A stretch of 64,000 nt of DNA from Rhizobium sp. Pop5 (GTDB lineage Bacteria > Pseudomonadota > Alphaproteobacteria > Rhizobiales > Rhizobiaceae). A program made the position numbers and the translations under genes. Position 1 is the stretch's first letter. The number at the start of each line of letters is the position of its first letter. Of this stretch, positions 1-64,000 are shown piece after piece. The notes under the pieces were generated by a model that worked only from the letters and a program-made list of their open reading frames with translations, searched no databases and had not been told where the DNA came from. The DNA lies in assembly GCF_024721175.1 (NCBI RefSeq), contig NZ_CP099402.1, forward strand, positions 496,001 to 560,000, given 5' to 3'.

Positions 1-1994
1 TCGTCTTTTGCCTTCTTTCCTGGCAGGCGTGCAATCCGGTCCGCAGTAATGCCAATGTCGTCGACCACGTCAGCTAAGGCCCTGTGTTCAGCCTCCAGAG
101 CCAGCAGGTCTTCTTTGCTCAATCGAGGCGAAGCCACGCCGATCGCGATTGGTGGCCCAAGGGCGCGGAGCGCGTTCAGAATGACCGCGACATCAATCGC
201 CTCCTGGAACAATGCCCCTTCTACTGGCGTCAGATAGCCGAACGCGGCTGCGATCATGCCTGCGATCGACAAGCCCATGCCGGCATAGACGCTCTGCAAC
301 GCAATCCGGCGTGAGCGTCGGGCTATTTGGAAGGCATCGACCAATTTATCAAGTCGATCGAGCAGGATCACAACATCTGCCGCTTCAGACGAAGCAGCGG
401 CGCCGCGCGCTCCCATTGCTATGCCGACATCGGCCGCCGCAAGCGCCGGCGCATCATTGACCCCATCACCGATCATCACGACGGGGCGGTTTCTCGCCTG
501 CTCCATCTTGACGGCGTTTGTCTTATCCTCCGGCTTCATTTCGCTGATGACGTCGTCCACCCCAACGAATGCGGCGACGCCCGCCGCGAGATCAGCGCGG
601 TCGCCGGTGACGAGGACAATACGCGCAATGCCAGCCTGACGCAGATGCCGCAGCACGAAACCCGCTTCCGGACGAATCTGATCCGCCAGTAGCATTGCCC
701 CGGCAAGGGCGCCGTCGATTGCCACAACGACCGCGACTGTTCCGTCGCGCCTTATCCATGCCTCGATCTCACGACGAAAATGCGAGTCTTCTATCCCTGT
801 GCTCACGAAAGCCCAGCCACCGATTATGAGGTTTTGGCTGCCGACGCGGCCCGTCAACCCAGAGCCAGGAGTCTCGCGAACGTCACTGGGTACATCAAGC
901 TGTAGACCCCTCTCGTGGGCAGCGGTCACGAGGGACTGGGCCACCACATGAGGCGAGCTCTGATCCAGCGATGCCGCCAACCTCAGTAGCTCGAGCGCGT
1001 CGAGATCGCCTTGCACCTTGATCTCGATCAGGCGGGCACGACCATCGGTTACCGTCCCCGTCTTGTCGAGGAGAACCGTCCTTGCGACTGCAAGGGCCTC
1101 AAGAGCACCTCCGTCCTTCACCAGAACGCCCTTCTTTGCACAGCGGGAAATGCCGGACACGACGGCGACGGGTACCGCAAGTATCAGCGGACAGGGTGTC
1201 GCCACGACGATGACGGCAAGGGCTCGAGTTGCGTCACCGCAGAGCGCCCAAGCCGAGGTCGCGATCGTCAAGGTGAGAGCGAGGAAAGCGAGACCGAACC
1301 TCGCCGCCAATCGCACCATCGGTGCTTTGGTCCGTTGAGCCGCTTCGACCAGTCGGACGACACCAGCATAGGTGCTATCAGCAGCCGCGCTTGTCGCTTG
1401 GAGATCAAAGGCATCGCCGGCATTTGTGGAGCCGCTCATCACGGCCTGGCCCGAGGTTCGCCGGACAGGCAGAGCCTCGCCCGTCAGCGCGGATTCATCG
1501 AGGACCGCAGCGTTGCCAGCGACGATGCCGTCGACGGGTACCACTTCGCCGCGACGGACCAGAATGAGATCGCCTGGGGCGATGCCCGATACGGCAATAT
1601 CTTCGATGCGGCCACTTTGATAACGGGCCGCGCGACTTGGAACCCGGCTGAGCAGCGCCGTCATCTCGCGACCGGCCCTGTTCTGGGCGAAAGTCTCCAG
1701 GAACTGCCCGCCGGTAAACATGAGTGCTACGACAATTCCAGCCAGATATTCGCCGAACGCGATAGCTCCACCCATAGCCAGCGCGGCAATCAGATCGAGG
1801 CCGAAATCCTTCCTGTGCAGACCGATGCCGATATCGACGAGGAGCACCGCGAAGACGGTTGCCGTCGCCGTCGTCCACAATTTCGCGGCAAGGTCCTCCT
1901 GGCCTGCAAACCAGGCCAGTCCGCCAGCGACCAGCGCCAATGTCACCAACGGCAGCATCCATGTCTTGGCGCCACGCCAGCCGCGCATCAGCAT
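1..1994 (-). CDS. P1B-type heavy-metal-translocating ATPase (3' end cut by window edge)
   Basis: ATP-driven transition-metal pump of the inner membrane; 664 residues are visible and the reading frame is still open at base 1. The protein begins directly with membrane helices, so it has no N-terminal HMA metal-binding domain. Visible motifs are TGEALP (about residues 171-176), the metal-site motif TPCP (263-266) in place of CPC, the phosphorylation site DKTGT (D307) and GDGVND in the hinge. The usual HP dipeptide of the nucleotide domain reads SPHVV. The start is ATG 1994 with GGAGAG just upstream. TPC-type P1B pumps include rhizobial Ni/Fe exporters, but the substrate here cannot be read from the sequence. 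A FixK-like box lies about 160 bp upstream. Confidence 0.93.
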   Translation of the reverse strand, partial: MLMRGWRGAKTWMLPLVTLALVAGGLAWFAGQEDLAAKLWTTATATVFAVLLVDIGIGLHRKDFGLDLIAALAMGGAIAFGEYLAGIVVALMFTGGQFLETFAQNRAGREMTALLSRVPSRAARYQSGRIEDIAVSGIAPGDLILVRRGEVVPVDGIVAGNAAVLDESALTGEALPVRRTSGQAVMSGSTNAGDAFDLQATSAAADSTYAGVVRLVEAAQRTKAPMVRLAARFGLAFLALTLTIATSAWALCGDATRALAVIVVATPCPLILAVPVAVVSGISRCAKKGVLVKDGGALEALAVARTVLLDKTGTVTDGRARLIEIKVQGDLDALELLRLAASLDQSSPHVVAQSLVTAAHERGLQLDVPSDVRETPGSGLTGRVGSQNLIIGGWAFVSTGIEDSHFRREIEAWIRRDGTVAVVVAIDGALAGAMLLADQIRPEAGFVLRHLRQAGIARIVLVTGDRADLAAGVAAFVGVDDVISEMKPEDKTNAVKMEQARNRPVVMIGDGVNDAPALAAADVGIAMGARGAAASSEAADVVILLDRLDKLVDAFQIARRSRRIALQSVYAGMGLSIAGMIAAAFGYLTPVEGALFQEAIDVAVILNALRALGPPIAIGVASPRLSKEDLLALEAEHRALADVVDDIGITADRIARLPGKKAKD

Positions 1995-2157
1995 GTGAAC
2001 GTCTCTCCGTTCTTTAAATAAGGTCCTCCTGAGACCGAAGCGGCAAATGCAATCGGCAAAACGTCTTCGGCCTACCGGCGTTCAAGGCAATTATACGCCC
2101 CCAGCCAATGCCGATCAGCTTGCGTCTGAGCATGATCATCCTGCGGAGGGCGGCGCG

Positions 2158-2171
2158 TTGACTCAAATCAA
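2158..2171. promoter_or_regulatory. FixK/FNR-like box
   Basis: TTGACTCAAATCAA fits TTGA-N6-TCAA, with the half sites TTGAC and ATCAA. It sits 164 bp upstream of the metal ATPase start on the minus strand, so that gene is the likely target. Low-oxygen control is inferred from the motif and from its recurrence across this region. Confidence 0.65.
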
Positions 2172-2374
2172 AAACGCCGCCGGCAAGATGATCCGTCCGG
2201 TGCACCGAAGTGCCCTGCTCCGGAGAAAGGTTACATAAGCGATTTCGCGTGGCAGTCCCTCAAGCGGCGCGTCGGCCAGCCGAGTACTGCCCGCCGGCCA
2301 GGCGCAACTGCCGGCGGGACGTGTTGCGTGAAGCTGGGGTAGGTAGCAAATGCTCTGCCCGGGCAAAGCTTATT

Positions 2375-2415
2375 TCACTGCGCCTCGTCAAAGCTCATGA
2401 ACCAGTGGGCATCCA
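2375..2415 (-). mobile_element. tiny IS3-family OrfB remnant
   Basis: Read on the minus strand, 13 codons give LDAHWFMSFDEAQ followed by a stop. This closely matches the LNAHWFMSLDDA segment of the larger IS3-family transposase remnant near 57.8-58.0 kb. Only this scrap survives, directly downstream of the alcohol dehydrogenase stop. The match is short, so confidence is limited. Confidence 0.35.
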
Positions 2416-2424
2416 AGCAACCGC

Positions 2425-3408
2425 TCAAGGCGTCAGCACGGCTGCCCCGCTCAACCGGCCGGCCCTGAGATCGTCAAGCGCCCTATTAGCGTCAATCAGC
2501 GGGTAGACGGTGGTATGGGTCTTGACGCCGGCTTGGCGAGCGACCGGAAAGAATTCCTCCGCGTCGGCGCGCGTGAGATTAGCCACCGAAACGACGCTTC
2601 GCTCGCCCCAAATCAGGGCGTAGGGCATCGACGGGAGATCGCTCATGTGGATACCGCCGCAGACGACTCTGCCCCCTTTCCGCACTGCCTTCAAAGCGGC
2701 CGGCACGAGTTCGCCTACCGCAGCGAAGATGATTGCCGCATCGAGCATGGCGGGCGGACTTTCATCCGAACCTCCCGCCCAGACGGCGCCGAGACCGAGC
2801 GCGAAACGCTGCGCCGCTTCGTCGCCGGGACGTGAGAAAGCATAGACCTCGCGACCCTGCCAGCGACAGATCTGCGCGATGATATGGGCGGCCGCGCCGA
2901 ATCCGTAAAGACCGATCTTGCCGGCAGCGCCGGCCTTCTTCAGCGAACGCCATCCTATAAGGCCCGCGCACAGCAGCGGCGCAAGCGAAACAGGATCGGC
3001 ATCTTTCTCGAGCGCAAAAGCATAATCGGCATCCGCAACGACATGTGTGGCAAAACCGCCATCGCGCGTGAAGCCGGTGAATTCGGGACGGTCGCAGAGG
3101 TTCTCCTGCCCGGCGCGGCAGAAGGCGCAGGACCCGCAGGTATATCCGAGCCACGGCACGCCGACCCTTTGCCCGATCCGCGACGAAGCGATATCGCCGC
3201 CGACGGCCTCGACGATGCCGACAATCTCATGGCCGGGAACGAGTGGAAGCTTCGGGTCGGGAAGATCACCGTCACAGACGTGAAGGTCGGTTCGGCAGAC
3301 GGCGCAAGCCTCCACCCTCAGCATTAATTGCCCGTCTCCCGGTGCGGGATCGGGCTGCTCTATCAAGCGTAGCGGAGAGCCCACCCTCTCGAGGACCATT
3401 GCCTTCAT
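2425..3408 (-). CDS. zinc-dependent alcohol dehydrogenase family protein
   Basis: Medium-chain zinc alcohol dehydrogenase, 327 residues, probably an NAD(P)-linked cytosolic enzyme interconverting alcohols and aldehydes. Visible features are the catalytic-zinc region CAVCRTDLH followed by GHE, the structural zinc cysteines CGSCAFCRAGQENLC, and a dinucleotide-binding GFGAAA segment. The start is ATG 3408, preceded by GAGGAGG at good spacing. It is divergent from a second alcohol dehydrogenase at 3642, and both can be served by the FixK-like box between them. The substrate is unknown; fermentative ethanol or aldehyde metabolism under low oxygen is inference from context. Confidence 0.9.
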   Translation of the reverse strand: MKAMVLERVGSPLRLIEQPDPAPGDGQLMLRVEACAVCRTDLHVCDGDLPDPKLPLVPGHEIVGIVEAVGGDIASSRIGQRVGVPWLGYTCGSCAFCRAGQENLCDRPEFTGFTRDGGFATHVVADADYAFALEKDADPVSLAPLLCAGLIGWRSLKKAGAAGKIGLYGFGAAAHIIAQICRWQGREVYAFSRPGDEAAQRFALGLGAVWAGGSDESPPAMLDAAIIFAAVGELVPAALKAVRKGGRVVCGGIHMSDLPSMPYALIWGERSVVSVANLTRADAEEFFPVARQAGVKTHTTVYPLIDANRALDDLRAGRLSGAAVLTP

Positions 3409-3565
3409 CAACGCCTCCTCACCTTTGCGAGACCGCCCCTCCCCAAGATGGGGCAGGCATTCTCTTTACGCTGCCCGACGGCATTTAATCGAACCTGCAT
3501 GATGAGCGCGCTTTGCCCGGCGTCAAGCTTCGGCCGCGCTCGGCACCGTGGCCCTTTGCGGCTAT

Positions 3566-3579
3566 TTGAGATGGATCAA
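3566..3579. promoter_or_regulatory. FixK/FNR-like box between divergent alcohol dehydrogenases
   Basis: TTGAGATGGATCAA lies in the 233-bp divergent interval, 63 bp upstream of the plus-strand dehydrogenase start and about 160 bp from the minus-strand one. It could activate either gene. Confidence 0.7.
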
Positions 3580-3641
3580 CGTGCGCGGCGTGCATCGCCT
3601 GCATCATCCGTCATCGATAAACATCGTGAAGGGGTGAAATC

Positions 3642-4715
3642 ATGACGAGCAGAATGATGAAGGCGGCGGTCGTTCGGGAATTCGGCAAACCGCTGGCGAT
3701 CGAATGCGTGCCAGTGCCCGTGCCAGGCCCGGGCGAAATTTTGGTAAAGGTCGTCGCGTGCGGGGTATGCCATACCGATCTGCACGCCGCCGAAGGCGAT
3801 TGGCCGATCAAGCCGACACCGCCCTTCATCCCCGGGCACGAGGCCGCCGGTATCGTTGCTGCCCTAGGTTCCGGCGTTACCGAATTCAAGGAAGGCGATG
3901 CTGTCGGTGTCGCCTGGCTGCACGACGCCTGCCTGCGCTGCGAATATTGCGAAACCGGCTGGGAAACGCTCTGCACGCACCAGCACAATACCGGCTATAG
4001 CTGCAACGGCGGTTTTGCCGAGTACGTCATTGCCTCGGCCGCCTTCGCCGCCCGCCTTCCCGCAGACGTCGACTTTGCCGAGATCGCTCCGATCCTCTGC
4101 GCCGGCGTCACGACCTACAAGGGACTGAAGGAGACCGAAGCACGGCCCGGCGAGTGGGTGGCGATATCGGGGGTCGGTGGTCTTGGCCATGTCGCCATCC
4201 AATATGCCAAGGCGATGGGGCTCAAGGTGATCGCCCTCGACGTCGCCGCTGCCAAACTCGACCTTGCCCGCCAGGTCGGTGCCGATATCGCGCTCAACGC
4301 CCTCTCCGAGGACGCGATCGAGAAGGTGCTGAAGGCAACGAGTGGCGGAGCGCATGGGGTGCTCGTCACAGCCGTCTCGCCGCCTGCTTTCTCCCAGGCG
4401 CTCGGCATGGTGCGTCGCAAGGGCACGGTCAGCCTCGTCGGCCTGCCGCCGGGCAACTTTCCCACGCCGATCTTCGACGTCGTGCTGAAGCGCATTACCG
4501 TGCGCGGCTCGATCGTCGGCACGCGCCGCGACCTCGACGAAGCGCTGGCTTTTGCCGTCGAAGGTCGGGTGCGGGCCGAGATCGCCAGCGCGCCGCTCGA
4601 CGACGTCAACAATGTCTTCGCAGGTCTCAAAGCAGGAACGATCGCGGGCCGCATGGTGCTCGACATCGCTGGAGAAGCTGGCGCAATCGCAGCGCAGGGC
4701 AAGTCCGTAGCATAG
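3642..4715 (+). CDS. adhP: zinc-dependent alcohol dehydrogenase, AdhP-like
   Basis: Medium-chain alcohol dehydrogenase of the AdhP type, 357 residues, catalysing NAD-linked alcohol/aldehyde interconversion. It shows the catalytic zinc motif CGVCHTDLH, then GHE, the structural zinc set CLRCEYCETGWETLC, and the Rossmann motif GVGGLG. The start is ATG 3642 with a GAAGGGG Shine-Dalgarno. A FixK-like box lies 63 bp upstream and a strong hairpin follows the stop. It differs clearly in sequence from the divergent dehydrogenase, so the two are probably not recent duplicates. Confidence 0.93.
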   Translation: MTSRMMKAAVVREFGKPLAIECVPVPVPGPGEILVKVVACGVCHTDLHAAEGDWPIKPTPPFIPGHEAAGIVAALGSGVTEFKEGDAVGVAWLHDACLRCEYCETGWETLCTHQHNTGYSCNGGFAEYVIASAAFAARLPADVDFAEIAPILCAGVTTYKGLKETEARPGEWVAISGVGGLGHVAIQYAKAMGLKVIALDVAAAKLDLARQVGADIALNALSEDAIEKVLKATSGGAHGVLVTAVSPPAFSQALGMVRRKGTVSLVGLPPGNFPTPIFDVVLKRITVRGSIVGTRRDLDEALAFAVEGRVRAEIASAPLDDVNNVFAGLKAGTIAGRMVLDIAGEAGAIAAQGKSVA

Positions 4716-4731
4716 CGTGACCGCGCCGCGC

Positions 4732-4767
4732 GATGTCTCCGCCACCCAGGGAAGCGGCGGAGACATC
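4732..4767 (+). terminator. hairpin terminator after adhP
   Basis: A perfect 12-bp stem, GATGTCTCCGCC (4732-4743) against GGCGGAGACATC (4756-4767), with a 12-base loop, starts 16 bases after the adhP stop. There is no clear T-run. Its position also argues against any start of the next gene this far upstream. Confidence 0.65.
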
Positions 4768-4829
4768 TGCGTTTCAGGACAAGAGCAGCGTAGCCCTTTT
4801 CCGCCACATGCACTCGGCGAGCCAAATCT

Positions 4830-4843
4830 TTGACGCCGATCAA
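4830..4843. promoter_or_regulatory. FixK/FNR-like box upstream of the CBS operon
   Basis: TTGACGCCGATCAA, 121 bp upstream of the CBS-BON protein start and downstream of the adhP terminator hairpin. It fits TTGAC-N4-ATCAA. Confidence 0.7.
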
Positions 4844-4963
4844 AGCGCTTTGCCTGGATCGCGTTACCGTGGGTTCGACGGTTCAGGCAACTGCCTGCTT
4901 ATCGGAAATCGAGTGCGCCGCGCGCACCGGCGCTATGAAGCCTGCCTCACCATGGAGTCGAAA

Positions 4964-5686
4964 ATGCTCGTTCAAGCCATCATGACATTGCCGGTGATCA
5001 CCGTGCCGACATGCTGCTCGGTCGCAGAAGCAGCCCAGCTGATGCTCGATAACAGGATCAGCGGCCTCCCCGTCGTCGATACCAACGGAGCGCTCGTCGG
5101 CATCGTCAGCGAAGGAGACTTCCTGCGCCGCAGCGAGCTGAACACGCAGCGCAACCGGCCGTGGCTGCTCGATTGGTTGACGAGTCCGGGAAAGATCGCC
5201 ACGGAATACGTTCGCACCCACGGCCGGCGCGTTGACGAGGTGATGACCTCGCCGGTCAGCGCGATTGCGCCGACGGCTTCCGTTTCCGACGCCGTCAGGC
5301 TGATGGAGCGCTACGATATCAAGCGCCTGCCCGTCGTGGAGAATGGCAAGCTCGTCGGCATCATCGCACGCTCCGACCTCTTGCGGGCCCTGTCTCGGGC
5401 GCTGCCGACAACGTCCCCGTCCCCTGATGATGCGCAGATTCAGGCGGCAATCGAGGCTGAGTTCGCAAAGCAGAGCTGGAGCCGCAACGGCTTCATCCAT
5501 TGCCATGTCTCCGATGGTATTGCCGAGTTGACGGGCACGATCTTCGACGAACGCGAGCGCCTGGCCGCAAAAGTCGCGGCCGAGAATGTCGCGGGCGTTC
5601 AATCAGTTAGGGATCTGCTGGTCTGGATTGACCCCTATTACGGCATCGCGCTGCCGCCGCCGGACGCCGAGGCCAGGCAGCCTTAA
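4964..5686 (+). CDS. CBS-domain pair with C-terminal BON domain
   Basis: 240-residue soluble protein with two CBS repeats (about residues 5-60 and 90-145; DNRISGLPVVD and YDIKRLPVVE are the signature strands) and a C-terminal BON domain (about 165-230). CBS pairs bind adenosyl nucleotides and act as energy or redox sensors, while BON domains bind membranes or other proteins; its client is unknown. I prefer ATG 4964, with GGAG 7 bases upstream, over longer starts because the FixK-like box and adhP terminator lie upstream. It is the first gene of a probable three-gene operon. Confidence 0.88.
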   Translation: MLVQAIMTLPVITVPTCCSVAEAAQLMLDNRISGLPVVDTNGALVGIVSEGDFLRRSELNTQRNRPWLLDWLTSPGKIATEYVRTHGRRVDEVMTSPVSAIAPTASVSDAVRLMERYDIKRLPVVENGKLVGIIARSDLLRALSRALPTTSPSPDDAQIQAAIEAEFAKQSWSRNGFIHCHVSDGIAELTGTIFDERERLAAKVAAENVAGVQSVRDLLVWIDPYYGIALPPPDAEARQP

Positions 5687-5702
5687 CGTGAGGAGACAAA
5701 TC

Positions 5703-6089
5703 GTGGAACATCCTGCTTTCAACGATCGGATGGCACAGCTGCTTGCCGCTTCGATGCTCGCGACGTCGGCAGCATTCGTGTTTCTGTATCCCGACATGGA
5801 CAAGCTCGTGCTCGCTTCGGCAAATTTGTCTCTCTGCGGGCTGGTTCTGCACACGGGCAGAACAGTTCAGGGTGCCAAGGCGCGGCGGTGGGAGCAGGTC
5901 GCTATCGCCACCTGGCTCGCAGCCTCGCCCCGGTTGCTCGGCTTCGACCACGTCGCAGCGAGCCTGTGGGTCACGGTCGCTTTCGCCGTCCTTCTCTTCC
6001 TTCCCACCGCCTGGGCGACGGGCCGGCAGGAAGCGCCGCGAAGTGTGGAAGCCCGCGCCCGCGGTGCCCAATGGCGCCGACCGTTCTGA
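5703..6089 (+). CDS. small SPW-repeat-like membrane protein
   Basis: 128-residue integral membrane protein with about four hydrophobic segments. The stretch WLAASPRLLGF followed by a helix resembles the SPW repeat family, with Arg replacing the Trp. The start is GTG 5703, with AGGAG 7 bases before it. It follows the CBS-BON gene by 16 bases, so co-expression from the FixK-like box at 4830 is likely. The function of SPW proteins is not established. Confidence 0.7.
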   Translation: MEHPAFNDRMAQLLAASMLATSAAFVFLYPDMDKLVLASANLSLCGLVLHTGRTVQGAKARRWEQVAIATWLAASPRLLGFDHVAASLWVTVAFAVLLFLPTAWATGRQEAPRSVEARARGAQWRRPF

Positions 6090-6170
6090 TCCAGTCAACC
6101 ACGCATCGCCACAGCGCAAGGTCATAGGCCTCACAGATTTTCACCAGCATGATGCGGAGCCAAGACGACA

Positions 6171-7145
6171 ATGCCGAAGAGTCTATTCCGTTTCGTGCTC
6201 CTCACCGGCGGCCATCATCAGATCGCACTCGCGGCTCTTTCGATTATTCTCTTCCTCTCTGGTACGGTGCCGCTCGAGATCCAGAGGCGCATCATCAACG
6301 CGGCTACTGAGCGGGCTCCCTACCAGGCCATTATAATCCTCGTCCTTGCTTATCTCGGACTCGTCCTGCTGGAGGGACTGACCAAGTTGATGCTGAACAC
6401 CTATCGTGGCTGGATCGGCGAGATCGCGGTCCGCTGGCTACGCAAGTCAGCGCTCGCCGCCTCTGAACGTTCAAGCGAGCCCCCTGTCGATGCGCTCGCC
6501 GAAGGTGTGCAGCTTTCGATCATCATCGCCGAGGCCGAACCGGTCGGCGGCTTCGTTGGCACCAGCATTTCGGAGCCGTTGCTGCAGACCGGCATCCTTG
6601 TCGCCGTCGGCGGCTATATGATCTACCTGCAACCACTGATGGCTCTTGCCGTCGCCCTCGTTTTCCTGCCCCAGATCGGCTTCGTGCCGATAATGCAGTC
6701 GGCGATCAATCGACGGGTGGAGACCAAGATCACCGTCACACGCCATGTCAGCCAGAGCATGGTTCAGCATGTCGCCACCAACACTGCGCTCGATGCCCAA
6801 GGCGGTCGGGTGGAGCAGCTCTTCTTGCTGAACATGAGCATCTACAGGATTAAGTTCAGCATGAACTTCATGGTGAACCTGATGACGCAGCTTGGCTATG
6901 CCGGCATCTTTGCGCTCGGCAGCTATTTCGTTGTAACCGGCAAGACTGAGATCGGAACCGTCGTCGCCTTCATCTCCGGCCTTTCGAAGATCAGAGATCC
7001 GTGGGGAGAGCTCATCGACTGGTATCGCGACCTGAGGATCACGCAAGTCAAGTATGCCATGATCCGGGATGCGAGTGCTGCAGTGGAAGCGCAGGAGGGC
7101 GCGTCGGACGGTCGCGCCGTCGCTGGTCAGCCGCGCGGCCTCTGA
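6171..7145 (+). CDS. ABC exporter transmembrane domain without ATPase domain
   Basis: 324-residue membrane protein matching the ABC type-1 exporter membrane domain: about six helices, with cytoplasmic loops of the usual spacing. The reading frame ends after residue 324 with a low-complexity tail, and no Walker A, ABC signature or Walker B is present here or in the adjacent genes. It may have lost its nucleotide-binding half, or it may act as a non-transporting membrane protein such as a sensor partner for the upstream CBS-BON protein. It is third in the FixK-box operon, 81 bases after the SPW-like gene. Confidence 0.75.
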   Translation: MPKSLFRFVLLTGGHHQIALAALSIILFLSGTVPLEIQRRIINAATERAPYQAIIILVLAYLGLVLLEGLTKLMLNTYRGWIGEIAVRWLRKSALAASERSSEPPVDALAEGVQLSIIIAEAEPVGGFVGTSISEPLLQTGILVAVGGYMIYLQPLMALAVALVFLPQIGFVPIMQSAINRRVETKITVTRHVSQSMVQHVATNTALDAQGGRVEQLFLLNMSIYRIKFSMNFMVNLMTQLGYAGIFALGSYFVVTGKTEIGTVVAFISGLSKIRDPWGELIDWYRDLRITQVKYAMIRDASAAVEAQEGASDGRAVAGQPRGL

Positions 7146-7211
7146 GCATCGACAATACGATCTCACAGCCGAGTCCTCCGAAGCCGGTCTCTAGACATCT
7201 CTGCCAAGCCC

Positions 7212-8036
7212 TTAATGCGATAGCAGCACTGGCAGCGTGATTCTGGTCAGCACCGCCTGTGTGGCGCCGCCGAGGACGAATTCGCGCAAGCGCGAATGGC
7301 CGAAGCCGCCCATGACGAGAAGATCGGCCCGCACTTCGAAGGCTTTGTCTTGGAGCACTTCTCCGACCGGCTCCCCGCGGGTACGCACCTGCATCGCTTC
7401 GGCCATCACGCCGCTCTTCAGCAGGTTTTCGATCAGGTATTCCCCTGTCTCGGATTTGATCGGCTTCTCATCGATGACGGAAAGCAGGCAGACCCTTGAA
7501 GCCCGTTCCAGGAAGGCCAAGGCGTCATGGGCCGCCCGTGCCGCCGCACGGCTGCCGTCCCAGGCGATGGCGACGTGGTCCATCCGGCCGCCGAAAGGCG
7601 CCCGGGGATAAAGGATGAGCGGCCTCCCGGAGCCGAACAGCACTGCCTCGACGATCGGACGGGAGACGCCCGCCAGCTCCAGCAGCACGAAATCGTAGGA
7701 ACGCGATGCTTCCGCCAGCGCTTCGACGAGGAAAGGCTCCTCGATCCTGATCTCGCGCGTGCTGACATCAACCGAAGCCGCTTTTGCCTCATCGACCGCC
7801 CTTTGAGTCAGCACTGAGGCCCGCTTGCGGCTCAGCGCCTCGGCGTCGCGCGCCATCTTGGCCACGTCGATGATCAACGAGGACAGCGCATTGGAGACGT
7901 CGGGAACGGTGATCTCCACCGCACAGACGGTCAGCGTGGCCTGCATGTGGTGCGCAAGGGCAACTGCATTGGAGATCATGAATTCCGACGTCGCATCGGG
8001 ATAGGTGAGGAGCGGAAGGAAGAGGTGCCGTTTCAT
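7212..8036 (-). CDS. universal stress protein, tandem UspA domains
   Basis: 274-residue cytosolic protein made of two Usp domains (about residues 1-140 and 145-274). The second ends with the nucleotide-loop pattern MGGFGHSRLREFVLGG, related to G-x2-G-x9-G. Tandem Usp proteins bind ATP and are typical of oxygen-limitation regulons. I chose ATG 8036 (MKRHLFLPLL) because a longer start would overlap the FixK-like box at 8104-8117. It is convergent with the orphan ABC membrane gene. Confidence 0.88.
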   Translation of the reverse strand: MKRHLFLPLLTYPDATSEFMISNAVALAHHMQATLTVCAVEITVPDVSNALSSLIIDVAKMARDAEALSRKRASVLTQRAVDEAKAASVDVSTREIRIEEPFLVEALAEASRSYDFVLLELAGVSRPIVEAVLFGSGRPLILYPRAPFGGRMDHVAIAWDGSRAAARAAHDALAFLERASRVCLLSVIDEKPIKSETGEYLIENLLKSGVMAEAMQVRTRGEPVGEVLQDKAFEVRADLLVMGGFGHSRLREFVLGGATQAVLTRITLPVLLSH

Positions 8037-8103
8037 GGGTGTATTCCCGAACAAAGAATTGCGCTCTGATGCCACCACCCTGGCATCTGATCGGAAATAC
8101 GCA

Positions 8104-8117
8104 TTGACCTGGCGCAA
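8104..8117. promoter_or_regulatory. FixK-like box upstream of usp
   Basis: TTGACCTGGCGCAA matches the relaxed FixK pattern TTG(A/C)-N6-(T/G)CAA. It is 68 bp upstream of the universal stress protein start. The right half site is weaker than in the other boxes. Confidence 0.5.
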
Positions 8118-8210
8118 TCGCAGCCCTCCCATCTTGCTTGATTAGCGAGGGGCGGTCGCCCGGAGGCTCGTCAAGCCTGGGAAGAAGCGGCGGCTGCGAG
8201 CGGTTCAGCC

Positions 8211-9542
8211 CTATTTCGGTTCGCCCGTCGGCAATAGAAGTTCGAACATATTGCCGTGCCGCGATTTGGACCGCCTCAATGATCCCTTATGAAGTTCCGC
8301 GATCCGTTCAACAATTTTAAGCCCTATCCCGAGGCCTTCCGCATTCTCGGTTTGATGGACGAAACTGCCTGGCCGGACATCCTGTCGATCTTCGACCTGA
8401 ATACCGCATTTTCCAACCCTGACGATGATCTTCGTTGAATCGGGCGTATGGCGAACGGCATTCTCGATCAGGTTGCGAAGGGCGTCTTTCAGGAGGGCTG
8501 GCGCGGCTCTCATACCTGCCGCCTCGACGTGGGTGAACACCTCCAGCGAATGCTTGTTTTCGTAAACCCAAGGTGCAAGCTGCTCGGCCACGCCTGTACA
8601 TAGGGCGACGAGGTCGACCACTTCGAACGTGCCGTGATCGAACGTATCCAGCCGCGCGAGCGCCGTCAGCTGGCTCACAAAATGCACGAGGTCATCGAGA
8701 TCCGCCTCGGCTTTGCGCGCCCTCGGATGGTCAATACGGCCAAGTTCCAGTTTGATGGCTGCAAGCGGTGTGCGCACTTCATGGGCGATGCCCGATGTCA
8801 GTATCCTTTGCGACAGCATCAACTCGCCAATCCGTTGGAACGCCCGGTTGACGGCCACCGCGAGATGGGCAATTTCTCGCGGCATTCCCTCGAAGGGCAG
8901 ATGGGATCTGGAATCCATCGGATCGATGAGTTCGGCAGCATCGGCCGCTGCCTTTACAGGCTTCAAGGCACGGCGAACTGATAATAAGGTTGCCCCGAGA
9001 ACAAGTCCGAGCAAGATGCTCATCGGCACAATCATGTGCTCGAGGATCTCATTCCAAAAGACGCCGGACGCGAGATTCTCAGGATCGCCCACAGTGGCGA
9101 CATCAACCAGAATTCGCTGCTCGCCGATCTGGAACGCTCGCCCCCCGACGAGCGTAAGAGGTTTTCCAGGCTTGATGGTGCGAAGCCAAAAATCTGGAGG
9201 ATTGACCTCCGCGGGCAGGAAACGGCTTTCGCAGGCATCGTCGCAGGACTCGAAAATCAGATGGCCGCGGCCGTCGCGAATGCGCGCGACATAGCCGGTC
9301 TGTGGATGGGCATAACGCTGGCCTACAGTTGTCGGCAGCCTGTAGGTAACGGCGCCGTCCTTACCGCCCACGCCCGAGGCAAGCCGCTCTGTTTCCTGCT
9401 CGACATACAGGCGGGAAAGCTCCCCGACATTCCAATAATAGTCGGAAAAGACGACGGCGAGCTGGACAAGCATCGCGACCATGGCGAAGAACGCGATCCT
9501 TCGCGTCAGAATGGCCGTCAAGGTGGGAGTCGATCGAATCAA
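8211..9542 (-). CDS. sensor histidine kinase
   Basis: 443-residue inner-membrane sensor kinase: an N-terminal helix (about 13-33), a periplasmic sensor region of about 140 residues, a second helix near 170-190, HAMP, a HisKA dimer with GIAHEVRTPLAAIK, and a HATPase domain with NLIENAVRHTP and GLGIGLKIVE. The start is TTG 9542, overlapping the stop of the response regulator gene. It is the last gene of a four-gene operon with PepSY protein, cytochrome b561 and its regulator, so it may sense a signal tied to membrane redox or cations. The signal is unknown. Confidence 0.9.
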   Translation of the reverse strand: MIRSTPTLTAILTRRIAFFAMVAMLVQLAVVFSDYYWNVGELSRLYVEQETERLASGVGGKDGAVTYRLPTTVGQRYAHPQTGYVARIRDGRGHLIFESCDDACESRFLPAEVNPPDFWLRTIKPGKPLTLVGGRAFQIGEQRILVDVATVGDPENLASGVFWNEILEHMIVPMSILLGLVLGATLLSVRRALKPVKAAADAAELIDPMDSRSHLPFEGMPREIAHLAVAVNRAFQRIGELMLSQRILTSGIAHEVRTPLAAIKLELGRIDHPRARKAEADLDDLVHFVSQLTALARLDTFDHGTFEVVDLVALCTGVAEQLAPWVYENKHSLEVFTHVEAAGMRAAPALLKDALRNLIENAVRHTPDSTKIIVRVGKCGIQVEDRQDVRPGSFVHQTENAEGLGIGLKIVERIAELHKGSLRRSKSRHGNMFELLLPTGEPK

Positions 9543-10216
9543 TCCCGTTCCTCGCGCAGCATGTAACCGACGCCTCTCACGGTTTCGATGACGGCATTGG
9601 CGGGATGTCCCTCCAGTTTGCGCCGGAGCCGAGAGACTGCCAACTCGACGGCATTGCTGCTGCGCTCGTCGCCGAACTCGGAGAAGGCGTGTTCCATCTT
9701 GCGCTTGGAAACCACGTTTCCGCCATTGCGCATCAGCAGTTCGAGCAGCGATTTTTCCGAGGGGGCGAGCGCCATTTCCATGCCGTGACAGGTGACCTGG
9801 CGGGAGGCCGTCTCAAACCTGACGTCGGCGAATTCCAGTGTCGGCATCGCTGTGACGGGCGAGCGCCGCATCAGGGCGCGAATCCGTGCAATCAGCTCGC
9901 CATTGTTGAAGGGTTTGATCAAGTAGTCGTCCGCCCCGGCATCCAGCCCGGCGATCCGCTCGTCGACGGCCCCGCGTGCCGTCAGCACGAGTACCGGAAT
10001 CTGCCGTTTCGCGAGACGCAGAGACCTCAGAATGTCCAGGCCGTCTTCGTCAGGAAGGCCGAGGTCAAGAAGAAGGAGATCGTAACTTGCTCCGTCAAGC
10101 GCGAGGCGGCCTTCGATTGCCGTAGCAAAGGCATCCATTCGCCAGCCGGCCTCGCGGATGGCTTCGCAAAGAAGCTCGCGAAGCCGGGCGCTGTCTTCGA
10201 TCAGAAGAATCCTCAT
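9539..10216 (-). CDS. OmpR/PhoB-family response regulator
   Basis: 225-residue DNA-binding response regulator. The receiver domain has the acidic pair ED near residues 7-8, the phosphoacceptor in LLLLDLGLPDEDG and the conserved Lys in YLIKPF. The C-terminal winged helix ends in VETVRGVGYML. It starts at ATG 10216, overlaps the cytochrome b561 stop by 4 bases, and overlaps the kinase start downstream, so translation of the pair is probably coupled. Confidence 0.93.
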   Translation of the reverse strand: MRILLIEDSARLRELLCEAIREAGWRMDAFATAIEGRLALDGASYDLLLLDLGLPDEDGLDILRSLRLAKRQIPVLVLTARGAVDERIAGLDAGADDYLIKPFNNGELIARIRALMRRSPVTAMPTLEFADVRFETASRQVTCHGMEMALAPSEKSLLELLMRNGGNVVSKRKMEHAFSEFGDERSSNAVELAVSRLRRKLEGHPANAVIETVRGVGYMLREERD

Positions 10217-10782
10217 GCTCTCTTTCGACCTGTCACCATCGACCAGACGAGATTTTCCCGATGTCTCCAGCTCTCGATCAGTGCCGCCCCAGCATGGATG
10301 AAAGCGAGGACCATGATACTGTTGGCTATGACACCGTGGACTTCCTCAAGCCATTTGTCGCCCCAGAAGGCATCGAGCGTCGTCATCCAGCCACTGAGCG
10401 CGGTCATTGCAAGAAGTGCCATGAGGCCCAGCATCATGATCGATGCCAGCGGATTGTGGCCGATATAGCGTTGCTCGCTGCCATTGATCATACCAAGGAT
10501 CTGCGTCCTCACTTTTGCGAGTGTCGGAAAGAAATCGCCGAACCGCGCATGCTTTGTTCCGACGACCCCCCAGACGATCCGCACCGCGATGGCGGTGGCA
10601 ACAACATAGCCCGTCAAACGGTGCCAATATTTTCCTTCCTCCAAGACAAAAAGATTGAGGATGCAGGCCGTAACGACGGTCCAATGAAACAGCCTGACAA
10701 TCGGGTCCCAGACCTTGACGGTGTCGCTCGCGACCTGGGAGAGCTGAAGACCCTCCGGCTTCTGCAATTCAACCGGCGCCAT
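10213..10782 (-). CDS. cytochrome b561-family membrane protein
   Basis: 189-residue protein with four predicted helices and the typical DPIVRLFHWTVV opening, where the His can ligand heme b; further His residues lie in HRLTGY, HGV and FIHAG. Such proteins carry electrons across or within the inner membrane, often beside a PepSY protein. I chose ATG 10782 because the upstream in-frame extension runs through the PepSY gene. It lies 2 bases after the PepSY stop and 4 bases overlap the regulator start. Confidence 0.9.
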   Translation of the reverse strand: MAPVELQKPEGLQLSQVASDTVKVWDPIVRLFHWTVVTACILNLFVLEEGKYWHRLTGYVVATAIAVRIVWGVVGTKHARFGDFFPTLAKVRTQILGMINGSEQRYIGHNPLASIMMLGLMALLAMTALSGWMTTLDAFWGDKWLEEVHGVIANSIMVLAFIHAGAALIESWRHRENLVWSMVTGRKRA

Positions 10783-10784
10783 GG

Positions 10785-11051
10785 TCAGTCGCCTTTCTGG
10801 ACGATTTCGCCCGACACCGGATTGAAATAGACTTCGGCGCGATCGCCGTTCTTGTCCTTGCCGTAGATCTCGTAGCAGCTTCCCGTGATCTCGAAGGTTT
10901 TTACCTTGTAGCCCAGAGCGTCGATCTTTTCCTTCATGGCCTTCTCGGGCATCCACTTGGACTTCGGCTCCTTGGTGCAGCTTGGGCTGGCGATCGCCAG
11001 AGCGGGAGTTGCGGCCAGGATCATAAGGGCGGAGATAAGTTTCAACTCCAT
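10785..11051 (-). CDS. PepSY-domain periplasmic protein
   Basis: 88 residues: a signal peptide (about 1-21, ending ALA), then one PepSY domain with FEITGSCYEIYG and AEVYFNPVSGEIV. PepSY proteins are small periplasmic partners of redox or protease systems; this arrangement with cytochrome b561 and a two-component pair is common in proteobacteria. It is the first gene of the operon, and a FixK-like box lies about 300 bp upstream. Confidence 0.88.
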   Translation of the reverse strand: MELKLISALMILAATPALAIASPSCTKEPKSKWMPEKAMKEKIDALGYKVKTFEITGSCYEIYGKDKNGDRAEVYFNPVSGEIVQKGD

Positions 11052-11509
11052 GGTTCAATCCTTTGCTTCTGCCTTCCAAGAGGCGACAGCGACTGGATAG
11101 AGGCCTGAACCTGTCTGTTTGCTGTCGGTGAGACCATTCGAATCTGCGACAGGCTCAGACGGCCAGCTTGTGGGTACCGTTTTCCTGCCCATCGGATCGG
11201 GGACGGAATGCTGCGGATGGGTACACTTCCAACGCGCCTGCATTCCGATAGGAGTGGCTGGAATTGGCTTTGGGAGATCGTAGCAAGACGGACCGCAAAC
11301 AGCGCCAGACGACAACCCCATGCTCTGCCTATCCACCCTTAACTTCCTTGATTCAGGTCAAGCATTTGCAGATGGAGGTCTAGGTCATCGAAACGAGGAT
11401 AACTCAACCTTGGCGCAGATCTTTGCGGTGGTTCTACCGCGCGCCGGTTCCCAACAGGTCGTTGGGCTGTGCACCACGTCCACCGAATTCAAACCGGAAA
11501 GTGGCCTCA
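11052..11509. other. intergenic region with FixK-like box
   Basis: About 460 bases between the PepSY operon and the SixA-like gene. Reading frames present have no recognisable family. The only clear signal is the box at 11348-11361. Confidence 0.5.
11348..11361. promoter_or_regulatory. FixK/FNR box upstream of the PepSY operon
   Basis: TTGATTCAGGTCAA is the best match to the FixK consensus in the window. The only downstream gene is the minus-strand PepSY operon, about 297 bp away, which would imply a long leader or an unseen small transcript. Confidence 0.65.
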
Positions 11510-12046
11510 TCATCCCAAGGATCGCGGGGTTACGAACCGCTCGAGATAACCGGTGCCCGCCGCAATCTCGTTCCATCCGTCGAGATCGAGGTCGATGACG
11601 GCGAGGCCCGCTGTCGGGAACTTCTCCCGCATGCGTCGCACGGCGTCGGCATCGCCGTCCGCCACGATAAGCGAGGCAGCATTCTCCATGCCGGGATTGT
11701 GGCCGACGATGAGCAGCGTGTGGATGCCAGGCTCGACGGCCCGGATCACATTGAGGAGACGCTCCGCCGACACCTCGTAGATATCCGCCGCCTCGACTTC
11801 CTTGACCTTTTTCGAAAGGGCCCTGCGGACGAGCTTCCAGGTTTCCTGTGCCCGGCGGGCCGGCGAGACGAGGGCGAGATCGGGGATCAGCTTTTCGCGC
11901 ACCATATAGGTCCCGATGACGGGCGCTGCCTTACGCCCGCGATCCGCCAATGGCCGTTCACGGTCGGCCACACCGTCGGGCCAGGCGGATTTGGCGTGGC
12001 GCAGAAGGATGAGGCGGTGTTTCGGCAGCATGGGGTCCAACGTCAT
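11510..12046 (-). CDS. sixA: SixA-like phosphohistidine phosphatase
   Basis: 178-residue histidine phosphatase superfamily protein, the SixA branch that removes phosphate from phosphohistidine in phosphorelay proteins. The RHG-type motif LLRHAKSAWP is at about residues 14-23, with the second catalytic His in LLIVGHNPG. The length fits SixA. Possible substrates are nearby kinases or nitrogen-PTS proteins, but that link is inference. The gene stands alone. Confidence 0.85.
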   Translation of the reverse strand: MTLDPMLPKHRLILLRHAKSAWPDGVADRERPLADRGRKAAPVIGTYMVREKLIPDLALVSPARRAQETWKLVRRALSKKVKEVEAADIYEVSAERLLNVIRAVEPGIHTLLIVGHNPGMENAASLIVADGDADAVRRMREKFPTAGLAVIDLDLDGWNEIAAGTGYLERFVTPRSLG

Positions 12047-12229
12047 TTTGTCGCGAGGCCGATGTCATCGGTTAGAGCTTCGTTCCGTGTTGACTCCTGG
12101 AGCAGAAGGCCTCCGATACAACTCTCAAACTAGGCGTATGCCACTGGCAGGTCCAGGTGTTTCGTGCGAACTTAAGCATCGTGCGGATTTCGGCGTTGGC
12201 GATGCTCGATCGGACGTGGAGCGTGTCTT

Positions 12230-12384
12230 GTCGAAATCGAAATCAAGCTCGACCTCGCTGACGAACTCTGGACCTGGTTCTGCGTTCCGATCTGCTTGGA
12301 GAACCCCATAAGGTCTTGGAACAGACATCAACCTATTTCGATACACCAGATCGCAGGCGGCAGGGTGTAACCGCGCGCCGCTGA
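12230..12384 (+). pseudogene. CYTH-domain protein remnant, frameshifted
   Basis: The plus strand reads VEIEIKLDLADEL, containing the ExExK signature of CYTH/triphosphatase proteins. Near base 12268 the frame must shift to continue as LDLVLRSDLLGEP and LEQTSTYFDTPDRR, which is the next conserved CYTH segment, before a stop at 12382. Only the first fifth or so of a CYTH-CHAD protein remains, with no start codon. It is a decayed fragment in a 409-base gap. Confidence 0.65.
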
Positions 12385-12455
12385 CCTCATTTGGTGTGGT
12401 GCCGGGGGGGTGAAACGGCGCTGTGAGAGGTGACATGCGCCGGACATGCCGCTGC

Positions 12456-13229
12456 TCATTCAGTTGGCTTGTCGGCCTTGCCGTCCAGGAGATGAATGAG
12501 TTCCATGGGGAACGGAAATATGATCGTCGAATTGTTTTCCCCGGCAATAACGTTCAGTGTGCTCAAGTAGCGCAGCTGCATTGACAGCGGTTGTCTGGCC
12601 AGCATTTCAGCCGCCTCCACCAGCTTTGCCGCGGCCTGCTGCTCGCCCTCGGCGTTTATGATTTTTGCACGCCGCTCGCGTTCTGCTTCAGCTTGCCTGG
12701 CAATCGCACGGATCATCGACTCGTTGATGTCGACATGCTTGATCTCAACATTGGCCACTTTGATGCCCCACGCATCTGTTTGGGCGTCGAGCATCCTCTG
12801 GATATCTTCGTTGAGCCTGTCACGTTCCGCGAGCATCTCGTCGAGATCGTGCTTGCCGAGCACCGAGCGCAACGTCGTTTGGGCAAGCTGGCTCGTGGCT
12901 GCCATGAAATCCTCGACCTGAATCACTGACTTCTCCGGATCGATGACCCTGAAGTAAATCACCGCGCTCACTCGAACCGAAACGTTGTCATGGGAGATGA
13001 CGTCCTGGCTGGGGACGTCGAGCACGCGCGTGCGCAGGTCGACCCGCACCATTTGCTGTGCGTAGGGAACAAGCAGGATCAATCCGGGGCCTTTCACGCC
13101 GGTAAATCGGCCAAGTGTAAAGACGACGGCCCGCTGATACTCGCGCAAGATCTTGATCGCGCTCGCCAGGGTGATCAGCAACAGGACGACTGCGACGATA
13201 TAGAAGATGAAACCTCCAATCATGGTCAT
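12456..13229 (-). CDS. slipin/stomatin-like SPFH membrane protein
   Basis: 257-residue SPFH/band-7 protein: one N-terminal helix (about 4-26), then the SPFH domain (about 30-190, with [13 protein letters not shown] and GLILLVPY) and a charged helical region ([19 protein letters not shown]). Slipins oligomerise on membranes and work with NfeD-type proteins. It overlaps the upstream nfeD gene by 4 bases, a standard operon pairing. Its role in membrane quality control is known only in general terms. Confidence 0.92.
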
Positions 13230-14644
13230 CTGCGCTTCTCCTTGCTTTCTTGAGGTCCCCGATTCTTGCGGGGATCACGGGTGACCTCGAGGGTTAGCCC
13301 ATTTCTGGCAATGACCGTCACCTCGTCTCCGTCCGTGAGCGGTTCGGCGGAGGCGGCGCTCCAGCGCTCTCCATGCGTGACAATGTAGCCGGTCGTGCCC
13401 GTCCAACTGGAGACTTTCCCTGAGATGCCGATCATCTGCTCCGCACCGGTCACCACGGCGCGCCGGCGTGCGCCGAATGCAAGGCGGACGACGATGAGGC
13501 TGAAGGCAAGGGCTGAAACACCGATACCAACCAGGACCTGTCGGCTCACTTTCAGATCGGGCACATCCGTATCGAAGAGAATGGTTGCGCCCAGGACGAG
13601 TGCGACCGCACCGCCGAGGCCGAGGACGCCGAATGTCGGTGCATGCGCCTCCGCAACCAAGAGAGCAACCGCAAGCACGATGAGGCCGACGCCGGCATAG
13701 CTGACCGGCAGCATTGCCAGGGCGTAGAGACCGAGCAGCAGGCATATGCCGCCGACCATTCCCGGGATAACCGCTCCGGGCGTGAGAAATTCGAATATCA
13801 GGCCGTAAATGCCGACAACCATCAGAATGAGTGCGACATTCGGGTCGGCGATGACCGAAAGCAGGCGGGTTCTCCAGTCAGGCTCGATGCTCTGGACACC
13901 GAGATCAGTCGTATCAAGCCGGATGTCCGCTCCTCCTGCCCGTACCGTGCGACCGTTGGCTTTCGCCATCAGCTCATCCACGGTTAACGCGACGAAATCG
14001 ATGACCTTCTCGCGTTCGGCCGCAGTGGATGAGAGACTGGCTGCGTCGCGTACCGCCTTTTCCGCCCAGTCGGCGTTGCGATTACGCAACTCGGCCAGCC
14101 CCCGAAGATAGGCAGCAGCGTCGTTCACTGCCTTTGCCTCTGCAGCGTTGCGCGACTGTGGCTCCTTGCTGTCGCCGTTCTGGCCGTTGTCTTGTCCGCT
14201 CCCACCGAGAGCAATGGGCGTTGCGGCACCCAGATTGGTACCCGGCGCCATGGCGGCGATATGACTGGCATAGAGGATGTAAGTGCCGGCACTGGCCGCG
14301 CGGGCGCCGCTCGGAGCCACGTAGCTCGCGACCGGCACAGATGAGGCAAGGATTGCCCGAACGATGTCCCGCATCGACGTATCGAGACCGCCGGGCGTAT
14401 CCATTTGCAGGACGATCAACGCCACTTTACGATCGTTGGCAAGCTGGATGCCGCGTATCACATAGTCGGCGGATGCCGGGCTGACGGCGCCATTCAATTG
14501 CAGCAGTAAAGCGACGCGTTCCGAGCCCGCTGTCGGGGCGACGGAAAACAGGAATACCGAACCCCAGATCAATGCCAAAGCGAAAATACGGATTGCCTCT
14601 CGGCAAAACCTCCGGGGCCGCATGGTCACCCGATAAATATTCAT
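13226..14644 (-). CDS. NfeD-family membrane serine protease (ClpP-like plus NfeD domains)
   Basis: 472-residue long-form NfeD protein: a signal or anchor segment near residues 15-35, a ClpP-like protease domain (about 45-230, with DTPGGLDTS and [13 protein letters not shown] holding the catalytic Ser), four to five membrane helices (about 260-400) and a C-terminal OB-fold (about 405-455). Relatives cleave stomatin-type partners. It is the promoter-proximal gene of the pair with the slipin. It starts at ATG 14644. Confidence 0.93.
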
Positions 14645-14884
14645 ACACTCTAATATACGCCAGATTTACCAAAAGATAAGGCAGAAGTTTCTTCACCAGC
14701 CACGGCGATCTCAACGCGCATGTCGCGACATCCGGACTGGCCTGGTTTTGCTTCGCCGATGACAATAATCTTGTGAAAAATCCGATAGTAGGGCACAATT
14801 TGCGAAGGCATCTGAAGTTGCGGCGCAATCTCAAATCCGGCCATCTCGCGCCGAGTGAGAGTTCGCGCCGGAGGGTCGGCGTCG

Positions 14885-15385
14885 ATGGATCAGGGGTTCT
14901 TTCTTCTGTTCGCTGCGGTATCCGTGATCACGGCCCTGACGATGGTTCTGGCGCGCAATCCGGTTCACAGCGCATTGGCGCTGATGGCGTGTTTCCTGCA
15001 GGTTTCGGCAATCTTCGTCTTGCTCGAGGCACCGTTGCTCGCAGTCATCCAGATCTTCGTTTATGTCGGCGCGATCATGGTCCTGTTCCTGTTCGTGATC
15101 ATGATGGTCGATGTGCGCGAAGCGGTGTTGCAGCGGTTCTTGCCGGGCGGAAACCTCCCGGCTCTGGTACTGCTCGTCCTGCTCGGGGTCGAGATGCTCG
15201 TGCTGGTGCTCTGGAGCGACCGCTTTTCGGTCATGGAGCCCGTCGCCATGGGTGGCGGCGATGATATCAGGCAGCTTGGCACAGCACTTTTCGCCGACTA
15301 TCTCCTGCCGTTTGAAACCGCCTCCGTAATCCTGCTGGCGGCCTTGGTCGGCGCCATCATGCTGGCGCGGAAGGAGCAGGGGTGA
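14885..15385 (+). CDS. nuoJ: NADH-quinone oxidoreductase subunit J
   Basis: 166-residue membrane subunit of complex I with five helices; the conserved run is [19 protein letters not shown], the TM3 segment that includes the pi-bulge. The start is ATG 14885 with GGAGGG upstream. It is the first gene of the plus-strand nuo cluster and overlaps nuoK by one base. Confidence 0.95.
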
Positions 15386-15687
15386 TGGTTCCGCTCTGGT
15401 GGTATATTGTGCTCGGCGTGGTCCTGTTCGTGATCGGAGCGGCGGGCGTGCTGCTCAGGCGCAATATTCTCGTCGTCCTGATGTCGCTGGAGCTGTTGCT
15501 CAACTCGGTCAACATCAATTTCATCGCTTTCGGGCGTTATCACGCCGATTTCCGCGGGCAGATCTTCGCGATCTTCGTCATCGCAATCACCGCGGCAGAG
15601 GTTGCCGTTGCCCTCGGTATCCTGGTCGCCCTCGTGAGGAACAAATCCACCCTCAGGGTCGACGACGTGACGGTGATGAAAGGATAG
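15385..15687 (+). CDS. nuoK: NADH-quinone oxidoreductase subunit K
   Basis: 100-residue, three-helix subunit of complex I. The conserved acidic residues of TM2 and TM3 are present in [12 protein letters not shown] and in [16 protein letters not shown] 15385 overlaps the nuoJ stop (TGATG). The length fits the family. Confidence 0.95.
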
Positions 15688-15692
15688 CGGCT

Positions 15693-17156
15693 TTGGACCC
15701 GGTTGTATCGATCCGGCCGTTGCTTGCCATCACCGTCGCCGGTCTGGCGGCCCTTGCAGTTCTCCTTTTGAACAACCGCGAAAGACTTCGCGACCTGGTC
15801 TCGCCGTTGGCCGCGATCGCCATGTTCGCGATTGTCGTGTCGATGGCGCCCACGGTGCTGGCGGGCGGGACGGTCGAATTGCGCCTGTTCGAGATTCTGC
15901 CGGGGATTGACTTTGCTTTCCGGGTCGATGCGCTCGGCATGGTGTTTGCCACCGTCTCTTCGCTGCTGTGGATCGTGGCGGCGATCTATTCCATCGGCTA
16001 CATGCGGCATTTGAACGAGCATGCGCAGACCCGGTTCTTCGCCTGCTTCGCCAGCAGTCTTGGGGCCGCCGCCGGGGGCGCCTTCGCCGCCAATCTGTTT
16101 ACGCTGGTGATCTTCTACGAGGTGCTCAGCCTCGTTACCTATCCGCTCGTCTACCACCACGAAGACGAAGAGGGATGGAGGGGCAGCCACAAGTACCTCG
16201 TCTATCTGATGGGCGCCTCGAAAAGCGCGCTGCTCGCCGCACTGGCGCTGACCTACCATATTGCGGGGTCGCTCGACTTTGTCGCGGGGGGGCTGCTGGC
16301 CAGGAGTGATGTCTCGGCGGCGCTGCTGACGGTCGTCTATTTCTGCTATCTTTTCGGCTTCGCCAAGGCCGCTGTAATGCCGATGCACGCCTGGCTGCCC
16401 GCCGCGATGGTCGCGCCGACACCGGTCAGCGCGCTTTTACATGCCGTGGCAGTGGTCAAGATGGGCGTGTTCTGCGTGCTGCGGGTGGTGTTCCATGTCT
16501 TCGGCACGGGACTAGTGGGCGGGCTGGGCCTCGGCATCGCCACGGCCTATCTGGCTTCGTTCACGATCCTGATGGCGTCGGTTTACGCCCTGACGCGGGA
16601 CGACCTGAAGGCCAGGCTTGCTTATTCGACGGTTAGCCAGCTCTCCTACATCGTGCTGGGCGCGGTTCTGTTGTCGCCGGTCGCGATGGTCGGCGGGATC
16701 ATCCACATCGCGGCGCACGCATTCTCCAAGATCACGCTCTTTTTCTGCGCCGGGTCGATCTATTGCGCGTCCGGCAAGCGTAACATCAGCGACATGGCCG
16801 GTATCGGCCGCAGGCTGCCCTGGACGATGGGGGCATTTTTCGTCGCCTCGCTCAGCATGATTGGCGTGCCGCCAACCGCGGGCTTCGTCAGCAAGTGGTA
16901 TATGGCTAAGGGCGCCGTGGCGGCGGGAGAGACCGCGTTCCTGGTCGTGCTCCTGGTGAGCTCGATCCTGAACGCCGCCTATTTCCTGCCGGTCAGCTAT
17001 GCCGCCTTCTTCCAGGCCGAGAAGCAGGAGAGCCGCACGACGGTCCGTGAAATTCCGTTGGTGACGATTCCGCTGGTGGCAACGGCGATCCTGTCGGTGC
17101 TGATGGGCATTTTCCCGGGCTATTTTCTTACCCTGGCAGACGGAGTGATCCGATGA
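15693..17156 (+). CDS. L/MrpD-like proton-antiporter subunit (first of two)
   Basis: 487-residue member of the NuoL/NuoM/NuoN/MrpD antiporter family with about 14 helices. It shows the discontinuous-helix motif MPMHAWLPAAMVAPTPVSALLHAV and a conserved Lys in GASKSALLAAL. It ends without the long lateral helix of true NuoL, so it is closer to MrpD or a shortened L. The start appears to be TTG 15693, with AAGGA 9 bases before it; no ATG lies nearby. It sits where nuoL is expected but is followed by a second L-like gene. Confidence 0.85.
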   Translation: MDPVVSIRPLLAITVAGLAALAVLLLNNRERLRDLVSPLAAIAMFAIVVSMAPTVLAGGTVELRLFEILPGIDFAFRVDALGMVFATVSSLLWIVAAIYSIGYMRHLNEHAQTRFFACFASSLGAAAGGAFAANLFTLVIFYEVLSLVTYPLVYHHEDEEGWRGSHKYLVYLMGASKSALLAALALTYHIAGSLDFVAGGLLARSDVSAALLTVVYFCYLFGFAKAAVMPMHAWLPAAMVAPTPVSALLHAVAVVKMGVFCVLRVVFHVFGTGLVGGLGLGIATAYLASFTILMASVYALTRDDLKARLAYSTVSQLSYIVLGAVLLSPVAMVGGIIHIAAHAFSKITLFFCAGSIYCASGKRNISDMAGIGRRLPWTMGAFFVASLSMIGVPPTAGFVSKWYMAKGAVAAGETAFLVVLLVSSILNAAYFLPVSYAAFFQAEKQESRTTVREIPLVTIPLVATAILSVLMGIFPGYFLTLADGVIR

Positions 17157-17407
17157 TCAAGCGTGTCGTCGACTTCTTTGGTGACGAGCAATATGCGAGG
17201 CCGCGCCGCCGACTGTTCTACCTCGTGCTCGTCCTGATCGTCGTCGCCGACTTTCTGGTCTTCCGCGAACACGCCGAATATCTGTGGGACAGCCTGCCGG
17301 GCTGGTCGGCCGCCTACGGGTTCGTCTCCTGCGTCCTGCTTATCTTCGTTTCCAAGTTTCTCGGCCATCGGGTCGGGCTGATGCGGCGCGAGGACTATTA
17401 TGACTGA
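17153..17407 (+). CDS. 84-residue two-helix membrane protein of the nuo cluster
   Basis: Small protein with two hydrophobic segments (about residues 20-38 and 50-68) and a charged C-terminus ending in REDYYD. It overlaps the upstream and downstream antiporter genes by 4 and 8 bases, so its synthesis is probably coupled to both. It is not one of the 14 canonical complex I subunits. Its position suggests an accessory or connecting subunit between the two L-like pumps, which is inference. Confidence 0.75.
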   Translation: MIKRVVDFFGDEQYARPRRRLFYLVLVLIVVADFLVFREHAEYLWDSLPGWSAAYGFVSCVLLIFVSKFLGHRVGLMRREDYYD

Positions 17408-19175
17408 CTTCATCCATCCGGCTCTGCTCTTTATTCTTGGCGCCCTGCCGATCCCGTTCCTCAGCGGGTCGGTCCGCAAAGCCTATCTGCTTCTGATCCC
17501 TGCGTTGGCGATCCTTGCCGTGCTTGCGATGGAGCCGGGCAGCTATGGCGAAACGCGGTTCATCGGGCAGGAGATCCTGATCGCGAAGGTGGACAAGCTC
17601 AGCATCGTCTTCGCCACCGTTTTCACCATCATGGCGCTGATCGGCATGGTCTACGCGCTGCACCTGACGGATGCCGGCCAGCACGTGGCGGCATTCGTCT
17701 ATGTCGGCAGCGCGCTTGGCGTGGTGTTTGCCGGTGACTACCTGACCCTCTACCTGTTCTGGGAGGGCATGGCATTCGCTTCCGCCTATCTGGTCTTCGC
17801 GCAGGGTGGTGGGCCGGCGATCCGGGCCGGCTTCCGCTATCTCATGGTCCATATCACCGGCGGCGTCGTCCTGCTCGGCGGCATCATTTCCCACGGGCTC
17901 GCCACCGGTTCACTGCTTTTCGGCCCGATCGCGGGGGGCCTCACCAACGGGGGAATGGGGGCCGGCGACTACCTGATCCTCGCCGGCTTCATCCTCAACG
18001 CGGCCGTGCCGCCGCTCAATGCCTGGCTGACCGATGCCTATCCGGAGGCGACCGTTACTGGGGCGGTGTTCATGAGCGCGTTTACCACCAAGACCGCCGT
18101 CTATGTGCTGGCGCGGGCGTTTCCGGGGACCGAGCTCCTGGTCTGGCTCGGCACCATCATGGCGCTCTACGGCGTCATCTACGCGGTGCTGGAGAACGAT
18201 TGCCGACGGCTTCTCGCCTATCACATCGTCAGCCAGGTGGGCTATATGATCGCGGGTATCGGCATCGGGACCGAGATGGCGGTGAATGGAGCGGCCAGCC
18301 ACGCTTTCGCGCACATCCTCTACAAGGCGCTGCTATTCATGGGTGCCGGGGCCGTCATCTACGTCACCGGCCGACGCAAGCTCACCGAGCTCGGCGGGCT
18401 TTACAAGACCATGCCACTGACCGTGGCGCTTTACATGGTCGGCGCCTTCGCGATCTCGGCGTTCCCGTTCTTCTCGGGTTTCGTCACAAAATCGATGGTG
18501 ATAGCGGCCGCAGGAGCGGATCACCGCGCGCTGGTGGTGCTGGCGCTGACGATGGCATCGTCCGGGACGTTCCTGCACACTGGCCTCAAGCTTCCCTATT
18601 ACATGTTCTTCGGGACGGACCGGAAACTGGAGGCACGAGAGCCGCCGCGCAACATGCTGATTGCCATGGGCATGGCGGCGGTGCTCTGCATTGCGATCGG
18701 GGTGTTCCCCCAGCCGCTTTATGCGCTTCTGCCCTATCCGGTGGATTTCGAACCCTATACTGGCCTGCATGTCGTGGAGAGCCTCGGGCTCTTGATGTTC
18801 ACCGCCCTGGGGTTCGTGCTGTTCCTCTGGGCGCTCGATCCCGAGAAGACGATCAGCCTCGACACCGACTGGTTTTATCGCAAGGGCGCGCGGGCCTTCA
18901 TGTGGCTCGCCGAAAGGCCGCTGGCGCGCTATGAGCAGGCGGTGAGCAATGTCTCCGAGACCGCAGCGCTGCCCTTGCTCCACGGCGCGGCACGGGCAGG
19001 ACTCCGGCTCGATCTTGCCGGCGTCGATGCCGTCGTGAATGGCATTGCCCACGCGATCCTGCATGGCGGCGGGCGGCTCAGGCGGCTCCAGACGGGTGTC
19101 GTGACCCATTACGTGCTGGCGATGGTCGCCGGTCTGATCGCAGCCACCGTCGTCTTCGTCGTGGCGTGGCGGTAG
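17400..19175 (+). CDS. nuoL: NuoL/MrpD-like proton-antiporter subunit (second of two)
   Basis: 591-residue antiporter-like subunit. The core (about 1-470) has PPLNAWLTDAYPEATVTG and FTTKTAVYVLAR, typical of the MrpD/Mbh side of the family. The C-terminal 120 residues contain an amphipathic stretch and end with RLQTGVVTHYVLAM plus a final helix, as in NuoL. I therefore favour this as the functional L subunit and the preceding gene as the additional one, but the reverse is possible. Confidence 0.82.
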   Translation: MTDFIHPALLFILGALPIPFLSGSVRKAYLLLIPALAILAVLAMEPGSYGETRFIGQEILIAKVDKLSIVFATVFTIMALIGMVYALHLTDAGQHVAAFVYVGSALGVVFAGDYLTLYLFWEGMAFASAYLVFAQGGGPAIRAGFRYLMVHITGGVVLLGGIISHGLATGSLLFGPIAGGLTNGGMGAGDYLILAGFILNAAVPPLNAWLTDAYPEATVTGAVFMSAFTTKTAVYVLARAFPGTELLVWLGTIMALYGVIYAVLENDCRRLLAYHIVSQVGYMIAGIGIGTEMAVNGAASHAFAHILYKALLFMGAGAVIYVTGRRKLTELGGLYKTMPLTVALYMVGAFAISAFPFFSGFVTKSMVIAAAGADHRALVVLALTMASSGTFLHTGLKLPYYMFFGTDRKLEAREPPRNMLIAMGMAAVLCIAIGVFPQPLYALLPYPVDFEPYTGLHVVESLGLLMFTALGFVLFLWALDPEKTISLDTDWFYRKGARAFMWLAERPLARYEQAVSNVSETAALPLLHGAARAGLRLDLAGVDAVVNGIAHAILHGGGRLRRLQTGVVTHYVLAMVAGLIAATVVFVVAWR

Positions 19176-19183
19176 GGCGTGCC

Positions 19184-20659
19184 ATGGGCTTCCCGCTGCT
19201 CAGCTTCATCATTTTCACACCCGTCGCCGGGGCCGCGGTTCTGATGTTCCTGCGCGGTGACGATGCGGCGCGGTGGACTGCGCTCTCTTTCACCGTCCTC
19301 GACCTTGCCCTCTGCATCGCCATGCTGGTCGGCTTCGACACCACGACCCATGCCATGCAGTTCACCGAGATGCGCCCGTGGGTGCCCGCGCTCGGGATCA
19401 AATATGCACTCGGCATCGACGGAATCAGCGCGCTCTTCGTGTTCCTGACCGCACTGTTGGGGTCGATCTGCGTGCTCGCCTCCTGGGTTGCGATCGACCG
19501 CAAGGTGAAGGAATTCATGATCTGCCTGCTCTCCATGCAGGCGCTGATGCTCGGGGTCTTCTGCGCGCTCGATCTGTTCCTCTTCTACGTCTTTTGGGAG
19601 GCGATGCTGATCCCGATGTACCTCATCATCGGCGTCTGGGGCGGCGAAGGTCGGGTCTATGCCGCGATCAAGTTTTTCCTTTACACGCTGGCGGGCAGCC
19701 TCCTGTTCCTGATCGGTGTCATCGTTCTCTATTTCTACGGCGGCAGGACCTTCGATATCCTCACCTTGACAGAGCAGGACTTGTCGTTCCGGATCCAGTC
19801 CTGGCTGTTCTTCGCCTTCCTGATCGCTTTTGCGGTCAAGGTGCCGATGGTGCCGGTGCATACCTGGCTGCCGGACGCCCATGTGCAGGCGCCGACGGCG
19901 GGCAGCATTATCCTTGCCGGCGTGCTCCTGAAGATGGGCGCCTACGGATTCCTGCGGTTCTCGCTGCCGATGCTGCCGGAAGCATCGATGTATTATTCGA
20001 CGCTGATGCTGGCGCTTTCGGTGCTTGCAATCGTCTATGGCGGGTTACTCGCGCTGGCGCAGGACGATCTGAAGAAACTGGTGGCCTATTCCAGCATCAG
20101 CCACATGGGCTTCGTGACGCTGGGGGTTTTTGCACTGAACCTGCGCGGGCTCGAGGGCGGTATCCTGCAGATGTTCAATCATGGCGTGACGACAGGCGCC
20201 CTATTCCTGTTCGTCGGGCTGATTTACGAGCGGACCCATACCCGCAGCATCGCCGACTATGGCGGATTGATGAAGGTGGCGCCGGTCTACACCACGTTTC
20301 TGGCACTGTTTACCCTGTCGTCGATGGCGCTGCCGGGAACGAATTCGTTCGTCGGCGAGTTGCTGGTGCTGTCAGGCGGGTTTGCGGCCAATCTGGTCGC
20401 CGGCTCGGCCGCCGTTTTGGGCGCTTTGCTGGCGGCTGCCTATCTGCTTGGCATGTATGGGAAAATCGCACTCGGCCCGGCCAGCGTCGGCGCCCGGTTG
20501 AAGATACGCGACGTGAACGCCCGTGAGATGGTTGCGATCCTGCCGCTGGCCGTCTTCGTCCTCTGGATTGGGCTCTATCCCAAACCTTTTCTCAACATTA
20601 TCGATGCCTCGGTGGAGCATCTGCTGACGAACGTGCACAGCAGGGGGAGCGGCCAATGA
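19184..20659 (+). CDS. nuoM: NADH-quinone oxidoreductase subunit M
   Basis: 491-residue proton-pumping subunit with about 14 helices. It carries the conserved Glu in YVFWEAMLIPMYLIIG, VHTWLPDAHVQAPTAGS at the broken helix, and LKKLVAYSSISHMGF. I chose ATG 19184 (MGFPLL), just after the preceding stop. It overlaps nuoN by 4 bases. Confidence 0.96.
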   Translation: MGFPLLSFIIFTPVAGAAVLMFLRGDDAARWTALSFTVLDLALCIAMLVGFDTTTHAMQFTEMRPWVPALGIKYALGIDGISALFVFLTALLGSICVLASWVAIDRKVKEFMICLLSMQALMLGVFCALDLFLFYVFWEAMLIPMYLIIGVWGGEGRVYAAIKFFLYTLAGSLLFLIGVIVLYFYGGRTFDILTLTEQDLSFRIQSWLFFAFLIAFAVKVPMVPVHTWLPDAHVQAPTAGSIILAGVLLKMGAYGFLRFSLPMLPEASMYYSTLMLALSVLAIVYGGLLALAQDDLKKLVAYSSISHMGFVTLGVFALNLRGLEGGILQMFNHGVTTGALFLFVGLIYERTHTRSIADYGGLMKVAPVYTTFLALFTLSSMALPGTNSFVGELLVLSGGFAANLVAGSAAVLGALLAAAYLLGMYGKIALGPASVGARLKIRDVNAREMVAILPLAVFVLWIGLYPKPFLNIIDASVEHLLTNVHSRGSGQ

Positions 20660-22089
20660 CCGCCGCCATACTTTTCCAGTCGGCCCTAGCGAGCCTGCCC
20701 GAGATCGTGGTGATCACCGGCGCCTGCATCCTGCTGATCCTGGGGCAGTTTGTGCCAAAGGGACATTTCCTCGTCTGGGCGTCGGTCGCGGTCGTGTTAA
20801 TTGCCGCCTTGGCGACACTCATGCTGGCGGGCGACGTGCGGCCGGCCTACACGGGCATGTTCATCGCCGACCGCTTCGCGGTCTTCTTCAAGTTCGTTTT
20901 CTACTTGGCCACCGTTCTGACATTCCTCCTTTCGCGAAAATATGCCGATATCGAAGGGATCGGCAGCAGCGAATACTATGTCCTGCTGCTCTTTGCGCTT
21001 TCGGGCATGATGATCATGGCCTCGGCGACCGATCTCCTGTCGATCTATGTGGGCCTCGAACTGATGGTGATTTGCACCTACGTGCTGACCGGCTTCCTGC
21101 GGCGTGAGCGGCGGTCGAACGAAGCAGCACTGAAATACGTGATCCTTGGCGCGGTCTCGACCGGGATTTTCCTTTACGGCGTTTCGCTGATCTACGGGCT
21201 TACCGGCACGACGCAACTGGACGGGATGGCTGCGGCGGTGACCGGCGATCCGCTCGATCCCGGATTGCTGCTTGCTGTGGTCTTCATCGTCGCGGGGCTG
21301 GTCTTCAAGGTCGGCGCGGTTCCCTTCCATATGTGGCTGCCGGACGTCTATGAAGGCGCGCCGACGACGATCACCGCCTTCATGTCGGTTGGCCCCAAGG
21401 CGGCAGGGTTCGCGGTGATCCTGCGGGTGTTCCTCAACCCTCTGGTCGCGGCCTCGGACGTCTGGATCATCGTCGCCGTCATTGCGGTGGTGACGATGGC
21501 GCTCGGCAGCTTCGTGGCGCTGGTCCAGGATAATTTCAAGCGTCTCCTGGCCTATTCCAGCATCGCCCATGCGGGCTTCGCCATTTTCGGCGTGGCGGCC
21601 GGCGGTGCCGACGGGATCGCCAGCGTGATGCTTTACCTTCTGATCTACGCTTTCACGAATCTCGGCATTTTCGCCGCCGTCATCATGATGCGGAACGGCG
21701 ATTTCTCGGGCGAGGTCATCGAAGACTATGCGGGTTTCGCCAAGTCACATCCGGGGCTGGCGCTTCTGATGCTGCTCTATCTCTTCTCGCTGGCCGGCAT
21801 TCCGCCGACAGCCGGGTTCTTCGCCAAGTTTTACGTGCTGGTCGCCCTCGTCGAGCGTGGTTTCGTCATGCTGGCGGTAATCGCAGTGCTGCTCAGCGCC
21901 GTCGCCGCCTATTTCTACATCCGCATCGTCATGGTGATGTACATGCGCGAGCCGAAGAGGGCGTTCGCCCCGGCGCTGACCCCCTTGATGCGCGCCACGC
22001 TGGCCGTCACCGCCGCCGGCACCATCGGCATCGGCCTATTTCCGTCGTGGTTTCTGAAGCTTGCCCAAGATTCGGTCTTCGGCGGGTGA
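20656..22089 (+). CDS. nuoN: NADH-quinone oxidoreductase subunit N
   Basis: 477-residue antiporter-like complex I subunit. Conserved features are YVGLELMVICTYVLTGF, PFHMWLPDVYEGAPT at the broken helix and FKRLLAYSSIAHAGF. It starts at ATG 20656, overlapping nuoM by 4 bases. It closes the membrane-arm half of the plus-strand cluster; a 129-base gap separates it from nuoA. Confidence 0.96.
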   Translation: MTAAILFQSALASLPEIVVITGACILLILGQFVPKGHFLVWASVAVVLIAALATLMLAGDVRPAYTGMFIADRFAVFFKFVFYLATVLTFLLSRKYADIEGIGSSEYYVLLLFALSGMMIMASATDLLSIYVGLELMVICTYVLTGFLRRERRSNEAALKYVILGAVSTGIFLYGVSLIYGLTGTTQLDGMAAAVTGDPLDPGLLLAVVFIVAGLVFKVGAVPFHMWLPDVYEGAPTTITAFMSVGPKAAGFAVILRVFLNPLVAASDVWIIVAVIAVVTMALGSFVALVQDNFKRLLAYSSIAHAGFAIFGVAAGGADGIASVMLYLLIYAFTNLGIFAAVIMMRNGDFSGEVIEDYAGFAKSHPGLALLMLLYLFSLAGIPPTAGFFAKFYVLVALVERGFVMLAVIAVLLSAVAAYFYIRIVMVMYMREPKRAFAPALTPLMRATLAVTAAGTIGIGLFPSWFLKLAQDSVFGG

Positions 22090-22218
22090 GCGATTGGATT
22101 TGCAATGATCACACCGACGGAATAAACTTGAAGGTGGAGGAAGGCTTGCCCAAGCCGCCCCGTGGCGTGACCGATTGACCGGTTCGCGATGAGGTCAGTG
22201 GGCAACCGGTGCAGTGAT

Positions 22219-22584
22219 ATGACTGCAATGGAATTCTTGCCTGTTCTTTTCATGGTCGCCGGAGTCGTTCTGGTGGTGGGGGTGACGTTGTTCGTTTCCT
22301 CGCTGCTGCGCCCATCCAATCCCTACCCCGCCAAGAACATGCCCTATGAATGCGGCATGGACGCCGCGGGCGAGGCGGCGGCGGGCCGCTTCAGGGTGCC
22401 GTTCTTCATCCTCGCGATCCTCCTGGTCGTTTTCGATGTCGAAGCGATGTTCCTCTTTCCCTGGGCCGTCGTCCTGAAAGAGATCGGGCTGGTCGGCTAT
22501 GTCGAGATGATCGTCTTCATGGTGCTGCTTCTCGTGGGCTTCGCCTACGCCTGGCTGAAAGGAGCGCTGGAATGGGAGGCGTAA
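22219..22584 (+). CDS. nuoA: NADH-quinone oxidoreductase subunit A
   Basis: 121-residue, three-helix subunit: the signature NMPYECGMD loop is followed by [29 protein letters not shown] 22219 (MTAMEF) is the preferred start; ATG 22228 is the alternative, and neither has a strong Shine-Dalgarno. It overlaps nuoB by 13 bases. Confidence 0.95.
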
Positions 22585-23075
22585 ACAACGCGATCCGCGA
22601 CAGCGTGCTGTTCACCACTGCCGACAGCATCATCAGTTGGAGCCGGAGATCGGCGCTGTGGCCGGAAACCTTCGGCATTGCCTGCTGCGCCATCGAGATG
22701 ATCTCGGCCGGTTGCGCCCGCTACGATCTCGATCGGTTCGGCGTGGTGTTCCGCCCTTCGCCGAGACAGTCCGACGTCATGATCATCGCCGGCACGGTGA
22801 CCCGGAAGTTCGCGCCCGTCGTGCGGCGGCTCTATGACCAGATGCCGGAACCGCGCTGGGTGATCGCCATGGGCACCTGCGCTATTTCGGGCGGCGTCTA
22901 CAACACCTATGCCGTGGTGCAGGGATCGGAAACCTTCGTGCCGGTCGATGTGCATGTGCCCGGCTGTCCGCCCCGGCCCGAGGCGCTGATGCACGGCTTC
23001 CTCCTGCTTCAAGAAAAGATCAAGAGGTCCCGGGCGCTCGCCGGCACGCCTCTGGATCGGGTTATAGCGTCATGA
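22572..23075 (+). CDS. nuoB: NADH-quinone oxidoreductase subunit B
   Basis: 167-residue subunit carrying cluster N2, the last iron-sulfur centre before quinone. The ligands are visible as the tandem Cys pair in GIACCAIEM, a Cys in MGTCAISGG and another in [12 protein letters not shown] 22572 lies inside the nuoA end, and the stop overlaps nuoC by 4 bases. The length is typical. Confidence 0.97.
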
Positions 23076-23608
23076 GCGCGGGGCCGTCCCTCAATCGCGC
23101 TCCGATCATGGAGCGCTTCGGAGAAACAATCGAGGACCTCGGCACTGCGCACGGTGTCGACGCCTTTGCCGTTCCGCCCAAGAGGATCGTCGAGTTCTGC
23201 CGATTTCTGAAAGAGCATCCGGCGCTGCAATTCAATTTCCTCTCGGACATTTGCGGGGTCGATCATTATCCCGAAACGCCGCGGTTCGAGGCCGTCTACC
23301 ATCTCTATTCGCTGCCCAACAGGTGGCGGGTCCGCATCAAGTGCCGGCTTGGCGATCCTCCTGAAGTGCCTTCGGTCACGGGAGTCTGGCGCACAGCCAA
23401 CTGGCATGAGCGTGAAGCCTGGGACATGTATGGCATCCGGTTTGCGGGACATCCCGATCTGCGCCGGATCTACATGTGGGAAGGCTTCGAGGGCTTTCCC
23501 CAGCGCAAGGATTTCCCTCTCAGGGGCTATAAGGACAAGTTGAACCCCTTCGGTGCCGAAGGTCCGCCGCCAACGCAACCCGATCTTGCCACCAGGGACA
23601 TTCCGTAA
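23072..23608 (+). CDS. nuoC: NADH-quinone oxidoreductase subunit C
   Basis: 178-residue 30-kDa-type subunit of the peripheral arm. The family signature [20 protein letters not shown] is followed by the C-terminal PLRGY segment. It starts at ATG 23072, overlapping nuoB. It is separate from nuoD rather than fused as in enterobacteria. Confidence 0.96.
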
Positions 23609-23637
23609 GGGAGGCCGTTCTACGCCGGAACGTTGAG

Positions 23638-24852
23638 ATGACCGAAGTCACCGAGCTCAGCAGGCCTGAGGGTGAAGCGCTCAATACCAAGGAAGTGCTT
23701 CTCAACCTCGGTCCGCAGCACCCCAGCACCCATGGGGTTCTTCGGCTCGTCCTCGAACTGGACGGCGAGTTCGTCGAGCGCGTCGATCCGCATATCGGCT
23801 ACCTCCATCGCGGCACCGAAAAACTGGCGGAGAGTTTCACCTATACCCAGATTTTCCCGCTGACGGACCGGCTCGACTATCTCTGTCCGCCTTCGAACAA
23901 CCTCGCCTTCGCGCTGGCGGTGGAGAAACTTCTCGGCATAGAAGCACCGATCCGGGCGCAATATATCCGCGTGATGATGGCCGAGCTGGCACGGATCTCC
24001 GGTCACCTCCTGATCACCGGCGCGCTGCCGATGGATCTCGGCGCCATGACCGCGCTGCTTTACGTCATGCGCGAGCGCGAAATGATCATGGACCTCCTGG
24101 AAATGATCACCGGTGCGCGCATGCACACGTCCTTCTGCCGGGTTGGCGGGGTGCGCGAGGACCTGCCTGATGGGTTCTTCCCTAAGATCCGGGAGTTTTG
24201 CGACATCTTTCCGAACCGTATCCGCGATTATGAGCGACTGCTCGAAGATAACCGGGTGTTTCTCAATCGCACGAAGGGGATCGGCGTGATCTCCGCCGAG
24301 GATGCTGTCGATCTCGGCCTCAGCGGCCCGAACCTGCGTGCTTCCGGTGTCGACTGGGACATCCGGCGCGATGAGCCCTACGAGATCTACGACCGGCTCG
24401 ATTTCAACGTCATCACCCGTGAAGAGGGCGATTGCTATGCACGCTGGCGATGCCGCGTCGACGAAATGCGCGAAAGCATGAGGATCATCGAACAATGCAT
24501 CGACCAGATGCCTGAGGGTCCGTTCCAGATCGACAATCCGACCATCGCCTTCCCGCTCAACAAGGATCGAGTGCACTGCTCGATGGAGACGCTGATCCAG
24601 CATTTCGACCTGTCGGCCTACGGCTTCAAGGTGCCGAAGGGCGAGGTCTATTCGGCGATCGAAGCGCCAAAGGGCGAGCTTGGCTTCTACATCATCAGCG
24701 ACGGGTCGCCAAAACCGTTCCGCATGAAGGTGCGGGCACCCTCGTTCGTCAATCTTCAGGCCCTCTTCGGGGTCACCAACGCCCGCTATCTGGCGGACAT
24801 GATCGCCGTGCTCGGCAGCCTCGACCCTGTGATGGCGGAGGTGGACAAGTAG
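23638..24852 (+). CDS. nuoD: NADH-quinone oxidoreductase subunit D
   Basis: 404-residue 49-kDa-type subunit lining the quinone pocket. Conserved features are LGPQHPSTHGVLR, HIGYLHRGTEKLAES and the C-terminal PSFVNLQAL. It starts at ATG 23638, 29 bases after nuoC. The length is usual. Confidence 0.97.
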   Translation: MTEVTELSRPEGEALNTKEVLLNLGPQHPSTHGVLRLVLELDGEFVERVDPHIGYLHRGTEKLAESFTYTQIFPLTDRLDYLCPPSNNLAFALAVEKLLGIEAPIRAQYIRVMMAELARISGHLLITGALPMDLGAMTALLYVMREREMIMDLLEMITGARMHTSFCRVGGVREDLPDGFFPKIREFCDIFPNRIRDYERLLEDNRVFLNRTKGIGVISAEDAVDLGLSGPNLRASGVDWDIRRDEPYEIYDRLDFNVITREEGDCYARWRCRVDEMRESMRIIEQCIDQMPEGPFQIDNPTIAFPLNKDRVHCSMETLIQHFDLSAYGFKVPKGEVYSAIEAPKGELGFYIISDGSPKPFRMKVRAPSFVNLQALFGVTNARYLADMIAVLGSLDPVMAEVDK

Positions 24853-24868
24853 CAAGGATTTGAATGCG

Positions 24869-25378
24869 ATGACCATGCGCGAAAAGATCGAAGAGGCGGC
24901 GGCGCGGTATCCCGACCAGCGCTCTGCGATCATGCCCGCGCTCCTGATCGCGCAGCAAGAACATGGCCATCTGCCTGGGCCAGTGTTGGAAGAGGTCGCC
25001 GACATTCTCGGCGTCGAGCGGATCTGGGTCTACGAGCTGGCGACTTTCTACACTCTCTTCCATACCGAGCCGGTGGGGATGTTCCATCTGCAACTCTGTG
25101 ACAATGTTTCCTGCATGCTGTGCGGATCAGAGGACCTGCTGAGCCATCTGGAAACAGTGCTGGGGATCAGGAAAGGTGACACCACCCCGGACGGGCTGTT
25201 CACGCTTTCGACCGTCGAATGCCTCGGCGCCTGCGAGATGGCTCCGGTGATGCAAGTCGGCGACGATTACCACGCCAACCTTGACGTGGCGCGGATAAAC
25301 GCACTGTTGGACAGATTGCGGGCGACAGTGGGAGCCGCGAGCTTCGAGCACGCCTCTGCACGGCTGCCGGGGGAATAG
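24869..25378 (+). CDS. nuoE: NADH-quinone oxidoreductase subunit E
   Basis: 169-residue 24-kDa-type subunit holding cluster N1a (2Fe-2S). The four ligands are in CDNVSCMLCG (first and third-type positions) and VECLGACEMAP. I chose ATG 24869 with AAGGA about 10 bases upstream. It is shorter than the mitochondrial type and resembles the E. coli form. Confidence 0.95.
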   Translation: MTMREKIEEAAARYPDQRSAIMPALLIAQQEHGHLPGPVLEEVADILGVERIWVYELATFYTLFHTEPVGMFHLQLCDNVSCMLCGSEDLLSHLETVLGIRKGDTTPDGLFTLSTVECLGACEMAPVMQVGDDYHANLDVARINALLDRLRATVGAASFEHASARLPGE

Positions 25379-25382
25379 CGCC

Positions 25383-26648
25383 ATGTTCGAACCGGTTCTT
25401 CTCAAAAATGTCGATGTGGCGGACGGTCATTTGGTGTCGACTTACGAGGCTGGCGGCGGCTACCAGGCGCTGGCGAAGGCGCTGCGCGAGTATACGCCTG
25501 ACGAGGTTATCGACCTCGTCAAACGATCCAACCTGCGCGGTCGCGGTGGTGCCGGATTCCCAACGGGCATGAAATGGGGTTTCGTGCCGAAGCGCACCGG
25601 CAAGCCGACATATCTGTGCTGCAACGCCGATGAGGGCGAGCCGGGCACGTTCAAGGACCGGATCATCATGGAGCGCGACCCGCATCAACTGATCGAGGGG
25701 TTGGCGGTCAGTGCATACGCGATCGGGGCCGAAACCGCCTATGTCTATATTCGCGGAGAATATGTGACGGCGATCCGTCGTCTGCAGCAGGCGATCGCCG
25801 AGGCCCACGCAAAGGGCTATCTCGGAAGGCGCATTCTGGGCTCGGATTTCAATTTCGCCGTACACATCCACTGCGGCGCCGGCGCCTATATCTGCGGCGA
25901 GGAGACTGCGATGCTCGAGTCGCTCGAGGGCAAACGGGCGCAGCCGCGATTGAAGCCACCATTTCCAGCCGTGGCCGGGCTCTACGCCAGTCCTACAGTG
26001 ATCAACAATGTCGAGACGCTCGCTTGCGTGCCGCATATCATTGTGCGGGGGTCGGACTGGTTTCGGGGCATCGGCCCGGACAAGAGCCCCGGCCCGAAAC
26101 TTTACTGCCTCAGCGGGCAGGTGCGCAAACCCGGCCTCTATGAGTTGCCGATGGGCATACCGCTGCGCGAACTGGTCGAGAACCACGCCGGTGGCGCGCT
26201 GCCGGGACGCAGAATCAAGGCGGTGATCCCGGGCGGGGTCTCGGCGCCGGTCATACCGGAGCACGGGCTGGAGGTGAGGATGGATTTCGACTCGCTGGCT
26301 GCCGCCGGCTCGATGCTCGGTTCGGCTGGCGTTATCGTGATCGACGACTCGACCTGCGTGGTCAAGGTCGCCACCCGGATCATCGAGTTCTTCCACCATG
26401 AGTCCTGCGGCAAGTGCACGCCATGCCGGGAAGGATTGAACTGGGTCGTGAAGGTCCTGCGCCGGGTCGAGGCCGGCGAAGGTGCTGCCGGCGATCTGGA
26501 GCAGCTGGATATGCTCTGCAAAGGCATTTTCGGCAATACGTTTTGTGCCTTGGGTGACGGGGCGGCGATGGGGTTGCGGGCGGCACTCGCACATTTTCGC
26601 GATGAGTTCGTTGCCCATATCGAAGACCGCAGGTGCCCCTTTCACTGA
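25383..26648 (+). CDS. nuoF: NADH-quinone oxidoreductase subunit F
   Basis: 421-residue flavoprotein that oxidises NADH. The Gly-rich NADH loop is GRGGAGFPTGMKWGF, the FMN region holds CNADEGEPGTFKDR, and the N3 cluster ligands are CGKCTPCREG plus a downstream Cys in NTFCALGDG. It starts 4 bases after nuoE. Confidence 0.97.
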   Translation: MFEPVLLKNVDVADGHLVSTYEAGGGYQALAKALREYTPDEVIDLVKRSNLRGRGGAGFPTGMKWGFVPKRTGKPTYLCCNADEGEPGTFKDRIIMERDPHQLIEGLAVSAYAIGAETAYVYIRGEYVTAIRRLQQAIAEAHAKGYLGRRILGSDFNFAVHIHCGAGAYICGEETAMLESLEGKRAQPRLKPPFPAVAGLYASPTVINNVETLACVPHIIVRGSDWFRGIGPDKSPGPKLYCLSGQVRKPGLYELPMGIPLRELVENHAGGALPGRRIKAVIPGGVSAPVIPEHGLEVRMDFDSLAAAGSMLGSAGVIVIDDSTCVVKVATRIIEFFHHESCGKCTPCREGLNWVVKVLRRVEAGEGAAGDLEQLDMLCKGIFGNTFCALGDGAAMGLRAALAHFRDEFVAHIEDRRCPFH

Positions 26649-26680
26649 AGGCGTGCGCTGCGACAGGACTGCGAGGAAGT

Positions 26681-29260
26681 ATGGTCAGCATTACGATCGA
26701 TGGACAAACGCTGGAGGTTGAGGCTGGCTCGACAGTGCTGCAGGCCGCCCGGCGTTTGGGCATCGATATCCCGACCTTCTGCTATCTGAAGCGTCTGCCG
26801 GCGCTGGCCTCCTGCCGCATGTGCCTGGTAGAGATCGAGGGGCAGCGGCGACTGCAGCCCTCCTGCGCCACGGCCGTCACCGAGGGTATGGTGGTGCGGG
26901 CGAACACACCTCTGATCGAGGAAACGCGCTCTTCCATGCTCGATATGCTGCTCGCCAACCACCCCCTCGACTGTCCTATCTGCGACAAGGGCGGCGAATG
27001 CGAGCTTCAGAACATGGTGATGGCCTACGGACCCCGCGAGAGCCGATTCCGCGATGACAAGCGTGTATTCCACTCCGAGGACATCCGTCTGAGCCCGGTC
27101 ATCATCATGAACGTCAACCGGTGCATCCAGTGCCAGCGCTGTGTCCGGATGTGTGAGGAGGTTGTCGGCGCGGTCGCCCTCGGCACAATCGAAAAAGGCA
27201 TGGATACCGCCGTCACCGGCTTCGAGGGCAGTCTCGCGAGTTGTGACCAGTGCGGCAATTGCGTCGAGGTCTGCCCGGTCGGCGCGCTGATGAGCTTCCC
27301 CTATCGCTACAAGGCGCGACCCTGGGATCTCACCGAAACCGACACGGTCTGCCCGCATTGTGGCACCGGTTGCCAGCTGACGGTCGGCACACGCAAGGGC
27401 GAGTTCATGCGGGTGCGCTCGAAGTGGGACGAGGGGGTCAACCGCGAAACGCTCTGCGTTCGGGGACGCTTCGGCCTCGATTTCGTCGCGAGCCGGGACC
27501 GGATCAAACGACCGATGATCCGCCGCGATGGCGCCCTGGTTCCGGTTTCATGGGATGAGGTTGGGGACTATCTGCGCCGGCGGCTATCTGCCGTCGAGGG
27601 CAAGGCTGCCGGCGGACTGGCCTCGCCTCGCCTCCCCAACGAGATGCTCTATCAGTTTCAGAAGCTGATGCGGACGGCATTCCGGACCAACAACATTGAT
27701 TGCTCGTCACGCTGGTCCACGCCCTTCGATACGCTCGGCCCGCTGCTGGCAGGTTTCAACAGCCGCGCACCGCTGGACGAAGTGATCGGCAACGACTGCG
27801 TGCTCGTCGTCGGCGGCAACGTCACCGAGGAGAACCCGGTCACCGAATACCTGTTGCGGGATGGCGTGCGGCGGCGGCAGGCCGGATTGCTCATGCTCTC
27901 GGCGCGACCGTCCCGTCTGGACGCCGATGCCAGGGTGGTGGTTCGCGTGCTGCCGGGCGGAGAAGCGGCAAGCCTTGCCGCGGTGGTGGCCGGTCTGGTA
28001 GCGGCAGTCGGTCAGGCCTTGCCGGGCGATGTTCTTGCGGGCATCGATGCGACAATCGGCAAGCCGGCGGTGGAAACCGGCATTGACGGACCGGATCGTC
28101 TGGCCGCGGCACTCAAGGAAGGCCGCAGCGTCACCGTGCTTGTCAGCGTCGATCTCCTGAGATCACCCGAAGCGCGCGCGACGCTGCAGCAGATCAATAA
28201 CCTGCTGCAGGTTCTGCGCTTGCTCGGCAAGGGTCTGGCGATGCAGTTCCTCTTCGACCGCGCCAACCAGATGGGCGCCTGGGACATGGGAGTTCTGCCG
28301 GCAGCTCTGCCGGGACTGCGGGCGGTCGCCGACGATGTGGCGCGCACAACTCTTGCGCGGGACTGGGGCGCCGAAATCCCGTCTGAACCCGGCGCGGATC
28401 TCGACGCCATTCTGGAGCTCTGCGTCGGCGGGCGGATGGGCGCTCTCTACATCGTCGGAACAGACCCCCTGATCGCCTATCCCGACAGGGATTTCGTGAC
28501 GCGGGCGCTTGGCGCCGCCGATCTCCTGATCGTGCAGGACGCCTTCCTCACCGATACGGCCGGCCTTGCCGAGGTCGTTCTGCCCGCGGCAGGTTACGGC
28601 GAGGAAACCGGCACGTTCACCAACAACGAGGGCCGGACCCAGACGGTCCGCAAATTCCGCGAACCCGCCTTCGAGGCGCGGAGCAATCTGGCGATCTTCG
28701 ACTTCGTCGCGGCGCTTCGCAACCAAGCACTGCGGCCGTCGACGCAAGGCGAAATTTTCGACGAGATTGCACGGCTGGTTCCGGCCTATCAGGGATTGAC
28801 CTGGGACGGACTTGGCGCCGACGGCGCATTTACCAAGGCGGTACCGACGCCACCGGCGGCCAAGTTCTTTGCGCCGCCGCCGGTCCCGACAGCAGGAGAC
28901 CGGCTCATGCTGATCACCGGCGACTGCCTGTTCCACAACGGATATCTTTCCGAAAGGTCGGACATCCTGAACACGGTCGCCAATGATCCCTATGTCGCGA
29001 TGAGCGCTGAGGATACCGCACAGCTTGGCCTTTCGGATGGCGAACTGGTCATCGTGCGTTCCGCCCAGGGAGAACTGACGGCGCAGCTCAAGGTCGACAG
29101 GCGGTTTCCCAAAGGGCTCGTCTTCGTTCCGGAAAACTATAGAGCCTTGCGTCTCAACAGCCTGATGCGGCGGGGCGAATACCCATGCCCGGTGGGGGTC
29201 CAGAAGGTGCATGCCACTCTTGAGGACGACCGCACGAGCCGGATCTGGCGTGGGGTCTGA
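26681..29260 (+). CDS. nuoG: NADH-quinone oxidoreductase subunit G with extra 4Fe-4S motif
   Basis: 859-residue subunit. The N-terminal 2Fe-2S domain has CRMCLV; then come the N5/N4 ligands (CPICDKGGECELQ, CIQCQRCVRMC, CDQCGNCVEVCPVGAL). Around residue 225 is CPHCGTGC with a further Cys in LCVRGRFG, the N7-type cluster shared with formate dehydrogenases. The rest is a molybdopterin-oxidoreductase-like domain with a C-terminal dinucleotide-binding-like fold, probably without cofactor. Shorter mitochondrial-type NuoG proteins lack this extra cluster. ATG 26681 has GAGGAAG upstream. Confidence 0.95.
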   Translation: MVSITIDGQTLEVEAGSTVLQAARRLGIDIPTFCYLKRLPALASCRMCLVEIEGQRRLQPSCATAVTEGMVVRANTPLIEETRSSMLDMLLANHPLDCPICDKGGECELQNMVMAYGPRESRFRDDKRVFHSEDIRLSPVIIMNVNRCIQCQRCVRMCEEVVGAVALGTIEKGMDTAVTGFEGSLASCDQCGNCVEVCPVGALMSFPYRYKARPWDLTETDTVCPHCGTGCQLTVGTRKGEFMRVRSKWDEGVNRETLCVRGRFGLDFVASRDRIKRPMIRRDGALVPVSWDEVGDYLRRRLSAVEGKAAGGLASPRLPNEMLYQFQKLMRTAFRTNNIDCSSRWSTPFDTLGPLLAGFNSRAPLDEVIGNDCVLVVGGNVTEENPVTEYLLRDGVRRRQAGLLMLSARPSRLDADARVVVRVLPGGEAASLAAVVAGLVAAVGQALPGDVLAGIDATIGKPAVETGIDGPDRLAAALKEGRSVTVLVSVDLLRSPEARATLQQINNLLQVLRLLGKGLAMQFLFDRANQMGAWDMGVLPAALPGLRAVADDVARTTLARDWGAEIPSEPGADLDAILELCVGGRMGALYIVGTDPLIAYPDRDFVTRALGAADLLIVQDAFLTDTAGLAEVVLPAAGYGEETGTFTNNEGRTQTVRKFREPAFEARSNLAIFDFVAALRNQALRPSTQGEIFDEIARLVPAYQGLTWDGLGADGAFTKAVPTPPAAKFFAPPPVPTAGDRLMLITGDCLFHNGYLSERSDILNTVANDPYVAMSAEDTAQLGLSDGELVIVRSAQGELTAQLKVDRRFPKGLVFVPENYRALRLNSLMRRGEYPCPVGVQKVHATLEDDRTSRIWRGV

Positions 29261-29266
29261 AGATTT

Positions 29267-29285
29267 GGGGGCGGGCGCCGCCCCC
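29267..29285 (+). terminator. hairpin after nuoG
   Basis: GGGGGCGG (29267-29274) pairs perfectly with CCGCCCCC (29278-29285) around a 3-base loop, 6 bases after the nuoG stop. No T-run follows. It probably separates the converging plus-strand nuo operon from the minus-strand nuoH-nuoI-CBS operon. Confidence 0.5.
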
Positions 29286-29329
29286 GGCAAGCTGCCCTGC
29301 CCCAGCGTCTTCACATCAAGCTGGCGACG

Positions 29330-29770
29330 TCAGTGATACCTGGTCCCGCAGATGTAATCCTGCAGATCCTGCTCTGTGCGCTGCGCTTCCTCGAGCCTGT
29401 GTTTAACCACGTCGCCGATGCTGACCACGCCGACAACGTCGCCTCCATCCATGACCAGCACATGACGCGTACGCCGCTGTGTCATGATCCCCATCGCAAC
29501 GGGTAGCAAATCCCGTGTCGAACAGGTCGCCACATTGCGGTTCATGACATCCGCAACCCGCATCATCGCCGCGTCGGCTCCGTATTCCGCCACCGCGTTG
29601 CAGCAATCCCGCTCCGACAGCGAACCCAGGTATTCGTCGTTCGACTGGCTGACGACAACGAAGCCGATATTGTTGTCGCGAAACAGCCTCAAGACTTCCA
29701 CCATCGTCTGATCGGGAGTGACCGCTATGACACCGACACCCTTGTTCTTCATGATTTCGCCGACAAGCAT
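29330..29770 (-). CDS. CBS-domain-pair protein beside nuoI
   Basis: 146-residue stand-alone Bateman module with two CBS repeats (about 8-62 and 75-128; NNIGFVVVSQ and RRTRHVLVMDGGDVVGVVSIGDVV). Such modules bind adenine nucleotides and sense energy charge or NAD(H). It follows nuoI by 45 bases on the minus strand, suggesting co-expression with complex I. A regulatory role for the complex is inference. Confidence 0.88.
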   Translation of the reverse strand: MLVGEIMKNKGVGVIAVTPDQTMVEVLRLFRDNNIGFVVVSQSNDEYLGSLSERDCCNAVAEYGADAAMMRVADVMNRNVATCSTRDLLPVAMGIMTQRRTRHVLVMDGGDVVGVVSIGDVVKHRLEEAQRTEQDLQDYICGTRYH

Positions 29771-29815
29771 CTGAGCCTCCTGTCTGCGCGCTCCGGCTTG
29801 ACGGATGGCGCGCGT

Positions 29816-30382
29816 TCACGTTCGCCGGATATTCCGCCACCAGTTGTAGCCCTTCGTCTCTCTCGTCTCGACGAGCACGTCCTTCTTTGTATTCAGGCGC
29901 GCGGCAACCACGCCGCCGCCGGTTGCCGCCTTGCCCGGCTTGGCGAGCAGGTCGTCGCGCCCGATCACCAGGTCGGCTGAGGAAAAACTCGAAAATTCGT
30001 ACTGCTGGCCAAGCGCGATTGCATCCGCTGGGCAGGCGTCCTCGCACAGCCCGCAGAACAGGCAGCGAGCCGTGTCGATCTCGAATTTGACCGGGTGCCG
30101 GTTGCCCTTCTCGTCCTCATAGGGGACGACTTCGATACAGTCGCAGGGACAGATCCGCGCGCAGAGTTCGCAGGCCACGCACTTGATTTCGCCCTCTTCA
30201 TCACGCGTCAGGAAGTGATGGCCCCGATAGCGTGAGTAGGGTAGCCATTTTTCCTTGTCCGGATACTGCATGGTGACGGTTCTGGAGAACAGGTAGCCGA
30301 AGGTCAGAACCAACGCATTCGCCAGATCGGCGAAGAACGCCCAGCCAATCCATGTTCCAACTCTGTCCTGCGCGCGCGACAT
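29816..30382 (-). CDS. nuoI: NADH-quinone oxidoreductase subunit I
   Basis: 188-residue ferredoxin-like subunit with clusters N6a and N6b. The two ligand sets are CVACELCARICP and CLFCGLCEDACP. It lies on the strand opposite nuoA-G and is downstream of nuoH by 10 bases. The N-terminus (WIGWAFFADLANALVLTFGYLF) is hydrophobic, as in other NuoI proteins. Confidence 0.96.
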   Translation of the reverse strand: MSRAQDRVGTWIGWAFFADLANALVLTFGYLFSRTVTMQYPDKEKWLPYSRYRGHHFLTRDEEGEIKCVACELCARICPCDCIEVVPYEDEKGNRHPVKFEIDTARCLFCGLCEDACPADAIALGQQYEFSSFSSADLVIGRDDLLAKPGKAATGGGVVAARLNTKKDVLVETRETKGYNWWRNIRRT

Positions 30383-30392
30383 CGCCGCCTCG

Positions 30393-31415
30393 CTACGGAG
30401 CCGCTACGGCCCCTAAAAGTACACCGGTTATAATTATGTTCGCCATCGACAGAGGAAGCAAGACTTTCCATCCGATCGCCATCAGTTGGTCGTAGCGGTA
30501 GCGGGGGAAAGTGAAGCGGAACCAGATAAACACATAGACGAAGAATGCGACCTTGAGCACAAACCAGAGGAGTGGCGGCAAGGGGATCAGCACACCGTTC
30601 CAGCCGCCGAAAAACAGGATCACCACCAGAACCGACACCAGCAACACGATGGCATATTCGCTGACCATGAAAAACGCAAAGCGGATGCCGCTATATTCGG
30701 TATGAAAGCCGGCCCCCAGATCGCCTTCCGCTTCCGAAAGGTCGAAGGGAATACGCTGCGCTTCGGCCAATCCGGCGACGAAGAACACGAAGAAGCCGAC
30801 CGGTTGGTAGACGATGTTCCAGACATCGCTTTGGGCCCGCACGATGTCGAGCAGGCTCATGGATTGCGCCAACATGACCACCCCGATCACCGCAAACCCC
30901 ATCGGAATCTCGTAGCTGATCATCTGCGCGCAGGTCCTGAGGCTGCCGAGGACCGCGTATTTGCTGTTAGCGGCCCAGCCACCGAAGATAACGCCATAGA
31001 CCTCGATCCCGATCACCGCAAAGACGAAGAGTAACGCCACATTCATGTTGGAGGCGTAGAGGGTGATCTCGGCGCCGGGGACCGAGATGCTTTCGCCGAA
31101 GGGGATTGCGACGAACACCACAAAGGGCGGGGCGAGCGCCAGGATTGGCGCCAGTTTGAACAGGAAGCGATCGGCCTCGGCCGGGATGTGATCCTCTTTG
31201 GTTAAGAGCTTTATTCCGTCCGCCATCGGCTGCAGCAGCCCGTGCCACCCGACGCGCATCGGCCCCATCCGCTGCTGGATGTGCCCGGCGATCTTGCGTT
31301 CCAGCCAGGTTAGCGGCAACGGCAGCAGCAGCAGGATCGCAATCAGAAACGCGACCTTGAAGACAATCAGGCCAAGGGCGACGACAAGTTCCATGATCAG
31401 CGGCCACTTATACAT
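30393..31415 (-). CDS. nuoH: NADH-quinone oxidoreductase subunit H
   Basis: 340-residue, eight-helix subunit forming the quinone chamber with NuoB and NuoD. Conserved parts are LERKIAGHIQQRMGP, GWHGLLQPMADGIKLL, SYEIPMGFAVIGV and FDLSEAEGDLGAGFHTEYSG. ATG 31415 is used; ATG 31394 (MELVVAL) is a reasonable alternative. It is the first gene of a minus-strand operon with nuoI and a CBS protein. Confidence 0.96.
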   Translation of the reverse strand: MYKWPLIMELVVALGLIVFKVAFLIAILLLLPLPLTWLERKIAGHIQQRMGPMRVGWHGLLQPMADGIKLLTKEDHIPAEADRFLFKLAPILALAPPFVVFVAIPFGESISVPGAEITLYASNMNVALLFVFAVIGIEVYGVIFGGWAANSKYAVLGSLRTCAQMISYEIPMGFAVIGVVMLAQSMSLLDIVRAQSDVWNIVYQPVGFFVFFVAGLAEAQRIPFDLSEAEGDLGAGFHTEYSGIRFAFFMVSEYAIVLLVSVLVVILFFGGWNGVLIPLPPLLWFVLKVAFFVYVFIWFRFTFPRYRYDQLMAIGWKVLLPLSMANIIITGVLLGAVAAP

Positions 31416-31481
31416 CGGGTTGAAGCGTGCGACCGGACTATGGCTCCAGCTATAGACCCAGCACTTCGCGCAACCGTCAGG

Positions 31482-31742
31482 CTATATGGTACAACGGCGA
31501 CGCACCTCATACAATGCCATCGCAGTTATGTCGTAGATCCGCTCCTCGGCAATCGAACCGACCCAAAGCGGGCTCTGCTCTCTATCCTGGAGCTTCATGT
31601 CGGTTTCCCAAAGACGGAGAACGAGCCGCGCGGTTGACGGGGCCGGTTCGGTTGAGGGCCGAACGATGCAGCCTGTCCAGTCTGCTGCTGGCTGGAGATT
31701 GTGATCAGGGGCGATTGTTTCCGTCCCCACTTGCCACAACAA
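31482..31742 (-). pseudogene. possible remnant of an LssY-C-like protein
   Basis: A minus-strand frame of about 86 codons contains DHNLQPAADW, RLVLRLWETDM and SPLWVGSIAEE, reminiscent of the C-terminal domain of LssY-type membrane phosphatase fusions. There is no good start and no membrane part, and it fills most of the 384-base gap between nuoH and the response regulator. It may be a decayed fragment. The identification is tentative. Confidence 0.3.
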
Positions 31743-31799
31743 TGCTTTAAATCGCCATTCACATCGGCAGCATTTGCCGACACAGGAAGCGGAGGGAAC

Positions 31800-32456
31800 G
31801 TGCGTATCCTGCTTGTTGAAGACGACAGCATTCTCGGATCATCGCTGAAGAGGGCGCTGGAGAAACATGCCTATGGAGTCGACTGGATGCGCGACGGCCA
31901 GTCAGGTCTCGAAGCGGCGGAGCATTCGCATTTCGCGGCCGTCATCCTCGACATTAACCTCCCGGTGCTGGGTGGCATCGACGTCCTCAAAGGCATGAGG
32001 CGGAAGGGCAACACCGTCCCGGTCATGCTCCTGACAGCACTCGATGCCATCAGGCAGAAGGTCGAAGGCCTCGACGAGGGTGCCGACGACTATCTGATCA
32101 AACCCTTCGACCTTGACGAATTGCTCGCACGCCTGCGCGCCCTCATCCGTCGCCGCGAAGGCCGGACCGAAAGCCTCCTGCGGTGCGGCGATATCGAGGT
32201 GGATCCGTCGGCGATGGTGGCGCGCAAGGGCAGTCTTCAGGTTCATACCACCGCCAAGGAATTTCACCTGCTCAAGCTCCTGATGGAACGAAGCGGCCGC
32301 TATGTGACGAAGAACGATATCGAATACGCTCTCTACGATGCCAACAGCACCGTCGAAAGCAATGCCATCGAGGTGACGATCTACAATCTGCGCAAGAAGC
32401 TCGGAGCCGATTTCATTAAATCGATCCGTGGCATCGGTTACATGATCGAGCGATGA
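31800..32456 (+). CDS. OmpR-family response regulator (QseB/TctD-like)
   Basis: 218-residue regulator: a receiver domain with EDD near residues 8-10, the phosphoacceptor in VILDINLPVLGG and Lys in YLIKPF, then a winged helix ending IKSIRGIGYMIE. The start is GTG 31800, with GGAGGG immediately upstream. It overlaps the kinase gene by 4 bases. The downstream nine-gene lipid-type operon begins 168 bp after the kinase and is a plausible target. Confidence 0.93.
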   Translation: MRILLVEDDSILGSSLKRALEKHAYGVDWMRDGQSGLEAAEHSHFAAVILDINLPVLGGIDVLKGMRRKGNTVPVMLLTALDAIRQKVEGLDEGADDYLIKPFDLDELLARLRALIRRREGRTESLLRCGDIEVDPSAMVARKGSLQVHTTAKEFHLLKLLMERSGRYVTKNDIEYALYDANSTVESNAIEVTIYNLRKKLGADFIKSIRGIGYMIER

Positions 32457-33829
32457 GCCAGGCAACCCTCACACGCAAGATTTTCTTCAGGATCGCGCCG
32501 GTCGTGGCGGTGACGATAATGGTGATCGGCGCTTTCGCCTTCACGAGCGCCACGCGCGAGATAAACAACATCTATGATGCGCAGCTCATCAACGATGCGA
32601 ACGTCTTGTGGCGATTGTTGCATAACCGGCTGCAACATTCGCTCGAGCGCACGCCGCAACAAGTCGACGATATCGATTTCAGCATGGACAATCAGCTCGC
32701 CCTTAATGAGGATGCAGACGATTATGCCGACGCGCACATGTTCCGCGCTTGGGTGGACGGCAAGATCATGTTCTTCAGCAGCACAGCCTTTCAGTCCGAC
32801 GTGCCGCACCAGCAGGCAGGTTTCACGAACCTAAGCCATCACAATGAGAACTGGCGCGTCTATTCACTGCCGATCCCGAATTCCGGCATCGTCATGGAAG
32901 TCGGCGAGAAGATCTCGCTGCGCCAGACACTGGTTTCCAACATCCTTCTGAACCTGTTCTTTCCGCTGCTGGTGCTGGTGCCGATGATCGGCTTTCTGAT
33001 CTGGCTCGGGATCCACAATGGCCTGCGGACCATCCACGGGCTTGTGCACCAGATCCGCACCCGTTCGCCGGACGATCTTTCAGCCATTGCGGTCGAGGAT
33101 CTCCCGAGGGACCTTCTGCCTCTCGGCCGGTCGATCAATCAGCTTCTCGGCAAGCTCGGGCGGTCGTTGACGCTCGAAAGGCGCTTTTCGGATCTTGCCG
33201 CCCATCAACTGCGCACGCCGCAAGCAAGCGTCAAACTGCTCTTGCAGATGCTGGATAGCACCGAGGACGAACAGGAGCGGAAGGCGATCATTGCCGATCT
33301 GGTGACCAGCAACAACCGGGCAACCCATCTGATTGAGCAATTGCTGCGCCTCGCGAGAGTTAGCCACCATCCCCTCAATCCGATGCCTGTTCGCCTCTAC
33401 CATCTTATGGCATCGACGCTCGCGGAAGTGGGCAACATCATCACCAGCCGCAAGCTCGACGTCTCTTTGGTCGGTCCTGAATCGGCCGAGGTGAGGACGG
33501 ACGCATCGCTGCTGCAGATGATGGTCGGCAATCTCCTGGACAACGCGATAAAGTACACCCCACCCGGCGGTCGGATCGAGGTGGTTCTCGCCGCGGAGAC
33601 TGACTTCTGGCTGATTTCAATCAGTGACAGCGGACAGGGAATTCCGCCCGACGAACGCGAAGCCGTCTTCAAGCGCTTCTATCGTCTCGACACCCTCAGC
33701 GCCGAGGGCGCCGGCCTCGGGCTTGCCATCGTCGCCGACACGGCGGATCGTCTTGCGGCATCGGTCAAGCTTTCCACACCGGCCAGGGGGCTCGGCTTGC
33801 GGGTTGAGCTGCGACTGCCGAAGAACTGA
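32453..33829 (+). CDS. sensor histidine kinase (QseC/TctE-like)
   Basis: 458-residue kinase: helix 1 at about 15-35, a periplasmic region of about 120 residues, helix 2 near 160-180, a dimerisation helix with AAHQLRTPQASVK, and an ATPase domain with LLDNAIKYTPPGG, DSGQGIPPDE and GLGLAIV. The residue after the phospho-His is Gln, as in other TctE-type kinases. It is translationally coupled to the regulator. Confidence 0.92.
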   Translation: MSQATLTRKIFFRIAPVVAVTIMVIGAFAFTSATREINNIYDAQLINDANVLWRLLHNRLQHSLERTPQQVDDIDFSMDNQLALNEDADDYADAHMFRAWVDGKIMFFSSTAFQSDVPHQQAGFTNLSHHNENWRVYSLPIPNSGIVMEVGEKISLRQTLVSNILLNLFFPLLVLVPMIGFLIWLGIHNGLRTIHGLVHQIRTRSPDDLSAIAVEDLPRDLLPLGRSINQLLGKLGRSLTLERRFSDLAAHQLRTPQASVKLLLQMLDSTEDEQERKAIIADLVTSNNRATHLIEQLLRLARVSHHPLNPMPVRLYHLMASTLAEVGNIITSRKLDVSLVGPESAEVRTDASLLQMMVGNLLDNAIKYTPPGGRIEVVLAAETDFWLISISDSGQGIPPDEREAVFKRFYRLDTLSAEGAGLGLAIVADTADRLAASVKLSTPARGLGLRVELRLPKN

Positions 33830-33996
33830 ACCCGGACCGATACCTCTCGATCCCGATCGAAGCCTATCGAAACTGACCATCGCAGGCATTTCCGGCCGCG
33901 GCGTCCGCCTATTTCATTTTCGGATCATTTTCCCTTCAGTCCTGCCTCATCGGCCGTCGGTAAACACGACCGCAAGGCAGATTGAAGGGCTATTTG

Positions 33997-34680
33997 ATGC
34001 AGGTATTTTCTGATTTCGACGGCACGATTTCCATTCAGGATGTGACGGATGTCGTGCTGTCCTGTTTTGCCGAGCCAGAATGGGAAGACATCGAGCAGCA
34101 ATGGAAAGACGGCCTGATCGGATCGGCAGAGTGCATGCGCCGCCAGATCGCCCTCATCCGGGCAAGCCGCCGCGAACTCGATGCGATCCTCGACACCGTG
34201 GCGATCGACCCCGGCTTCCCAGCATTCCGCGACTACTGCCGCGTCAACGGCCTGCCCCTGACGATCGTCAGCGACGGCGTCGATTATTTCATCCGCCATG
34301 TGCTCGGGCGCAATGGCATCACCGATCTGCCCGTCGTCGCCAATCTGCTTCACTGCACCGTCGTCGACGGCCTTGAGAGCTACACTCTGGCAGCCGCTCC
34401 GAATTCGGCCGGCTGTTCGTCCGGCTCGGGCGTATGCAAATGCCGGGTCGTCTCCGGCATGGAGCCGCAGATCTATATCGGCGACGGACGGAGCGATTTC
34501 TGCGTTGCCGGCAGAGCCGACCTGGTCTTCGCCAAGGACAAACTCGCCGATTACTGCGACGACAAGAACATCCCCTTCATCGCCTTCGATGATTTCACCG
34601 ACCTGCTTTCCAAGATGAAAGCCGTCATTCCGGGCATCGCGCGTCAGCGCCGCGCGGTGCTGCAATCGAAAATCGCCTGA
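33997..34680 (+). CDS. HAD-superfamily phosphatase, MtnX/phosphoserine-phosphatase-like
   Basis: 227-residue cytosolic phosphatase. Motif I is FSDFDGT at the very N-terminus, motif II is TIVSDG and the acidic motif is IYIGDGRSDF. The family hydrolyses small phosphorylated metabolites (methylthiopentenyl phosphate, phosphoserine); the substrate here is unknown and no other methionine-salvage gene is present. ATG 33997 has GAAGGG 7 bases upstream. It opens a run of nine genes with short gaps or overlaps, so it probably removes a phosphate from a pathway intermediate. Confidence 0.85.
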   Translation: MQVFSDFDGTISIQDVTDVVLSCFAEPEWEDIEQQWKDGLIGSAECMRRQIALIRASRRELDAILDTVAIDPGFPAFRDYCRVNGLPLTIVSDGVDYFIRHVLGRNGITDLPVVANLLHCTVVDGLESYTLAAAPNSAGCSSGSGVCKCRVVSGMEPQIYIGDGRSDFCVAGRADLVFAKDKLADYCDDKNIPFIAFDDFTDLLSKMKAVIPGIARQRRAVLQSKIA

Positions 34681-34704
34681 ACCAGAAGACCAAGAGGCCC
34701 CCTT

Positions 34705-36126
34705 ATGAACATTGTGAACGCTGAAACCTTCAACGAAAAGACGCCGCTCTCCAACCTGACGGAAGCCGAGCTGCGCGTGCTGGAGGAGACCTATTGCTCC
34801 CACGGCGATACGGTCCATTATTCGGCGGAGCCGAAATTCTTCGAGGAATGCGAAGGTTCCTACGTCTATGATGCCAAGGGAACGCCGTTTCTCGATCTGC
34901 AGATGTGGTATTCCGCCGTCAATTTCGGCTACCGCAACGAAAGGCTGAATGCCGCGGTCCATCGCCAGCTGGACCGGCTGCCGCAGGTCGCTTCGCAATA
35001 TCTGCATCGCGAGAAGGTCGAACTGGCCGCCATGATCGCGCAGGACGCCGAACGCAAATTCGGCCGCAAGGGACGCGTTCATTTCAATGTCGGCGGATCG
35101 CAGGCGATCGAGGATTCGCTGAAGCTGGTGCGCAACTATACCGGCGGCAAAAGCCTGATGTTCGCCTTTGAGGGTGGCTATCACGGCCGCACGCTGGGCG
35201 CTTCGGCGATCACGTCAAGCTATCGCTACCGCCGCCGCTTCGGCCATTTCGGCGAAAGGGCCCAATTCGTCGAGTTTCCTTACCATTTCCGCGGCCCGAA
35301 GGGCATGACCAAGGAGGAATATGGCGAGCATTGCGTGCGCAAATTCGCCCGCCTCTTCGAAAGCGAATATAACGGCGTCTGGGATCCGAAGGTCGGCAGC
35401 GCAGAATATGCCGCCTTTTATGTCGAACCGATCCAGGGCACCGGCGGCTACGTCATTCCGCCGATGAATTTCTTCACTGAACTCAAGAAGGTTCTCGATC
35501 AGCACGGCATTCTGCTCGTCGTCGACGAGATCCAGATGGGTGTCTACCGGACCGGCAAACTCTGGTCGATCGAACATTTCGGCGTCTCGCCTGATGTTCT
35601 CGTCTTCGGCAAGGCGATCACCAATGGGCTCAACCCGCTGTCGGGTGTCTGGGCCAGGGAAGAAATGATCAATCCGACGGTCTTCCCGCCCGGTTCCACC
35701 CATTCCACCTTCGCCAGCAACCCGATGGGCACGGCCGTCGCGCTCGAAACCATGAAGATGCTGGAAGAGGAGGATTTCGGCGCCGCGATCATGGCCAAGG
35801 GCGCGTATTTCCTCGATGGCCTGAAACAGCTCCAGAAACGCCATGCGATCGTCGGCGATGTCGACGGGCTCGGATTGGCGCTGAGATGCGAGATCTGCAA
35901 GGAAGACGGCTTCACGCCTGACAAGACGACGATGGACTGGCTCTGCGACGAGGGCATGAAGGGCGATCTCACGGTCGGCGACAAGACCTATGGCCTCGTT
36001 CTCGACGTCGGCGGCTACCATAAAAACGTCATCACGCTGGCCCCGAACCTGCTGATTACCCGCGAGGAAATCGACCTGGCGCTAACGCTGCTCGACCAGC
36101 TCTTCACGCGTGCGGTCAGGAGGTAG
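34705..36126 (+). CDS. class III PLP-dependent aminotransferase
   Basis: 473-residue fold-type I aminotransferase. It shows FEGGYHGRTLGASA, the cofactor-binding VVDEIQMGVYRTG, and the PLP lysine in VFGKAITNG; STFASNP is the usual partner-subunit loop. Class III enzymes act on omega-amino or diamino compounds such as ornithine, diaminobutyrate and acetylornithine. It sits 24 bases after the phosphatase. Supply of an amino head group is inference from the cluster. Confidence 0.9.
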   Translation: MNIVNAETFNEKTPLSNLTEAELRVLEETYCSHGDTVHYSAEPKFFEECEGSYVYDAKGTPFLDLQMWYSAVNFGYRNERLNAAVHRQLDRLPQVASQYLHREKVELAAMIAQDAERKFGRKGRVHFNVGGSQAIEDSLKLVRNYTGGKSLMFAFEGGYHGRTLGASAITSSYRYRRRFGHFGERAQFVEFPYHFRGPKGMTKEEYGEHCVRKFARLFESEYNGVWDPKVGSAEYAAFYVEPIQGTGGYVIPPMNFFTELKKVLDQHGILLVVDEIQMGVYRTGKLWSIEHFGVSPDVLVFGKAITNGLNPLSGVWAREEMINPTVFPPGSTHSTFASNPMGTAVALETMKMLEEEDFGAAIMAKGAYFLDGLKQLQKRHAIVGDVDGLGLALRCEICKEDGFTPDKTTMDWLCDEGMKGDLTVGDKTYGLVLDVGGYHKNVITLAPNLLITREEIDLALTLLDQLFTRAVRR

Positions 36127-36130
36127 GCTC

Positions 36131-37084
36131 GTGCAGCTTCTCCTCCTTCATCTCGACGATGCTTTGGAGTTGCAGCCGGACTTCGTGCGCGCCTGCACGC
36201 TTGCGGGCGCGTGCCATCATGTCGACAAGCGGAGCGGCAGTGCAATCAGGTTGTGGGGCAGGCAGAGGATGCTTGCCGAACTCGGACGGGACATAGCCAG
36301 ATCGCTGCCGCCGCGCAGCAGAGGGCCGCAGCTTGCCTTCATGGGCTCGGGCGATTTCCATCATGTGACCGCGCTGCTGCTCGATGCCGCCCTCGAACGG
36401 CGCCCGGTTTCGACGACGCTCGTTCATTTCGACAATCACCCCGACTGGGTGAACTTCGAGGACGGCATGCATTGCGGCTCATGGGTCAACAGCGCCCTTT
36501 CAAACCCCAATGTCGAAAGGGTCGTTACCATCGGGGTCTGCAGCCACGACCTGCGCAATCCCGAGCGCAAGGGTGCCAATCTCGGCTGGCTCCGGCAGGG
36601 CAAGCTCGAACTTTATCCTTACGAGCATCCGCCAAGCCGCGTGAAGGCCGATTATGGCAACGGCCCGAGCTACCGCCAGGACAAGGGCGCCTTGCACTGG
36701 AATTCCATCTCCGGGATCGGCGAGGACAATTTCATCGACCGGATCCTCAGCCGCATCGGCACCGAAGCAGTTTATGTCACAGTCGACAAGGACGTTCTCG
36801 CGGCCGATGACGCCGTGACCAACTGGGATCAAGGGCGCATGCGGCTGCCCTATCTGATGGCGCTGATCAGCGAGATCGGCAGCCGCCATCGCATCATCGG
36901 CGCCGATGTCATCGGCGACTATTCGGTGCCGAGCTATGCCGGCGGCTTCACGACCCGCCTGCTCAAGCAGGCCGAAATCTTCATCGATCAACCGCGTCTG
37001 CGGCAGGCGGCCGATGCGGTGCGAAACATCAACAGCGCTGCAAATCACGCATTGCTGGAAGTCCTGGCGGAATCGATGGGATGA
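36131..37084 (+). CDS. arginase/ureohydrolase-fold protein
   Basis: 317-residue protein with the metal-ligand pattern of ureohydrolases: GSGDFHHV (the GGDH position), FDNHPDW (the D-x-H-x-D motif) and VTVDKDVLAADDA (the D-x-D motif). It could hydrolyse a guanidino or related C-N bond. Overall similarity to arginase or agmatinase is weak outside these motifs. The start is GTG 36131, with AGGAGG 7 bases upstream inside the aminotransferase end. It overlaps the next gene by 4 bases. Confidence 0.8.
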   Translation: MQLLLLHLDDALELQPDFVRACTLAGACHHVDKRSGSAIRLWGRQRMLAELGRDIARSLPPRSRGPQLAFMGSGDFHHVTALLLDAALERRPVSTTLVHFDNHPDWVNFEDGMHCGSWVNSALSNPNVERVVTIGVCSHDLRNPERKGANLGWLRQGKLELYPYEHPPSRVKADYGNGPSYRQDKGALHWNSISGIGEDNFIDRILSRIGTEAVYVTVDKDVLAADDAVTNWDQGRMRLPYLMALISEIGSRHRIIGADVIGDYSVPSYAGGFTTRLLKQAEIFIDQPRLRQAADAVRNINSAANHALLEVLAESMG

Positions 37085-37434
37085 ACGGCAGCCTCACATT
37101 GCCGATGCTCGGCCTGATCCTTTTCTGCGTGCTGGCGGAAACGGCGCGCGAGGTCTGCTTCAAGCAGGCTGCCAGCGACAGCCCCGTACTGGCGACGCTC
37201 ACCAAACCGCTGACCTGGCTCGGCATCGTCTTCTGGGCCATCGAACTGCTTGCCTGGACGGCCGTGCTTGCCAGCGTGCCGCTCACCATCGCCTTTCCGC
37301 TGATGGCGCTGAGCTACGTGGCGACCGTCGTCGCCGGCGCCGTCATCTTCAGGGAAAATATCAACCTTCGTCACGCGACGGGCGTGTTTCTCGTTACCGC
37401 CGGCGTGGCCTGTGTCGGAGCAACCGGACTATGA
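37081..37434 (+). CDS. small EamA/SMR-type four-helix transporter (first of pair)
   Basis: 117-residue inner-membrane protein with four helices, starting like small multidrug-resistance proteins and ending GVFLVTAGVACVG. A conserved Glu lies in the first helix (CVLAETAREVCFK). It overlaps both neighbours by 4 bases. A second protein of the same type lies at 40231 in the same operon, so they may form a heterodimer like ArnE/ArnF or EbrA/EbrB. Confidence 0.82.
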   Translation: MNGSLTLPMLGLILFCVLAETAREVCFKQAASDSPVLATLTKPLTWLGIVFWAIELLAWTAVLASVPLTIAFPLMALSYVATVVAGAVIFRENINLRHATGVFLVTAGVACVGATGL

Positions 37435-38303
37435 AAATCTTTGCCCATACCAAGTGGGATGCCGCTCCCGTGCTTGCCGCGGTGGCGCATCTCGTTTTCG
37501 ACGTCTACCTGATCGTCGGCTTCCAGAGCCGTCCGCTCTGGGCCTCATTGATCCTCGGCTGTCTCTATGCCGTGTCGATATCCTGGAACATCAACAGCAT
37601 CTCGCATAATTTCATCCACACCCCCTATTTCAAGCCGCATTGGATGAACTACGCCTTCAGCCTGCTGGAGTCGGTGGCGATCGGCTTTTCCCAGACCTAT
37701 TACCACTGGGTGCATATGCGCCATCACTCCGGCAACAGTGACCGGCCGGACGAGAAGGGCGAGACGATCGATCTTCTGTCGATCTATCGCCATGGCCGGA
37801 ACGGCGAGCCGGAAAACGTCTGGTCCTATACGCTGAAGAGCTTCTTCCGCGACAGTCTCGGCGATATCCACAAGGCCATTGCGAAGCGGCGTCCCTTCGA
37901 TGCCGCGTGGGGTCGTTTCGAGCTGCTGGCCTTTCTCGGCCTGGCGGCGATTGCGCTGATCTACGACTGGAAGGCCGTCCTGTTCTTCGTGCCCTTCTAT
38001 TATGCCGGCAACTGCCTGTCGTCGCTCAACGGCTATTACGAGCATCTTCACGGCGATCCGGACGAACCGATTGCCTGGGGCGTGAGCAGCCACAAGCCCT
38101 TCTATAACTGGCTATGGTTCGGCAATGGCTATCATGCCGAACATCATTACCGGCCGCGCACCCACTGGACGAAACTCTCGTCCCTGCACGAGCAGATCAA
38201 AGACGAGCAGGAAAGGGCCGGCACGCACGTGATCAGCACCTGCCATGCGTTCGGCTTCATGGCCCCGGAAAACCGCGAGGCGGAGCTTCGGCATGAGGTC
38301 TGA
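37431..38303 (+). CDS. membrane fatty acid desaturase
   Basis: 290-residue di-iron membrane desaturase or hydroxylase. The three histidine boxes are HNFIH (about 59-63), HMRHH (about 94-98) and HAEHH (about 232-236), with four hydrophobic segments between them. The family introduces double bonds or hydroxyl groups into acyl chains or related lipids. ATG 37431 overlaps the upstream transporter gene by 4 bases, and the end overlaps the hydrolase start by 11. The acyl substrate is unknown. Confidence 0.9.
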   Translation: MKIFAHTKWDAAPVLAAVAHLVFDVYLIVGFQSRPLWASLILGCLYAVSISWNINSISHNFIHTPYFKPHWMNYAFSLLESVAIGFSQTYYHWVHMRHHSGNSDRPDEKGETIDLLSIYRHGRNGEPENVWSYTLKSFFRDSLGDIHKAIAKRRPFDAAWGRFELLAFLGLAAIALIYDWKAVLFFVPFYYAGNCLSSLNGYYEHLHGDPDEPIAWGVSSHKPFYNWLWFGNGYHAEHHYRPRTHWTKLSSLHEQIKDEQERAGTHVISTCHAFGFMAPENREAELRHEV

Positions 38304-39108
38304 GGAATTGAGTTTCTTCCTGGAAGGCACGAATGGCAAAGGTGTGCTGCTGATCCATGGCCTGACCGGGGCGCCGGCCGAGATGAAGCTTGTCGCCCGC
38401 CAGCTCAACCGTCGCGGCTACAGCGTCCATGCGCCGCTGCTGGCCGGTCATGGAGAGGATATCAGGACATTGCGCCGGACGCATTGGGAGGACTGGCTGA
38501 AAAGCGTGCTGCGGGCCTGCGAATTCCTGGCCGAGCGAACGCGGGAGATATTTGCGGCCGGCATCTGCGTTGGCGGCAAGCTGTCACTGCTGGCGGCCGA
38601 GCAGCGGCCGGATCTGATCAAGGCGGTCGCCATCTATTCGCCCTGCTTCCACTATGACGGCTGGGATGTTCCCAGGCACTATACGCTGCTGTCGCCGCAT
38701 ATCGGATGGTTGTCGCGCATCCCTTTCCTCGATCGTCTCAATTTCAGGGAGAATGACTCCCTCGGCATCAAGGACGAGCGGATGCGGCGCATGGTCGAAG
38801 GCATGGCAGGCGAAGGCATGCTCGAGAAATTCCCCGGCCGCGGCATCGTCGAAATGCACCGGCTGGGCAAGGCGCTTCGCGGTACCCTGCCGCAGATCCA
38901 GACACCGACGCTGATCCTGCATGCGGAGGAAGACGATCTGAGCAATCCCAGACATGCCCTCTACATTTCAGAGCATATTGGCGGTCCGCATGAACTCAGA
39001 TGGATCAAGGACAGCTACCACATGATCCATCTCGATCGCCAGCATCGGCAGGTCGCGGCTTTCACGGCGGATTTTTTCGAGGCAAGCCATGCTGCAATTC
39101 GCGCATAA
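38293..39108 (+). CDS. alpha/beta hydrolase with Cys nucleophile position
   Basis: 271-residue serine-hydrolase-fold protein similar to monoacylglycerol lipase/carboxylesterase types. It has an IHGLTG oxyanion segment, the nucleophile elbow GICVGG with Cys92 in place of Ser, an acid in HAEEDDLSN and the catalytic His in DSYHMIHLD. A Cys there suggests either thioester or acyl-transfer chemistry, as in dienelactone hydrolases, or altered activity. It overlaps both the desaturase and the acyltransferase genes. Confidence 0.87.
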   Translation: MRSEELSFFLEGTNGKGVLLIHGLTGAPAEMKLVARQLNRRGYSVHAPLLAGHGEDIRTLRRTHWEDWLKSVLRACEFLAERTREIFAAGICVGGKLSLLAAEQRPDLIKAVAIYSPCFHYDGWDVPRHYTLLSPHIGWLSRIPFLDRLNFRENDSLGIKDERMRRMVEGMAGEGMLEKFPGRGIVEMHRLGKALRGTLPQIQTPTLILHAEEDDLSNPRHALYISEHIGGPHELRWIKDSYHMIHLDRQHRQVAAFTADFFEASHAAIRA

Positions 39109-40231
39109 ACGTCCCTTTCCCCGCGCCGATCCCGTCACGCAGGTCTACGACACGATCCGCGCCATCGGCCGCGAGGCGTGGAACGCCTGCTTCCGCGGTC
39201 AGGTCGAGGATTACGATTGCCTGCTGGCGATAGAAGGCGCCGGCATCGGCGACTTCGAGTGGCGCTACCTCACGATCGTGGAAGACGGCAAGATCAGCGC
39301 CGCCATGCCGGCGTTCCTGTGCCCTTATCCATTGGATACCACGCTGGAGGAGGGTCTGCCGCGCCGGCTGATACGGCGCGTGCGGCAGCATGCATCGGGT
39401 TTTCTCGTTCTGCGGCTTGCCTGCCTTGGCTCGCCCTGCACCGAAACCGGCGCGATAGGCTTTCATGCCGACGTTCCGGAGGAGCGCCGCGAGGCGCTGT
39501 TTGGACAATTGCTCACGGCCTTCGAGGCGCTTGCAGCCGAAGAGGGCTGCGCGCTGATGGGGATCAAGGACATTCCGGCACCGGTTGCCGCCGAATTCGG
39601 CGCGCTGTTTTCAAAACGCCGTTATGCCGCCATCGGCGGCCTGCCGTCCGCCTCGCTCGATATCGATTTCAGGACCATTGACGACTACATGGCCCGGCTG
39701 TCGGCGGGCACCCGAAAAGACATGCGGCGCAAGCTGAAATCCTTTGATGCCGTCAGGGTCGAAATCAGAACAGATATCGGCGATCTGCTTCCCCGGGTAA
39801 TGACGCTCTATCATGACACGCGCAATCGCAGCGAATGGCAGTTCGAGGAACTGACCCCGGCCTATTTTGAAGGCATCCTCACCCATATGGCGGGCCGCTC
39901 GTTCTGCGCTCTCTATTTCGTCGGCGACGAGCTGCTCGCCGCCAACCTGATCGTCCACGACGAACAGCTTGCGATCGACAAGTTCTTCTGCATGGACGGC
40001 GAGCGAGGGCGGCCCTACAACCTCTATTTCCTCAGCTGGTTCACCAATCTGCGCTATTGCCTCGATCATGGCCTTTCCCGCTACCAGAGCGGCCAGGCCT
40101 ATTATGAAAACAAGGTGCGGCTCGGCAGCCAGCTTACGGCAAACACCATGTTCTTCCGCCACCGCAATCGGCTGCTGCAGGCGCTGTTGCGGCTGGTCTC
40201 CCCGCTCTTTTCGCAGGATGAGGCCACGTGA
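39089..40231 (+). CDS. FemAB/GNAT-like N-acyltransferase
   Basis: 380-residue protein with a duplicated GNAT-like fold of the BioF2/FemAB-like type (conserved LSAGTRKDMRRKLK, LYHDTRNRS and a C-terminal YQSGQAYYENKVRLGS). Members transfer acyl or aminoacyl groups to amines. It overlaps the hydrolase gene by 20 bases and the second small transporter gene by one base. The likely role is joining an acyl chain and an amino head group in the operon's product, which is inference. Confidence 0.8.
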   Translation: MLQFAHKRPFPRADPVTQVYDTIRAIGREAWNACFRGQVEDYDCLLAIEGAGIGDFEWRYLTIVEDGKISAAMPAFLCPYPLDTTLEEGLPRRLIRRVRQHASGFLVLRLACLGSPCTETGAIGFHADVPEERREALFGQLLTAFEALAAEEGCALMGIKDIPAPVAAEFGALFSKRRYAAIGGLPSASLDIDFRTIDDYMARLSAGTRKDMRRKLKSFDAVRVEIRTDIGDLLPRVMTLYHDTRNRSEWQFEELTPAYFEGILTHMAGRSFCALYFVGDELLAANLIVHDEQLAIDKFFCMDGERGRPYNLYFLSWFTNLRYCLDHGLSRYQSGQAYYENKVRLGSQLTANTMFFRHRNRLLQALLRLVSPLFSQDEAT

Positions 40232-40659
40232 TGACGTCGATGCGCCTGACATGGCTCGCCGTGCCTGTCCTCAACACGCTGTTCCAGATCTTCACCAAGC
40301 TTGGCGCGACGCAACTCGGCAATGCCGAGGGGACGACCTGGCTGGAGGATGCGCTGACCTCACACTGGATCCTGGCAGCCGTCGTCGTCGAGATCGTCTG
40401 CTTCTTCATCTGGATGACGGTGCTCGCCGAACTCGACCTCAGCAAGGCGTTTCCGCTTTCCGGCATCAGCTACGTGCTGATCATTGCCACCGGCTGGTTC
40501 GCTTTCGGCGAACCGATCGTCAGCCTTCAGATCGTCGGCAGCGGCCTGATCCTCGCCGGTGTCTGGCTGATCGCCGGCGCATCGGAAAAAACGGGCAACG
40601 TCAGCGACAATGATGTTGGACCGATCCTGCCACATGCCCATGTCAGCAAGGATCGGTGA
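40231..40659 (+). CDS. small EamA/SMR-type four-helix transporter (second of pair)
   Basis: 142-residue inner-membrane protein with four helices (GWFAFGEPIVSLQIVGSGLI in the third and fourth) and a charged cytoplasmic tail of about 28 residues. ATG 40231 overlaps the acyltransferase stop. Together with the 117-residue protein at 37081 it probably forms an asymmetric dimer exporting or flipping the pathway product. Confidence 0.8.
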   Translation: MTSMRLTWLAVPVLNTLFQIFTKLGATQLGNAEGTTWLEDALTSHWILAAVVVEIVCFFIWMTVLAELDLSKAFPLSGISYVLIIATGWFAFGEPIVSLQIVGSGLILAGVWLIAGASEKTGNVSDNDVGPILPHAHVSKDR

Positions 40660-41996
40660 TGCAGCCAACCCAGAATTTCATCCTCCGTCACGCAAAGGGC
40701 GCTGCATCGGCGTTCAGCAATTGGGTTCTGGAGCACGCGCTCTCGCGCATCGTCACGCGCGGCTGCCTCAACGTCACAACATCCAATGGGCAGCAGCTTT
40801 CCTTCGGCGACGGATCCGGAGAGCAGATACATGTGAGCTTTGCCGACCTTGCCGCGCAATGGGCATTCCTCATCGATGCCGATCTGCGGCTCGGCGAACT
40901 CTATATGGATCGCCGCTTTCTCATCGAACAGGGCTCGCTCCACGACTTCCTGGCGATGATGCTGCGCGAGGCGCAGAACGCCAAGCATCCGCTCATCGCC
41001 CGGCTGATCGATCGTGCCCGCACCTGGCTGCGCATCTTCCGCCATCGCAATCTGCCGGCCCGCTCCAAAGCCAATGTCGCCCACCATTACGATCTCGATG
41101 GCCAGCTCTACGAACTCTTCCTCGACGCGGACCGGCAATATTCCTGCGCGTATTTCGAGAGCCCCGACCAATCGCTCGATGCGGCGCAACACGCCAAAAA
41201 GCGGCATCTCGCCGCGAAATTGCAGCTTGGGCCCGGCAAGAGCGTACTCGATATCGGTTGCGGCTGGGGTGGGCTCGCCCTGCACATGGCAAGGCATGTG
41301 CAGGGCGGGCATGTGCTCGGCATCACCCTGTCGGAGGAGCAGCATGGCTACGCCCTGAAGCGGCTTGCCGAACACGAGCGAATGGAGGCGGGCATCCAGT
41401 TTGCCCTTCAGGATTATCGCAGCCTGAGCAGACGGTTCGACCGGATCGTGTCGGTCGGCATGTTCGAGCATGTCGGCCTCGCATCCTACCGCGCCTTCTT
41501 CGAGAAATGTGCGGACCTGCTGGAAGATGACGGCATCATGGTTTTGCACACGATCGGCTGTTCGGCGACACCCGGCTTCACCACGCCTTGGCTCGACAAA
41601 TATATCTTTCCCGGCGGCTATATTCCCGCGCTGTCGGAAATCCTTCCCGAAATTGAAAAAGCCGGTCTTGCGGTTGCCGACATCGAGGTCCTGCGCCTGC
41701 ACTATGCCTGGACGCTGGCACATTGGCGGAAGCGCTTCCTGGCGCGCTGGCAGGAGGCTGCCGCCCTTTACGACGAACGCTTCTGCCGCATGTGGGAATT
41801 CTACCTTGCAAGCGCCGAAGCCGCATTCCGCTACGAAGATCTGGTGGTTTTCCAGATCCAGCTAAGCAAGCGCAACGACGTCATTCCCGTGACGCGGGAC
41901 TATATCGGCCAGCATGAGAAAGCGGCGGCGCAAAGTTCAAAAGCCGATCTGGAAGGAGCGGCTGAGCGTGATGCCGATGACGTTCTGGTCGGCTGA
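40659..41996 (+). CDS. cfa: cyclopropane-fatty-acyl-phospholipid synthase-like methyltransferase
   Basis: 445-residue SAM-dependent enzyme. The N-terminal domain (about 1-120) is of the lipid-binding type; then come HHYDLDGQLYELFLD, the SAM motif VLDIGCGWGGLALHMA, and FDRIVSVGMFEHVG, all typical of the Cfa family. It would methylate or cyclopropanate unsaturated acyl chains, matching the desaturase in the operon. The 3' 250 bases are repeated at 50922-51171. The stop lies inside a remnant of the convergent mipA gene. Confidence 0.9.
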   Translation: MQPTQNFILRHAKGAASAFSNWVLEHALSRIVTRGCLNVTTSNGQQLSFGDGSGEQIHVSFADLAAQWAFLIDADLRLGELYMDRRFLIEQGSLHDFLAMMLREAQNAKHPLIARLIDRARTWLRIFRHRNLPARSKANVAHHYDLDGQLYELFLDADRQYSCAYFESPDQSLDAAQHAKKRHLAAKLQLGPGKSVLDIGCGWGGLALHMARHVQGGHVLGITLSEEQHGYALKRLAEHERMEAGIQFALQDYRSLSRRFDRIVSVGMFEHVGLASYRAFFEKCADLLEDDGIMVLHTIGCSATPGFTTPWLDKYIFPGGYIPALSEILPEIEKAGLAVADIEVLRLHYAWTLAHWRKRFLARWQEAAALYDERFCRMWEFYLASAEAAFRYEDLVVFQIQLSKRNDVIPVTRDYIGQHEKAAAQSSKADLEGAAERDADDVLVG

Positions 41997-42040
41997 GCCA
42001 AGCCTTGAGGTGATCGGGCTGTCGGCGGCATCGCCCACCA
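41747..42040. repeat. 294-bp direct repeat, left copy
   Basis: About 98-99% identical to 50922-51215 (constant offset 9175; four mismatches counted by eye). It covers the last 250 bases of the cyclopropane-synthase gene and the overlapping 3' end of mipA. Together with the right copy it brackets a 8.8-kb gene module. Confidence 0.9.
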
Positions 42041-42114
42041 CGTCCAAGTTCCGCTGGACCGAATGCAAACCCTGCAGTTCGGAATCGTCGAGTGTCGACC
42101 GCCCTGCTCTCAGG
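41937..42114 (-). pseudogene. truncated mipA remnant with internal deletion
   Basis: Minus-strand sequence corresponding to the end of the intact mipA gene (51112-51933). It has the same C-terminal codons as far as 42040; then 42041-42114 matches 51561-51634, so 345 bases (115 codons) are missing between. No 5' part remains: at 42115 the sequence changes to the end of the kinase gene. It overlaps the synthase 3' end. Confidence 0.85.
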
Positions 42115-42120
42115 AGGCCT

Positions 42121-43440
42121 TCAGGCAGTTCGCACCATGACACTTGCGACAAGGCCCGGCCCGTCGTCGCGCATGGCGAGTGTGAGCCGCACACCTTGCC
42201 TTTCGGCTGCCGCCTTTGCGATCGCCAACCCCAAGCCGCTCCCCTCGCTATCCTCACGCCTTGCCCTGAAAAAGCGTTCAAAGACGCGTGGCATCTCTTC
42301 CTCAGCGATACCGGGGCCGGTGTCGCGGATTTCGATTCGTGTTTCTTGTCCAGCGACGACCACCGCAACGTCGACGGTTCCACCCGGTGGAGTGTACCGC
42401 ACGGCGTTCTCGACGAGATTGTCAAGGATGATCTCCAAATCGGCCAGCGCACCGATCATGATAACCTTGTCCCGGCGCGTGATGCCGAGGTCAATCTCCC
42501 GGCTCTCGGCGAGCGGGGTCAGCCGCGCAACAGTGTCGAGCGCAAGCTGGACGAGGTCGACCGGCTGCGGCGCGGGCGCGGTCTCGTGAGCGTCGTAGCG
42601 CGCGAGGCGCAAGAGCTTGCTCACAAGGCTGGTGGCTCTGCCGATTCCAGCTTCGAGCTCGGTCAAACGGTTGCAAAATCGGCCATCCCGGTCGTCGTGC
42701 CGAAGGTTGTCGATTTGAATTTGCAGCGCCGAGAGCGGTGTGCGCAATTCGTGGGCTGCGTCAGAAATAAACCGCCGCTGTCTCTCCAGCAGTGCGCGGA
42801 GCCGGGCGAGCGACAGATTGATCGAATTTACGAAGGGAATGACTTCGGCGGGCACGTCGTCGGTCGGAACGGGGCTGTCCACCGTCGTGTCTCGCGAGGC
42901 GACCGCGACGGCCAGGCGATTGAGTCGAGCCATGATCCGATCGATGATCCAACTCAGCGTCAGCAATGACAACGGAATCAGAACGATGATTGGAAGTGCC
43001 GCCTGGAGCGCGGCATTGGCCGCCAGTTCCTGCCGGACGCTCATATCCTGGGAAACCTGAACAGTTCGATCCGGCGCGGCCAGCGTGTAGACGCGCCAGT
43101 TGTCACTGCCGGTCGAAACGTCGGCAAAACCGGTCGCTGATTGGCGGGGGATACCGACGGCGGGATGCGATTGTCGCAACGTCCGACCGGCCGCATCCCA
43201 GACCTGGATGACGAAATCGTCTTCAGGATCGTGCGGTGCACCGTTATCTGGACCTGTTTCTGGCGATGAACGCGCATCCCCGATATAAACTGCGATCTGC
43301 CGCAGCTGATTGTCGAGGAAGTCCGATGCCTCGTTCTGAACGAGGAAGTATGATGTTGTCGCCGCAATGACACCAATGGTTGCCATCAAGCCGGCGAGCC
43401 ATAAGAAAGCCGTGCGTCGGATCGAAGTTGCGCCTCTCAC
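42121..43440 (-). CDS. sensor histidine kinase of the inserted module
   Basis: 439-residue kinase: helix 1 near 8-30, a periplasmic region of about 115 residues, helix 2 near 150-170, HAMP, SDAAHELRTPLSALQIQ, LVENAVRYTPPGG and GLGLAIAKAAAE. I prefer GTG 43440, which overlaps the regulator stop; TTG 43455 is the longer alternative. It pairs with the regulator at 43437 and is divergent from the secreted-protein/ABC operon, its probable target. Confidence 0.92.
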   Translation of the reverse strand: MRGATSIRRTAFLWLAGLMATIGVIAATTSYFLVQNEASDFLDNQLRQIAVYIGDARSSPETGPDNGAPHDPEDDFVIQVWDAAGRTLRQSHPAVGIPRQSATGFADVSTGSDNWRVYTLAAPDRTVQVSQDMSVRQELAANAALQAALPIIVLIPLSLLTLSWIIDRIMARLNRLAVAVASRDTTVDSPVPTDDVPAEVIPFVNSINLSLARLRALLERQRRFISDAAHELRTPLSALQIQIDNLRHDDRDGRFCNRLTELEAGIGRATSLVSKLLRLARYDAHETAPAPQPVDLVQLALDTVARLTPLAESREIDLGITRRDKVIMIGALADLEIILDNLVENAVRYTPPGGTVDVAVVVAGQETRIEIRDTGPGIAEEEMPRVFERFFRARREDSEGSGLGLAIAKAAAERQGVRLTLAMRDDGPGLVASVMVRTA

Positions 43441-44093
43441 TTGGGGACCATCCAACCTGCCCCCCGGACGTTGCGTACAATATCCTTGTCGAATTTGCGT
43501 CGCACGTAGTGGATCAGCACGTCGATAGCGTTGCTTTCCACCTCCTCACCCCAGCCATAGAGCCTTTCCTCCAGTTGGGTGCGCGAAAGAATGGTTCCTG
43601 GACGCTCCAGCAATGCCTGAAGCAGTGCAAATTCGCGCGCTGGCAATACTTCGCCGCACCCCCGATATTTCACCTCATGGCTAGATAGATCGAGCTCGAT
43701 TTCGCTCGTATAGAGGATCGAAACCGCCTGACCTCCGTGCCGGCGCAAGACCGCACGCATGCGTGCAAGCAGTTCTTTGACCTCGAACGGCTTCACCAGA
43801 TAGTCGTCTGCCCCGAGGTCGAGCCCCGTGACGCGATCGTCGAGTTCGTCACGAGCGGTGATCACCAGGATTGGCCTCTTGTCGCCGGCTTCCCGCAGCG
43901 AGCTAAGAATCTCAAGGCCGGAACGGCCGGGCAAGCCGAGGTCGAGCAACACAAGACCATGCCCGCCAACCGCGACGGCTTCGTTCCCGAGGTGCCCGTC
44001 CCGCACCCAGTCTACCGACATGCCGGCATCGTCGAGGGCTTGTACGAGGGCCCGGCCAAGCATGACATCATCTTCGATCACAAGAACACGCAT
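43437..44093 (-). CDS. OmpR-family response regulator of the inserted module
   Basis: 218-residue regulator with receiver acidic pair EDD near residues 7-9, phosphoacceptor in LVLLDLGLPGRSG, Lys in YLVKPF, and a winged helix ending VRNVRGAGWMVPK. It starts at ATG 44093. The 135-base gap to the plus-strand gene at 44229 should hold divergent promoters, though no clear repeat operator was seen. Confidence 0.93.
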   Translation of the reverse strand: MRVLVIEDDVMLGRALVQALDDAGMSVDWVRDGHLGNEAVAVGGHGLVLLDLGLPGRSGLEILSSLREAGDKRPILVITARDELDDRVTGLDLGADDYLVKPFEVKELLARMRAVLRRHGGQAVSILYTSEIELDLSSHEVKYRGCGEVLPAREFALLQALLERPGTILSRTQLEERLYGWGEEVESNAIDVLIHYVRRKFDKDIVRNVRGAGWMVPK

Positions 44094-44228
44094 GCTTCAA
44101 AGTAGCCTAAACGCGTCCAACTGCACAGATTTTGGTGCAAGCCGACTGCACTACGGCAGATCATCTAAGACCCTCCTAATTCTGCTGGCGTCACATGCCT
44201 GCTCAAGTCTGCAGAGGAGCGCTAAATC

Positions 44229-44801
44229 ATGACTGGCCGCTATCGAATATCCGCCGCAATAGCCTTGCTGCTCATGGTGTCATCCGGCGCGTTTCCTCCC
44301 GCTGTGGCCCAGGAGAAACTCGTCGCGCCTGAGACGAACCCACCGGGTGACATTCCGGATAATCAAGTCTTCGTCACCTACACCTCTCCAGACGGATTTG
44401 CTCTGAAGGTGCCAGAAGGATGGTCACGCATCGAGATCGACCATGGTGTTCGGTTCTTCGATAAATACGATGAACTAGTTGCTACCCTTGGCGCCGCGAG
44501 TGCTCCTCCAACAGCGTCCTCAGCCAAGGCCCACGAAATCCCTGACCTCAAAACGGCCGGGCACGCCGTCAAAGTCACCGCAGTCAAGGATGTAAAGCTC
44601 GCAGCCGGGCCGGCCGTTCGCATCAGTTATGTGTCGAATTCCGCGCCAAATCCGGTGACGAACAAGCAGATCAGGCTCGAGCACGAGCGCTTCATTCTGT
44701 TCAAGGGTGGCAGGACGGTCACACTCGATCTTGCCGCACCGGCCGGTGCAGACAATGTCGACCAGTGGCAATTGATCTCCAACTCTTTGCAGTGGAGATG
44801 A
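44229..44801 (+). CDS. secreted protein of unknown function
   Basis: 190 residues with a signal peptide (about 1-28, ending AVAQ). The mature part, including FVTYTSPDGFALKVPEGWSR, is a beta-rich domain like those found in PsbP-related or lipid-handling secreted proteins, but I do not recognise the family. It lies 4 bases before the first ABC ATPase gene and may be the periplasmic partner of that system. Confidence 0.75.
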   Translation: MTGRYRISAAIALLLMVSSGAFPPAVAQEKLVAPETNPPGDIPDNQVFVTYTSPDGFALKVPEGWSRIEIDHGVRFFDKYDELVATLGAASAPPTASSAKAHEIPDLKTAGHAVKVTAVKDVKLAAGPAVRISYVSNSAPNPVTNKQIRLEHERFILFKGGRTVTLDLAAPAGADNVDQWQLISNSLQWR

Positions 44802-44805
44802 CCAC

Positions 44806-45467
44806 ATGCGTGTATTGGAGGCGACCGAGCTTTATCGCTTCTATCATGCAGGCGACGACGAAGTCGTGGCTTTACGCGGGGTTGCCATCGCGCTCGATGC
44901 CGGAGAATTCACCGCTTTGAGGGGGCCGTCGGGCAGCGGGAAATCGACGCTGCTTGCCTGCCTTGCCGGGCTCGATGAGCCGGACGGAGGCGTAGTGTCT
45001 GTCCTGGGCGAACGCATGACCCGACGCCCCGAGCCGGAGCGGGCTCGGCTTAGGGCACGTCATTTTGGCATGCTCATGCAATCCGGCAATCTGTTCGAGC
45101 ATCTGACGGTGCGAGCCAACATCCGTCTCCAGATGGAGATTTCCGGCCATGGGCGACCAGGCGAAATTGATGATCTTGTCGGCAGTCTGGGCCTCGATGG
45201 CCTCGCCGACGTGTTACCTGCCCACCTTTCAGGGGGGAGGCAGCACGCGCTGGCCTAGCCGTCGCGCTCGCCGCAAAACCACAGATCCTGCTCTGCGATG
45301 AACCCACTGCCGAAGTCGACGCGGCAACGGAACAGCTCGTCATCGATCGCCTCGTCGAAGTTTGTCGCAGCGGGACTGCCGTCCTGGTCGTCACGCACAG
45401 CCTTGCCCTCGCTGCACGAGCCGATCGCACGATTGACATCCGCGATGGAGGCATCGTGCATGACTAG
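44806..45467 (+). pseudogene. ABC transporter ATPase (LolD/MacB type) with frameshift
   Basis: The first frame gives 150 codons with Walker A GPSGSGKST and the start of the signature LSGG, then stops at 45256. After a run of six G (around 45233-45238) one added base restores EAARAGLAVALAAKP, Walker B ILLCDEPTAEVD and the H-loop VVTHS through to a stop at 45465. The intact product would be about 220 residues. This is either a true single-base deletion or a homopolymer sequencing error. It overlaps the next ATPase gene by 8 bases. Confidence 0.85.
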
Positions 45468-46143
45468 AACCCTTGTTGAGGCCGCCGATCTTTGGCGCAG
45501 CTTCCAGCGCGAACGTGGCGTCGTGGCAGCCGTTCAAGGATGCTCCTTCAAGATTAAAGCGGGGGAAACCATTGCAATCGTGGGGCCGTCGGGCTGCGGA
45601 AAGACGACGCTTTTAAACCTGATCGCAGGACTGGACGTCCCAAGCTCAGGACGAGTGGAATGGCCTGGGCTTGGTTCGCCCGACACACTGCGCCCGGAGC
45701 GAATTGGCGTCGTCTTCCAATCTGCGAACCTGATGCCCGCACTCACCGCCGTTGAGAATGTCGAGCTACCGATCCTTCTCGGTGACGGCTCCGAAGCCGA
45801 GGCGCGCGCCCTGGCGGCGCTTGCCACTTTCAGCGTCGAAGCGCTTGCTGGAAAGTTGCCAGAACAGCTCTCCGGCGGCCAGGCTGAGCGGATCGCAGTA
45901 GCCCGCGCCATTGTCACCAATCCGGAATTGATCGTCGCTGACGAGCCGACAGGCCAACTCGATCAGGCTGGCGCTGCGATGCTGGTCGATCGGCTCCTTG
46001 CCTGGGGACAACAGGCTGGAAGCGCCATCATCATCGCCACGCATGATGAGCACGTAGCGGCAAAGATGAACCGTATCTGGCGAATGCGTCATGGCAAATT
46101 TGAAAGCATGGACGAGAGGCTCACATGTACAGGCACTGGCTGA
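45460..46143 (+). CDS. ABC transporter ATP-binding protein (LolD/MacB type)
   Basis: 227-residue ATPase with Walker A GPSGCGKTT, Q-loop VVFQSANLMP, signature LSGGQAERIAVARAI, Walker B LIVADEPTGQLD and H-loop IATHDEHV. The type serves FtsX-like permeases in lipoprotein or peptide export. It overlaps the permease gene by 19 bases. With the upstream ATPase frameshifted, this may be the only functional ATPase of the system. Confidence 0.93.
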   Translation: MTRTLVEAADLWRSFQRERGVVAAVQGCSFKIKAGETIAIVGPSGCGKTTLLNLIAGLDVPSSGRVEWPGLGSPDTLRPERIGVVFQSANLMPALTAVENVELPILLGDGSEAEARALAALATFSVEALAGKLPEQLSGGQAERIAVARAIVTNPELIVADEPTGQLDQAGAAMLVDRLLAWGQQAGSAIIIATHDEHVAAKMNRIWRMRHGKFESMDERLTCTGTG

Positions 46144-48779
46144 CAGGACTTGTGCGAACCCGTTCCGGCCGCCTCGTCAGCATCATCGGCGGTGTAGCGC
46201 TGACGGTCGCCTTCATCGCGTGCCTGGGCGCCTTTTTGCAATCCAGCGCGGCGGAGATGGCGGCACGGTCGGTCGCCCAAGTGCCCGTCGACTGGCAGGT
46301 CCAGGCTCTGCCGGGAGCGGATCATAGTGCAGTCGAGGCTGCGATCCGCTCAGCCGCGCCGGTTATCGGCTCGCAGTTGATCAACTATGCCGACGTACCA
46401 GGCTTTGAGGCGAGCACGGGAGGCACCGTACAGACCACGGGTGGCGGAACGGCGCTTGGCATCGGACCGGGCTATTTCGACCAATTCCCGGCAGAGGTTC
46501 GACGGCTGGTAGGGTCGGCCGACGGCGTCCTGATAGCGCAGCAGACTGCCGCCAACCTGCATGTCACAGTGGGGGATCAGGTCATCATCCACCGCCGCCA
46601 AGCACCTGATGTCAGCGTGACGATCGCCGGCATCGTCGATTTGCCGAACGCCGATGCGATGTTTCAGGCGATCGGCGTCCCGGCTGGCGCCGCACCACAA
46701 GCCCCGCCGGACAACGTTCTGCTGTTGCCGATGTCGCAGTGGCAGCAGGTGTTCGAGCAGCAAGACACCAGGCGGCCCGATACCATTCGGACCGAGTTTC
46801 ACGTCAAGCTCGATCATCATGATCTTCCTTCCGACCCAGTCGCTGGGAGCACCTGGGCAGCTGAGCGCGGCCACAATTTCGAGGCTCGCGTCGCTGGAAC
46901 CGCGCTGCTTGCAAACAACCTGGCGGCCCGATTGGGGGCGGTGCGCGAGGATGCCCTCTATGCGCGGCTGGTTTTCCTGTTCCTCGGCGCCCCCGGCGCT
47001 ATCCTCGCCATCCTGCTGACCCTTGCCGTAGCCGGAGCGGGACGGGACAAACGTCGCCGCGATCAGGCGTTGCTGCGCTTGCGGGGGGCAACGGTCGATA
47101 CGGTTCTTCGCTTGGCTGCGGCTGAAGCGGCAGTTGCGGGTGTCGGCGGTGCGATCCTCGGTATTCTCCTTGCTGCTCCTGCTGCACATTTCATTCTCGG
47201 GGTGGCGCTCTTGCGGGGCGCAGCTGTTCCTTTGCTCAGCGCTGTGGCGGTGGCCGGGATCGCGCTTTCGCTCGCAGCAATCCTGATCCCCGCCTGGCGC
47301 GACGCCCGCGGCTCGACCGTTGCGGACGCGCGGCGGCCAATCGGCAATGACCGGGCACCGCTTTGGGCCCGCTTCTATCTTGACCTTGGGCTGCTGGCGC
47401 TCGCTGCGGCGCTCTACTGGCGTTCGGCAGCGAGCGGATACCAGCTCGTTCTTGCGCCGGAAGGCGTGGCAGCGGCGGCGGTCGACTACTCCGCCTTCCT
47501 CGCCCCTTTGTTGCTCTGGACTGGCATGGCGCTATCGGCGATGCGACTGGTCGGGGCCGGGTTGCGGCAAGGTCGGCCGGTGATCGCCAGAGGCTTGCGA
47601 CCCGTCGCCGGTCGTCTCGCGAATGTGGTGGCCGCAACATTGGGACGGCAAAGTCCGCGACTGAGTGCGGGCATCGGCCTGGCTGCGCTGGCCTTCGCCT
47701 TCGCCGCATCGACCGCGATTTTCAACGCAACCTATCAGGCTCAGACACGGATCGACGCGGAACTCACCAACGGGGCCGACATCACCGTCACGGGCACATC
47801 CGCCGTGCCTGCATCCCAGGCGCTCGAGCGCCTTTCCAAGCTGCCGGGTATAGTGGCTTCCGAGCCCATGCAACATCGATACGCTTACGTCGGAACCGAC
47901 CTTCAGGATCTATACGGCATCGATCCGGTGCGCATCGGGACAGCCACGGCGATGTCCGATGCCTATTTCGCCAATGGCGACGCCAGGGCGACACTCACCG
48001 AGCTTACACAAACGCCCGACGGCGTGCTCGTATCGCAGGAAACCGTCAACGACTATCAGCTCAGTCGCGGCGACAGCATCAATCTTCGCCTGCAAAACGC
48101 GGCAGACCACCAATACCATGTCGTGCCCTTCCACATTGTGGGCGTGGTGCGCGAATTCCCGACTGCACCCAAGGATTCGTTTCTGGTTGCCAACGCCGCT
48201 TACGTTGCGCAGCAGACAGGCTCTGCCGAAAGCGAGATCGTTCTCATCCGGTCGAACGGCGATCCGGCTCGCATCGCACGGGCCGCCCAAAGCGCGGCTG
48301 CAGGTCTTCCGGGGCTCAAAGTCAGTCAGATCGGTGATGCGGTTGCCTTGATCGGATCGAGCCTCACCGCAGTTGATCTCGCCGGCTTGACGCGGCTTGA
48401 GCTGATCTTCGCGCTGGTCATGCTGGCCGCCTCGGGCGGGCTGGTGCTTGGGCTGGGCTTTGCCGACCGCGAGCGCTCCTTCGCAGTTCTCGTCGCGCTC
48501 GGGGCCAGACCAAGACAACTCGGCGCGTTCGTTTGGAGCGAAGCCGCACTGGTCATCGGTAGCGGCATGGTCCTGGGTCTCCTGGCTGGCGCCCTGGTTG
48601 CCTATGTGCTCATCAAGCTGCTGACTGGCGTGTTCGACCCGCCGCCGGATGTGCTTTCCGTGCCCTGGCTCTATATCGCTGCCCTCGTCATCACCGCCGC
48701 CGGCACCGCTTTGCTGGTCGCGACGGGTGAGACGATGCGTAGCCGTATACACGTCACAGAGAAGCTCAGAGGTGAATGA
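46125..48779 (+). CDS. FtsX-family ABC permease with large periplasmic domains
   Basis: 884-residue permease. A helix at about 18-40 is followed by a periplasmic domain (about 45-280), a helix bundle (about 285-420), more helices near 425-560, a second periplasmic domain (about 560-745) and the last three helices (about 750-875). This duplicated FtsX layout resembles permeases that move lipoproteins or hydrophobic compounds, powered by a LolD-type ATPase. It starts at ATG 46125. Confidence 0.88.
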   Translation: MYRHWLTGLVRTRSGRLVSIIGGVALTVAFIACLGAFLQSSAAEMAARSVAQVPVDWQVQALPGADHSAVEAAIRSAAPVIGSQLINYADVPGFEASTGGTVQTTGGGTALGIGPGYFDQFPAEVRRLVGSADGVLIAQQTAANLHVTVGDQVIIHRRQAPDVSVTIAGIVDLPNADAMFQAIGVPAGAAPQAPPDNVLLLPMSQWQQVFEQQDTRRPDTIRTEFHVKLDHHDLPSDPVAGSTWAAERGHNFEARVAGTALLANNLAARLGAVREDALYARLVFLFLGAPGAILAILLTLAVAGAGRDKRRRDQALLRLRGATVDTVLRLAAAEAAVAGVGGAILGILLAAPAAHFILGVALLRGAAVPLLSAVAVAGIALSLAAILIPAWRDARGSTVADARRPIGNDRAPLWARFYLDLGLLALAAALYWRSAASGYQLVLAPEGVAAAAVDYSAFLAPLLLWTGMALSAMRLVGAGLRQGRPVIARGLRPVAGRLANVVAATLGRQSPRLSAGIGLAALAFAFAASTAIFNATYQAQTRIDAELTNGADITVTGTSAVPASQALERLSKLPGIVASEPMQHRYAYVGTDLQDLYGIDPVRIGTATAMSDAYFANGDARATLTELTQTPDGVLVSQETVNDYQLSRGDSINLRLQNAADHQYHVVPFHIVGVVREFPTAPKDSFLVANAAYVAQQTGSAESEIVLIRSNGDPARIARAAQSAAAGLPGLKVSQIGDAVALIGSSLTAVDLAGLTRLELIFALVMLAASGGLVLGLGFADRERSFAVLVALGARPRQLGAFVWSEAALVIGSGMVLGLLAGALVAYVLIKLLTGVFDPPPDVLSVPWLYIAALVITAAGTALLVATGETMRSRIHVTEKLRGE

Positions 48780-48861
48780 GAACGGGCGTTATTTAGCAAG
48801 ACCATGCTGCCGTTGTGAAAGTTTGCAGAGATGGGGCTGAAACCGTGAAAGGAGAACGAGA

Positions 48862-49113
48862 ATGAAAACGCAAATGCTTATGGCCGCGATGCTGGTGCTG
48901 GCGCCGATCAGTGCAGCATTCGCTGCCCAGACTTCCGGCACGATCACCGCGATCACAAAGAATGCCGATACGATCACGCTGTCGGACGGCAAGACTTACG
49001 TCCTGCCCGAAGGGATCGAAGACACCAAACTCCGCGTCGGTGAGAAGGTCCAGTTAACTTATGCGGACAAGGGCGGCAAGGCGGTTGTCTCCCATCTGGT
49101 TCCGCAGAAATAA
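48862..49113 (+). CDS. DUF1344-type small periplasmic protein
   Basis: 83 residues: a signal peptide (about 1-22, AFA) followed by a compact beta domain (GTITAITKNADTITLSDGK and VQLTYADKGGKAVV) typical of DUF1344, a family common in rhizobia with unknown function. A GAAAGGAGA Shine-Dalgarno precedes ATG 48862. A strong hairpin follows the stop. Confidence 0.85.
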   Translation: MKTQMLMAAMLVLAPISAAFAAQTSGTITAITKNADTITLSDGKTYVLPEGIEDTKLRVGEKVQLTYADKGGKAVVSHLVPQK

Positions 49114-49118
49114 AGGTT

Positions 49119-49148
49119 GCGGCGGCCGGTGCCACTACCGGCCGCCGC
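49119..49148 (+). terminator. hairpin terminator after DUF1344 gene
   Basis: A perfect 12-bp stem, GCGGCGGCCGGT (49119-49130) against ACCGGCCGCCGC (49137-49148), with a 6-base loop, starts 5 bases after the stop. The T-run is absent. Confidence 0.7.
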
Positions 49149-49371
49149 ATTCGCGAGTAATTGGCACACGGTTGATTACTATCGGTTGCTACGCCGACAT
49201 CCGCTCTAATTCTCAGCTAATTAAACCCGCGTACTCAAAGCCGGCCAGCCGAACGCCGCTGGCAAAAGAGCGAACGTACCGCGCTGCCACAGCAGGCGCG
49301 CCATTCAACCGGCGAGGGGCGACACTAACGTGACGCCTTCCTTGCAGTGCCAGTATTCAGGGAATCCACTG

Positions 49372-49761
49372 ATGAGACAGATCTTTCTTGTCATCGCGCT
49401 CATTGCCGCTCCGGTGGCGGCCTTCACGAGTTTTGAACTCTACGCCAACAAAGCGCCCGCCAAAACGGCGGGTCTCGGCGATCTATCATCGTTCAAAACC
49501 ATCGTGGCCGACGTTCAGAGCCTCGCCTCCAAGGGCGACCTCGGCGGCGCCGCAAAGCGTATCACCGACTATGAAACGGCCTGGGACCAGGCCGAGACCG
49601 CGATCCGTCCGCTAAACCCGAACGACTGGAACAACATTGACGCCGCCTCCGACGCGGCGCTGAAGGCGCTGCGTCAATCCGCTCCGTCCGCTGACAAAGT
49701 CAATAAAACGCTCGCCGCTCTCATGGCGGTTCTCAACAACCCGTCGCAGCTTGCTCAATAG
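49372..49761 (+). CDS. small exported hypothetical protein
   Basis: 129 residues: an N-terminal signal or anchor helix (about 4-24), then a mostly helical domain with repeated Ala (FKTIVADVQSLASKGDLGG, ITDYETAWDQAE). I do not recognise a family name. Small periplasmic helical proteins of this kind often neighbour COG4705 membrane proteins, as here (76 bases upstream of one). ATG 49372 (MRQIF) is chosen because it begins the signal peptide. Confidence 0.65.
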   Translation: MRQIFLVIALIAAPVAAFTSFELYANKAPAKTAGLGDLSSFKTIVADVQSLASKGDLGGAAKRITDYETAWDQAETAIRPLNPNDWNNIDAASDAALKALRQSAPSADKVNKTLAALMAVLNNPSQLAQ

Positions 49762-49836
49762 GCGGGCGGCGAACCGCGTCACCCCATGCCAGAATTACCC
49801 CGCGAGACTTTCAACGCTCGTTCAAGGAGACTCGTT

Positions 49837-50646
49837 ATGTTTGCACCGGCTGCCAAAGCTGTCGTTTATAATCGTGTTCCCCGCGTCACGACCGATTTCT
49901 GGCTCATCAAACTGATGGCCGTTACCATGGGTGAAACGGCCGCCGACTATCTCAGCGTGCAAGTGGGTTTGGGGCTGACGGCGACATCGCTGATCATGTC
50001 CGCTATTCTGGCCGTCGCATTGGTATGGCAGTTTGCGCAGAAGAAATATGGTCCCGCCGCCTATTGGCTTTCCGTGGTGCTGATCAGCATCGTTGGTACG
50101 TTGATTACCGACAATCTGGTCGACAACTTCCGAGTGCCACTGATCGATACGACCATTGCATTCTCTATCGCCCTGGCGCTGACTTTCTTGCTGTGGTTCC
50201 AGACGGAGCGGACACTTTCAATCCACTCCATATTCACTGGGCGGCGCGAAGCTTTCTACTGGCTCGCTATCCTGTTCACCTTCGCGCTCGGCACGGCGGC
50301 GGGCGATCTGGTGGCTGAGAAATTCGCGCTGGGATATTTGGCTACCGGTGTCCTGTTCGGCATGATCATCATCTCGCTCGCCATCGGCTACTTCTTCTTG
50401 GGTCTCGATTCGATACTTGGTTTCTGGCTGGTCTACATTCTGACAAGGCCTTTGGGTGCTTCGTTCGGCGACCTGATGTCTCAACCCGCACAATATGGAG
50501 GCCTCGGCCTCGGCACAATCGTAACGAGTGCGGTCTTCCTCGCTGCGATCGTTACGATCGTAGCCTTCATGAGCTTGCGGCATGAAGGGGAGGAATTCAT
50601 TGAGGTCAGGGAGGATGGCGAACTGGTTGCGGACAACGAAAACTAA
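49837..50646 (+). CDS. COG4705-type polytopic membrane protein
   Basis: 269-residue protein with about eight helices in two similar halves; each half begins with a polar GETAADYLS / GTAAGDLVAEKF motif, and this pattern defines the uncharacterised COG4705 membrane family. The start is ATG 49837 with AAGGAGA upstream. The C-terminal 20 residues are acidic and cytoplasmic. Its function is unknown. It is the last gene of the inserted module, 275 bases before the right repeat. Confidence 0.82.
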   Translation: MFAPAAKAVVYNRVPRVTTDFWLIKLMAVTMGETAADYLSVQVGLGLTATSLIMSAILAVALVWQFAQKKYGPAAYWLSVVLISIVGTLITDNLVDNFRVPLIDTTIAFSIALALTFLLWFQTERTLSIHSIFTGRREAFYWLAILFTFALGTAAGDLVAEKFALGYLATGVLFGMIIISLAIGYFFLGLDSILGFWLVYILTRPLGASFGDLMSQPAQYGGLGLGTIVTSAVFLAAIVTIVAFMSLRHEGEEFIEVREDGELVADNEN

Positions 50647-50921
50647 GGCTTGGCTGCCCCCAAAACGGGCTGACGCGTCATTCGCAAGATAGCCTCACAG
50701 AATTCCAATAGCGCTATCGCCAACGCAGACCGGGGCTAATCTGCGCCCCTCCCGAAGGCCGGCGCAACCGAACTGATCAAAAATTAGCCACCGGGGCCAC
50801 CCCTGCGCTGCGGCCTGAGCCGGCGCCTACGTCCATGGGAAGGACACGACTGAATTTGCAATGAATGCCAAGTAAGCCTGCATCGCGCCGCCTCCGGCGC
50901 TCGGAGGCCGCCTGACGTTTT

Positions 50922-51171
50922 CTGGCAGGAGGCTGCCGCCCTTTACGACGAACGCTTCTGCCGCATGTGGGAATTTTACCTTGCAAGCGCCGAAGCCGCA
51001 TTCCGCTACGAGGATCTGGTGGTTTTCCAGATCCAGCTAAGCAAGCGCAACGACGTCATTCCGGTGACGCGGGACTATATCGGCCAGCATGAGAAAGCGG
51101 CGGCGCAAAGTTCAAAAGCCGATCTGGAAGGAGCGGCTGAGCGTGATACCGATGACGTTCTGGTCGGCTGA
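50922..51171 (+). pseudogene. 3' fragment of cyclopropane-synthase gene
   Basis: Encodes the last 80 or so residues of the synthase at 40659, with a single substitution near the end (RDTDDVLVG for RDADDVLVG), but has no upstream part or start. It is a by-product of the duplication described for the direct repeats. Confidence 0.88.
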
Positions 51172-51215
51172 GCCAAGCCTTGAGGTGATCGGGCTGTCGG
51201 CGGCATCGCCCACCA
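50922..51215. repeat. 294-bp direct repeat, right copy
   Basis: Counterpart of 41747-42040. It carries the last 250 bases of the cyclopropane-synthase gene (codons from MWEFYLASAE onward are intact, but there is no start) and the 3' end of the complete mipA gene. It marks the right boundary of the inserted module. Confidence 0.9.
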
Positions 51216-51933
51216 GGCGGTTATATTTGTCGTAGATCTGCACGCTCCAGGCCGGTGAGAACGTATAGGTGGCGGCCAGCGTGAAACCGATGGATTTGAG
51301 ACCGCCATTCGCGTCGAACGCCTCGACGCGACCACTCCTGGCAGCTTCCTCGGCGGAAACCGCGAAATTGTTGCGCATATAGGCGCCGTTTGCCAGAGAC
51401 ATGCGCGGACCGGCAGACAGCAGCCAGCGATCGCCGACCGGCTGGAACCAATCGAGATAGAGATCGGCAAGCAGACCGTCGCCGCCCCACAACGCCTGAC
51501 GTGTTTCCGTCCGCACACGCAGGCGATCCTCTATCGGCCAATATTGCGCAAAGACGCCGGCGTCCAAGCTCCACTGGACCGAATGCAAACCCTGCAGTTC
51601 GGAATCGTCGAATGCCGACCGCCCTCCTCTCAGGCCGACGACAGGGCCGATGTCGACACCGCCGATATCGAAAAGCCCGTAGTCGATATTATCGTCCGGC
51701 GCGCTGTATTCAGGCGCTTCGCCGAACCGCCGAAAATCGAAAGACGGCATGCCACTGAAGGAAAGGTGCTTCGATCCTTCATAGGAAGGACCGTATTCGA
51801 CGGATCCGCCAAGGGTTATGATCCACTGGTTATCGGAGGATTTTGCATCCTGGCTCAAGGCCGAATGGGATCCCAGGAATATCAGCGGCAACGATAACGC
51901 CGCGCGGAATAATGCCCTGCCCGATGAGGCCAT
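51112..51933 (-). CDS. mipA: MipA/OmpV-family outer-membrane protein
   Basis: 273 residues: a signal peptide (about 1-28, ALSQ), then a beta-barrel of the MipA/OmpV family with alternating aromatic strands and a C-terminal Phe (RSFQIGF). MipA proteins are outer-membrane barrels linked to murein enzymes or antimicrobial resistance. ATG 51933 opens the signal peptide. Its 3' end overlaps the synthase fragment convergently, and a truncated copy lies at 41937-42114. Confidence 0.85.
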   Translation of the reverse strand: MASSGRALFRAALSLPLIFLGSHSALSQDAKSSDNQWIITLGGSVEYGPSYEGSKHLSFSGMPSFDFRRFGEAPEYSAPDDNIDYGLFDIGGVDIGPVVGLRGGRSAFDDSELQGLHSVQWSLDAGVFAQYWPIEDRLRVRTETRQALWGGDGLLADLYLDWFQPVGDRWLLSAGPRMSLANGAYMRNNFAVSAEEAARSGRVEAFDANGGLKSIGFTLAATYTFSPAWSVQIYDKYNRLVGDAADSPITSRLGSADQNVIGITLSRSFQIGF

Positions 51934-52012
51934 ATGCGCCCTGCTCCGCGTCTCGAACGTCAGCAAACGATCCCCCTGTCCAAAGGCAATTTTCTCATCT
52001 ATGCCAATTGCC

Positions 52013-54415
52013 TCAGGGGCATGCAGGTTGATCCGGAGCGCCGCACTTCTTTTTTCTGGCGGCCGGCGGTCGCTTCGCCTGCAGCTCGACGATTGCCGGC
52101 TTGGGCTGAGGCTTGGGCTTGGGCTCAGCCCGGGGTTTGGGTTCGGCCGATGGTTTTGGAACAGGTGCCTGCGCCGGCGCTGCAACATGCGGCTCCCTGG
52201 GCAAGGATGGCGGCGCGGCGGCCTCTCGAGACGGCGGCGGAACGACATGGCGCTGATTGCCGAGCTGCGGCCCGCCGTTATTGGGAACGCTGGGTTTTGC
52301 TGGCGTATTGTCCATAATTGCCGGCGCCGCAGGCTTTGTCGGCAAGCCGAGGGCGTCGGGTTTCGAGGCTGCGGCACCTCCTTTCGGCTTCGCATTTGGA
52401 GCTGCCGTCGGTGCCTGGGTCTTGGCGATCTGGCTCTTGACGGCAGGCGCATTGGCCTCGGGCAACTGCGGCTGGCCCTTTGAACCGGGAAGCGCATGCG
52501 CGTCGGGATTTGCGCCCTGAAGTGGCGGTTGCGCGACCGTCGTCGAACTATGCGCCGTATTGAGCTCGGTTTTGGGCGGTTGCGTTTTTTCAGCCGCAGC
52601 CGCCGGCGGCTCGTTTGCCAGCTTGCCGGCGGGCGGCAGCGGCTGGCCGTTGGCGCCGGGAAGCGCGCGAGTAGCAGCACCTCCGGTCTGGGGCTGCGGC
52701 TGTTGCGCCTGTATCTTTGTTTGTGCCTGGGGCTGGATCGAAGGGACGAGCGCGGGCGCCAAAACGGCTGCAGGTGTCGGTTTCTCGGCTGCGGCCGGGA
52801 CCTGCTTTTGCAAAACCGCAGCCTTTTTCTGTACCGAGGGCGGCAAGGCGACGTGGAGCGCAGCTGCGCCCGCGCCGGCGATGACGGCCGCGCCGGCAAG
52901 CTTTTCTCCCGTCGTCAATCCGGGCGCAGCCGGTGCGGCCTCGTTCTCGTTGACAACCGTGTTGTTGACGACGGTATTGTGAATATTGTTGAAAATGATG
53001 TTGTTTTCGGGCGGCGCGACATCACGCGGGGGGTCCACCCATTCGGGGACCGGAACGAAGACCGGCGCCGGCAGCACGTAGAGATCGACCGGTGGTCTTG
53101 GCGGTGCAAGCGTTACGAAATCCGGCGGCGGCGGTGCCAGGAAGACGACGGGCGGCGGCGGCGCATAACCGAAGTCGGCATCATCGAAATACAGGACAGG
53201 CCGGTCGACATAGACGATTTCCGGTGGCGGTGGCGGCGGCACGTCATACTCGATCACCGAAAATGACGGGGGCGGCGCGAGCGCTGCCTCGAAATGTTCC
53301 AGACGACGGCGGGCATCCCAGACATGGGGACCACGCGGATAACGTCTCAGATAGGACCAATAGGCCTCCGGCGTGTCCGCATTCCAGCTTTCGCGCCAGG
53401 TCATCGCTTCGCGGCGCGCTGCAATGATCGCACGCACCCGCCTTGCCATGGAGTCGTTCGGATAGGCTGCCAGGAAATCCTCGTAACCGCGCATCGTGTC
53501 GCGATCGAGCGCCGCGAAATAGGCATCCCGCTCGTCGAAATCGCCGATCGGCTTCGTCCGGATCGCGGCATTGTCATAGCTGGACACCTGGGCGACAGGC
53601 GGATTGGGGCCACGATCGAAAAACGTGAAGGCGTTCTTGAATTTGGAAGCGTTCCAGGAAATCTGCGCGCCCTTGGTCAGATCGCTGGCCCGCAACCGTG
53701 TCCGGTCAAATACATCATTGAGCGGCAGCCCGCCGATACGGATCATTTCCGCCAGGGCATGGGCATAGGAACCATAGGGGCCGGCTTCCTGCGGGGCGAC
53801 CGTGCCCGGCGCCGCATTGAAAGCGATCAGCTGATTGGCGTCCGGGTCGACGAGCGCCAGACCACCGGCCAGCGGCTGATTGGATTGCACGAATGGATTG
53901 GCTCTTGCTGCATCGAGCACGACGATGCTGCCGCGATTGTTGATACCGGCCAGCGATCTCGTGAAATCGGTTATGCGCAGCGCTTCGACCGGCACATCCA
54001 TGGCGTTGGCGATCTCGGCGTCGACCGGCACGAAATAGTTATCGCCCTGATATTGCACGCCATAGCCCGCCAGATACACGAAGACGACGGTATTGGGTCC
54101 CGATGCATTCGCTTTCGTCAGAAAGTCCCGCATCGCGTCGCGCAACCCGTTTTGGTCGAGGTCGCGCGCGCCGATCACATCGAAGCCGGCCGCCTGCAGC
54201 GTTTGCGCAATCAGCCCGGCATCGTTGGCCGGCGTCGACAAAGCGCCTGCCTTGTAGGCGCCATTACCCACGACCAACGCTATTCTCTTTTCAGGGGAAC
54301 CTTGCGCCTCGACCGGATTTACAGAAGCGATACCGGCCAGAACCAGCACAACGGCAAAGAATATCCAGATCGCCTTTCTAGACGACGGTCCTATTGTCCG
54401 CAAAGGAGAAGGCAT
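52013..54415 (-). CDS. caspase-like (peptidase C14 fold) protein with replaced catalytic residues and Pro-rich tail
   Basis: 800 residues: a signal or anchor helix (about 15-38), then a caspase p20-like domain (about 43-270) with RIALVVGNGAY. The catalytic His position reads AGYG (Tyr118) instead of GHG, and the catalytic Cys position reads LDAARANPF (Ala170) instead of DACR, so it is probably inactive. Residues 330-390 hold DFLAAYPNDSMARRVR-type helical repeats; from about 400 to the end it is Pro/Ala-rich, with twin ALPGxxGQP motifs. ATG 54415 follows GGAAG. It is likely a periplasmic scaffold. Confidence 0.85.
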   Translation of the reverse strand: MPSPLRTIGPSSRKAIWIFFAVVLVLAGIASVNPVEAQGSPEKRIALVVGNGAYKAGALSTPANDAGLIAQTLQAAGFDVIGARDLDQNGLRDAMRDFLTKANASGPNTVVFVYLAGYGVQYQGDNYFVPVDAEIANAMDVPVEALRITDFTRSLAGINNRGSIVVLDAARANPFVQSNQPLAGGLALVDPDANQLIAFNAAPGTVAPQEAGPYGSYAHALAEMIRIGGLPLNDVFDRTRLRASDLTKGAQISWNASKFKNAFTFFDRGPNPPVAQVSSYDNAAIRTKPIGDFDERDAYFAALDRDTMRGYEDFLAAYPNDSMARRVRAIIAARREAMTWRESWNADTPEAYWSYLRRYPRGPHVWDARRRLEHFEAALAPPPSFSVIEYDVPPPPPPEIVYVDRPVLYFDDADFGYAPPPPVVFLAPPPPDFVTLAPPRPPVDLYVLPAPVFVPVPEWVDPPRDVAPPENNIIFNNIHNTVVNNTVVNENEAAPAAPGLTTGEKLAGAAVIAGAGAAALHVALPPSVQKKAAVLQKQVPAAAEKPTPAAVLAPALVPSIQPQAQTKIQAQQPQPQTGGAATRALPGANGQPLPPAGKLANEPPAAAAEKTQPPKTELNTAHSSTTVAQPPLQGANPDAHALPGSKGQPQLPEANAPAVKSQIAKTQAPTAAPNAKPKGGAAASKPDALGLPTKPAAPAIMDNTPAKPSVPNNGGPQLGNQRHVVPPPSREAAAPPSLPREPHVAAPAQAPVPKPSAEPKPRAEPKPKPQPKPAIVELQAKRPPAARKKKCGAPDQPACP

Positions 54416-54928
54416 ACAGGTTTCTTCCAATCGACATGTGATGCAGTTCGCTGTGAGCCCCCGCAAAGTCGGAGCCAGCGGCATGAGCTTTCGCCAGAGA
54501 CGGCTGGCGAGCTTTGTATTGCTGTCTAGCAATCGTTTATGAGCGCTGGATTAGGCGTAACTGAAGCGAAACTGAAAACGGCTCTCCCCTCCGCGACGCC
54601 ACCGACATCGAACTCCGTGATTGGCACGGCCGAGATCGGCCGCGGGCCCGAACATGCAAATCATCTGAATACGGGCCTGCCCATAACCCGCCAGCCTGGG
54701 CCGGCCCAAACCAGTTGGCTCGAGCATGGTCCGGCCCCTTGTGAGATAGGGCCCTACCCGAAATCCGTATTCGGGATGTCGGCGTCAGCGTCGCTCGCGC
54801 GTCCTTGGGAACATCGAGAGCGCCCGCCCCGCGCGCTCCGCTTGCCTGAACGAGATTTTGCATCAATAGCCCACCCGCAGAGCGAATTCCCACCGCCCCA
54901 GTTTGTAAAAAGATCACAGGAGATAAAG
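54416..54928. other. gene-free region upstream of the reductase
   Basis: About 510 bases with GC-rich, partly repetitive sequence around 54650-54760 and no reading frame with recognisable similarity. It should contain the divergent promoters of the caspase-like and reductase genes, but no clear box was found. Confidence 0.5.
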
Positions 54929-55498
54929 ATGTCTGCAACAGTGCTCTTCATGTCCATGTCACTAGACGGGTATATCGCGGGGCCTAACGACGAAGTGGGC
55001 AATCCCGGCGGCGACGACTTTATGCGGCTGCACGAGTGGTACGGGGATTTTTCCCGACCGACCGGACCGGTCGGAGAATTATGGGACGAATGGAACGCGC
55101 CAGGTGCGATTCTGGCGGGCCGGCGAACCGTGGAGCAGGTCGATCACTGGGGCGGTGACAATCAAGGTGTCGCGATCTTCGTACCCAGTCACAGCCCGCC
55201 CGGGCCATCCGTCGCGAATTATCCGTTGGTCAAATACGTGAGCGACGGGATCGCGAGCGCAGTGGCGCAGGCGAAGGCCGCCGCCGGGGACCGGAACGTG
55301 TTGATGCTTGGCGCGTATACGGCGCAACGGGCGCTGGAAGCTGGCGTGCTCGACGAACTGCAAATACACCAGGTTCCAGTCTTGTTCGGATGTGGCCGCC
55401 GAATGTTCGAAGTCTTACCATCTCGCATCGAGTTGGAGATCGTTCGGGTGATCGATACACCCGAGGCCACGCACATCCGCTACCGCGTCCGCCGCTGA
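54929..55498 (+). CDS. RibD-C/dihydrofolate-reductase-family protein
   Basis: 189-residue protein of the RibD C-terminal/DHFR fold. It starts SATVLFMSMSLDGYIAGPND and has AGRRTVEQ, NVLMLGAYTAQRAL and a C-terminal VPVLFGCGRRMFE, all family signatures. Such proteins are NADPH-dependent reductases of unknown substrate. The start is ATG 54929 with AGGAG upstream. No operon partner is present. Confidence 0.88.
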   Translation: MSATVLFMSMSLDGYIAGPNDEVGNPGGDDFMRLHEWYGDFSRPTGPVGELWDEWNAPGAILAGRRTVEQVDHWGGDNQGVAIFVPSHSPPGPSVANYPLVKYVSDGIASAVAQAKAAAGDRNVLMLGAYTAQRALEAGVLDELQIHQVPVLFGCGRRMFEVLPSRIELEIVRVIDTPEATHIRYRVRR

Positions 55499-55736
55499 GC
55501 CATCCGACCCCAGCCGTCACTCGTTTGTGGTCGCCAGCATCAAGGGACGGAGGGGGTGATGTCAGGTTAACTCGATCAAGTCAGTTTTCGGCATGCTGGT
55601 TGGGTCAGGCCGCTGTCGCGGTGACCGCTTTCCAATGTGCCATCGCCGCGAGGCGATGCAGAAGAACAGCGATGGCAGAGTGGTTCGAGCGTGCGGGGAC
55701 GAAGAAGGTTTGGCGCCTTCTTCCGCAAGCGGCGCG

Positions 55737-56149
55737 CAGGTGATGTCACGTTGTTTGGCTGAAGCCGGACACGGATCTGTCCCATCTTGCCAGCCGGGCG
55801 ATCTCCAGTGGCAGCCGACCGGGTCTGAGGCGGCATCGCAAATAGTCAGGCGTTTTCCGACAAGAATTCATAGCCCGGATGAACGACCTTGGCGCCGTTC
55901 GCGCGGGCGACGAGCAGAATGGCCGGTGATGCAAGGCTTCCGATCCGCCGGCGGCTTGCAACGATTTATCTCGGTGTTTTCAGCGGTCAGAGATCTTTTC
56001 GTCCCGCCGCACCAGACGCACTCCGCCCTGGCCATTCACCCCCATCGGATCCACGCAATCGCGCAGTGGAAGGCCGGAACCGGCACAGCTACCTGAGCTC
56101 AACGGCGAGCGCTTCGTCCGGCTACAGCCAAACAACGTGACATCACCTG
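55737..56149. mobile_element. IS6-like transposase remnant with 25-bp perfect inverted repeats
   Basis: The 25 bases at 55737-55761 (beginning CAGGTGATGTCACG) are the exact reverse complement of 56125-56149. Inside, the plus strand encodes MQGFRSAGGLQRFISVFSAV then RDLFVPP and HRIHAIAQWKAG, the C-terminal end of an IS6-family transposase, ending at 56096. Most of the transposase is missing, so this is a 413-base deletion derivative that resembles a miniature element. It could still be moved by a complete relative if one exists. Confidence 0.75.
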
Positions 56150-56176
56150 TTGCGGCATTCGGTTTATCAGCCCCGT

Positions 56177-56632
56177 TCATATGCGCGGGAACACCGTCGT
56201 CTTCTTGACGGTGCCATAAGCGAAGCTCGTGTCGATTCCAGCGATGCCTTCGATGTTGTGAAGCTGGTGCCTGACGAACTGCTCATAGTCCTTCAGGCTT
56301 TGAACGAGTACGCGGAGTAGATAGTCGGCCTCGCCCGTCATTACGTAGCAGTCCTGTATGCTGTCGATGGAGCGGACCTTCCGCTCGAAGGCCGCGACGG
56401 CCGCCTCCGAATGGCGCTCGAGCCTGATACGGACGAACGCGGTGATCGGAAGGCCGTAGGCCTCCTCATCGACGATAGCGGTGTAGCCCTTGATAACGCC
56501 GCTCTCTTCCAAGAGCCTGAGACGGCGGAGGCACGGAGACGGCGAAAGGGCCACTTTCTCGGAAAGCTCCTGGTTCGACAGGCGGCCGTCCTGCTGCAGC
56601 GTCCAGATGATCTGTCGGTCCTTCTCGTCCAT
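56177..56632 (-). CDS. Lrp/AsnC-family transcriptional regulator
   Basis: 151 residues: a helix-turn-helix (about 4-60, with GRLSNQELSEKVALSPSPCL) and a ligand-binding RAM domain (about 65-150, with CYVMTGEADYLLRV). ATG 56632 follows AAGGAGAGG. It is divergent from an EamA transporter gene and a palindrome lies between them, so it likely controls that exporter in response to an amino acid, the standard arrangement for the family. Confidence 0.92.
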   Translation of the reverse strand: MDEKDRQIIWTLQQDGRLSNQELSEKVALSPSPCLRRLRLLEESGVIKGYTAIVDEEAYGLPITAFVRIRLERHSEAAVAAFERKVRSIDSIQDCYVMTGEADYLLRVLVQSLKDYEQFVRHQLHNIEGIAGIDTSFAYGTVKKTTVFPRI

Positions 56633-56644
56633 GCCTCTCCTTTG

Positions 56645-56661
56645 TTGGCAGAATCTGCCAA
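56645..56661. promoter_or_regulatory. palindromic operator for the Lrp-type regulator
   Basis: TTGGCAGAATCTGCCAA is a perfect 8+1+8 palindrome, 13 bases upstream of the regulator start and 57 bases upstream of the transporter start. A degenerate half site (AAACTGCCA) follows at about 56693. The size fits an Lrp/AsnC site. Confidence 0.7.
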
Positions 56662-56717
56662 ACTTTCCTGCTAATGAGATCAAGATAGCAAGAAACTGCC
56701 ATGGGAAGAAGCATATC

Positions 56718-57677
56718 ATGTCACTCAATTTGACATCGAGGTTCTCCATGGCCGACATTGCAGCGACTTACTCCAGACCCGCGATCAAGTGGCATGAGAC
56801 CGCAACCGCAGGCTATGTCGTGCTGGCGCTCGTCGTCCTCATCTGGGCGGGCTTCGCGCTCACCATGCGGGCGATGGGGAAGTCGCCGCTCGCGACCGCG
56901 GACGTCGCCCTGATCCGCTTCGCTGTGCCCGCGGTCGCACTGCTACCTCTGCTGTTTGGCCGCCTCCATCTGCTGCGCAACGTCGATAGCAAGGCCGTTC
57001 TGTTGGTGCTGGCGGGCGGCGTGCCTTTCTATCTCGTTGCATCTGCGGGAGCCAAGCTGACGTCAGCAGCCTATGTGGGCGCATTGATCCCGGGCACGAC
57101 GCCGCTCGCAATGGCCCTGATCACGCGCGTGTTCCTGAGAAGGAAAATCTCCGCCAGACAGGTCCTTCCGATCGGACTGATCCTGGCGGGCGTCGTACTC
57201 ATGGTTGCCGGGCAACGTGACGTCGTCACGGCGGAGACACTGCGGGGCGTCGGGCTACTTCTGCTCGCGAGCCTCATCTGGGCCGGATACACGATCGGCC
57301 TGCGCCGGACCGGGTTGGACGCGGTCTCGAACGGCCTCCTTCTTTCAATCGGTTCCCTGCTGGCGCTCGTGCCGATGATGCTCGCCGGACTGATCGGAAC
57401 CAATTTCGGCCACTTCACGATCGGCGACGCGCTGCCTTACGCGCTCGTCCAGGGCGTCGGGACCGGGCTGATCTCGACCTTGGGATACGCGTTCGCCATT
57501 TCGCGGCTAGGCGCTTCCCGAAGCGCGACGATCGGTTCCCTGTCTCCGGCGCTGACGTCCCTCCTCGCCGTCCCCCTGTTGGGAGAGCCGCTCGCCGTCG
57601 CGACCGCCGTCGCCGTCGTCCTCATGACGTGCGGCGTGACGTTGGCGAACCGGACAGGGGCGCGCACTGCGGAATAA
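56718..57677 (+). CDS. EamA/DMT-family exporter
   Basis: 319-residue transporter with ten helices in two EamA halves (about 35-165 and 180-310; SLIWAGYTIGLRR opens the second). Such proteins export amino acids or other metabolites and are often paired with an Lrp-type regulator, as here. ATG 56718 has GGAAG upstream; ATG 56748 is an alternative start. Confidence 0.9.
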   Translation: MSLNLTSRFSMADIAATYSRPAIKWHETATAGYVVLALVVLIWAGFALTMRAMGKSPLATADVALIRFAVPAVALLPLLFGRLHLLRNVDSKAVLLVLAGGVPFYLVASAGAKLTSAAYVGALIPGTTPLAMALITRVFLRRKISARQVLPIGLILAGVVLMVAGQRDVVTAETLRGVGLLLLASLIWAGYTIGLRRTGLDAVSNGLLLSIGSLLALVPMMLAGLIGTNFGHFTIGDALPYALVQGVGTGLISTLGYAFAISRLGASRSATIGSLSPALTSLLAVPLLGEPLAVATAVAVVLMTCGVTLANRTGARTAE

Positions 57678-57699
57678 GCAAGTCCGTTTCAATAAACGC

Positions 57700-57985
57700 T
57701 GACCTTGCCCCCAAGTTTTATCCAGTTTTGAGTTCGCTCTAGCGGTTTTTTGAAGTGCACCCCGATTTTGGGCCAGCGGGAGCTGGAATTTTCCGGGGTT
57801 ATGGCTCAGTTCGGCGGGGGCGCCGGTGAGCCGTTCATAAGCGAAATCCGCACCTTGTTCCGAAGGCGCTATGTGGCCGGAACTCGTTATAGTCTCTGCG
57901 CCAATCCTCGATCTTCGAACGCGCGTCGTCAAGGCTCATGAACCAATGAGCGTTCAGGCACTCTGCGCGGAACTTGCCATTGATG
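57700..57985 (-). mobile_element. IS3-family OrfB remnant
   Basis: On the minus strand, from about 57985, the codons read INGKFRAECLNAHWFMSLDD, then ARSKIEDWRRDYNE, the C-terminal end of an IS3-type transposase just past its catalytic Glu. The frame then degrades. No start or N-terminal part is present. It abuts the IS110 element and seems to have been cut by it. Confidence 0.7.
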
Positions 57986-57989
57986 GGGA

Positions 57990-59345
57990 AGACGGCCCCG
58001 CTCCGAACCGGTTGGTCGTATGATGATGCGCCAACTCAAACAGGAGCCACTGATATGATCGCCAGCACGATAGGCCTTGATCTGGCCAAACATAACTTTC
58101 ACGTCCATGCGGTGGATGCCGACGGTTCAGTGATCAAAACCGCGGCGCTCCGGCGAAGCGAGATGATCAAGTTCTTTCAGCGTGCAAGGCCATGCGTTGT
58201 TGGTGTCGAAGCTTGTGCCACGGCGCACTACTGGGCTCGGGAGCTGATGAAGCTCGGTCACGAGGTTAGGTTGATACCGCCTTCGTATGTGAAGCCGTTT
58301 GTACGGCGCGGCGCGAAGAATGACGCCGCGGACGCTGCAGCCATCTGTGAGGCTGTTCGGCGACCCGATATGCGCTTCGTTCCGGTAAAGTCTGAGGCTA
58401 ACCAGAGCTTCCTGATGCTACATCGAGCTAGAGGTCTGCTGGTACGGCAACGGACCATGACGGTATGTGCGATCCGCGCTCATCTCGCCGAATTCGGAAT
58501 CATCTTCGGCCAAGGTCGACAACGCATCGAGACCATAATGCCGATGATAGAGGAAGTTGCGGCCTCGTTGCCAGAACATGCTCGGTATGCGTTGACCAGC
58601 TTGATCGGATCTGTTGGCGAGTTGAACAAGCAGATCGACGGGATTGAGACGAAGCTAGCGGAAATCGGTCGTTCAGATCCGGTCTCAAATCTGCTTTCGT
58701 CGATCCCAGGGGTCGGCCCAATCACGTCTACGGCCATCGCCGCCACCATTCCGGACGCTAGGATGTTCCGCTCCGGTCGAGAGTTTGCAGCTTGGCTGGG
58801 CCTGACGCCGCGTCAAAACTCCAGTGGCGGCACCACTCGATTGGGAGGGATTACGAAACAAGGAGATGCCTACCTGCGTCATCTGCTCGTAATCGGCGCC
58901 AGGAATATAGTTCGGTATCCGAAAGCTCGAGCGAAGGTCGGGGGAGCTTGGATCGAAGCTTTACTACAACGACGACGTCCTATGATTGTGGCCGTCGCCG
59001 TGGCTAACAAACTTGCTCGGATCATCTGGGCGATGATGACAAGTGGAGAGATGTTCAGGGAGGCACGCGTCAAGACAGCATAGACAGGAAACCTCAGCGA
59101 ACCGGCGTAAGGTGCAGAAGCAACAGATGGTCATCCAGCGGAGCTGGGGATCGAGCAAACCCGGAGAGCTTTAGGCGCCGCATTCAAGCGCGACCCGTTG
59201 ATGAGGCCTCGATCCGCGTACTCCATCAGGGCCAGCGACCATGGTCTCGGTCGCAGACAAAGGCCGAATACATGAACGCACCCGAATGATGACCTAAACT
59301 TGCAGAAAGCCTCTTGCGCCCGCGGGGCCGTCTATACATGAAACT
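57990..59345 (+). mobile_element. IS110-family insertion element (approximate limits)
   Basis: The limits are estimated. The left end should lie between the IS3 scrap (ending 57985) and the transposase start. The right end is placed near 59345, where the sequence changes from a structured, rhizobial-IS110-like tail. IS110 elements have no inverted repeats, so ends cannot be fixed by eye. Confidence 0.5.
58055..59083 (+). CDS. IS110-family transposase
   Basis: 342-residue transposase of the DEDD/serine type. The N-terminal RuvC-like domain has IGLDLAKH (catalytic Asp near residue 9), GVEAC and KNDAADAAAI; the C-terminal Tnp20 domain has IPGVGPITSTAIA and LTPRQNSSGGTTRLGG with the nucleophile Ser. 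ATG 58055 follows CAGGAG. The frame is complete, so the element may be active. Such transposases use a guide RNA from their non-coding ends. Confidence 0.95.
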   Translation: MIASTIGLDLAKHNFHVHAVDADGSVIKTAALRRSEMIKFFQRARPCVVGVEACATAHYWARELMKLGHEVRLIPPSYVKPFVRRGAKNDAADAAAICEAVRRPDMRFVPVKSEANQSFLMLHRARGLLVRQRTMTVCAIRAHLAEFGIIFGQGRQRIETIMPMIEEVAASLPEHARYALTSLIGSVGELNKQIDGIETKLAEIGRSDPVSNLLSSIPGVGPITSTAIAATIPDARMFRSGREFAAWLGLTPRQNSSGGTTRLGGITKQGDAYLRHLLVIGARNIVRYPKARAKVGGAWIEALLQRRRPMIVAVAVANKLARIIWAMMTSGEMFREARVKTA

Positions 59346-59523
59346 CTCGATGTAGCTGTTGTCGGACGGACTAGTCCGCGGAGCAATCGAAAATAGAGAA
59401 ATAGCCGTGCTTCAGGCAAAAGAAGCCTATTCGGATACCTTGAAAGGATCAGAACTGGCGATCCCCCTTTGAACCACTCGACGACAACGATTTATTGGCC
59501 TTGCGCTCAGGCAATCTCGCTTT
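59084..59523. other. non-coding tail of IS110 and gap before the toxin gene
   Basis: About 440 bases without a gene. The first 260 probably belong to the IS110 element and could hold its guide (bridge) RNA; I could not fold it reliably. The remainder shows no recognisable feature. Confidence 0.4.
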
Positions 59524-59834
59524 TCATTCGTTCAGACGACCAGCCAAACGCTTCATGAGATCCATTCGTTCATGAAGAATTGCCACGACAAGGGCAGGCG
59601 CATCCTCTCGAAGCAGACAAAAGACGTAGTGATGTTCGCATCGCGCCATTCGTAACGCCGGATAAAGCGCGCCCATATCCTTGAAAGGAGCTTTGCCCTC
59701 GGCAAGGTTTACGATAGCCCGCTCCGACGCCGAGACGTAGCGGCGTACCTGGGCGGCACTCCATTGAGCGCGCGTGTAGCGGATTACCGAACGTAGATCG
59801 ATTCCGCCTCTGCGGTAAGAATGTAGGCCGTCAA
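59524..59834 (-). pseudogene. parE: ParE/RelE-type toxin gene with one-base deletion
   Basis: Starting at TTG 59834, which overlaps the antitoxin stop, the frame reads LTAYILTAEAES, the normal ParE N-terminus. It then needs one inserted base in GGAATCGATC to continue as DLRSVIRYTRAQW through HHYVFCLLRED and VVAILHERMD to the stop. The 311-base length is one short of 104 codons, the family length, supporting a single-base loss. The toxin is therefore probably inactive unless the base call is wrong. Confidence 0.8.
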
Positions 59835-60082
59835 GCACGACCCTCGGAAATCTCCTCGTCGAGGATCTCACCTACGGTTTTGGTCGACAGTTTTCCGGAG
59901 AGCCCGTCATTGATGCGCGTGTTCATTAGCGTCTTCAGCTCCTCCCAAGCTCGTTCTCCATCTGTGTCACCGGGAAAGAGGCGCTCGAGTGCATATTGCT
60001 TGATTGTCTTGCCCTGCAAAGCGGCCAGCGCCTTTAAGCTTTGATGTTGCTGGTCCGTTATGTCGATCGTCAATCGGCTCAT
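59831..60082 (-). CDS. RHH-type antitoxin (ParD-like)
   Basis: 83 residues. The N-terminus MSRLTIDITDQQHQSLKALA plus KTIKQYALERLF is a ribbon-helix-helix DNA-binding fold, and the C-terminal part (about 45-83) would wrap the toxin. It overlaps the toxin start by 4 bases. An inverted repeat just upstream is the likely autoregulatory operator. The gene is intact although the toxin is frameshifted. Confidence 0.88.
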   Translation of the reverse strand: MSRLTIDITDQQHQSLKALAALQGKTIKQYALERLFPGDTDGERAWEELKTLMNTRINDGLSGKLSTKTVGEILDEEISEGRA

Positions 60083-60106
60083 CTAACGTGTTCCTGAACT
60101 GTGGAA

Positions 60107-60130
60107 ACCCACATTAACACATATGTGGGT
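60107..60130. promoter_or_regulatory. inverted repeat, likely antitoxin operator
   Basis: ACCCACAT (60107-60114) and ATGTGGGT (60123-60130) form a perfect inverted repeat with an 8-base spacer, 25 bases upstream of the RHH antitoxin start. This is the usual position for autoregulation. Confidence 0.6.
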
Positions 60131-60328
60131 ATGTGGCCACCGATGCTCTGATCCGATGTCGCTTGGACGGATCTGCTTTTTCGAAGAAGATGCCGATCCG
60201 CCTATCCAGCCCTCGATGGGAGAGAACCCGAACCCGGTCACTCGACGCCTGCGCTGCCGTTGAAGAACCAGCAACTCTGTTATTACAAGTTCCCTCGTTC
60301 GCCAGACCACCTTGTTCAGGCGTTCATG

Positions 60329-60342
60329 AACAACGTGACATC
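60329..60342. repeat. 14-base scrap of the IS6-like inverted repeat
   Basis: AACAACGTGACATC is identical to 56131-56144 inside the right inverted repeat of the IS6-like remnant. It may be the end of another lost copy or a chance or target-site match. Confidence 0.35.
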
Positions 60343-60504
60343 GCCCGGTCAAGAGCATCTCTTTCGCTGTTCGAATGATCTAAATTTCCTGTGAAATGAT
60401 GTAACGCAATTCCCTGCTGCGAAGATACATTGCATCCGTCCCCCGTTCCCTTGCGTGTGGCCCGAAGGTATCTATTGTCGACGCCGTGCGGTTGGGAGTA
60501 TGTA

Positions 60505-61572
60505 ATGTCGGCAGTGCCTTTCTCGAAGATTTCGACGCCGCTCAACGCGCTGCTTGCTGCAATCGGTCTCTTGGTCGTTGCCGCACTGACGACGCAGGGC
60601 CTTACTGGTCAGGAGAGGCTTGTCTTTGAGCTGCTACTTGCGGCAATTTGGCTGGCCTATGTCCTCCAATTGGGCGGCACATTGCTTTCACGGCGGCACC
60701 GCTTGTCGGGCGGGATGCCGGCCCTCGTGATCGATTTGCTCGCGGTTCTGATTCCGGCTGCTGCATTCTTGTTCATTGGGTCCCGTGATCGAAACCTCTA
60801 TTGCGCGATTTGGCTTCTCAAGCCGTTGCGCGACTCGACCTTTTTCAGGCTGCTGGCAAAGGTGGTCGCGAATGAATCGCGCAATCTGCTTGGCGTGACA
60901 TCGGTGTTCGGCATCGTTCTTTTTGGCGCTGCGTTGGGCGGTTATATCCTCGAGCGAGACGTCCAGCCCGATAGGTTCGGCAGCATTCCGCAGGCGATGT
61001 GGTGGGCGGTCGTGACGCTGTCGACGACCGGCTACGGTGACGAGATCCCGCAGAGCCTTGCAGGTCGAGTTCTTGCCGGATTGGTGATGATGAGCGGGAT
61101 CGGTATTTTTGCACTTTGGGCCGGCATCCTTGCCACCGGTTTTTACGAAGAGGTTCGCCGCCAAGACTTCGTTCGCAACTGGCAATTGGTCGCTGCCGTA
61201 CCCCTGTTCCAGAAGCTTGGTTCCGCTGCACTGATCGAGATCGTTCGGGCGTTGCGACCGCGCATTGTCCCCGCAGGTGCCGTGATCTGCCGCAAGGGCG
61301 ATGTTGGCGATCAGATGTTCTTCATTGTCGAGGGGCGGGTCACCGTGGCGACACCCGACCATCCGGTGGAACTCGGTGCCGGAAACTTCTTTGGCGAGAT
61401 GGCGCTGATCAGTGGCGAACCGCGCTCAGCGACGGTCAGCGCAGCAACCGAGGTATCGATGCTGTCGCTCTACGCCGTGGATTTCCAGATGTTGTCGAGC
61501 AGTAGTCCGGAGATCGCGGAGACCATCCGCAAGACGGCGCTGGAGCGGCGGGGCGGGCCGCCGAAGGAATAA
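60505..61572 (+). CDS. cyclic-nucleotide-gated K+ channel, MlotiK1-like
   Basis: 355 residues, the same length as the structurally studied Mesorhizobium channel MlotiK1 and strongly similar throughout. Six helices (about 10-215) include the voltage-sensor-like part (KPLRDSTFFRLL), the pore with selectivity filter TTGYGD and an inner gate helix. The C-terminal cyclic-nucleotide-binding domain (about 225-340) has GEMALISGEPRSATV with the Arg that contacts the cAMP phosphate. ATG 60505 follows GGGAG. It should conduct K+ on cAMP binding; its physiological role is unclear. Confidence 0.95.
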   Translation: MSAVPFSKISTPLNALLAAIGLLVVAALTTQGLTGQERLVFELLLAAIWLAYVLQLGGTLLSRRHRLSGGMPALVIDLLAVLIPAAAFLFIGSRDRNLYCAIWLLKPLRDSTFFRLLAKVVANESRNLLGVTSVFGIVLFGAALGGYILERDVQPDRFGSIPQAMWWAVVTLSTTGYGDEIPQSLAGRVLAGLVMMSGIGIFALWAGILATGFYEEVRRQDFVRNWQLVAAVPLFQKLGSAALIEIVRALRPRIVPAGAVICRKGDVGDQMFFIVEGRVTVATPDHPVELGAGNFFGEMALISGEPRSATVSAATEVSMLSLYAVDFQMLSSSSPEIAETIRKTALERRGGPPKE

Positions 61573-62045
61573 TCCAAGCCCGACGGCTGCGACATTGCCG
61601 CAGCCATCGGGGGTTACGCATCGACCGGCGCAGAAGATTTCCTCCCCGATCGTGCAAAGAGAGCCGCATGGCTTGGTTGGCGAGTTCCATTCACAGAAAA
61701 TCATCCTTGGACATTTTGCCCACGAGGCTCTCTGCAAGGTTCATTTCCGTCGGTCGACGAAAATTCAATATCGGAACCGCGAAGAAATCGCTCATCGCTG
61801 CCCGGCGGCGGTCGGTGATGACCATCCCCGCCTTCTGCATGGCGTCAGATACCGTACGTCTTGAGCGAACGAACTGCTTCTCAAATTGATAGCGACTCCC
61901 TGCGCAAGCTGCGCGGGCGTCATAACAACCGCCCTGCGCGTCCGAAGTCGCTGACACGCGGCACTTCGGGACGGTATTGCCGCCCCCTTGCTCCGCTACT
62001 CAATCCATGCCTCTATCTAACCCAACAGGGGTGAGCTTCAACGTC
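61573..62045. other. intergenic region after the K+ channel
   Basis: About 470 bases. It begins with a terminator-like hairpin; the rest contains short frames on both strands without recognisable families. The zwf promoter should be near its right end. Confidence 0.45.
61579..61611 (+). terminator. hairpin after the K+ channel gene
   Basis: CCCGACGGCTGCG (61579-61591) pairs with CGCAGCCATCGGG (61599-61611) with one mismatch and a 7-base loop, 6 bases after the channel stop. Confidence 0.65.
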
Positions 62046-63602
62046 ATGGCATCACGCACGAAGATAGCCGCTTCGCGGCAGCGCGGGGCTGGGGTCGGCC
62101 TCCATCCCCAAGGGACAACGGAAGACTTGAGGGTGAGTGTTTTGCGCAAGAATTCAACACGGGTTGGCCCCGGCTATCCGCAGGTCGTTGTGCTTGTCGG
62201 CGCAACGGGCGATCTCTCAAGGCGCAAGCTACTGACCGGGCTGTTCCACCTCACCAATGCGGGCTTCATCCCAGGGTGCCGCATTATCGGCGTCTCGCTC
62301 GACGATATCGATGCCGATGCCTTCCGCACCATCGCCCGTGACTCGCTGGACAAGTTCTTGACTCGCAAGTTCTCGCAGTCGGAATGGGAAGCGTTTGCCG
62401 CATCGCTCGACTACGTCCCCCTCGCTGCCGGCGCCAATGCTCTCAAGGAAGCGGTCGACAGGGCCGAGGAAGCACTGGGCGCCGAGACGCGGCGCGTGCA
62501 TTATTTATCCGTGCCGCCAAGTGCCGCCCTTCCGGCCGTGCAACTCCTCGCCCAGGCCGAGCTGACTGAACGTTCCCGTATCATCATGGAAAAGCCCTTC
62601 GGCACGGACCTTGCCAGTGCCGTTGAACTGAACAAGAAGCTGCACGAAGTGTTCGACGAGAAGCAGATATTCCGCATCGATCATTTCCTCGGCAAGGAGC
62701 CGGCCCAAAACATCCTGGCCTTCCGATTTGCCAATGGCCTGTTCGAACCAATCTGGAACCGCAACTTCATCGACCATGTGCAGATCGACGTTCCGGAGAC
62801 GCTCGGCCTTTCCACCCGCGCCGCCTTTTACGAGACCACCGGCGCCTATCGTGACATGGTGGTGACCCACCTCTTCCAAATCCTCGCCTTCATGGCGATG
62901 GAGCCCCCCACTGCCCTTGAGCCCGCACCAATCTCGGAAGAGAAGAACAAGGTGTTCCGCTCCATGTTGCCGATCGAGCCGCGCGACGTGGTGCGCGGTC
63001 AATACATCGGCTACCGCAAGGAGCCTGGCGTCGATCCCGAAAGCGACACTGACACATTTATCGCCCTAAAATGCGCCATCGACAACTGGCGCTGGGCTGG
63101 CGTGCCCTTCTACCTGCGTACCGGCAAACGCATGGCCGAGGGGCAGCGCATTATTTCGATCGCGTTCCGCGAGCCCCCGAAATCGATGTTCCCTGCCGGC
63201 TCTGGCGTGGGGGCCCAGGGCCCTGACCACCTCACCTTCGACCTTGCTGATGCCTCCAAGGTCTCGCTTTCCTTCTATGGCAAGCGCCCTGGACCGGGCT
63301 TCCGGCTCGACAAACTCTCGCTGCAATTCGCCATGAGCGAAACCGGCCTGATTGGCGAAGTCCTCGAGGCCTATGAGCGCCTGATCCTCGACGCCATGCG
63401 CGGTGACCACACGTTGTTCACCACGGCCGAGGGTATTGAGCGGCTTTGGGAGGTTTCTCAACCTCTCCTCGATAACCCGCCGCCCGTACGCCTCTACGAC
63501 CAGGGCGGGTGGGGGCCGAAGTCGATCCACCAACTCATTGCCCCGCACGCTTGGCGCCTACCGTTCGAGCGCGCCTGGAGGGATGCCGCAAAGCGTGATT
63601 GA
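62046..63602 (+). CDS. zwf: glucose-6-phosphate 1-dehydrogenase
   Basis: 518-residue enzyme oxidising glucose-6-phosphate to 6-phosphogluconolactone with NAD(P)+, the entry to the Entner-Doudoroff and pentose phosphate routes. The N-terminal Rossmann motif is GATGDLSRRKLL, the substrate and catalytic motif is FRIDHFLGKEPAQNI, and the C-terminal part has DAMRGDHTLFTTAEGIE. I chose ATG 62046 (MASRTK), which still leaves a 40-residue extension before the Rossmann fold. No pgl or edd gene follows, so it may be a second copy. Confidence 0.94.
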   Translation: MASRTKIAASRQRGAGVGLHPQGTTEDLRVSVLRKNSTRVGPGYPQVVVLVGATGDLSRRKLLTGLFHLTNAGFIPGCRIIGVSLDDIDADAFRTIARDSLDKFLTRKFSQSEWEAFAASLDYVPLAAGANALKEAVDRAEEALGAETRRVHYLSVPPSAALPAVQLLAQAELTERSRIIMEKPFGTDLASAVELNKKLHEVFDEKQIFRIDHFLGKEPAQNILAFRFANGLFEPIWNRNFIDHVQIDVPETLGLSTRAAFYETTGAYRDMVVTHLFQILAFMAMEPPTALEPAPISEEKNKVFRSMLPIEPRDVVRGQYIGYRKEPGVDPESDTDTFIALKCAIDNWRWAGVPFYLRTGKRMAEGQRIISIAFREPPKSMFPAGSGVGAQGPDHLTFDLADASKVSLSFYGKRPGPGFRLDKLSLQFAMSETGLIGEVLEAYERLILDAMRGDHTLFTTAEGIERLWEVSQPLLDNPPPVRLYDQGGWGPKSIHQLIAPHAWRLPFERAWRDAAKRD

Positions 63603-63775
63603 CGGTCAGTCGTTGGATCGATGCGGACCCTCAAGCGCGCAATGTATGGTCGGGCAGGTCCCGAACTGCTGAGGGCACGAATGCTACCGCCGCTCCATAC
63701 AAAGTCAGGAAGAACCCGGTTGACTCAACGACATGAGCCCCATTCTGCGAACGAGCATGAAGTGGCGCGAACATA

Positions 63776-64000
63776 TCAGTGTGCGACGCCTGGTTCCTCG
63801 TTTGCCCTCACGATGGCGTCCGCTTCCTTGCCGTATAACTCCTCGAAGTGATCGAAGGTCTTGGAAAAGTAACCAATGCCCTGCGTTGCCGAGCGCAGCG
63901 CCCGCGCCAGATCGTCAAGTGCGCCGCCCGGAATAAGTGCTCGGAAGATGTCCCATCCCTTCGCGGTTTCATCCCGGTCGAAGCCGAGAACCTGACCCTT
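63776..64000 (-). CDS. elongation factor G paralogue, C-terminal end (cut by window edge)
   Basis: Minus-strand frame open to the window edge; 74 residues are visible, with KGQVLGFDRDE, GALDDLARALRSATQG and YFSKTFDHFEELYGKEAD. This is the end of domain V of a translational GTPase of the EF-G family, more like the paralogous EF-G-II/TetM-like type than the housekeeping one. The GTPase domain lies outside the window, so its function cannot be judged. Confidence 0.85.
   Translation of the reverse strand, partial: KGQVLGFDRDETAKGWDIFRALIPGGALDDLARALRSATQGIGYFSKTFDHFEELYGKEADAIVRANEEPGVAH

Follow-up and report, generated by a model that had tools for sequence, protein, structure and literature searches.

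An accessory operon of Rhizobium sp. Pop5 that may make and export an acylated cationic amine

The Arn (pmrHFIJKLM) operon of Escherichia coli is an envelope operon that combines a PLP aminotransferase with a heteromeric SMR pair, ArnE/ArnF. The nine-gene operon described here, which lies within a 64,000-nucleotide stretch of Rhizobium sp. Pop5 DNA (the window), resembles it in both respects, and each of its two SMR proteins fits one Arn subunit best among the NCBIfam profiles. In contrast to Arn, its nine genes lack ArnA, ArnC, ArnD and ArnT, and its aminotransferase belongs to class III instead of the DegT family. Furthermore, its first SMR protein (SMR1) keeps an acid at the position of Glu14 in EmrE, where E. 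coli ArnE has Ser and ArnF has Ala. The exporters EmrE, MdtI-MdtJ and Gdx are of the same family and carry an acid at that position, and the annotation of MdtI and MdtJ makes them the two halves of a single pump. However, the window pair scores best against ArnE/ArnF, sits within a biosynthetic operon and has Asn at this position in its second member (SMR2).

Ureohydrolases (arginase, agmatinase, guanidinase) share their fold and the metal ligands H...DxHxD...DxD with the third enzyme of the operon (ARG), from which they differ in the respects given below. In the ornithine-lipid pathway (OlsB/OlsA), an amine undergoes GNAT-type acylation; in contrast, Pfam assigned none of the nine genes to an OlsA-type acyltransferase family. 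According to PMC11324152, the sphingolipid/ceramide of Caulobacter crescentus is likewise an acyl amine lipid; its biosynthetic cluster includes an N-acyltransferase, and its desaturase/hydroxylase is encoded elsewhere. The present locus differs from that cluster in that no serine palmitoyltransferase is found among its nine genes or among the product names of annotated relatives. An earlier note on this DNA knew of no described system with this gene set. Likewise, no product or description of it was found in the literature that we searched, most subscription journals lying outside the scope of that search.

Gene set and its conservation

The nine genes form a same-strand run at 33997-41996 (Table 1), and the open frames and Pfam families bore out all nine families that had been named for them. 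The EamA match of SMR1 falls a little under the Pfam cut-off (24.9 vs 28.2 bits). The start of ARG is most likely the GTG at 36131, not 36110, because GGAGG lies upstream and annotated relatives begin at the matching residue; in those relatives, ARG begins 4 bases past the aminotransferase stop. After this correction, the junctions are gaps of 24 and 4 bases followed by overlaps of 4, 4, 11, 20, 4 and 4. The gaps of 24 bases or less reported earlier thus stand, but the reported seven overlaps become six.

Table 1. Positions of the features discussed, in window coordinates
Feature	Position	Strand	Basis or remark
Response regulator, OmpR type (Response_reg + Trans_reg_C)	31794..32456	+	Pfam; upstream of operon
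Sensor histidine kinase with 2CSK_N domain	32453..33829	+	Pfam
Promoter array, four direct TCA repeats at 11-bp steps (33914-33949)	33912..33951	+	Conserved across loci
MtnX-like HAD-IB phosphatase	33997..34680	+	Pfam; NCBIfam TIGR01489 above cut-off; DxDGT present
Class III PLP aminotransferase (AT3)	34705..36126	+	Pfam; subfamily found alongside this gene set
Ureohydrolase (arginase)-fold enzyme (ARG), full two-metal ligand set	36131..37084	+	Pfam, model, fold search
SMR protein 1 (SMR1), ArnE-like, EmrE Glu14 equivalent kept	37081..37434	+	SMR/EamA family
Membrane fatty acid desaturase/hydroxylase, three His boxes	37431..38303	+	PF00487
Alpha/beta hydrolase, monoacylglycerol-lipase-like, Cys nucleophile (GICVGG)	38293..39108	+	Pfam
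FemAB-like / GNAT acyltransferase	39089..40231	+	PF04339 (FemAB_like), PF13480 (Acetyltransf_6)
SMR protein 2 (SMR2), ArnF-like, Asn at Glu14 position	40228..40659	+	SMR/EamA family
Cfa-like methyltransferase (CMAS/Cfa, cyclopropane synthase family)	40656..41996	+	PF02353
294-bp duplication, first copy (3' ends of Cfa and mipA)	41747..42040		
294-bp duplication, second copy	50922..51215		
mipA/ompV, intact	51112..51933	-	tblastn 91% to L016 mipA (family PF06629)
Caspase-domain (Peptidase_C14) protein	52013..54532	-	PF00656; true start probably inside frame
Second array copy, upstream of caspase-domain gene	54538..54577	-	Genome-wide pattern search

The relatives kept for comparison were the best 80 of 559 loci by ARG similarity, a sample that leans to close relatives. 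Phosphatase, AT3, ARG, both SMR proteins, alpha/beta hydrolase and FemAB/GNAT occur together in 74 of these best 80 of 559 loci, and the complete nine-gene set in 43 of them. The order of the set is the same in other species; therefore, it is a conserved unit, beyond chance. The desaturase (62 of the 80) and Cfa (44 of the 80) are optional genes outside this core. The co-occurrence of all nine families, which the earlier note had offered as a check, thus holds for the seven core genes, with these two as optional additions. Conservation is not limited to unrelated subsets, the outcome that the same note had named as contrary to its reading. The deepest core that we saw consists of the phosphatase, the aminotransferase and the alpha/beta hydrolase.

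We surveyed 398 Pseudomonadota genomes, Pop5 among them: 16 have ARG and 24 the AT3 subfamily, all 16 falling within the 24 (p 5e-23, kinship between genomes ignored). AT3 identity amounts to 72-97% in the relatives' loci, 65-77% in other sampled Pseudomonadota and 75% in Xanthomonas. AT3 and ARG lie on separate contigs in one genome (G505), and ARG without the operon also occurs (L096 and others). Distances between the gene families correlate at 0.43 to 0.98, values of little weight, with kinship ignored and distant class III matches probably left in. The gene set occurs in Alphaproteobacteria as well as in the gammaproteobacterium Xanthomonas. Its carriers are often plasmids from plant-associated bacteria, and its distribution is patchy: in a sample of 297 genomes from the order that includes Pop5 itself, 11 have it. 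In Aureimonas and Roseomonas, AT3 is swapped for a glutamate-semialdehyde-aminomutase-like enzyme, and the nucleophile of the hydrolase is Ser in Roseomonas and Xanthomonas. Therefore, the product may differ between lineages. On the aminotransferase tree (81 rows), the desaturase and Cfa make-up requires 12 changes by parsimony, and thus the tailoring genes are readily gained and lost. One of these changes (L064) stems from a Cfa gene that is cut by the end of a short contig.

Enzymes and SMR pair

Of 87 phosphatase copies, a number that includes some loci twice, 86 carry the DxDGT motif. For ARG, the model (pLDDT 93.8) led in the fold search to the ureohydrolase fold, and the metal ligands are intact in the model, the fold search and the alignment columns. 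ARG thus has both the fold and the two-metal ligand set of the ureohydrolase superfamily. Its listed fold matches (50 of 870) comprise agmatinases, arginases, guanidinase, guanidinopropionase and related enzymes, at 11-19% identity. This identity, together with scores of 27.6 vs 302 and 20.6 vs 174.3 bits, both far under the cut-offs of the two NCBIfam agmatinase models, speaks against an agmatinase proper. An HDAC-like deacetylase was also rejected, as none is among those 50 listed matches. The stretch of ARG that aligns with the GTPEPGG region of an agmatinase reads TNWDQG, invariant in 32 rows.

Such fold matches, and the membership of the guanidinium exporter Gdx in the SMR family, would suit an operon that breaks down or detoxifies a guanidino compound or a polyamine, in which a ureohydrolase and an aminotransferase act with GNAT acetylation and SMR export. 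We consider this very improbable, given the low identity to the listed ureohydrolases and the invariant motif facing GTPEPGG. Furthermore, the desaturase, Cfa and FemAB-like genes would have no obvious role in it, and no Rfam family, guanidine riboswitches included, reached the gathering score in the window.

The desaturase matches PF00487 with 101 bits (cut-off 29.7) and has the His boxes HNFIH, HMRHH and HAEHH, as its family assignment demands; the genome gave no other match at E <= 0.001. The Cfa-like enzyme scores 592.5 bits against NF053839 (cut-off 600), and two further Cfa-like genes lie elsewhere in the genome. Acyl chains are the known substrates of membrane desaturases and Cfa-like enzymes. 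The in-operon Cfa is accompanied by a desaturase in 43 of 44 loci (among the best 80 of 559), which fits what is expected if Cfa acts on the desaturase product. This pairing favors the earlier view that desaturase and then Cfa modify the chain, but as optional steps and not as part of the core. Among 93 hydrolase copies, a number that counts some loci twice, the nucleophile motif reads GIC.GG in 82 and GLS.G in 10; a single copy has neither form. The FemAB/GNAT protein was modelled with a pLDDT of 90.0, and its sequence gave one non-significant match to solved structures (E 0.38). No acyl-activating enzyme or glycosyltransferase is found among the nine genes by Pfam, which weighs against the pathway proposed below. 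In some relatives, a ketosynthase lies inside the cluster, sometimes accompanied by an acyl carrier protein, and this points to acyl chemistry.

The best NCBIfam matches of the SMR proteins are ArnE for SMR1 (50.9 bits, cut-off 92) and ArnF for SMR2 (44.2 bits, cut-off 99). The likeness to ArnE/ArnF that the earlier note drew is therefore right as to the closest curated profiles, but scores under both cut-offs speak against membership in those families. Alignment with E. coli SMR proteins places E in SMR1 at the Glu14 position of EmrE and, with the conservation across 81 SMR1 copies, assigns an acid to at least one subunit; the subunits of other lineages have D or E there. The retention in SMR1 of this EmrE-type residue, absent from E. 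coli ArnE and ArnF, suggests a cationic cargo.

Pairwise BLAST places SMR2 nearer to ArnF than to EmrE by a small margin only, and for the Xanthomonas pair EmrE is the nearest protein. These likenesses, and the EmrE-type acid itself, would agree with a small water-soluble secreted amine (antibiotic-like, a signal or a metallophore) for which the SMR pair would serve as a conventional cation exporter, as would the ABC/HlyD/TolC export genes near some other loci and the patchy, in many cases plasmid-borne, distribution. We regard this explanation as possible, though doubtful: the operon encodes two enzymes of kinds that act on acyl chains, the membrane desaturase and the Cfa-like protein, and its two SMR subunits are unlike each other, with ArnE and ArnF as their best curated profiles.

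Neighbourhood and regulation

In relatives, mipA adjoins the operon, and a minus-strand mipA is found in 55 of the best 80 of 559 loci; in the window, it stands ~9 kb off. The genes eptA and dgkA lie directly downstream in L020, the only locus that has them, and were rejected as general neighbours. Their presence in L020, and that of ABC/TolC export genes at other loci, would also fit the pathway proposed below. Parts of an ABC/FtsX module occur in L020 and L024, and the DUF347 gene of this module in six loci, L020 included. In Xanthomonas, Roseomonas and several further genomes, the SMR pair has a DegT/DnrJ gene (sugar-aminotransferase family) as its neighbour, and UppP is nearby in Roseomonas. 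These DegT/DnrJ and UppP neighbours, the eptA/dgkA of L020 and the ArnE/ArnF-like pair could be accounted for by an Arn-like pathway that modifies undecaprenyl phosphate or lipid A with an amine or amino sugar, lowering envelope charge. Such a pathway is unlikely in our view. Besides the four Arn genes missing from the nine and the SMR scores under cut-off, no such Arn product names occur in the relatives' annotated stretches (of which the plasmid gene tables are incomplete), and no DegT match was found near the operon in L023-L093.

Among the best 80 of 559 loci, the regulator gene lies upstream of the operon in 67 and the sensor kinase in 68. The promoter array was found in 69 of 82 loci. 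With two cut contigs set apart, it accompanies the cognate regulator (at least 60% identity) in 67 of 67 loci and occurs in none of the 13 without it; it is probably the site of the response regulator. The array is absent upstream of mipA (0 of 58), and the regulator's own gene likewise has none ahead of it (0 of 65). As judged from position and the conserved promoter array, the sensor/regulator pair is linked to the operon, in agreement with the earlier proposal that the adjacent two-component pair governs it. The whole genome holds two array sites, namely the operon promoter and one before the caspase-domain gene, which is a possible second regulon member. Among the fetched loci, this gene was matched, besides the window's own, in just L025 and L029, where the array before the orthologue is visible by alignment and was missed by a stricter pattern.

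Proposed pathway and its significance

With moderate confidence, we propose that the operon encodes an accessory pathway under its own regulation, which makes an acylated cationic amine, most likely a membrane aminolipid, and exports it across the inner membrane; the product and the order of the enzymes are what we infer from the genes. This agrees with the earlier note, which read the operon as one that may make and flip an amino-lipid. An envelope signal would activate the OmpR-type regulator, which would bind the array and thereby induce the operon. Preparation of an amine head group would fall to the aminotransferase, the phosphatase and the ureohydrolase-fold enzyme, and the FemAB/GNAT enzyme would join this group to an acyl chain, with the Cys-type hydrolase as a putative acyl carrier or thioesterase. 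The optional desaturase, followed by Cfa, would tailor the chain. The SMR1/SMR2 pair would then move the cationic product outward in a proton-coupled manner, and MipA may work with it at the outer membrane.

A further version, which we offer tentatively and think unlikely, is an inducible cationic membrane lipid of a new class, formed by carrier-bound transamination, with the proton-coupled SMR heteromer as its flippase. Transamination on a carrier has a precedent in iturin-type lipopeptides. Here, a FabF-like ketosynthase and an acyl carrier protein would supply a 3-ketoacyl thioester, from within the cluster in some relatives and from general fatty acid synthesis elsewhere. The class III aminotransferase would turn the carrier-bound 3-ketoacyl group into a 3-amino acyl chain, which the hydrolase (Cys or Ser) would release or transfer. 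FemAB/GNAT would N-acylate this chain, the desaturase and Cfa would tailor it, and the SMR heteromer would flip it.

The promoter array offers a handle for inducing the operon and seeking its product directly. If the acylated cationic amine of the preferred reading is indeed a cationic lipid, the heteromeric SMR pair would gain a biosynthetic cargo, and soil and plant bacteria would have an inducible way to alter the charge of their envelope.

Architecture and conservation of the operon

The nine genes at 33997-41996 of the window, in a genome of 6.74 Mb, run on one strand: a HAD phosphatase, a class III aminotransferase (AT3), an arginase-fold protein (ARG), SMR1, a desaturase, an alpha/beta hydrolase (ABH), a FemAB/GNAT acyltransferase (GNAT), SMR2 and Cfa. 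Open frames, translation and curated families bore out this part of the earlier note. Its gaps of at most 24 bases also stood (24 and 4 bases); its seven overlaps became six (4, 4, 11, 20, 4 and 4 bases), because we placed the start of ARG at 36131. Judging from the sequence, this start should be the GTG that follows a GGAGG and matches annotated relatives.

The gene set is conserved as a unit. With ARG as bait (a 16-row alignment scanned against genome contigs), at least 559 encoded relatives were obtained, and the best 80 were kept for the locus counts, a sample biased towards close relatives; the closest titled locus among these best 80 was from Rhizobium hidalgonense (L023, 99%). The proposed co-occurrence of all nine families held in part, with the complete set in 43 of the 80 loci and seven genes (HAD, AT3, ARG, SMR1, ABH, GNAT and SMR2), all on the same strand, in 74/80. 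Among the six loci without the full seven, the stretch or contig is cut in L090 and L099, L093 is a 6.1-kb contig, the SMR pair is absent from its place in L094 and L097, and ARG stands alone within 21 kb in Rhodomicrobium (L096). The desaturase lies within the operon in 62/80 loci and Cfa in 44/80, and in-operon Cfa goes with the desaturase. Five Phyllobacterium loci (L061, L062, L067, L068 and L078) lack an in-operon Cfa and carry a homologue (69-70%) on the opposite strand, at the stretch's upstream end. Separately, ARG proteins of 48-50% identity occur without the remainder of the operon in L096, L133 and L134 (20-21 kb) and in the 6.1-kb contig of L093.

Most loci keep the upstream two-component pair together with the operon (regulator 67/80, kinase 68/80), and mipA lies on the minus strand within the fetched stretch in 55/80. 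In the window, a 294-bp direct duplication (99%; 41747-42040 and 50922-51215), containing the 3′ ends of both Cfa and mipA, flanks about 8.9 kb that part mipA from the operon and carry a second two-component pair, ABC/FtsX genes and a DUF347 gene. In relatives, this second pair (L024) or its kinase (L023) lies downstream of mipA; therefore, the gene order has been rearranged in the window. At 44806-46143, an ABC ATPase frame (44806-45258) stops early; another ATPase frame comes next, ahead of an FtsX permease, and the gene is possibly broken.

Features surrounding the operon (window coordinates)
Feature	Position	Strand	Remark
Response regulator, OmpR-type	31794-32456	operon strand	upstream of the operon
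Histidine kinase with 2CSK_N domain	32453-33829	operon strand	upstream of the operon
Second two-component pair	42121-44093	-	inside the ~8.9-kb segment
mipA, intact	51112-51933
Caspase-domain gene	52013-54532	-	with the second genome-wide array copy
Second array site	54538-54577	-	precedes the caspase-domain gene

A promoter array linked to the upstream regulator

Aligning the upstream stretches of the loci revealed a conserved block before the phosphatase gene. In the window, this block contains TCA four times with an 11-bp period (33914-33949), an array that has no other exact match in 64 kb. In 69/82 loci, a relaxed pattern was present no more than 160 bases from the start of the phosphatase gene; its overall density in these same stretches predicts 0.0037 per locus. 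Array and cognate regulator (at least 60% identity) were both present in 67 loci and both missing in 13, and no locus had the regulator without the array; in L064 and L090, the array is present and the upstream part is cut off. Some of the 13 array-less loci are preceded by a regulator of lower identity (49-53% in L095, L097 and L101). The loci share kinship and amount to fewer than 82 independent cases. This link between regulator and array supports the earlier assignment of the operon to the adjacent two-component pair.

Across the whole genome, two sites matched with at most two mismatches, and a reversed control pattern gave none. The second site also precedes caspase-domain orthologues in two relatives (L025 and L029). 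No array was found before mipA (0/58) or the regulator gene (0/65). Read by eye, the array overlaps the -35 region, and activators of the OmpR-type family usually have a site overlapping this region. In the caspase-domain protein, the usual catalytic His and Cys positions appear by eye to be substituted.

Lineage variants and the deepest core

In Xanthomonas sacchari, HAD, AT3, GNAT and ARG lie on one strand, and the opposite strand carries genes for a two-component pair, HlyD, ABC and TolC, as well as for a ketosynthase, an ACP, a DegT/DnrJ aminotransferase, ABH and two SMR proteins. In Aureimonas and Roseomonas, AT3 gives way to a glutamate-semialdehyde-aminomutase-type class III enzyme; the replacement is seen in L018 and L139, which retain most of the core. 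On a Bartonella bat-isolate plasmid (L137, 6242-12257), the one examined among five matched, AT3, GNAT and ARG adjoin AlgX-like and MBOAT (DltB-like) genes. On Agrobacterium fabrum plasmid pAt2788a (L020, 15907-17942), a phosphoethanolamine-lipid A transferase and a diacylglycerol kinase are annotated after the operon and mipA.

A set of 398 Pseudomonadota genomes, counting the window's own, contained 16 with a match to the ARG profile (E <= 1e-10) and 24 with one to AT3 (E <= 1e-170). All 16 fall within the 24 (hypergeometric estimate 5e-23, ignoring kinship of genomes); in one (G505), the two genes are on separate contigs. HAD and ABH adjoin AT3 in all eight AT3-only loci; these three genes (phosphatase, aminotransferase, hydrolase) are thus the deepest core observed. 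These eight, three of them on contigs below 8 kb, also include a ketosynthase (4/8), a partial GNAT-like match (2/8) and an SMR pair (1/8). ARG occurs in 11/297 genomes of the order, again counting the window's, and in 0/3 other sampled genomes of the genus; the operon is therefore patchy. Of the plasmid records searched (72,556), 46 contained a match to ARG and 33 one to AT3 (Rhizobium 15, Agrobacterium 10, Bartonella 5 and three other genera 1 each); by genus counts, the ARG surplus lies in Roseomonas (11), Aureimonas (1) and Azospirillum (1).

Predicted enzymes, the SMR pair and a candidate product

The ARG structure model (mean pLDDT 93.8) gave 50 listed fold matches, all ureohydrolases at 11-19% identity. 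The metal site is conserved: across 32 rows, H77, H78, D101, H103, D219 and D221 are invariant, as is TNWDQG, and D105 is kept in 31. ARG is probably an active hydrolase with two metals that belongs to a branch of its own. ABH resembles monoacylglycerol lipases; of 93 copies (some loci counted twice), 82 have the nucleophile motif GIC.GG, 10 have GLS.G and one lacks both. GNAT is modelled confidently (pLDDT 90.0), and a sequence search of solved structures returned no significant relative. Elsewhere, the genome has two Cfa-like genes (49% and 35%), plus a fragment that stems from the 294-bp duplication, and no further desaturase match; the operon Cfa and desaturase thus look dedicated.

The best curated profiles, both below cut-off, were ArnE for SMR1 and ArnF for SMR2. 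In pairwise BLAST, ArnE was clearly nearest to SMR1, EmrE was nearly as near to SMR2 as ArnF, and EmrE was nearest to the Xanthomonas pair. EmrE Glu14 binds protons and cationic cargo. In this column, SMR1 has E and SMR2 has N; both subunits have D in Xanthomonas and Roseomonas, and the E. coli residues are S (ArnE) and A (ArnF).

Our favoured reading, to which we give even odds, is that the operon yields a cationic product bearing an amine and an acyl group, probably a membrane lipid, which the SMR pair exports or flips under the operon's own two-component control. The operon enzymes would carry out the head-group chemistry, an acyl group would be transferred and the acyl chain would be tailored; the direction of transport through the SMR pair and the signal for the two-component system are likewise inferred.
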